Below are positions 1 to 23,817 of a stretch of DNA of 23,817 bases, in pieces. The first letter of the stretch is position 1, and each line of letters opens with the position of its first letter. This stretch comes from an uncultured Cellvibrio sp. (GTDB lineage Bacteria > Pseudomonadota > Gammaproteobacteria > Pseudomonadales > Cellvibrionaceae): the NCBI GenBank assembly GCA_946481735.1, contig CAMLOU010000064.1:1-23817 (forward strand), written 5' to 3'. The notes under the pieces are model-generated. The model worked only from the letters and a program-made list of their open reading frames with translations. It did no database searches and was not told the origin of the DNA. The translations under genes and the position numbers were made by a program.

Positions 1-312
1 TGGGCGGAAGTGTCCAATATCCAGGCCAGCGAACTGGCCAAACGCTTTGAACAGGATGGCGTAAGCAGCATTGTCTACACCGACATCGCCCGCGACGGCA
101 TGATGCAAGGCGTGAATGTCCAAGCCACCGTGGCTATGGCCCAGGCATCAAGCATTCCGGTAATCGCTTCCGGTGGCATTACCGACATGAATGACATCAA
201 AGCGCTTAAAGCTGAGGCTCACAAGGGAATTTGCGGTGCAATTACCGGGCGTGCTATTTACGAAGGCACGCTCAAGATGGCCGAAGCACAAGCCTGGTGT
301 GATGCGAATTAA
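1..312 (+). CDS. hisA: HisA, phosphoribosylformimino-5-aminoimidazole carboxamide ribotide isomerase (3' part)
   Basis: This is the C-terminal ~103 residues of the histidine-pathway isomerase that opens the ribose ring of ProFAR to give PRFAR, the substrate of HisF/HisH. The frame is open from base 1 (W-A-E-V-S-N-I-Q), so the gene starts to the left of the window; the GTG at 10 is an internal Val codon. Visible hallmarks of the second half of the (beta/alpha)8 barrel are the catalytic-Asp segment YTDIARDG, the phosphate-binding SGGI and the GRAIYEG loop. The gene ends 24 bp before hisF on the same strand, the usual hisA-hisF order, so the two are surely co-transcribed. The enzyme is cytoplasmic. 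Identification is firm; only the N-terminal half is missing. Confidence 0.96.
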
Positions 313-336
313 TTGAATATTTTTGACAGGTAAACC

Positions 337-1110
337 ATGCCACTCGCCAAACGCATTATTCCCTGCCTCGATGTCGACAATGGTCGCGTCGTTAAAGGCG
401 TGCAGTTTCTCGATATCCGCGATGCCGGCGACCCGGTAGAAATTGCCAAGCGCTACAACCAGGAAGGTGCCGACGAAATTACCTTCCTCGACATTACTGC
501 CAGTCATCAGGAGCGGGATACCACGGTTCACACGGTGGAAAAAATTGCCGGTGAAGTGTTTATTCCGCTCACTGTCGGCGGTGGTATTCGCACCGTGGAC
601 GATATCCGCCGCATGCTCAATGCCGGTGCTGACAAAGTCAGTATCAACTCTGCCGCAGTGTTCAACCCGGATTTTGTGAAAGCCGCATCGGATCGCTTCG
701 GTGCACAATGCATTGTCGTCGCCATTGATGCCAAGCGTGTAAGCGCTGAGGGTGAAACGCCGCGCTGGGAAATCTTCACGCACGGCGGGCGCAAGCCAAC
801 GGGGATTGATGCGGTGGAATGGGCGGCGCGCATGGCAGGTTACGGGGCGGGTGAAATCCTGTTAACCAGTATGGATCGCGATGGAACCAAAAATGGTTTT
901 GATCTTGGTGTGACGCGCGCGATCAGCGATGCGGTACCGGTACCGGTCATCGCTTCCGGCGGTGTCGGCAATCTGCAACATTTAGTGGATGGTGTTACGC
1001 AGGGGCGAGCAGACGCCGTGCTCGCGGCCAGTATTTTCCATTTCCGCGAATACACTGTTCCCCAAGCTAAAGCCTACATGCATGAACGGGGTATTGAAGT
1101 TCGCCTTTAA
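337..1110 (+). CDS. hisF: HisF, imidazole glycerol phosphate synthase cyclase subunit
   Basis: This is the cyclase half of the HisH-HisF glutamine amidotransferase, which turns PRFAR plus ammonia into IGP and AICAR and so links histidine with purine synthesis. At 257 residues it is the normal family length. It begins [17 protein letters not shown], holding the first catalytic Asp (D12). The second catalytic Asp is in VVAIDAKR (D131). The phosphate-binding loops VGGGIRT and IASGGVG are present. The ATG at 337 follows GACAGG at a good ribosome-binding distance and a 24-bp gap after hisA. A strong hairpin terminator follows 14 bp after the stop, so hisF is the last gene of this his transcript. 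Nothing is unusual. Confidence 0.98.
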
Positions 1111-1124
1111 AAAAGATGAACATA

Positions 1125-1154
1125 AAAAAGGGCGCTTTGAGAAGCGCCCTTTTT
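1125..1154. terminator. Bidirectional intrinsic terminator after hisF
   Basis: Stem AAAAAGGGCGCTT (1125-1137), loop TGAG, and a perfect complementary arm AAGCGCCCTTTTT (1142-1154). The A-tract on one side and T-tract on the other let it stop hisF transcription on the + strand and the convergent small gene (1187-1405) on the - strand. Confidence 0.93.
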
Positions 1155-1186
1155 ATGAGGATTTGTAGTCTGTTGTTTTGTGTGGA

Positions 1187-1405
1187 TTACGCTGCGCGGT
1201 ACTGTTTAAGTGCCGCCAAGACCTGTGGTTCGGATGCACAAATGAAATCAATGAATTCACCCACGCCCACTTCTGCATCCTCACGGCTGTCGAATGGGCC
1301 AATATCCACACCCTCGCGCGTGCTGTAGTACCAATAACCTTCTTTCTTCAAGAAGCGGCCACTACGGGCGGGGACTTTGCCGTTTTCGCCTGCTCGATTG
1401 TTCAT
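1187..1405 (-). CDS. Small DUF6316-type conserved protein
   Basis: A 72-residue protein from the ATG at 1405 (MNNRAGENGKVPARSGRF...). The start is chosen because AGGA lies 9 bases upstream; a longer in-frame reading to 1471 lacks such a site. The sequence has a basic N-terminal part (RAGENGKVPARSGRF), a KKEGYWYYSTREG segment and an acidic segment GPFDSREDAEVGVGEFIDF, the pattern I recall for the gammaproteobacterial family DUF6316. There is no signal peptide or membrane segment, so it is probably cytoplasmic. Its function is unknown. It stands alone, convergent with hisF across the shared terminator, and about 180 bases of apparently non-coding DNA separate its start from the yibQ stop. Confidence 0.8.
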   Translation of the reverse strand: MNNRAGENGKVPARSGRFLKKEGYWYYSTREGVDIGPFDSREDAEVGVGEFIDFICASEPQVLAALKQYRAA

Positions 1406-1583
1406 AGTCTGGGTTCCTGTAGTTACTATTGGCTTAATACGACTGAATACACAGCCAGTTGTGGTAGCCATCCAAGGCCGTCCTTGATAATTAAGTAAGG
1501 TCTTTTAGCTAAAAATCACCACTAAAAGATTATAAACCTGCGTCCCTGAAAATGGATATATCGAGTTGGTATGTCATCTCTTA

Positions 1584-2435
1584 CTACTGATAACCAAATT
1601 CCACGACACCTTCGAGCAGGCTGTGGATGGTTACAGGTTCTGGTTGGGTGGATGGCTGCACCCACAATTTTGGAGGTGGGGCCAGGCAGGAGGTTCCGGT
1701 TTTTGCCCCAAGCTGTGATGGCCTTGGCATTAAATCAGACGCAAAAACCAGTTCGACGCCATGGTTCGCCAGCAGTGCGGGTGCCTGCTCCAATACGCTT
1801 AGCGTCTGCGGATAAGGATGACCGATAGCGACCGCGCTGCCGCGTCGCTTGGCCAGTTGTATAGCCTTTATCAGTTGCTCGCGGATATGTTCCGGGGTGC
1901 GGATGTTGTCAAGAAATACATCCCGCTTTAGCGAAGGAACGCCATAGGCTTCGGCGACAGCCATAGCCTGACTGGCGGCGCTGGTTCGGCTATCCACAAA
2001 ATACAGGCCGCGGCGGACCAGTTCATCCATCACCCAGCCCATCGGACCGGGCTCCTGGGTAAGTTGGCTGCCCATATGGTTGTTAACGCCCGCGAGATGA
2101 GGAATTTCAGCCAGATCAGCGCGCAGGGTAACCATAAACTCTTCGTAATCCATACCACTTTCCAGCCCACCCTTACCCAAGGGCATGTGCCGGGTATTGC
2201 TCATGGGTGCGTGCAGGATAATTTCCTTGCCCTGCGCGTGAGCGCGCTGGGCAAGTTCGCGGGTATGGGGTGTGAAGGGCAGGACGGCGAGGGTAAAGGC
2301 GCCGTCCAGATCGGCGGCGCGTCTGCCGAGGGGGCCGTTATAGCCAATGTCATCGATGATGATGGCGAGTCGGGCGGCAAAGACAGGCTGGGCGAGGCAC
2401 CAGAGCGCGACAAGGATACCCAACCGCCAGTTCAC
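1584..2435 (-). CDS. yibQ: YibQ-type divergent polysaccharide deacetylase
   Basis: A 283-residue exported protein of the divergent polysaccharide deacetylase family (YibQ/DUF610). A signal peptide (about residues 1-20, ending QPVFA|ARLA) precedes AIIIDDIGYN, the NodB-like Asp-Asp start of the barrel. HAPMSN, GVNNHMGS and the late GHPYPQTL motif are the other family signatures. Members are thought to act on an envelope polysaccharide, but the substrate is not established. The start is a GTG at 2435, 7 bp after the ctpA stop, so it is the last gene of the gpmI-envC-ctpA-yibQ run. The C-terminal ~50 residues are Pro- and Gln-rich and look unstructured. Family assignment is secure; activity is inferred. 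Confidence 0.92.
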   Translation of the reverse strand: MNWRLGILVALWCLAQPVFAARLAIIIDDIGYNGPLGRRAADLDGAFTLAVLPFTPHTRELAQRAHAQGKEIILHAPMSNTRHMPLGKGGLESGMDYEEFMVTLRADLAEIPHLAGVNNHMGSQLTQEPGPMGWVMDELVRRGLYFVDSRTSAASQAMAVAEAYGVPSLKRDVFLDNIRTPEHIREQLIKAIQLAKRRGSAVAIGHPYPQTLSVLEQAPALLANHGVELVFASDLMPRPSQLGAKTGTSCLAPPPKLWVQPSTQPEPVTIHSLLEGVVEFGYQ

Positions 2436-2442
2436 GCGGGCG

Positions 2443-3843
2443 TCATTCCTGAGGGTCGGGATTCAATGTCGGGGTGTCTGCGTTGGACTCTGCCGTTTCG
2501 TCAGCTTCAGCGTCCAGCGCGGCGTGAAGCATGATGGATTGCTGTTGACGGAAGATATGCAAGCCCTTGAGCAGGTTCAGTGCCTCATGGAGTTGATTAT
2601 CTTTGGTCAGTAATTCCTGGGTGGCGAGGCGGTCCTTCTCACGTTTCTGGCTGGTGCTTTCGTCGCCGCCACGGGTGTTGCTCAGGTGGCCCGCCAGATC
2701 TGCCTCGGTGGTTCCGCCCGCCGGTTTAAGCGCCGTGACCTGGGCGCGTTCAACGATAACATCGGGCTCGATACCCTGGGCCTGGATGGAGCGACCGCTG
2801 GGGGTGTAATAAAGGGCGGTGGTGAGTTTTACTGCACGTTCCTCGTTGATGGTGATGATGGATTGCACAGAGCCCTTGCCGAAGCTGCGTGTGCCCAGCA
2901 GCACTGCCCGCTTGTGGTCCTGCAAGGCCCCGGCAACGATCTCGGAGGCCGACGCAGAACCATCATTAATCAACACCACCATGGGCAGACCTTTGGCAAT
3001 ATCGCCAGGCGTCGCATGGTAGTTAACATCGCTGTTTTCCAGCCGGCCTTCGGTATACACCACCAGGCCGCTGTCGAGGAAAGCATCGGCAACCTCAACG
3101 GAGGATTGCAGCACGCCACCGGGATTATTGCGCAGGTCCAGCACAATGCCGCGTAGCTCCGGATTCTTTTCCTGGTGTTCGAGAATCTTGCGCGTCATGT
3201 CCTTGCCGCTGTTGAGCTGGAACTGGGCGATACGCACATAGAGGTAATCGTTTTCCAGCAGGCGGGTGCGCACGCTCTGGGTGCGGATGATGTCGCGTAC
3301 TATCTCTACATCGAAAGGCTGTTCCACACCCTTGCGCACGATGGTCATCTTCAGCTTGCTGCCCTTGGGGCCGCGCATCATCTGGATGGCATCGTTCTGG
3401 TTCATGCCTTTTACCGGCTTGTCGTCCAGGCGAATAATCAGGTCGCCGGCTTCGATGCCCGCCTTTTGCGCAGGTGTATCGTCAATCGGGGCGATGACTT
3501 TGATAAAACCATTTTCCATACCCACTTCCACACCGACGCCGCCGAACTCGCCAGTGGTATTTTCCTGCAAGTCTTCAAAGGCCTTTTTATCGAGGTAGCT
3601 TGAATGCGGGTCCAGTTCGGCAATCATGCCTTTGATGGCATATTCCAGTAACTTGGCATCGCTGACCTCTTCCACATAACCGCTGCGGATATGATCGTAC
3701 ACGCGGGTAAAGGTGCGAAGCTCTTCCAGAGGCAGCAAGCCTTCATCCTGCTGCGACGTTTTGGCATCCTGGGCCCGGATCGGCAGAGCCAGGCTGAGTA
3801 ACGCCAGCAGAATCAATGAAGGTTTGCGGTGTGCGTAAAGCAT
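2443..3843 (-). CDS. ctpA: CtpA-type carboxy-terminal processing protease (S41)
   Basis: A 466-residue periplasmic serine protease. A signal peptide ends around PIRAQ (residue 25). An N-terminal helical region contains LDPHSSYLD. A PDZ domain spans about residues 95-180. The S41 core has GIVLDLRNNPGG, the nucleophile in DGSASASEI (S298) and the general base in FGKGSVQ (K323), 25 residues apart as in Prc and CtpA. The last ~95 residues are charged and acidic, likely disordered. Family members degrade cell-wall hydrolases and other envelope proteins, often with a lipoprotein adaptor. The ATG at 3843 has AGGAG 7 bases upstream. It sits between envC and yibQ, an order I also know from Pseudomonas, so a link to cell-wall hydrolase control is likely. 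Confidence 0.95.
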   Translation of the reverse strand: MLYAHRKPSLILLALLSLALPIRAQDAKTSQQDEGLLPLEELRTFTRVYDHIRSGYVEEVSDAKLLEYAIKGMIAELDPHSSYLDKKAFEDLQENTTGEFGGVGVEVGMENGFIKVIAPIDDTPAQKAGIEAGDLIIRLDDKPVKGMNQNDAIQMMRGPKGSKLKMTIVRKGVEQPFDVEIVRDIIRTQSVRTRLLENDYLYVRIAQFQLNSGKDMTRKILEHQEKNPELRGIVLDLRNNPGGVLQSSVEVADAFLDSGLVVYTEGRLENSDVNYHATPGDIAKGLPMVVLINDGSASASEIVAGALQDHKRAVLLGTRSFGKGSVQSIITINEERAVKLTTALYYTPSGRSIQAQGIEPDVIVERAQVTALKPAGGTTEADLAGHLSNTRGGDESTSQKREKDRLATQELLTKDNQLHEALNLLKGLHIFRQQQSIMLHAALDAEADETAESNADTPTLNPDPQE

Positions 3844-4011
3844 CGGAATCTCCTGCGGTATTCAGCTCCGCATTCTTATGTATCGGGTGAAAAGACGGTC
3901 AATCTAAAACAAGTTGCTGCCGCTGGCCAGCAGCAGGTGCACAGTTTGCGTTATATATCGGTTCGATCAGCAAAAAATCGGTGTAATCAGCAATCGACGC
4001 TGCTGAATCTG

Positions 4012-5169
4012 TCACGCCCGCGCCAGCCACGTGGCCGGATCAGTAGGTTTGCCGTTTTGACGAATCTCGAAATACAACGCTGTTTCCGCCTGGCCGCCGC
4101 TGTTGCCCACGCTGGCGATGGCATCACCCGCGCGCACCCAATCACCCGTCGTTTTAAACAGGCTTTGGTTGTGCGCATACAGGCTTAGAAAACCTTCGCC
4201 GTGATCCACAATCAGCAGTAAACCGTGCCCGCGAAAATAATCGGCAAAGACCACGCGCCCGTGATGCACGGCAATCACCGGTTTGCCTTCGGCGGCGCGA
4301 ATCATCATGCCGCTCCATTGCATCTGGCCGCTCACGCGTGGGCTACCGAACCGGTGGATGACCTTGCCATCGGTGGGCCAGGGCAACCGCCCTTTGCGGC
4401 TGCTGAATTTTTCATTGCCGTCAGGCAAGGGAACCGAGCCGACGGTATGGGTTACCTGTTGCAACAGCGCTTGCAAGCGTTTGCGGTCTTCCTCCATCTG
4501 GCGCAGTTCCTGATCTTTATCTTTCAGGGTGCTGTTGATCCTGGCCAGGGCCTGTTGACGATCCTGTTGGCGCTGCTTCAATTCCTGATGGCGGGCTTGC
4601 AGCGCTTTTTGACTCTTATCCAACTCCAGGGTTTTGGCGGCGATACGGGGTTCCAGCTCATCCAGTTGTTCCAGCGTGGCCTGATACGCGGCCAGTTTTT
4701 CAGCGCGTGCGGCGAGAAAATATTGATGGTATTTAAGCAGGCGACTCACCCGCTCCGGTGACTCCTGGTTGAGCAATAACTTGATCTGGCTTTGCTGGCC
4801 AAGTTGGTACGCCGAGGCAACTTGCGCAGCGACCTCTGACTGTTGTGAGCGTTTGGCCCCTTGCAGGGTTTCGCGCTCCTGTTGCAGCTCCTTGAGCTGG
4901 TTGTTCTGTTGTTTCAGGTCGCGATTAATCTGCTCGATTTTTTTTAACAGCTCACCGACTTCTGTCTCGGACTTTTGCAGATTTTTTTGCAGCTCGCTGC
5001 GCTCACCTTGAATGGATTTCAATTCCTTCTGCAATTGCTGGATATTTTCCTGCAAGGCTTTCATATCTTCCTGTTGGTCAGCGAGGCTGGCAGAAGCCAG
5101 AAAGCACATCAGAGCGACGGCGTAAACGCGGAAGTTGAAGAGGATAGAAATTGATGAATACCTGCTCAT
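4012..5169 (-). CDS. envC: EnvC-type murein hydrolase activator (LytM domain)
   Basis: A 385-residue exported protein. The start is the ATG at 5169, with AGGA 9 bases upstream; a TTG 36 bases earlier lies inside a hairpin and is unlikely. The signal peptide ends near SASLA|DQQ. A long Gln/Glu/Lys-rich coiled coil follows (about residues 30-255), then a C-terminal LytM/M23 fold (about 275-385). The metal ligands are lost: WSGMMIRA replaces the usual H-x-G-x-D, and ALYFEIR replaces H-L-H-F-E. This is as in E. coli EnvC, which does not cut peptidoglycan but activates the amidases AmiA/AmiB at the septum. The gene follows gpmI by 90 bp on the same strand, and ctpA follows after 168 bp. Confidence 0.94.
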   Translation of the reverse strand: MSRYSSISILFNFRVYAVALMCFLASASLADQQEDMKALQENIQQLQKELKSIQGERSELQKNLQKSETEVGELLKKIEQINRDLKQQNNQLKELQQERETLQGAKRSQQSEVAAQVASAYQLGQQSQIKLLLNQESPERVSRLLKYHQYFLAARAEKLAAYQATLEQLDELEPRIAAKTLELDKSQKALQARHQELKQRQQDRQQALARINSTLKDKDQELRQMEEDRKRLQALLQQVTHTVGSVPLPDGNEKFSSRKGRLPWPTDGKVIHRFGSPRVSGQMQWSGMMIRAAEGKPVIAVHHGRVVFADYFRGHGLLLIVDHGEGFLSLYAHNQSLFKTTGDWVRAGDAIASVGNSGGQAETALYFEIRQNGKPTDPATWLARA

Positions 5170-5194
5170 GGAACCAGTTCCTGCGGAGAGAAGC

Positions 5195-5215
5195 CCGGGC
5201 CGCAATGCGGCCCGG
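5195..5215 (-). other. GC-rich hairpin between gpmI and envC
   Basis: A perfect 9-bp stem CCGGGCCGC / GCGGCCCGG with the 3-base loop AAT (AUU in the - strand transcript), placed 25 bases upstream of the envC start. No T-run follows in the transcribed direction, so it is not a classic terminator. It could attenuate or stabilise the envC message. Its role is unknown. Confidence 0.6.
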
Positions 5216-5259
5216 ATGGCATAGCAGTTGTTTTTATTAACAGTCTTTCGCGCACCGCA

Positions 5260-6807
5260 TCACTTTACAGTAATGAGGTTGCGCCCGGTCATCTCGGCGG
5301 GTTGTGGCAGCCCCATCAAATGCAACATGGTGGGCGCCACATCAGCCAGGGAGCCGCCATCGGCGATGGTCACCTGACGCTTACCGCAGTAGACAAAGGG
5401 CACCGGCAAGGTTGAATGCTGTGTACTGACCTGGCCTGATTCAGCGTCGAACATCTCTTCCACGTTGCCGTGGTCGGCAGTCACCAGGGCTTCCCCGCCG
5501 ACCCTTTCCAGCGCGCCCAGTACGCGGCCCAGGCAAACATCCAGCGCTTCTACCGCTTTGACGGCAGCTTCAAAGATACCGGAGTGGCCCACCATATCGC
5601 CGTTGGCGTAGTTGCAGATGATGGCGTCGTACTTGCCAGACTCAATCGCGGCAACCAGTTTGTCGGTAACTTCCGGTGCGCTCATTTCGGGCTGCAGGTC
5701 ATAGGTGGCTACTTTGGGGGAGGGCACCAGGATGCGATCTTCACCGGGATACACGGTTTCTGTACCGCTGTTGAAGAAGAAGGTCACGTGTGCGTATTTT
5801 TCGGTTTCAGCGATCCGCAGCTGGGTTTTGCCCTGGTTGGACAGGTATTCACCGAAGGAGTTGGTAAGGTCTTCCGGCGGAAAAGCAACGGGTGCCTTGA
5901 TGTCCGAAGCGTATTCGGTGGTTTGGACAAAATGGGCAATCTTCGGCGCTAACTCGCGCTCAAAGCCATCGAACTCCGGTTCGATCAATGCGCGGGTAAT
6001 CTCGCGGGCGCGGTCGGGGCGGAAGTTCATAAAGATCACTGAGTCGCCATCCTGGATGGTGCCGGCTTCTTCGCCTTCACCGCAGATAACGGTGGCCTTC
6101 ACAAATTCATCATTCTCATCACGCGCATAAGCGGCCTTGAGCCCTTCGACGGCCGTGAGCGCATCAAATTCGGCGGCGCCGGTGACCATTACATCGTAGG
6201 CCGCTTTTACTCGGTCCCAGCGGTTGTCGCGATCCAATGCAAAGTAACGGCCGATGATGGAAGCCACCTTGCCCACACCCAGTTCGCGGAACAGGTCTTC
6301 GGCTTTTTGCAGCGAGGCTTCCGCACTGCGCGGCGCTGTGTCGCGGCCATCGAGGAACGCGTGCAGGTAAATCTGCTTGGCGCCGCGCTGGGCTGCCATT
6401 CGGATCATGGCGTAGATGTGGTCCTGGTGAGCATGAACACCGCCATCCGACAGCAGGCCGAGAATATGTACGGCTTTGTCATTGGCGACAGCAGCGTCGA
6501 TGGCTTCGACGTACACCGGATTGGTGAAGAAATCACCGTCGCTGATGGCTTTGTTGATGCGGGTGAGGCTTTGGTAAACGACGCGCCCGGCGCCGAGGGT
6601 CATATGGCCGACTTCGCTGTTACCCATCTGGCCTTCCGGCAGGCCGACATCCAGACCGGAGGTGGCAATGAGGCTTTTGGGATTATTGGCCCAGAGCTTG
6701 TCCCACACCGGGGTATTTGCCGCATAAATCGCGTTGTGTTCGGTCTTTTCCGAATGGCCAAAGCCGTCGAGGATAATCAATACGAGGGGTTTTTTGGTCG
6801 CGGTCAT
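5260..6807 (-). CDS. gpmI: GpmI, 2,3-bisphosphoglycerate-independent phosphoglycerate mutase
   Basis: A 515-residue cytoplasmic glycolytic enzyme that interconverts 3- and 2-phosphoglycerate through a phosphoserine intermediate with manganese. The alkaline-phosphatase-like domain begins [10 protein letters not shown] (metal Asp D14) and carries the nucleophile in QMGNSEVGH (S64). The later metal ligands are in [23 protein letters not shown] and TQHSTLPVP. The BPG-iPGM_N domain lies between (about residues 80-300; [10 protein letters not shown] is clear). Length is typical. The ATG at 6807 has only a weak ribosome-binding site (GAGT). It is the first gene of the - strand run and is divergent from the rhodanese-grxC-secB operon across a 408-base spacer, as in E. 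coli. Confidence 0.97.
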
Positions 6808-7215
6808 ACTCAGTCGTCGCTTCTACAATCCAGAGGTGGGGGAAATATTCAGGAATTTGCCGACATCAGGCTGCTATTTCATCGTCTGCTGCCCATCGGC
6901 GAGTGCGGCATATTCTAACCGGTTAAGCCAGTGAACACTATGACAATGACTGAGAAATACCCGGTGCATGGTGTATACTGCCGCCCTTCTTTGCACCCTG
7001 TAACGGATATTCGGGTCATCGTATTAGGTGCGGTCCATGTTACCGGGATTGGTTGTCCGGGTCCGTTTGAAAAAATTTATCTGCAACAAATAGCGCGTCT
7101 ATCGCTTGATATCCATCGACCTGCCTCCACATCCAGCGCAGGCTTATCGCTGTCAACGATGATGACAAGGTGATGCGACCTGTTGCGGCTCTTTTGTTAA
7201 AGGAATCTGTAACCT
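6808..7215. promoter_or_regulatory. Divergent intergenic region gpmI / rhodanese-grxC-secB
   Basis: These 408 bases carry no convincing gene. An 80-codon frame at 6931-7173 has no ribosome-binding site and no protein-like composition. The spacer must hold promoters for both directions. The best + strand candidate is TATACT at 6974-6979, with a poor -35 (CTGAGA, 6950-6955) 18 bases upstream, about 235 bases before the rhodanese gene. I see no clear - strand promoter. Confidence 0.5.
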
Positions 7216-7626
7216 GTGAATTTCTTTGTATTTATCAGTCAGGAATGGCTGCTGGTCAGTACGCTGGTGGTGTTGATTTATATCTACGCCTGGCGTGAAC
7301 GCATCAAGAGTGGTCGCCCCATCTCCGTGCACGAAGTTACGCAATTGCTCAATAAGGATTCTGCCGTGCTGCTGGATGTGCGCGACAGTGCAGAATTTAA
7401 AGCGGGCCATATTGTGGGTGCTATCAATATTCCGTTCAGCAAGGTTGCCGCTGAGCTGGATAAGTTGGAGAGCTACAAAAGCAAGATCATCATCGTGGCC
7501 GACAAGCTGGGTCAGCACGCCGGTAGTGTTGGACGGACGCTGGAAAAGCAGGGCTTTGTTGTGCGTCGCCTGTCCGGTGGTATTGCGGAGTGGCAAGCGC
7601 AGAATTTGCCGCTGGTAAAAAAGTAG
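7216..7626 (+). CDS. Membrane-anchored rhodanese-like protein (YibN type), no cysteine
   Basis: A 136-residue protein with one N-terminal membrane segment (about residues 10-26, WLLVSTLVVLIYIYAW) followed by a single rhodanese domain (about 38-133). The domain shows AVLLDVRDSAEFKAGHIVGA, IIIVADK and LSGGIAEWQAQNLP. It is the counterpart of YibN in the yibN-grxC-secB operon. Oddly, the whole protein contains no cysteine. At the active-site loop, where active sulfurtransferases carry Cys, it reads VADKLGQHAG, so persulfide chemistry is not expected; a binding or scaffold role is more likely. The start is a GTG at 7216 with AAGGA upstream; no ATG fits. grxC follows 18 bp later. Confidence 0.88.
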   Translation: MNFFVFISQEWLLVSTLVVLIYIYAWRERIKSGRPISVHEVTQLLNKDSAVLLDVRDSAEFKAGHIVGAINIPFSKVAAELDKLESYKSKIIIVADKLGQHAGSVGRTLEKQGFVVRRLSGGIAEWQAQNLPLVKK

Positions 7627-7644
7627 TCGGCACGAGAGGTCACT

Positions 7645-7899
7645 ATGGCGCGGGTCTTGATGTACACCACAGCAGTATGTCCTTATTGCAATAACGCCAA
7701 AAAATTATTGGCGCAAAAAGGCGTAACCGCAGAAGAAATTCGCGTCGATCGCGAGCCTCATCTGTGGCAGGAAATGATGGAAAAAAGTAAACAGCGCACG
7801 GTGCCGCAAATCTGGATTGGCGATGTGCATGTCGGCGGGTTTACCGATTTGTGGGCGCTGGACAAAAACGGCAAGCTGGATGAGTTGCTGGCGAAATAA
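7645..7899 (+). CDS. grxC: GrxC, glutaredoxin 3
   Basis: An 84-residue dithiol glutaredoxin of normal size. The active site is CPYC (residues 12-15), followed by the TVPQIWIG cis-proline segment and the GG pair (VGGFTDL) that bind glutathione. It reduces protein and glutathione mixed disulfides in the cytoplasm using glutathione. The ATG at 7645 has GAGAGG about 7 bases upstream. It lies between the rhodanese-like gene and secB, the conserved order in gammaproteobacteria, and is surely co-transcribed with both. Confidence 0.96.
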   Translation: MARVLMYTTAVCPYCNNAKKLLAQKGVTAEEIRVDREPHLWQEMMEKSKQRTVPQIWIGDVHVGGFTDLWALDKNGKLDELLAK

Positions 7900-7962
7900 T
7901 GTTTGCCGCTGTGGTCGCATCCGCTTTTAATCTTTCAGTAACAGCAATCAATAGAGTGCATT

Positions 7963-8472
7963 ATGTCCGAAGAAAATAATTCACAAGAACTTAATAATCA
8001 CGAGCAGGCCGGCGGCCCGAATTTTGCCATTCAACGCATCTTCCTCAAGGATATTTCCTTTGAAACCCCGATGGGTGTTGAAGCCTTTACCAAGCAATTC
8101 AAGCCGAATATCCAGCAGGATTTAAACGTGCAGGTCAATCAGTTGGATGAAGGCACCCACGAAGTGGTATTGCTGCTGACCATCACCGCCAAGATTGAAG
8201 GTCGCACCGTGTTCCTCGTGGAAGTAAAGCAAGCCGGTATCTTTGCGATCTCCGGCTTTGAAGGTATCCAGTTGAGCCAGGTGATCAATACCGCTTGCCC
8301 GCAAATACTGTTTCCTTACGCGCGCGAAGCCATCGACAGTATTTTGAATCGCGGTACTTTCCCGCCATTAATGCTGGCGCCAATTAATTTTGACGCCGTG
8401 TTTGCCCAAGCCGTGGTTATGGCCAAGCAACAAGCTGAAGCCGGCAAAGAAGCGCCCGCCACAGCCAATTGA
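7963..8472 (+). CDS. secB: SecB, protein-export chaperone
   Basis: A 169-residue cytoplasmic chaperone that keeps precursor proteins unfolded and hands them to SecA. Recognisable segments are FAIQRIFLKDISFETP, the strand-rich core ending in FLVEVKQAGIF, and LFPYAREAIDSILNRGTFPPLMLAPINF, the most conserved stretch of the family. Length is slightly above the E. coli protein because of the C-terminal AKQQAEAGKEAPATAN tail. The gene starts 63 bp after grxC and ends just before a hairpin, so it closes the operon. Confidence 0.97.
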   Translation: MSEENNSQELNNHEQAGGPNFAIQRIFLKDISFETPMGVEAFTKQFKPNIQQDLNVQVNQLDEGTHEVVLLLTITAKIEGRTVFLVEVKQAGIFAISGFEGIQLSQVINTACPQILFPYAREAIDSILNRGTFPPLMLAPINFDAVFAQAVVMAKQQAEAGKEAPATAN

Positions 8473-8483
8473 TTTTTTGTTAT

Positions 8484-8521
8484 CGCAGGCAGTGGTTTGC
8501 TGCCTGCGTGCTACACTTTTT
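8484..8521 (+). terminator. Probable terminator after secB
   Basis: A perfect 9-bp stem CGCAGGCAG / CTGCCTGCG (8484-8492 and 8500-8508) with a 7-base loop, 11 bases after the secB stop. A T-run (8517-8521) follows only after 8 intervening bases, so it may be partly leaky. Confidence 0.65.
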
Positions 8522-8670
8522 GGCAATCTTGAAACGATAAACAAGTGAAACGATGAACAAGACCCTTTGTTGATCGAAAAACCTGCCGCTGTCATTCAAC
8601 ACTCTGCGTGAATGCCCTCCGTTGAGGGTGGGCGGTACATGATTTACCACTGCAATCCGGTGTCGATGTC

Positions 8671-10182
8671 ATGTTCAATCTCTCCCGTAAAGAAACCGCT
8701 CACGCCAGTCATATCGCCGCTATCGATCTCGGATCCAACAGTTTTCATATGATCATCGCCCGCTGGGACAATGACCAGTTGATCCTGCTGGATCGTCTGC
8801 GTGAGCCGGTGCGCCTCGGCTGGGGTTTGCAGGCCGATGGCAGTTTGAGCGACGAAGCGCGCGAAAAAGCCATGGCCTGTCTAGAACGCTTCGGTGAGTG
8901 TTTGCGCGAATATCCCTCGCGCAGCGTGCGCATCGTCGGCACCAAAACCCTGCGCAGCATTACCGATTCACGTCAATTTTTACAGGAAGCCCAGGCGCGC
9001 ATGGGACATCCGGTGGAGATTATTTCCGGCGATGAAGAAGCGCGGCTGGTGTATTTGGGCGTAGCCCATTGCATTGCGCCCGGCGAAGGGAAACGTATGG
9101 TGATTGATATCGGCGGTGGCAGTACCGAAATCATTCTGGGCCAGGGCATGGCGCCCTTGTTGAAAGAGAGTTTGAGCATGGGTTGTGTTGCCATCGCCAA
9201 ACAATTTTTCTTTGACGGCAAAGTGACCGACAAAGCGATCAAAAAAGCGCGCATTGCCTGCTTGCAGGAACTGGAGCCGGTGAACGACCTGTTTGTTGAG
9301 CAGGGCTGGCAGGAAGTGCTCGGCGCCTCCGGCACTATCAAGGCGGTAGCTAAAGTGTGCCAGAGCATGGGCTGGAGTGATGGCACCATCAAGAAGCAAA
9401 GTCTCGACATCATCGTGCAGATGTACCGCCAGCACGGCAACACGGACTTAAAGATCTCCGGTTTATCTGATGATCGCCAGGCGGTTTTCCTCGGCGGTGT
9501 CATTGTATTGAGCGCACTCTTTGAAAGCCTGCAGCTGGATCAGATGACCGCTGCCGATTGGGCATTGCGCGAAGGCCTGCTCTATGACTTGAAAGGGCGA
9601 CTCGAAGATCACGATATTCGCCAGGCCAGTGTCGATGCCCTGGCCAAACGGTTTCATGTGAATCTGGAGAAAGCAGAGCGCGTGGAAAAAACCGCGCTCA
9701 TGTTACTGGAACAAGTGAGCGATAGTTGGGGATTGAATGTTGATGAAGCGGGTAAGCTGCTGCGCTGGTCTGCACGTTTGTATCCGGTAGGACTGGATAT
9801 CGCTCACAGCGACTACCACAAACACAGTGCATATATTGTTGAGCACGTTGATATGGCCGGTTGCTCACGCGCGGAGCAAAAGCAATTGGCGGCGCTGGTA
9901 TTGGCGCATCGCAAACGTTTTCCGGTCAAACAATTTCCGTTGGAAAACACGGCGCTGTTACAGGTGGCAATCCTCTTGCGCCTGGCGATTATCTTTCACC
10001 GCGGGCGCAAGAAAGAGGGGCGCTTGCCGATTAAACTCCGCGCCAGTAACCACAAATTGAAACTCATCCTGTCGACAGCCTGGCTTGAAGCCAATACCTT
10101 GACCCACGCCGACCTTGAAAGTGAAGCCCAGCACCTTGAAGAGATCGGTTATCTTCTGGATGTCATCGCGAACGGCGATTAG
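8671..10182 (+). CDS. ppx: Ppx, exopolyphosphatase (Ppx/GppA family)
   Basis: A 503-residue cytoplasmic enzyme that removes terminal phosphates from polyphosphate and may also hydrolyse pppGpp. The actin-like ATPase fold is shown by AAIDLGSNSFHMIIARW (phosphate 1 loop), TKTLRS, SGDEEARLVYLG (catalytic Glu) and VIDIGGGSTEIILG (phosphate 2 loop). The C-terminal HD-type helical domain occupies about residues 310-500. The ATG at 8671 has no strong ribosome-binding site; an alternative start was not found. The gene converges on ppk with only 23 bp between the stop codons. The enzymes have opposite activities, so they can set polyphosphate levels together, and transcripts could overlap at their 3' ends. 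Confidence 0.94.
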   Translation: MFNLSRKETAHASHIAAIDLGSNSFHMIIARWDNDQLILLDRLREPVRLGWGLQADGSLSDEAREKAMACLERFGECLREYPSRSVRIVGTKTLRSITDSRQFLQEAQARMGHPVEIISGDEEARLVYLGVAHCIAPGEGKRMVIDIGGGSTEIILGQGMAPLLKESLSMGCVAIAKQFFFDGKVTDKAIKKARIACLQELEPVNDLFVEQGWQEVLGASGTIKAVAKVCQSMGWSDGTIKKQSLDIIVQMYRQHGNTDLKISGLSDDRQAVFLGGVIVLSALFESLQLDQMTAADWALREGLLYDLKGRLEDHDIRQASVDALAKRFHVNLEKAERVEKTALMLLEQVSDSWGLNVDEAGKLLRWSARLYPVGLDIAHSDYHKHSAYIVEHVDMAGCSRAEQKQLAALVLAHRKRFPVKQFPLENTALLQVAILLRLAIIFHRGRKKEGRLPIKLRASNHKLKLILSTAWLEANTLTHADLESEAQHLEEIGYLLDVIANGD

Positions 10183-10205
10183 CCCGCCTTCTTTTTGATG
10201 CCTCG

Positions 10206-12275
10206 CTATTTGATAACGGGTGTGGTCCAGCGATCCAGCAGTATCGCCTGCACATCAATCAGCTCCTCGCCTTCTTGCGGTTCGGTGATCACGTAATTGC
10301 CGTTTTCCTGCAAAATCCAGGCGTGGGTGTTATCGGCCAGGTATAGCGTCAAATCTTCCATGATACGGTCGCGAATTTTTTTGCTCTTGATGGGAAAGCA
10401 GGTTTCCACACGATGGAACATATTGCGACTCATCCAGTCCGCACTGGAACAGAGTAATTCCGGATTGCCATTATTCTCAAAGTAGAAAACCCGGCTGTGT
10501 TCCAGAAAGCGACCGATGATGGAACGTACGCGGATATTTTCCGACAAGCCTTCAACGCCGGGACGCAACTGGCAGATGCCGCGCACAATCAAATCAATCT
10601 GCACACCGGCTTGCGATGCGGCGTAAAGTTCATTGACCAGTTCTTCATCGTAGAGCGAATTCATCTTGGCAATAATACGCCCCGGCTTTCCTTGTTCGGC
10701 ATGCTCGCGCTCAGTACGAATCCGCCTGACGAGTCCTTTGTGCAAGGTAAAGGGTGCGTACATCAAGGCGTCCATCTTTGACGCTTTGCCCATGCTGCTT
10801 AACTGCAAGAAGATGCGATACACATCATCACCGATCTCTTTGTCGCTGGTCATCAAACCGTAGTCGGTGTAAATCATGCTGGTCTTGGGATGGTAATTGC
10901 CGGTGCCCATATGCACGTAGTAACGCACCTTGCTGTTTTGCTCCCGCCGCGCCACTAACAACATCTTGGCGTGGGTTTTATAACCCACTACGCCGTAAAT
11001 CACGTGAATACCGTAACGCTGTAAGCGCTCCGCCAGTGCCACGTTTTGTTCTTCATCGAAGCGCGCACGCAGCTCAATAATGGCAGTGACTTCTTTGCCG
11101 TTTTTAGCAGCGGCCACCAGCGCGTCGACTACCGGCGAATTGGAGCCGGTGCGATACAAGGTCTGCTTGATCGCCAGTACATGGGGATCGGTGGCCGCTT
11201 CGCGCAAAAAATCCACCACGCCCTGGAACGAATCAAAGGGATGGTGCAGCAGAATGTCCTGCTTTTGCAGTGCTTCAAAATAACTGTTGGACCGCTTGGG
11301 AAATTTCGGCATCGCCTGTACAAACGGTGTAAAGAAAAAGCGGCTTTCTTTTACCAGATCGAACAGGTCGCTGAAACGGTTCAGGTTCACCGGGCCATTG
11401 ATGCGATAAAGATCGCGCTCTTTGATTTCACAGCGGTGCAATAAAAATTGTTCCAACTCGGTAGGACAGGTATCTGTCAATTCAAGGCGCACCTCATCGC
11501 CGTATTGGCGGTAAGCAAGTTCACCCTGAACCGCGCGTAGCAAATCTTCGGTTTCTTCTTCATCGAGAAAAATATCGGAGTTGCGCGTGAGACGGAATTG
11601 GTAACTGTCAATCACCGTCATGCCGACAAAGATTTCCGCCATAAAGTAATGGATGATCGACGACAGGAACACAAATTCGCGCCCTTCGCCGACCAGCTCT
11701 GGCGGCAGTTCAATGATGTGGGACAGCGACCGTGGTACCTGCACTATTGCGCGGCCGGAGTTGCGTCCGAAGGCATCTTTACCGTCGAGCTTGACGATAA
11801 AGTTCAGGCTTTTGTTGAGGATGCGCGGAAATGGGTGAGCCGGGTCCAGCCCGATGGGGCTGAGCACGGGCAGCACATCCGTTTCAAAATAACTTTTCAG
11901 GTATTTCACCTGTTGGCTGTTCCATTCATCCCGCCGCAGTACGCGGATGCCGTTTTCGCGCATCGCCGGAAGAAGTGCCTGGTTGAGGATGCGGTATTGC
12001 TCTTCCACCAGTTTATGGGCTCGCTCGGAAATTTCGGTCAAGGTCTGGGTTTGGCTCAGCCCATCGGGGCCGGGTGGCGTCTGGGCATTGAGTTCAATCA
12101 TCTCCACCAGCCCGCCCACGCGCACTTCAAAGAACTCATCAAGGTTGGTGGAAAAGATGCACAGGAAGCGCAAGCGCTCCAGTAAAGGCAGGGATTGGTT
12201 GTAGGCTTGATACAACACGCGTTTGTTGAACTCCAGCAAGCTCAGTTCGCGATTAAAGAAAGCGTCGGACACCAT
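10206..12275 (-). CDS. ppk1: Ppk1, polyphosphate kinase
   Basis: A 689-residue enzyme that builds polyphosphate from ATP and runs through a phosphohistidine. The N-terminal domain is clear (FFNRELSLLEFNKRV and STNLDEFFEVRVG). The autophosphorylated His is in GYKTHAKM (H435, the same number as in E. coli), and the second PLD-like motif is in FLEHSRVFYF (H593). CSSADWMSRN and VETCFPI of the C-terminal domain are intact. The protein binds the inner membrane in relatives. The ATG at 12275 is followed upstream by a Pho box (see 12324-12341). It faces ppx tail to tail. Identification is firm. Confidence 0.97.
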   Translation of the reverse strand: MVSDAFFNRELSLLEFNKRVLYQAYNQSLPLLERLRFLCIFSTNLDEFFEVRVGGLVEMIELNAQTPPGPDGLSQTQTLTEISERAHKLVEEQYRILNQALLPAMRENGIRVLRRDEWNSQQVKYLKSYFETDVLPVLSPIGLDPAHPFPRILNKSLNFIVKLDGKDAFGRNSGRAIVQVPRSLSHIIELPPELVGEGREFVFLSSIIHYFMAEIFVGMTVIDSYQFRLTRNSDIFLDEEETEDLLRAVQGELAYRQYGDEVRLELTDTCPTELEQFLLHRCEIKERDLYRINGPVNLNRFSDLFDLVKESRFFFTPFVQAMPKFPKRSNSYFEALQKQDILLHHPFDSFQGVVDFLREAATDPHVLAIKQTLYRTGSNSPVVDALVAAAKNGKEVTAIIELRARFDEEQNVALAERLQRYGIHVIYGVVGYKTHAKMLLVARREQNSKVRYYVHMGTGNYHPKTSMIYTDYGLMTSDKEIGDDVYRIFLQLSSMGKASKMDALMYAPFTLHKGLVRRIRTEREHAEQGKPGRIIAKMNSLYDEELVNELYAASQAGVQIDLIVRGICQLRPGVEGLSENIRVRSIIGRFLEHSRVFYFENNGNPELLCSSADWMSRNMFHRVETCFPIKSKKIRDRIMEDLTLYLADNTHAWILQENGNYVITEPQEGEELIDVQAILLDRWTTPVIK

Positions 12276-12309
12276 GTACCCCTATGACAAGTAGCTTTAT
12301 GCGCCTCAG

Positions 12310-12341
12310 ATTATGACGGGAATGTGACAGTTTTAAGACAG
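12310..12341 (-). promoter_or_regulatory. Pho box and -10 of the ppk promoter
   Basis: On the - strand, positions 12341-12324 read CTGTCTTAAAACTGTCAC, which matches 16 of 18 bases of the PhoB-box consensus (two CTGTC half-sites 11 bp apart). A third, weaker repeat (CCGTCATAATC) follows at the same 11-bp period. CATAAT at 12315-12310 is a good -10, 8 bases past the box, and the box takes the place of the -35, as in PhoB-activated promoters. It lies about 50 bases before the ppk start. Direct control by PhoB is inferred. Confidence 0.8.
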
Positions 12342-12447
12342 TGGAGGTATTTTAAAGATAGCAGAGCCACGCGGCGTTAGCGTTTGAGCATGTGCTGCGT
12401 TGAGAGATGGAGGCCGTCCCTGGCCAGGCTGCTTTAACGATCCTGCA

Positions 12448-14172
12448 TTAATAAAGTTGCCAGAGCTGATTGCCGCCGCCGAAGTAATCCCACTGCTGGA
12501 TATTGGCGCCGTCGGCCGTGGAGTTGCCAGCCACGTCCAGCGACTTGCCGCTCAACACCGACAGGATGCGATACACATCGCCCACCGGCTCAATGCGCCA
12601 GCGCTGGTTGGCACCGCCACCATAAGTCCACAGGTGGATATTCGCCCCGTTGGCGGTGGAGACATTGGCTACATCCAGGGCGCGTCCGCTGTGCACAGCC
12701 TCTATGCGATATTCGTTGTTACCCAGTGCCGTTACCTGCCAGCGCTGGTTGTCGGCGCCGGTGCGGGCCCAGAGTTGCACATTGGCGCCGTTGCTGGTGG
12801 AGACGTCCTGCACATCCAGGCTCTTACCGCTGCCCACATTGATGATCTCGTAAATCCCGTTGGTAATGGCGCCATCGCCAGGGCCGCCGGGGTTGGTGGT
12901 GCCGTTATGTTTTACCGCGTCGTAAAACCCCTGGTGCCACTGGAGGCCAGCACTGCCGTTGGCGATGTTGTTGCGCGCAAAATCCAGCATGCCCTGATAG
13001 GCGCCGGCTGGTGGCGTACCGCCGTTGTTGATGAAGTTCTTGACCTGGTTGTAGAGGTTATTGGGCTGAATGGTCCACAGGGTGCGGTCGTGGGACATCT
13101 TCTTAAACGACCAGGGGAAATGCCCGGCGATATTGTTGATTGACCAGTCGGTCGCGGTGCGAATGATCTCGTTGGTGTCCTCGCCGTACTCGCCGAGGAT
13201 CAGCGGAATATTCAAGCGGTTGGTGATGTCATCCCGCGTGTACATATCTGCCAGGGCGCCGGCATTGCCAAACACATAATGGTGGGTTTCATAGACGAGG
13301 TTGTTGTCCCAGCGCGTCGTCACGCCAGTGGCCGCCTGGGTCGCAGGATCAGTCCAGTCGAGTACCTGCAATTGCGACGCCCACCAGCCGCCTTCCGCCA
13401 CGATGATGTGGTTGTTATCTACCTCGCGAATCGCATTGCGCAGTTGGATCAATGACGGCAGCAATTCATATTCGCGGCCCGGCGGCAGTACCGGTTCATT
13501 GATCAGGTCGTAACCCCAGATCATGGGTTCGTTCTTGTAACGGTTGGCGATGTGACGCCATACCTGACGGGCGATCTGGATGTTGTTGCCGTCCCAGAAC
13601 TTCACGGAATCCCGCGGTTGGCTGGCATTGGAATTCAGATTGTCGCTATGATCGCCGGGGTTTTGATAACCGGGCGCGGCGTGCATATCCAGCAGGATAT
13701 ACACACCGTGGGTGCGGCAATATTCAATCAGACGGTCGAAATACTGGAAACCGTGATCGCTGAGCTGGCCGTTTTGCCAGAACATATTGTAGTGGAAGGG
13801 CACGCGCACCGAGTTAAAACCCAGCCCGGCCAGCTCGGCGATGGCCCGTTCATTCACATAATGTAAGCGCCACTGGTGTTCAAATTCCCGCGCATTATCC
13901 ATGCCGCCCAAGGCGGTGCCGAGGCTGTTGAGGAACTGGGTATGGGTTCGGTAATTGAAGTCGCCCATCATCAGATAGCCTTCCCACAGCAACCAGTTGC
14001 CGAGGTTCATGCCGGTGAAATAGATTTCGTTGCCATTGCCGTCCAGGATGCGCGTGCCCTGGGTATGCACAAATTGGCTGTGGGCGCTGCTGGCAAGCAG
14101 CATCAGCGTTAACAGGATGGCGCCGTAAAGACGGCGGTGCAAAGTGAAAAGAAGAGGGTGTAATCGAGACAT
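12448..14172 (-). CDS. Secreted GH5 glycoside hydrolase with C-terminal ricin-type (CBM13-like) domain
   Basis: A 574-residue exported enzyme. The signal peptide ends near AHS|QF (residue 32). The GH5 barrel spans about residues 35-385, with VRVPFHYN, acid/base Glu in LINEP (E226), THHYVF and nucleophile Glu in LILGEYG (E328). A Gly/Pro/Asn-rich linker (about 422-437) leads to a ricin B-type trefoil (438-574) with three repeats marked by SGKSLDV, SGRALDV and SGKSLDV, each followed by a Q-x-W. It likely cleaves a plant or microbial beta-glucan; GH5 also holds mannanases and exo-1,3-glucanases, and NLGNWLLWEGY does not let me choose. The ATG at 14172 has GGAG 11 bases upstream. No enzyme partners adjoin it; the ~325-base spacer before it is full of repeats. 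Confidence 0.93.
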   Translation of the reverse strand: MSRLHPLLFTLHRRLYGAILLTLMLLASSAHSQFVHTQGTRILDGNGNEIYFTGMNLGNWLLWEGYLMMGDFNYRTHTQFLNSLGTALGGMDNAREFEHQWRLHYVNERAIAELAGLGFNSVRVPFHYNMFWQNGQLSDHGFQYFDRLIEYCRTHGVYILLDMHAAPGYQNPGDHSDNLNSNASQPRDSVKFWDGNNIQIARQVWRHIANRYKNEPMIWGYDLINEPVLPPGREYELLPSLIQLRNAIREVDNNHIIVAEGGWWASQLQVLDWTDPATQAATGVTTRWDNNLVYETHHYVFGNAGALADMYTRDDITNRLNIPLILGEYGEDTNEIIRTATDWSINNIAGHFPWSFKKMSHDRTLWTIQPNNLYNQVKNFINNGGTPPAGAYQGMLDFARNNIANGSAGLQWHQGFYDAVKHNGTTNPGGPGDGAITNGIYEIINVGSGKSLDVQDVSTSNGANVQLWARTGADNQRWQVTALGNNEYRIEAVHSGRALDVANVSTANGANIHLWTYGGGANQRWRIEPVGDVYRILSVLSGKSLDVAGNSTADGANIQQWDYFGGGNQLWQLY

Positions 14173-14263
14173 AAGGTGTTGCTCCAGTTAGACGTTATTG
14201 TGGGAGTGATGCGCACACCGGATGGTGGCCAGGGAAAGTCTATGGAGTTGGAAGAAGGGCGTC

Positions 14264-14337
14264 GTTCGGGTGGGGGTTGTAGAACCTTGAAAGATCGCTG
14301 GTGGGCGTTCGGGGGTTGGGGGGTTAGTCGAACCTTG
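14264..14337. repeat. G-rich imperfect direct repeat
   Basis: Two related units, 14264-14289 and 14307-14337, both start GTTCGGG, run through G-tracts and GGTT, and end AACCTTG. Each also contains the inverted pair GGTT / AACC. They lie about 90-165 bases before the GH5 start. Confidence 0.6.
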
Positions 14338-14355
14338 GCGGGCAAATAGATTAAT

Positions 14356-14425
14356 GGGCGGATGAGTATTACTTGGCGATTACTACTTGGTGAGTTTTAC
14401 TTGGTGAGTGCTACTTGATGGGGCT
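14356..14425. repeat. Degenerate 14-bp tandem repeat
   Basis: TACTTGG or TACTTGA recurs exactly every 14 bases at 14370, 14384, 14398 and 14412; the unit is close to TACTTGGTGAGTTT. A fifth, decayed copy precedes them at 14356. There are no spacers, so it is a minisatellite-like array or a clustered binding site, not a CRISPR. Confidence 0.75.
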
Positions 14426-14427
14426 TT

Positions 14428-14459
14428 GTCGGATTACGCCGCTGCGCGGCTAATTCGAC
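14428..14459. repeat. REP-like extragenic palindrome
   Basis: An imperfect hairpin: GTCGGATTACGCCGC, loop TGC, then GCGGCTAATTCGAC, with one bulged base and one G-T pair. The form (GTCGGATTA...TAATCCGAC, followed by CTACA) is a common extragenic palindrome of proteobacteria. It lies 40 bases after the stop of the small lipoprotein gene and could also protect or end that transcript. Confidence 0.65.
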
Positions 14460-14498
14460 CTACAGGTGTTGTGCAGACCCGTCCCTGGGTGCAAGGCA

Positions 14499-14810
14499 TT
14501 ATTTACATTTGTAGACGGCGAAGGTTTGGCTGCCGTTTTCAACAGAAGACGTGGGCACCACGGTGTCGCCGCCGAAGCTGGCTGCTTCATTGCGCGCCAG
14601 GTTGGCCAGTTCTGTGGCTACCTTGTCGGCGTTGCGGTCAATCGGGCCGACGCTGGCTTTCACTTTGACGTTCACATTGCGCAGTTTTTCACAGTTGCGC
14701 ACATTGGCCATATTGGCCACTGCCACGCCGGTGCCGTTATCGCTCACCTTTACCCAGGTGCAGGCGCTGCTCAGGGTGGCGATAGCCACGACAAATAATA
14801 ATGACTTCAT
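14499..14810 (-). CDS. Small lipoprotein, DUF4156 type
   Basis: A 103-residue predicted lipoprotein. The ATG at 14810 is chosen because a perfect AGGAGG lies 6 bases upstream; the frame extends further but without a signal there. The signal sequence MKSLLFVVAIATLSSAC gives lipid Cys17, followed by TWVKVSDNG. The C-terminal half reads NVRNCEKL, RNADKVATELANLARNEAASFGGDTVV and QTFAVYKCK, the pattern I recall for DUF4156. Three later cysteines may form disulfides in the periplasm. Its function is unknown. It stands 97 bp downstream of the YbaY/MliC lipoprotein gene on the same strand. Confidence 0.88.
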   Translation of the reverse strand: MKSLLFVVAIATLSSACTWVKVSDNGTGVAVANMANVRNCEKLRNVNVKVKASVGPIDRNADKVATELANLARNEAASFGGDTVVPTSSVENGSQTFAVYKCK

Positions 14811-14907
14811 GCAAAACCTCCTCGTTATAGATTGTGTAATTGCCGGATTGAAACCCCGTGCCAAAACGCTGCACACGATAGCGCTTGCCGAAAAAAATAC
14901 CAAGGGC

Positions 14908-15894
14908 TTAAAGGGACTTGCCACATCCGTTGTAGGCTCTGCCGTCCAACAGAATGCGCACCTCCTGCGTGAACTGCATACCGCTCATGCTGTCCTGGCA
15001 GGGCTTAGTTTCGATGGTCAGCAACAGGTCATGGCTTTCGGTAACGGCGTGATAGCTGCTGCGCTGCGCTGAATCCAGGTCCGGTACCGGCACGGGGGTA
15101 ATCACCCGATAGTTGCCATAGTCGCCGACAAATTCAATTTGCAGATCGGCATCCAGCTCCAGCAGCCAACCCGGCTCATTGCCGGTTGCACGGAAATCGA
15201 TGCCGCGCGCCTTGGCCTCAGCCCAGGGCAACTGTTCCGGCTTGTTGCGGCAGTTGCTGAAGGTTTCGCCATCCACGGTGATAGAGGCTTCATCGCCTTT
15301 ACTCCAGAACTCCGCCCGTTCGCTGGTATAGCGCGCGCCCGAAGCCGCCGGTGACTGCTGCAATTGCAGATCGGCACCGTTGATATGGATCACTGCTGTG
15401 TTGGCATTGACTACCACCAGTGCCAGTGCCTGATCGCATTCATAGGCGAGGCGTTGGGCATTATCGCTGGACTGGCTGGTAACACTCGTCTGATCGGCGC
15501 GCGCCATCTGTAACGAGACGCGATCCTTCGGGCTGTCCTGCGTCAGCACGCCGTAATGCTCAACCGTCGCCCACAGCAGTTGATTGTCCGCCGAGCGAAT
15601 CTGGGCGCGCAGCGCATAGCGATGGTTGTTGTTGATATCAGAGGTTTTGTAAGACAGGGAAAAGGGGATTGGCACCTGCGTCTCGGGGGTGAACTCGATC
15701 TTGCTGATGGTCGTGGCTGGCGTATCGGCCCGGCTCACATCCTCAAGCGCCACGCTGACCCGCGCATCCGGCGGCAGAGCAATACGCTCGCGGTAATAAA
15801 TATCGCCAGTGATGGTATTGGTACAGCCCGCCAGCACGGTAGTGATCAGCAGAAAGGTGGCGAGCAGCTGCCCCTTGATCCTTGAATTATTCAT
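14908..15894 (-). CDS. Three-domain envelope lipoprotein (YbaY / MliC / COG3650-like)
   Basis: A 328-residue lipoprotein from the ATG at 15894 (AGAAGG 7 bases upstream). The signal sequence ends LLITTVLAGC (lipid Cys near residue 23). A first domain (about residues 25-125) has GDIYYRERIALPPDARVSVALEDVS, typical of the YbaY/YscW lipoprotein family. A second (about 148-215) resembles MliC, a membrane-bound C-type lysozyme inhibitor: YECDQ, then LQQSPAASGARYTSERAEFWSKGDEA and a paired Cys in FSNC. A third (about 228-328) has FRATGNEPGWLLEL, IETKPCQDSMSG and NGCGKSL, the COG3650 pattern. It probably sits in the outer membrane facing the periplasm. It may protect the wall from lysozyme, but this is an inference from the middle domain. 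The DUF4156-type lipoprotein gene follows. Confidence 0.86.
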   Translation of the reverse strand: MNNSRIKGQLLATFLLITTVLAGCTNTITGDIYYRERIALPPDARVSVALEDVSRADTPATTISKIEFTPETQVPIPFSLSYKTSDINNNHRYALRAQIRSADNQLLWATVEHYGVLTQDSPKDRVSLQMARADQTSVTSQSSDNAQRLAYECDQALALVVVNANTAVIHINGADLQLQQSPAASGARYTSERAEFWSKGDEASITVDGETFSNCRNKPEQLPWAEAKARGIDFRATGNEPGWLLELDADLQIEFVGDYGNYRVITPVPVPDLDSAQRSSYHAVTESHDLLLTIETKPCQDSMSGMQFTQEVRILLDGRAYNGCGKSL

Positions 15895-16090
15895 GAGGTT
15901 ACCTTCTTGAAGCTTCTTGAAACGAAGTGCGTAGGTCCGGAATGGTTTTTGGACTGGGTGTACTTTACTTTGTTTCACTTAAATAAAGTATGCGAATAAC
16001 AAACGCAAGCAGTCGTCTTATTTCAAGTTGCCGAAGAGCGAAAGGTTATGCGATATTGAGCTTGCATGTGACCAGCCCCGTTATGGGCAA

Positions 16091-16402
16091 CTATTGCATT
16101 TCCTGATCTGATACTCTTTGCCAAACAGAATAGTAACCAATGGCTCTCATATAAGTGGAGACCTCGTAATTCAGATCAGGCAGCATCTCTGTATTGTCGG
16201 TACTGCCTAGAACTTCAACTGCATTTTCTTCGTCGTTATTCACTAATTCCGCTACGTGCCATACGAATAGGCTAAAAGTTTCGGCATCGCTTTCGTTTGT
16301 GACATTATTTTTCATCAAACTAATAATGTCATTGCGGTTTTCTTGTTCTGCATAATGCCTTAAAAGGTCTTGGATATGAGGATAACGAGCAAATTCCATC
16401 AT
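16091..16402 (-). CDS. Small acidic protein, possible immunity protein
   Basis: A 103-residue, acidic, cytoplasmic-looking protein with no signal, membrane segment or recognised domain. The start is the ATG at 16402, with GGAGG 9 bases upstream; it overlaps the stop of the preceding frameshifted gene as ATGA, a mark of translational coupling. Its sequence looks mostly helical (MEFARYPHIQDLLRHYAEQ, SLFVWHVAELVNN), with an Asp/Glu-rich middle. Low GC content compared with neighbours suggests transfer. Being small, acidic and coupled to a toxin-like gene, it could be a cognate immunity protein. No family is recognised, so this role is inference only. Confidence 0.7.
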   Translation of the reverse strand: MMEFARYPHIQDLLRHYAEQENRNDIISLMKNNVTNESDAETFSLFVWHVAELVNNDEENAVEVLGSTDNTEMLPDLNYEVSTYMRAIGYYSVWQRVSDQEMQ

Positions 16403-16884
16403 ATACAATTTCCTCCATTCCTTATTACAGACATGCGATAGGAAACAATCTCCAGTTTTCTGGCCAACTCTTCAATACTCATGCCTTCTGTTTTTGTTAC
16501 TGCTAAAAAATAATGTCCACTATTTTTCTCATCTTCCACAAACTCAAGGCCATTTGGTATGTCTGCTTCCGAAAGAATCCAAAATACATCTATAGGCTTC
16601 TTCTTTGCTCTTTTTGCTTGCATGCCGAGAACAAACTTGAAGTTTGCCAGGAAGAAAAAAATGACAATCCCATTTGACGGTCTGGCAAAATCCACGTTTC
16701 ATCAATATTAAATTTATAATCGCATTTGCGGATGCCCATTACCGTCCGATATTTTCCATCTGCTCTATCTTCATAGAGTGCTGGGTGCTTTCCCCTGATG
16801 ATGGGTCGACCACGTAGTTTCTTTATTTCAGAAAACTATTTTCTCCAAATCAGTCAAGCACTTATACTGTTTTAATTCTCCCAC
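16399..16884 (-). pseudogene. Frameshifted gene, possible Tse2-like toxin remnant
   Basis: A frame opens at the GTG at 16884, with AAGGAG 9 bases upstream, and reads 18 codons to a TGA at 16828-16830. One frame over, an open reading continues without a break (EIKKLRGRPIIRGKHPALYE, then RADGKYRTVMGIRKCDYKF, then GLSFFSSWQ). It ends near 16650, where the last frame resumes (FKFVLGMQAKRAKKKPIDVF... to NCI, stop at 16399). Joining the three frames gives about 161 residues. Both shifts lie at or near homopolymers (AAAA at 16832-16835; seven A at 16655-16661 or CAAAC nearby), so sequencing error is possible. The C-terminal half (G-L-S-F, then F-W-I-L, ADIPNGL and GHYFLAV) aligns by eye with the P. 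aeruginosa Tse2 toxin, 158 residues long. That resemblance is weak but ordered. The stop overlaps the next gene as ATGA. Confidence 0.65.
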
Positions 16885-16933
16885 TATTTTTATCTCCTTA
16901 TGTTTCTAGCTTCGTATATATGTGGGCGAAGTA

Positions 16934-18133
16934 TCAATACCAAAACGACCAATACAATCGGATGACATCTGCATCGAAGTTATACAACGGTTCCTGGCCG
17001 AATAATACGCCTTCTTCGCGCGGTACAACTCGACGGAAATCTTCGTAATCAAACTGGATGCGATCCCAGTACAAATTCACGGTGCTCTTATCAAACCAGG
17101 GAACAAATCCTGCGGGTAATTGGTAGGTAACGCCCAATCCAAAGGTGGTGGTGGTGAGAGGACTTAATTCCTTGTCGCGGCCCATAAAGTTTTGATAGTT
17201 GGCATAGGGAAAAAGGTCGCTGTAGAAGTCGGCTTCGGTTTGTTCGTAGGCGCGGTATTTTAATTCGAAGAGCCACTCCTTGTAGGGATGGGTGTAACGC
17301 ACTTCATAGTTGCTGGCTTCGATACCCCAGCTGTCGGAGAATTCGCGGTAATCGGCACGGATAGCGGCGCGGTAGGGCAGATAATAAATGGCACGCACAC
17401 CGACTGCATCGCTGTTGTGGGTGTTGGGGTATTTCTCTTCTGCTTCAGTACGCGAATTGCATACTGGATTTATACCGTCACCGTCGTTGCAAAAGCGCAT
17501 AACGCGATAAGGATTTTGCAGATAACCCTCATCCACCGCACTTTCCACGCTCAGAGCGGCAATCAAATTCTTCGTCAGGATTTGTGAAATATTAATGCTA
17601 TAGCGACGACGCTCTGCATCGCGTTCGCCGAACTCCGGCCGATCATTACGGCTGATAATGTCATCACCAAAACTGGTGTTGAGGCTGACGGTGGTCAGAT
17701 CGCCAAAGAATGTCTGGCTGACGCTGAAACTGTAGGTGGTGGAGTCGAAATCATTTTCTTTGCTGGTTGAGTAGCCCAGGTTAAACGTCGTGCGATCGTG
17801 CAGGTAAACCAGACCTAAATCTTTTTGTTTACGCTCTTCGGCATAGGGGCTCGCGCCGGATTCCACGTCTGCACCGCGCGCGGCGACCACATCAATGGAA
17901 GCGCCGCTGATGCTGTCTACATAATATTGGCCGGAAATTGACACCGAATTGCCGAGATTTTTGCGCACCAGAATGGCAGGGCCATCGATCTGGGTGCCGC
18001 CGCCTTCGTAGCTGTGGTACATGATGTCGATGCGTTCATCAGGCAACACCTCCGCCTGCGCGTGCGCGAAAAAAAACAGCAGGGCAAGGCTTAATAACGC
18101 CAGACCAATACGCAGGGGATTAGTTACAACCAC
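16934..18133 (-). CDS. DUF3570-type outer-membrane beta-barrel protein
   Basis: A 399-residue exported protein taken from the GTG at 18133, which has GGGAGG 5 bases upstream and yields a compact signal peptide (NPLRIGLALLSLALLFFFAHAQA|EV). An ATG at 18154 is the main alternative. It is made almost wholly of alternating amphipathic strands with aromatic girdles (MYHSYEGGGTQIDGPAILV, LVYLHDRTTFNLGYSTSKEN, YSINISQIL, EWLFELKYRAYEQ) and ends YWSFWY, a barrel-assembly signal. The family is DUF3570, function unknown, which I recall as a regular neighbour of DUF4266 genes. It overlaps the end of the DUF4266 gene by 14 bases. It is the last gene of the six-gene operon. Confidence 0.88.
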   Translation of the reverse strand: MVVTNPLRIGLALLSLALLFFFAHAQAEVLPDERIDIMYHSYEGGGTQIDGPAILVRKNLGNSVSISGQYYVDSISGASIDVVAARGADVESGASPYAEERKQKDLGLVYLHDRTTFNLGYSTSKENDFDSTTYSFSVSQTFFGDLTTVSLNTSFGDDIISRNDRPEFGERDAERRRYSINISQILTKNLIAALSVESAVDEGYLQNPYRVMRFCNDGDGINPVCNSRTEAEEKYPNTHNSDAVGVRAIYYLPYRAAIRADYREFSDSWGIEASNYEVRYTHPYKEWLFELKYRAYEQTEADFYSDLFPYANYQNFMGRDKELSPLTTTTFGLGVTYQLPAGFVPWFDKSTVNLYWDRIQFDYEDFRRVVPREEGVLFGQEPLYNFDADVIRLYWSFWY

Positions 18134-18359
18134 AGCCGCCTCCCGCACCGCCATCGCCACCCCGTGCCGCTTCGCGCGCATCGTACACGTGATGCAAGTA
18201 GCCACTGGAAATCGGATCGCGATCAAAACTCATCAGCGGATCAGCAATGTTTTGCCGCTCATAAGGTTTGACCCAGGGTTCAATGCGCCCGCAGGCGCAC
18301 AGGCTGAACACACCGATCAACAGCAGCGCGCGAAGGGCTTTAGGTGCTGAGGGAATCAT
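18120..18359 (-). CDS. DUF4266-type small lipoprotein with GGGCGCN tail
   Basis: A 79-residue predicted lipoprotein. The signal sequence (residues 1-22) ends in LCAC, giving lipid Cys23. A conserved-looking PWVKPYER (about 28-35) and a middle segment ADPLMSFDRDPISSGYLHHVYDAREAA follow. The last 13 residues are GGDGGAGGGCGCN, a glycine run with two cysteines separated by one residue. This matches DUF4266, of unknown function. Its ATG overlaps the tlpA-like stop as ATGA, so its output is coupled to that thioredoxin. A C-x-C pair at an exposed, flexible C-terminus, next to a periplasmic thioredoxin, suggests a metal-binding or redox tail. The family is firm in my view; the role is inference. Confidence 0.88.
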   Translation of the reverse strand: MIPSAPKALRALLLIGVFSLCACGRIEPWVKPYERQNIADPLMSFDRDPISSGYLHHVYDAREAARGGDGGAGGGCGCN

Positions 18360-18838
18360 TCGCGGATCAGCTCCCGAATCTGGTCGCGGTATTTGTTTTC
18401 ATCGCCGGCTTTGTAACCGCGATTCACAAAACGCACTTCGCCTTTTTTATCGATCACCACGGTGGTGGGCATAGCATCCACTTTGTAGAGCTTGCTCACT
18501 TTGCTGTCAGGATCGTAAAGCACCGGCAGGGACACACCCAAATCTTCAATTAATTTTTTGGCGGCAGCGGTGTCCTGCTCAACGTTCACACCATAGAGTT
18601 CAAAACCGGCTTTGTTGTAACGTTTGTACATGTCATCCAGCAAGGGCATTTCGGTGCGGCAGGGGCCACACCAGGAGGCCCAGAAATTCAGCATCACCAC
18701 CTTGCCGCGCTGTTCGGCCAGGCGCACGTTCTCGCCGCTTTCACTTTTTAAGGTGAAGTCCGGGGCGGGGGCGGCGTGGGTGAACGCGGCAAATGCCAGC
18801 AGAAAAACAACACTTAAACCGGGCAGAGATAATTTCAT
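18356..18838 (-). CDS. TlpA-type periplasmic thioredoxin
   Basis: A 160-residue exported thiol-disulfide oxidoreductase. The signal peptide ends around FAAFTHA|APAP (residue 22). The thioredoxin fold carries FWASWCGPCRTEMP (active-site Cys57 and Cys60) and the cis-proline segment AMPTTVVID (P124). Relatives reduce specific periplasmic disulfides or copper-site cysteines, fed from DsbD/CcdA. The ATG at 18838 has AGGAG 7 bases upstream. The gene is 18 bp after a barrel gene and overlaps the DUF4266 gene by 4 bases. Its likely targets are its neighbours with cysteines: the C-x-C tail protein and the two-CxxC lipoprotein. Confidence 0.94.
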   Translation of the reverse strand: MKLSLPGLSVVFLLAFAAFTHAAPAPDFTLKSESGENVRLAEQRGKVVMLNFWASWCGPCRTEMPLLDDMYKRYNKAGFELYGVNVEQDTAAAKKLIEDLGVSLPVLYDPDSKVSKLYKVDAMPTTVVIDKKGEVRFVNRGYKAGDENKYRDQIRELIRE

Positions 18839-18856
18839 AAAACAACTCCTGCGAAT

Positions 18857-19531
18857 TTAGAAAAAGAGTGACAGGCCGATGCGGCCTTCGAGGTTGTGGG
18901 TTTCTTTGCTCTCGCCGAACAACTCGTGGGTAAACACATGATCGCGCATGCTCAAATCGAACGATACCCAATCAGTGGCGAAGAACCGCAGCCCGGCACC
19001 AAAGTTATAGGTGAAATAATCCTTGGAGGCGAACTGCGTGTTGCCGGCGCCGGCGATTAAATAAATGCGCGTATTGAACGCCCATTTATCGCTGATCTGG
19101 ATCTGGCCGGGAAACAGGTTATAGCCCAGCGACAGGTTGTAATAGGTCAGGTCCCGCTCTTCGTCGGTGAGCAGTTGTACCCCACCGCTGAGCAATTCGT
19201 AGCTGGTTTCTTGTAGCCGGCTCATGCCGTAAGTCGCTTCGGCAAAAAAATCTTCGGTGATGTGGTAAGCCATGGTGACCCCGACCACATCATTGGTGCC
19301 GAAGTCTTCGATGCCCAGCAAACCGTAGAACGCGCCGAACTCAAAGTTCTCGCTGTCGATCATCTCTTCCTTGATGGTGCGGCGTTCGATATCCGGCGAG
19401 ATGATCTGACCCAGCTCATCCTCGTCGTCTGCGTCCTGCGCCAGGCTCAGCGGTGCGCCGGCCCACAGGAGGCATCCCACACAGAGTGCTGCTGTGCGCA
19501 TCAGAAAAAGATGTTGAAACCGACTTTCCAT
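18857..19531 (-). CDS. Small outer-membrane beta-barrel protein
   Basis: A 224-residue exported barrel. The ATG at 19531 has AGAGG 7 bases upstream but overlaps the preceding gene by 31 bases. An ATG at 19501 forms a TGATG overlap with the preceding stop and gives a shorter signal peptide (MRTAALCVGCLLWAGAPLSLA). The acidic start of the mature protein (DADDEDELGQIISPDIERRTI) precedes strands such as FEFGAFYGLLGI, TMAYHITEDFFAEATYGMS and NLSLGYNLFP, and it ends GRIGLSLFF, a barrel-assembly signal. It resembles the outer-membrane barrel family found in myxobacteria and some other proteobacteria. Its partner in the operon has the same fold behind an SH3 domain. Function unknown. Confidence 0.87.
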   Translation of the reverse strand: MESRFQHLFLMRTAALCVGCLLWAGAPLSLAQDADDEDELGQIISPDIERRTIKEEMIDSENFEFGAFYGLLGIEDFGTNDVVGVTMAYHITEDFFAEATYGMSRLQETSYELLSGGVQLLTDEERDLTYYNLSLGYNLFPGQIQISDKWAFNTRIYLIAGAGNTQFASKDYFTYNFGAGLRFFATDWVSFDLSMRDHVFTHELFGESKETHNLEGRIGLSLFF

Positions 19532-20301
19532 TCATTGACCTCTTCATTGTCGTTGCGGCTGGTCAGGATCATGTGGTTGGTGTATTCAACGCGCATGAAA
19601 AAGCGGCCGGTCAAGTGGATATAACTGCCGAGGCTGGCCTGGATCAGCGTGTCGTTGCGATCCTCCGGCTCCACCAGAGTGGCGCTGGGCAAGGTTTTGA
19701 TCTCGCCGGTGCCGAGGCTGAAAAACGGTGAAATTCGCCATTCGGGAAACGGTTGGTGCAAGAGCGCGACGGCGAGGATCTGGCTATCCGAAAACTGGCC
19801 GGTGTTTTGTGCAACCCGCAGTTCGGCGGTGAGGTTTTCGGTAAAGCGGTAACCCAGGGTGCCGGTCAGTGAGTCGGCGCCGTTGAAATCACCGAGGGCC
19901 ACGCCCAGTTCAAACCGGTCGGTGAGGTAATCTTCCTGCTTGGGATCATCCAGTTCCGGTGGCTGGCCATCGGGGCCGAGGGTGAACTGGAGATCGCGAC
20001 GGCGCACCCAGCCGGTCTTGCCGCGATAGGTTTTGATCTTGATCCAATCGGTGCGGCTTTTCAGCAGCGTAATGACCTCGCCGCGCTCCACCACATGGAA
20101 AATCGGATAGCCGCGGCCGGGCCCATTGTGGACATTGATGTAGGCATCGTTGACCGTCACTTGCGGATCATCATCGGCCCAGGCGCCGGGGCTGAGCCAT
20201 AACGCGGCGCACAGAAACAACAAACCGCCGATGCCCTGAAGGCAGCGGCGGTGCAGTACAAAGCAGACATCCCCAAGGGGTAGCGATACAGCGTTTATCA
20301 T
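19501..20301 (-). CDS. SH3-domain plus outer-membrane beta-barrel protein
   Basis: A 266-residue exported protein from the ATG at 20301, 4 bp after the preceding stop; the frame extends to a TTG at 20334 inside that gene but this is unlikely. No clear ribosome-binding site is visible, so coupling to upstream translation is likely. After a long signal sequence (cleavage near PGAWA|DDD) comes a bacterial SH3 domain (about residues 48-106: VNDAYINVHNGPGRGYPIF, WIKIKTYRGKTGWVRRRDL), usually a peptidoglycan binder. A beta-barrel then starts FELGVALGDF, with GTLGYRFTENLTAELRVA, and ends WKVGFNIFF. The design suggests a barrel anchored to the wall. Function unknown. Confidence 0.88.
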   Translation of the reverse strand: MINAVSLPLGDVCFVLHRRCLQGIGGLLFLCAALWLSPGAWADDDPQVTVNDAYINVHNGPGRGYPIFHVVERGEVITLLKSRTDWIKIKTYRGKTGWVRRRDLQFTLGPDGQPPELDDPKQEDYLTDRFELGVALGDFNGADSLTGTLGYRFTENLTAELRVAQNTGQFSDSQILAVALLHQPFPEWRISPFFSLGTGEIKTLPSATLVEPEDRNDTLIQASLGSYIHLTGRFFMRVEYTNHMILTSRNDNEEVNEWKVGFNIFF

Positions 20302-20305
20302 CGTT

Positions 20306-23068
20306 TTATTCTTGAATTGGGTCTGCCGAGTCAAAGGGGTTTTGGTAATAGCGGGCGCCGAGGTCGATCCACTCCCGTAGCAGTTTTAACTCACTATTGT
20401 TTAAAAAGCCAGAATGGCTGCCATTCTCTCTGAAACGACTGAAGAAACGCTCGCTGCCGAGAGCGTTGCCGCGCGCGATGCTGGGCGGCGTTTCATCGTA
20501 TTCCGGGTTGGGGACGGGGTTACCTTCTTCGTCCAGTACTGGCAGACCTTCGGCATCCAGCAAAAACTCCGGCACAGTGACCACATTGCCGGCTTCATCC
20601 ACTTCCCGTTCGGCGCGCGCGTTGAGTAGCTCAAAATACGAGGTCATCTCGGTATTCTGGCGCGGCGTGCGGGTCAGGTTAAGCTGGATGGCGCCGGTCA
20701 AATTGGGATTGGTGACATCGGCGATGGTGGTGCTGCCCGCGTGGCAGCCGATGCAATTGAAAGGGCGGAGTTCACCGAGCTCATCCACCACATTCGCAGA
20801 GGTTCTTTCTATTTCCCACAAATACTGGATGTGGTTTTCGTAGTTGATCACGATGCGGCAAGTGCTGTTCCAGTCGTCCATACAGCCTTTGTTTTTGAGT
20901 GGCGCTTTGAGGGTGGATTGCTCTGAAGCGCCGGGAACCAGGTCCAGGTAACGATAAGCAAATGCCTCGTCGCGCGGGCGGCCGGGTGCCAGGGCGGGAT
21001 CGGTCCATTCGTCGATAAAGATCAGGTCTACGGTCGGTTCGCGTAAGCCGGCATTCAGGTAGATATCGGGATCACCCGGTTGAGCGCCGGGCGCGGCGAA
21101 GTAAGTGCGCGCTGCAAATTCGGCCATGGTTTCACCCGCTTGCGGTAGCTCAGGGGTACCAAATTGATCAAACCGCTGCGTGCCCGGAAATGCTACACCA
21201 GAGGCGCCAGGGTTGATGGAGTCCGGCACGATATCGGCGCGACTCACCGGTTGGGTGGGGCTGGTGTTGAGGCAGCCATTGCATTCGAGCCTTTCTCCCG
21301 GACGGACCTGCATCCAGTAAGTGGCGTTGTTGCTGATACGGCGGCCTTCCCCATCCAGGACTTCAACCGTAAAGGCGATATCGGCGGGTATCTGGACCAA
21401 TACCGAGCCGTCCGGCTCCACCGGTGTATAGCCGATGATTTCGCGCAGGCCGGTATTCTGGTTAAAACGGTTGCCATACACCGTGTCTTCCTGCTCATCG
21501 AGCACATCGTTGTCCGCAATGGACACGGCCTTGACAATGCGCAGGAAGCGCGCGGGCCGGTCATCGGCCGAGGTCTGTGCAGGGTTGGCCAGGACACTGA
21601 GGTTCAGGTTGTCGGCATCAACGTCGGCGAGATTGCCGTCGTAAACGCTGCGAATATGCAAGGTACCGAGGTCGGCATTGGTGGTCGTCGGGGCGATATA
21701 ACTGGGCGGCGCTTGCGGCTCCAGGATCACCGCTTCAGTAAACATGCGCCCTTCTTTGCCGAGCACAACGGGTTGCTGGGTGTCGTCGGTCATGTTGTAA
21801 ATCCAGATCCCGAACAGCGGCGGTGCGATCTCCGCTGCGTCGTTTTCCCACCACTCGCCGGTGCAAGGTACCAGGCGACCGGTGTCGATCACCCGCATCC
21901 GGCATTGGCTCCAGCTGACCAGCAGGCGGTTGGTGCCGTCGAACAGCGGATGGAGCGAACTGAATACCCCATTACGTGAACGCTCGTCATCGGTGACGAT
22001 ATCGAGGTGATAGATGCGCTCCTGCGCCTCGCCACCGCCGCCGTTGATGGGTACATCGTTCTCCACAAAATTTTCCGTGTCGATCACCAACATATCGCCC
22101 CCCAGGAATTCGCTGCGGCGTTTGAAGATCGCCGCTATGCGCCGGTCGGACAGTGACTGCGGGCGGAACAAGGTCAAGGATTCATCGCGCGGGGTGGTGT
22201 TGAGGCTGTTGAAACCATAGTGGTATTGCAGGTCGGTACCGTCGGGATTCACGGTATACAAACTCAGGTTGTTGCGCCCATTGGCCTGGTCCCAGCGAAG
22301 AAACAGCACACGTCCGTTACCCAGCACCGTGGGTTGCAGGTCGTGGCTCTGGTTGTAGGTGATCTGCTGGATGTTGGTGCCGTCGTTATCCATCACATGC
22401 AGGACAAAGGCGGGCCCATCGTTACCCTCTTCCTGGGCGGTGTACTGGGGTTTGTTGTCATCCAGCAACATCCCGCGGCTGCGGGTCTGGCGGGTGGAGC
22501 TGAAGATGATGCGGTCGTCCGGCAGATAGCGCGGGCTGACATCGTGACCGGCTTCGGCAACGATGTTGGACGTGATGACGCGCCGCAGGACTTTATCGAT
22601 CAGGTGGTATTCCCAGATATCCCACTTGGGTTGTTCGTCATCATCGGCATTGGGGATTTCCGGCGCGCGCATGGCAAACAACAGGCGGTCGCCATCGGGA
22701 TGGATGCTCAGGTCTTTAACATCGTAATTGGGGGCTTCCGGGTCGAAATTATCATCGGCAATAAATGCATCCTGGGTAATGTTCTCCGCCGCTGCCAATG
22801 CTGTGGCCCGGGGTTTCACATAAATAGCGGCACCGGGATTAAACGCCGCCGGGTCAAGGATATCCAGGGGCAAAAGGGTTTCCGGATCGTCTTCATCTGT
22901 TGGCAAGGGGCGGTCAATAAACGCCACCGGTAAATCCACCGTTACCGGGTCCGGACTTTGGCCACCGCCTTCGCTGCCGCCACCTCCACCACCGCAGGCG
23001 GTAACCAACAAACAGCCAAGCCACAGGGGCAGGCTGCGCACGAGTGATGAACGGACGTGGTGGATCAT
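20306..23068 (-). CDS. Large HzsA-related lipoprotein (PD40-like repeats, C-terminal CxxCH)
   Basis: A 920-residue predicted lipoprotein from the ATG at 23068 (AGGG 9 bases upstream; the frame extends to a TTG). The signal sequence ends LLVTAC (lipid Cys25), followed by a GGGGGG run. A TolB/PD40-like propeller region covers about residues 80-480 (VSPRYLPDDRIIFSSTRQ near 175, LYTVNPDGTDLQ near 270). A middle domain (about 490-620) resembles that of the hydrazine-synthase-alpha family. There, CNGCL (596-600) sits where relatives carry a CxxCH heme site, but the His is Leu. An intact CIGCH (772-776) follows, preceded by a Cys pair (CMDDWNSTC). One c-type heme is therefore likely. This is the family called HzsA-related, and it is not a hydrazine synthase. 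It is the first gene of the six-gene operon. Confidence 0.85.
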   Translation of the reverse strand: MIHHVRSSLVRSLPLWLGCLLVTACGGGGGGSEGGGQSPDPVTVDLPVAFIDRPLPTDEDDPETLLPLDILDPAAFNPGAAIYVKPRATALAAAENITQDAFIADDNFDPEAPNYDVKDLSIHPDGDRLLFAMRAPEIPNADDDEQPKWDIWEYHLIDKVLRRVITSNIVAEAGHDVSPRYLPDDRIIFSSTRQTRSRGMLLDDNKPQYTAQEEGNDGPAFVLHVMDNDGTNIQQITYNQSHDLQPTVLGNGRVLFLRWDQANGRNNLSLYTVNPDGTDLQYHYGFNSLNTTPRDESLTLFRPQSLSDRRIAAIFKRRSEFLGGDMLVIDTENFVENDVPINGGGGEAQERIYHLDIVTDDERSRNGVFSSLHPLFDGTNRLLVSWSQCRMRVIDTGRLVPCTGEWWENDAAEIAPPLFGIWIYNMTDDTQQPVVLGKEGRMFTEAVILEPQAPPSYIAPTTTNADLGTLHIRSVYDGNLADVDADNLNLSVLANPAQTSADDRPARFLRIVKAVSIADNDVLDEQEDTVYGNRFNQNTGLREIIGYTPVEPDGSVLVQIPADIAFTVEVLDGEGRRISNNATYWMQVRPGERLECNGCLNTSPTQPVSRADIVPDSINPGASGVAFPGTQRFDQFGTPELPQAGETMAEFAARTYFAAPGAQPGDPDIYLNAGLREPTVDLIFIDEWTDPALAPGRPRDEAFAYRYLDLVPGASEQSTLKAPLKNKGCMDDWNSTCRIVINYENHIQYLWEIERTSANVVDELGELRPFNCIGCHAGSTTIADVTNPNLTGAIQLNLTRTPRQNTEMTSYFELLNARAEREVDEAGNVVTVPEFLLDAEGLPVLDEEGNPVPNPEYDETPPSIARGNALGSERFFSRFRENGSHSGFLNNSELKLLREWIDLGARYYQNPFDSADPIQE

Positions 23069-23512
23069 GGCGTTTTGCCCTGCACAAGAAAACGGGTTGG
23101 GATGATAGCTCAATCATGGCAGTCAATTGCCGCGAGTCGTTATTGCCGGCCGATATCCGGTGGGCGCTGGCGCCTGAATGGGATGCCGCCGCGCGGGAAC
23201 CACATTCTCAGGGAAGGCCTGACGCCAATCTCTCGATCTGGTCACGCTTTCTTGCCCATCGGCAAATCCTTTCGCGCCAACTGTTGAAAACAACTGGCTT
23301 CTAAAAATAGCTGAATTCTATGCATCTGGCTGTTTCATCGCTGGTCGGGCTGGGTCGGGAGTGGCGCGTTTTAACGAATCTGTGATGAGGTCCACAATGT
23401 GGATGCAAGCGAGCCGCAGGTTTATACCGTTCGGCGACATATAATCAGTGGCGAACAATTAGCCTGCTAGACTGATTTTTCAGTCGAGGCAGAACAAAAA
23501 TCTGGAGCAGCC
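23069..23512. promoter_or_regulatory. Divergent control region of the HzsA-related operon and the right-edge gene
   Basis: These ~444 bases hold no convincing gene; overlapping short + strand frames at 23044-23304 lack ribosome-binding sites and protein-like composition. On the + strand, TATAAT at 23440-23445 is a perfect -10 for the right-edge gene, 68 bases before its start, but the -35 is poor, suggesting an activator. I see no clear - strand promoter for the six-gene operon. Confidence 0.55.
23470..23485 (+). other. Short perfect stem-loop in the 5' leader of the right-edge gene
   Basis: GACTGATTTTTCAGTC: a 6-bp perfect stem with a TTTT loop, about 25 bases after the TATAAT and 19 bases before the ribosome-binding site GGAG. 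It may be an operator dyad or an RNA leader hairpin. Confidence 0.5.
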
Positions 23513-23817
23513 GTGACCACACAAGCCTTTATATCCCCCGGCAGATCAGCCGGGTGGCGTCCTACTGTGCATCGCCGAATGGTGTCCGGTGCGCTATTGC
23601 TGGTTTCCCTGTTTGCGTCCATCGCCATGGCCGGCTTCCGGGAGCAGGCATTGCAAATTCATAACCGTGTGGCGGGTGTGCCGCCATCGGAAGCGGTGCT
23701 TCTGCAGATGGCCTCGCTGATTGAGGGCGGTAATGTGGCGGGTGCCGTGGAAGTGGCGATGGATAACGAAGCCTTCTACAGCGTCACCCTCAAGAATATG
23801 GCCACGCCCTGGACCAA
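23513..23817 (+). CDS. Exported protein of unknown family (5' part)
   Basis: The first 101 residues of a gene that runs off the right edge. The start is a GTG at 23513 with GGAG 5 bases upstream; an internal ATG (residue 23, MVSGALLLV) is the alternative. A signal peptide (about residues 1-40, ending SIAMA|GF) is followed by REQALQIHNRVAGVPPSEAV and an Ala/Glu-rich helical segment. IHNRVAGVPPS faintly recalls the start of planctomycete-type heme-associated DUF domains, but I do not recognise the family. The gene is divergent from the HzsA-related operon across a shared control region. Since the next operon also encodes only exported proteins, it is a candidate member of the same system. Codon use looks like that of its neighbours. 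Confidence 0.8.
   Translation, partial: MTTQAFISPGRSAGWRPTVHRRMVSGALLLVSLFASIAMAGFREQALQIHNRVAGVPPSEAVLLQMASLIEGGNVAGAVEVAMDNEAFYSVTLKNMATPWT

Follow-up and report, generated by a model that had tools for sequence, protein, structure and literature searches.

The window, meaning the whole 23,817-nucleotide stretch that was analysed, derives from an uncultured Cellvibrio sp. and carries on its minus strand a tightly packed block of six genes whose products are exported. Facing this block is a seventh, divergent gene (UP) that is truncated by the window end. The genes and motifs are as follows:

23513..23815, plus strand: UP, cytochrome-like, cut by the window end before its heme motif
20306..23068, minus strand: HzsA-like lipoprotein, 920 aa (P0001), with an ACG lipobox, PD40 propeller, HZS_alpha middle domain and C-terminal CIGCH
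21269..21283, minus strand: first heme motif position of the HzsA-like protein, CNGCL (His lost), from alignment with relatives
20741..20755, minus strand: second heme motif of the HzsA-like protein, CIGCH, invariant in an alignment of 24
19501..20301, minus strand: SH3 domain plus C-terminal beta-barrel protein, 266 aa from ATG (as P0121), candidate GltB-like barrel
18857..19531, minus strand: OMP_myx_plus outer-membrane barrel (TIGR04565), candidate GltA-like barrel
18356..18838, minus strand: TlpA/ResA-type periplasmic thioredoxin, WCGPC (PF00578, 1.4e-33)
18120..18359, minus strand: DUF4266 lipoprotein, C-terminal CGC(N) (PF14086, 2.5e-22)
18126..18134, minus strand: CxC motif of DUF4266 (TGT GGT TGT)
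16934..18133, minus strand: DUF3570 outer-membrane barrel, predicted double flavinylation substrate (PF12094, 2.3e-40)
17897..17908, minus strand: DUF3570 flavinylation-type motif 1, SGAS
17849..17860, minus strand: DUF3570 flavinylation-type motif 2, SGAS

All six minus-strand ORFs lie where a sequence-only reading of the window had placed them. Computed with starts at ATG 23068, ATG 20301, ATG 19531, ATG 18838, ATG 18359 and GTG 18133, the junctions from the HzsA-like gene to the DUF3570 gene are a gap of 4 nt, an overlap of 31, a gap of 18 and overlaps of 4 and 14, exactly as that reading had it. All six products are exported proteins, as it had them, its domain identities agree with Pfam and NCBIfam matches, and the three C-termini it listed (WKVGFNIFF, GRIGLSLFF and YWSFWY) are all present.

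The six-gene order recurs in 73 loci, all gammaproteobacterial by record titles, which range over Cellvibrio, Marinobacter, Microbulbifer, Teredinibacter, a Woeseiaceae MAG, Chromatiales MAGs and an Olavius symbiont; the gene-neighbourhood search that had been suggested as a check thus finds the cluster conserved well beyond close relatives. Among these loci the SH3-barrel gene is present in 68, OMP in 67, and TlpA, DUF4266 and DUF3570 in 65 each, the gaps being contig ends save in L047 (TlpA) and L055 (DUF4266). UP is present in 72, so the divergent exported partner is truly linked. Because the same order is found in 73 loci and 62 of 68 sources have an SH3-barrel/OMP overlap of exactly 31 nt, the gene packing is more than chance.

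Heme, thiol, flavin and barrel proteins of the locus

The HzsA-like protein matches PF18582 (HZS_alpha, 3.2e-14) and PD40 in Pfam. Its match to HzsA (5c2v, E 4.3e-12) is carried by the middle domain, including the heme CxxCH, and two further stretches, in the propeller and the C-terminal region, match weakly and collinearly. HzsA itself has two heme c sites. The earlier identification as an HzsA-related PD40/CxxCH lipoprotein is correct, but the window protein has a single intact CxxCH (CIGCH), its first motif being CNGCL where most relatives have CxxCH. Two CxxCH motifs are found in 62 of the 67 HzsA-like sequences of at least 800 aa, and one in the other five, the window's included; C596/C599 and C772/C775/H776 (P0001 numbering) are invariant in the alignment of 24. 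A hydrazine synthase is ruled out, as the NCBIfam equivalog hydrazine_alpha scores 43.5 bits against a cut-off of 800, the match to 5c2v is led by the middle domain, and the first of the two heme c sites of HzsA is CNGCL here.

In relatives, UP encodes an exported, cytochrome-like protein of ~420 aa with the motif NNCxGCHxGMDPM, and all 71 sequences of at least 380 aa have one CxxCH; matches to PSD2/DUF1585 and PSCyt3/DUF1588 are weak and under the Pfam cut-offs. UP opens a second conserved arm, in which it is followed by genes for a LamG diheme lipoprotein and an alkaline-phosphatase-fold protein and, in many cases, by one for the flavin transferase ApbE. The LamG domain suggests that the substrate is a polymer.

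TlpA has WCxxC in 66 of 66 sources, and ResA is the NCBIfam model that it matches best (124.5 bits, under the cut-off of 170); the window protein matches best as AhpC-TSA, with PF13899 at 19.9 bits, under its cut-off of 27. DUF4266 ends in CxC in 65 of 66 sources (CGCN in the window). The DUF3570 protein of the window contains SGAS twice, that is, two [S/T]GA[S/T] motifs. Of 66 sources including the window, 3 have the strict [ST]GA[ST] form twice and 30 have it once, and 33 lack it; in the 65 readable sequences the last residue is always S or T in motif 1 and always S in motif 2, and only these modified positions are constant. The predicted DUF3570 model (pLDDT 83) has 16 main strands and 348 Foldseek matches at E<=0.001, and the 50 of the 348 that are listed are outer-membrane barrels, with TM 0.22-0.44 by query length among them. 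In the model a single long loop is flanked by the two predicted flavin serines, on the side of the barrel that has the long loops and is presumably the outer one. No match to ApbE was found among the 17 window ORFs scanned; ApbE is present in the available flanks of 36 of the 73 related loci, and each of 20 host genomes has it.

Clusters of ApbE, DUF3570, DUF4266 and a thioredoxin-like protein (PF13899; DsbD-type) have been described (Meheust et al. 2021; PMC8238504), DUF3570 flavinylation was demonstrated there in Chlorobium luteolum, and the role of DUF3570-based electron transfer was termed uncertain. Judged by its domains and motifs, the TlpA-DUF4266-DUF3570 part of the window appears to be of this already published ApbE flavinylation cluster type. 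The sequence-only reading, which knew of no described system with such a composition, is therefore not supported as it stood, but the rest of the composition is unmatched in the portion of PMC8238504 considered here.

The SH3-barrel protein (SH3_3, 1.7e-11) has a barrel with a weak OMP_myx_plus match (27 bits, cut-off 60), and the product of the next gene matches the same model, TIGR04565, at 7e-51 (172 bits, cut-off 60). The two barrels are related by hhalign (96.4%, E 1.4e-9) and are paralogs of each other. GltA and GltB of Myxococcus xanthus are likewise paralogous outer-membrane barrels and are accompanied by the TPR protein GltC (PMC4488436); by analogy, the SH3-barrel and OMP proteins are candidate GltB-like and GltA-like barrels, respectively.

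The Agl-Glt-like core operon and its link to the HzsA-like gene

Relatives of the window have an operon that encodes TolQ, two ExbD, an AgmX/PglI-tail protein, TPR proteins and, as a small exported product, P181, and that resembles the Agl-Glt 'core complex'. TolQ and two ExbD were found in L078, L079, L084, L085, L087, L088, L095-L099 and L101. The TPR proteins are of about 650 and about 950 aa, with a smaller TPR lipoprotein besides, and a match to GltE among them is weak (29.3 bits, cut-off 225). All 26 related genomes compared have an AgmX/PglI tail (NF033768) that scores above cut-off (65.9 bits in L078), and in 14 control genomes it gives two matches, neither above cut-off. No Agl-Glt core gene was found within the window.

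P181 is present in 20 of 20 genomes, and it tracks the HzsA-like gene. With P181 called at E<=1e-47, a threshold picked after the scores were seen, and with kinship of genomes ignored, the order sample (n=293) has 70 genomes with both, 5 with HzsA only, 3 with P181 only and 215 with neither (P181 in 70/75 HzsA carriers vs 3/218 others); the class sample (n=321), in which three HzsA matches weaker than 1e-15 were counted both ways, has 45, 4, 5 and 267. At E<=0.001 the corresponding numbers are 71, 4, 25 and 193 (order) and 45, 4, 26 and 246 (class). Exceptions are G301, with the whole window-type gene set (part A, below) and no P181 found, and G344, with HzsA and no P181; strong P181 occurs with no HzsA match in G057, G060 and G119 (order) and in G327, G345, G403, G487 and G593 (class). 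This link of the HzsA-like gene with an Agl-Glt-like core operon is new. We think that the window probably encodes one half of an ion-driven envelope machine of Glt-like type, namely its outer-membrane and redox components. The earlier proposal of an outer-membrane redox module is supported, but the window would hold only about half of the system. For the metal-handling and protein-modification roles that were also proposed, the results speak neither for nor against.

An alternative, which we regard as unlikely, is that the locus is the described ApbE/DUF3570/DUF4266/thioredoxin electron-transfer module with added cytochromes, and that the Agl-Glt-like core is an unrelated neighbour. The window features do agree with the published module, and this flavin module exists on its own, because the HzsA-like gene is missing from 40 of 109 DUF4266 genomes. 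However, HzsA is tied less tightly to DUF4266 (69 genomes with both, 6 and 40 with one alone) than to strong P181, although its link with P181 is looser when weak P181 matches are counted. ApbE, moreover, lies beside the core and not beside DUF3570 in Cellvibrio mixtus, where the DUF3570/heme cluster is about 165 kb away, and in Simiduia, where DUF3570 is about 19 kb apart; among 20 DUF3570-type genomes it is <=3 kb from P181 in 16 and <=13 kb in 19, the two being on different contigs in G016.

A compact variant also ties HzsA and the barrels to the core, without the flavin part. In all seven compact loci that were read the run P181-TPR-TPR-TolQ-ExbD-ExbD-tail leads into the HzsA-like gene, with 48-237 nt between, and OMP barrel gene(s) lie upstream of P181, with an SH3-barrel gene in 6 of 7. 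The barrel pair is divergent to P181 in five (L084, L096-L099); L095 has the pair on the P181 strand and a further, divergent OMP gene, and L085 has two OMP genes, one of them divergent, and no SH3-barrel gene in the available stretch. No TlpA, DUF4266, DUF3570 or ApbE was found in the 19-19.5 kb stretches of these seven loci. Their HzsA-like proteins have two CxxCH in 5/7 and one in 2/7, and because these motifs are kept with no relay genes nearby, they do not require the flavin relay. Two ideas are rejected on the ground that neither relay nor TlpA was found near these genes: that the HzsA hemes depend on such a relay, and that TlpA is needed for HzsA heme attachment.

The same loci bear on a second doubtful alternative, in which TlpA would be a mere cytochrome c maturation helper (CcmG/ResA-like, reducing CxxCH thiols) and there would be no thiol-to-flavin wire. 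That ResA is the best model for TlpA, and that the cluster has many CxxCH proteins, agrees with such a role; the compact loci, with CxxCH and no TlpA nearby, speak against it, as does the pairing of a thioredoxin-like protein with DUF4266 in the published DUF3570 clusters (PMC8238504).

It is less likely still that linkage and co-occurrence reflect mere common descent of one gene block in few lineages. Consistent with this, all 73 loci are gammaproteobacterial by their titles and the counts disregard relatedness; arrangement labels are also clustered on the HzsA tree (67 of 74 sources, those <800 aa being left out, plus 7 compact; 13 of 74 rows unlabelled, the flank being too short), with the compact loci forming one side of one branch. 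Yet four arrangements exist (divergent arm, behind DUF3570, unlinked and compact), which need 7 changes on the tree, the divergent-arm arrangement at least 3, and the core has ApbE nearby in 19 of 20 DUF3570-type genomes but in none of the 7 compact loci. Of the 68 genomes compared, all with both genes (those with multiple P181 copies entered with one or two), 46 have the HzsA gene <=30 kb from P181; the other 22 keep P181 with HzsA although the two are not within that distance, 18 of them with P181 on another contig, which may partly reflect fragmented assembly.

Finally, we consider it very improbable that the module serves as electron supplier to the lytic polysaccharide monooxygenases of polysaccharide-degrading hosts. 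The divergent arm does have a LamG lectin domain, many named hosts are polysaccharide degraders, and AA10 genes are slightly commoner in carriers (14/75 vs 20/218), but an AA10 match is lacking in 61 of 75 carriers, and such a supply is rejected as the general role.

A putative electron-fed envelope machine

The envelope-machine reading builds on direct observations, namely which genes occur, in what order, how they are linked and co-occur, and which motifs and fold classes their products have. Part A of the machine would be the window and its divergent arm, that is, the two barrels, the HzsA-like protein, TlpA, DUF4266 and the predicted 16-strand flavinylated DUF3570 barrel, and, across the divergent arm, the cytochrome-like protein, the LamG diheme lipoprotein and the alkaline-phosphatase-fold protein. 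Part B, to judge from relatives, would lie elsewhere in the host and comprise the TolQ/ExbD/ExbD motor, the AgmX/PglI tail, the large TPR proteins, P181 and usually ApbE; in those Cellvibrio relatives that carry a label on the HzsA tree, it does not adjoin part A. The motor of part B appears to be related to the ion-driven one with which Myxococcus glides.

ApbE would place two FMN on DUF3570. The electron path and direction that we infer would lead from the thiols of TlpA via the CxC of DUF4266 to DUF3570, the FMN barrel, and through it across the outer membrane to heme proteins probably positioned at the surface. The motor, with its scaffold of TPR proteins, would dock on the pair of small barrels, move or load the surface head, and be coupled to this path.

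More tentatively, the gammaproteobacterial Agl-Glt core may be an electron-fed surface machine, with GltA/GltB-like barrels and an HzsA-like protein as constant partners and, in most carriers, a thiol-flavin-heme wire (TlpA, DUF4266, doubly flavinylated DUF3570 and LamG diheme lipoprotein). If core, barrels, HzsA-like protein and wire form one complex, then periplasmic ion-driven motion and electron transfer across the outer membrane would be coupled. A literature search brought up no paper evidently concerned with an envelope machine that is driven by a motor and has an electron supply of its own. Two open problems are joined here, what the Agl-Glt core does in non-gliding Gammaproteobacteria and what DUF3570-based electron transfer is for; if there is one machine, the core and the DUF3570 system each become a handle on the other.

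Comparison with known systems

The window protein shares with HzsA (5c2v) the HZS_alpha middle domain, with its heme CxxCH in relatives, and the order of the weak propeller and C-terminal matches, but has lost the first heme His and scores far under the NCBIfam cut-off. In the 'Planctomycete-specific' PSCyt/PSD cytochrome gene sets, carbohydrate-binding modules (Laminin_G_3 among them) are fused to PSCyt (PMC5615132); the divergent arm is similar in its cytochrome-like protein with weak PSD2/PSCyt3 matches and in its LamG plus CxxCH protein, but the matches are below cut-off and the gene set differs.

The clusters of Meheust et al. (2021; PMC8238504) and the window have in common a DUF3570 with two flavinylation-type motifs, a DUF4266 CxC tail and a thioredoxin-like protein. 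The thioredoxin is of PF13899 there and of TlpA/AhpC-TSA type here, no match to their DsbD was found among the window ORFs scanned, and the barrels, HzsA-like, LamG and cytochrome-like proteins are extra, being without mention in the portion of that paper considered.

The M. xanthus GltB/GltA pair (275 and 256 aa) and the window pair (266 and 224 aa) are each paralogous and of similar size, and a TPR protein accompanies the former as in the relatives' core operon; the window differs in the SH3 domain on one barrel, and gliding is not indicated here. gltA and gltB are given as confined to Myxococcales and Bdellovibrionales (PMC3169522). The Agl-Glt 'core complex' (aglRQS, gltCDEG) was reported in Gammaproteobacteria, with Marinobacter, Teredinibacter turnerae and Saccharophagus named as hosts, as being without known function (Luciano et al. 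2011; PMC3169522), and the part of PMC3858216 considered gives it no known job either. The relatives' operon is like that core in TolQ, two ExbD, the AgmX/PglI tail, TPR proteins and at least one extra gene; the portion of PMC3169522 considered gives the gammaproteobacterial core no barrel, heme, flavin or thioredoxin partners.

Gene content and order of the cluster

Re-reading the ORFs of the window bore out the six genes of the sequence-only reading, together with their spacing. By Pfam and NCBIfam their products are an HzsA-related PD40 lipoprotein, an SH3 and barrel protein, an OMP_myx_plus barrel, a TlpA/ResA-type thioredoxin, a DUF4266 protein and a DUF3570 protein. The closest named relatives of the HzsA-like and SH3 proteins are from Cellvibrio sp. 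(protein P0005) and Cellvibrio sp. ARAG 10.3 (protein P0121), respectively. Neither ApbE nor DsbD is among the 10 other window ORFs scanned, which match unrelated families. A GH5 cellulase with ricin-type lectin repeats (12448-14172, - strand) fits a polysaccharide-degrading Cellvibrio-like host.

An alignment of 24 HzsA-like proteins, used to scan a single genome from each species, picked out 73 loci, all of whose ORFs were then compared with profiles built from the window's proteins. A gene-neighbourhood search had been suggested from the sequence alone, and in it the window's gene order recurs across these loci: UP, the divergent cytochrome-like gene facing the cluster, is present in 72/73, the SH3-barrel gene in 68, the OMP gene in 67, and TlpA, DUF4266 and DUF3570 in 65 each, ordered as in the window. 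Missing genes reflect contig ends, except in L047 (TlpA unmatched) and L055 (DUF4266 unmatched). By record title the hosts include Cellvibrio, Marinimicrobium, Microbulbifer, Gilvimarinus, Simiduia, Teredinibacter and Marinobacter, a Woeseiaceae MAG, Chromatiales MAGs and the Olavius algarvensis Gamma 3 symbiont. The genes for the two small barrels overlap by exactly 31 nt in 62 of 68 sources, the downstream start codon lying inside Glu-Trp-Lys codons close to the end of the upstream gene. At L055 (Cellvibrio MAG, 1854-7956) the HzsA-like gene is split across two ORFs and the TlpA and DUF3570 matches share one ORF, both probably frame errors.

Association with an Agl-Glt-like operon

In Microbulbifer the divergent arm (UP, LamG diheme and phosphatase-fold genes) leads to ApbE and then to an operon encoding P181 (a small exported protein, used here as marker), TPR proteins, TolQ, a pair of ExbD proteins and a protein whose C-terminal domain is of the AgmX/PglI type (65.9 bits, cut-off 40). 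Marinobacter carries the same operon behind DUF3570. Among 293 genomes of the order sample, HzsA-like proteins occur in 75 and strong P181 matches (E<=1e-47, a threshold chosen after the scores were known) in 73; 70 genomes have both, 5 have HzsA alone, 3 have P181 alone and 215 have neither; the class sample (n=321) gives 45, 4, 5 and 267, these counts ignoring relatedness and the samples overlapping in at least genome G001. If every P181 match at E<=0.001 is counted, the corresponding figures are 71, 4, 25 and 193 (order) and 45, 4, 26 and 246 (class). Of 68 genomes compared, 46 have the two genes within 30 kb of each other, 4 have them farther apart on one contig, and 18 have them on separate contigs, a figure that fragmented assemblies may inflate.

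Seven compact loci were read, from the six genomes of the order sample in which an HzsA-like gene occurs and DUF4266 is unmatched, plus G103, which has a divergent HzsA-like gene 9 kb from P181. All seven have the order P181-TPR-TPR-TolQ-ExbD-ExbD-tail, then an HzsA-like gene 48 to 237 nt after the tail gene, with OMP barrel genes upstream of P181. TlpA, DUF4266, DUF3570, ApbE, UP and LamG were unmatched within 19-19.5 kb in all seven, as was the 535-aa family in the seven genomes. The SH3-barrel/OMP pair is divergent to P181 in five; in L095 it shares the strand of P181, with a further OMP gene divergent, and L085 has two OMP genes, SH3-barrel not being seen within the stretch read. In both L095 and L085 an extra OMP_myx-type barrel gene adjoins P181.

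In 20 host genomes of the window-like (DUF3570) type, the distance between ApbE and P181 is at most 3 kb in 16 and at most 13 kb in 19, with G016 as the one exception. Thus ApbE stays near the core in 19/20 of these and in 0/7 compact loci. The HzsA-like gene is ~19 kb away from P181 and ApbE in Simiduia and ~165 kb away in Cellvibrio mixtus, where ApbE and the P181/TPR operon (L081, 2-16745) are preceded by genes resembling those of type II secretion. Mapped onto a FastTree built from 74 HzsA-like proteins, the arrangements require 7 changes, the program warning that long branches may be wrongly joined.

Further variants were seen. Five loci (L025, L029, L036, L040, L044) carry an additional TlpA-like gene, located between ApbE and P181. 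At L088 (genome G057, 7508-18385, - strand) a core operon lacks an HzsA-like gene, and its AgmX-tail gene and P181 are separated by a TlpA-like gene. More distant second copies of P181 in 11 of 20 genomes (G003, G007, G009-G012, G014-G017, G019) suggest that many hosts have a second core operon.

Heme, flavin and thiol signatures

The HzsA-like protein matches hydrazine synthase alpha (5c2v, E 4.3e-12) through its middle domain with heme CxxCH, and its propeller and near-C-terminal stretches match weakly but collinearly; its 43.5 bits fall far short of the hydrazine synthase cut-off of 800. Two CxxCH motifs occur in 62 of 67 long sequences and one in 5, the first always being the missing site. 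The window (21269-21283, CNGCL) and L019, L023, L027 and L045 have lost it, in at least three places on the HzsA tree. The L085 protein (3545-7039, - strand) has a very long PVDPVD repeat spacer separating propeller from heme part, and two plasmid records (NZ_AP025307.1, NZ_OY725748.1) carry an HzsA-type propeller stretch in proteins annotated as SUMF1/EgtB/PvdO family nonheme iron enzymes.

In Chlorobium luteolum, ApbE flavinylates two [S/T]GA[S/T] motifs of DUF3570 (Méheust et al. 2021, PMC8238504). In the window, DUF3570 contains two SGAS motifs and the DUF4266 protein ends in CGCN. Of 66 sources, counting the window, 3 carry the strict motif twice, 30 carry it once and 33 lack it. In all 65 readable rows, though, site 1 has S or T as its modified residue and site 2 has S. 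The DUF3570 model (pLDDT 83, 16 main strands) has 348 structural matches at E<=0.001, the best 50 of which are outer-membrane barrels with modest TM scores. Counting strands from a putative periplasmic N-terminus, serines 110 and 126 would frame a 21-residue loop between strands 3 and 4, on the side with most long loops and so presumably outside, in a region modelled poorly (residues 119-126, pLDDT <50).

Proposed working and comparison with known systems

The outer-membrane and redox genes and the core very probably form one functional system. Its constant outer-membrane part would be the two paralogous barrels and the HzsA-like lipoprotein; TlpA, DUF4266, DUF3570 with two FMN, and the cytochrome-like, LamG diheme and phosphatase-fold proteins would be optional. 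Thiols may supply electrons that the CxC protein and the flavins relay to surface hemes, a wire we consider slightly favoured, and a periplasmic motor may move or load the surface head. Any given substrate is unlikely to be the right one. Against this scheme stand genome G301, which has the whole outer-membrane/redox set with P181 not found, genomes that have P181 but lack an HzsA match, the looseness of the flavinylation motif in relatives, and the compact form, which lacks the thiol-flavin-heme wire.

The initial view that no described system has this composition is not supported as worded, since the flavinylation half is already published: the clusters described in PMC8238504 combine ApbE and DUF3570 with DUF4266 and a thioredoxin-like protein, and some also include DsbD. 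The core complex is likewise published (PMC3169522). A literature search reaching few subscription papers found none that joins the two, or that assigns barrels and a heme protein to the core of Gammaproteobacteria; the link makes an old open question testable.

The window's two small barrels are mutual paralogs (hhalign 96.4 %), as are GltA and GltB of M. xanthus, which stabilise the TPR protein GltC (PMC4488436). Finally, the operon of Microbulbifer and Marinobacter resembles in make-up the Agl-Glt core complex (aglRQS, gltCDEG), which Luciano et al. (2011, PMC3169522) reported, together with one extra gene and with no function assigned to the complex, from Gammaproteobacteria including Marinobacter, Teredinibacter turnerae and Saccharophagus.
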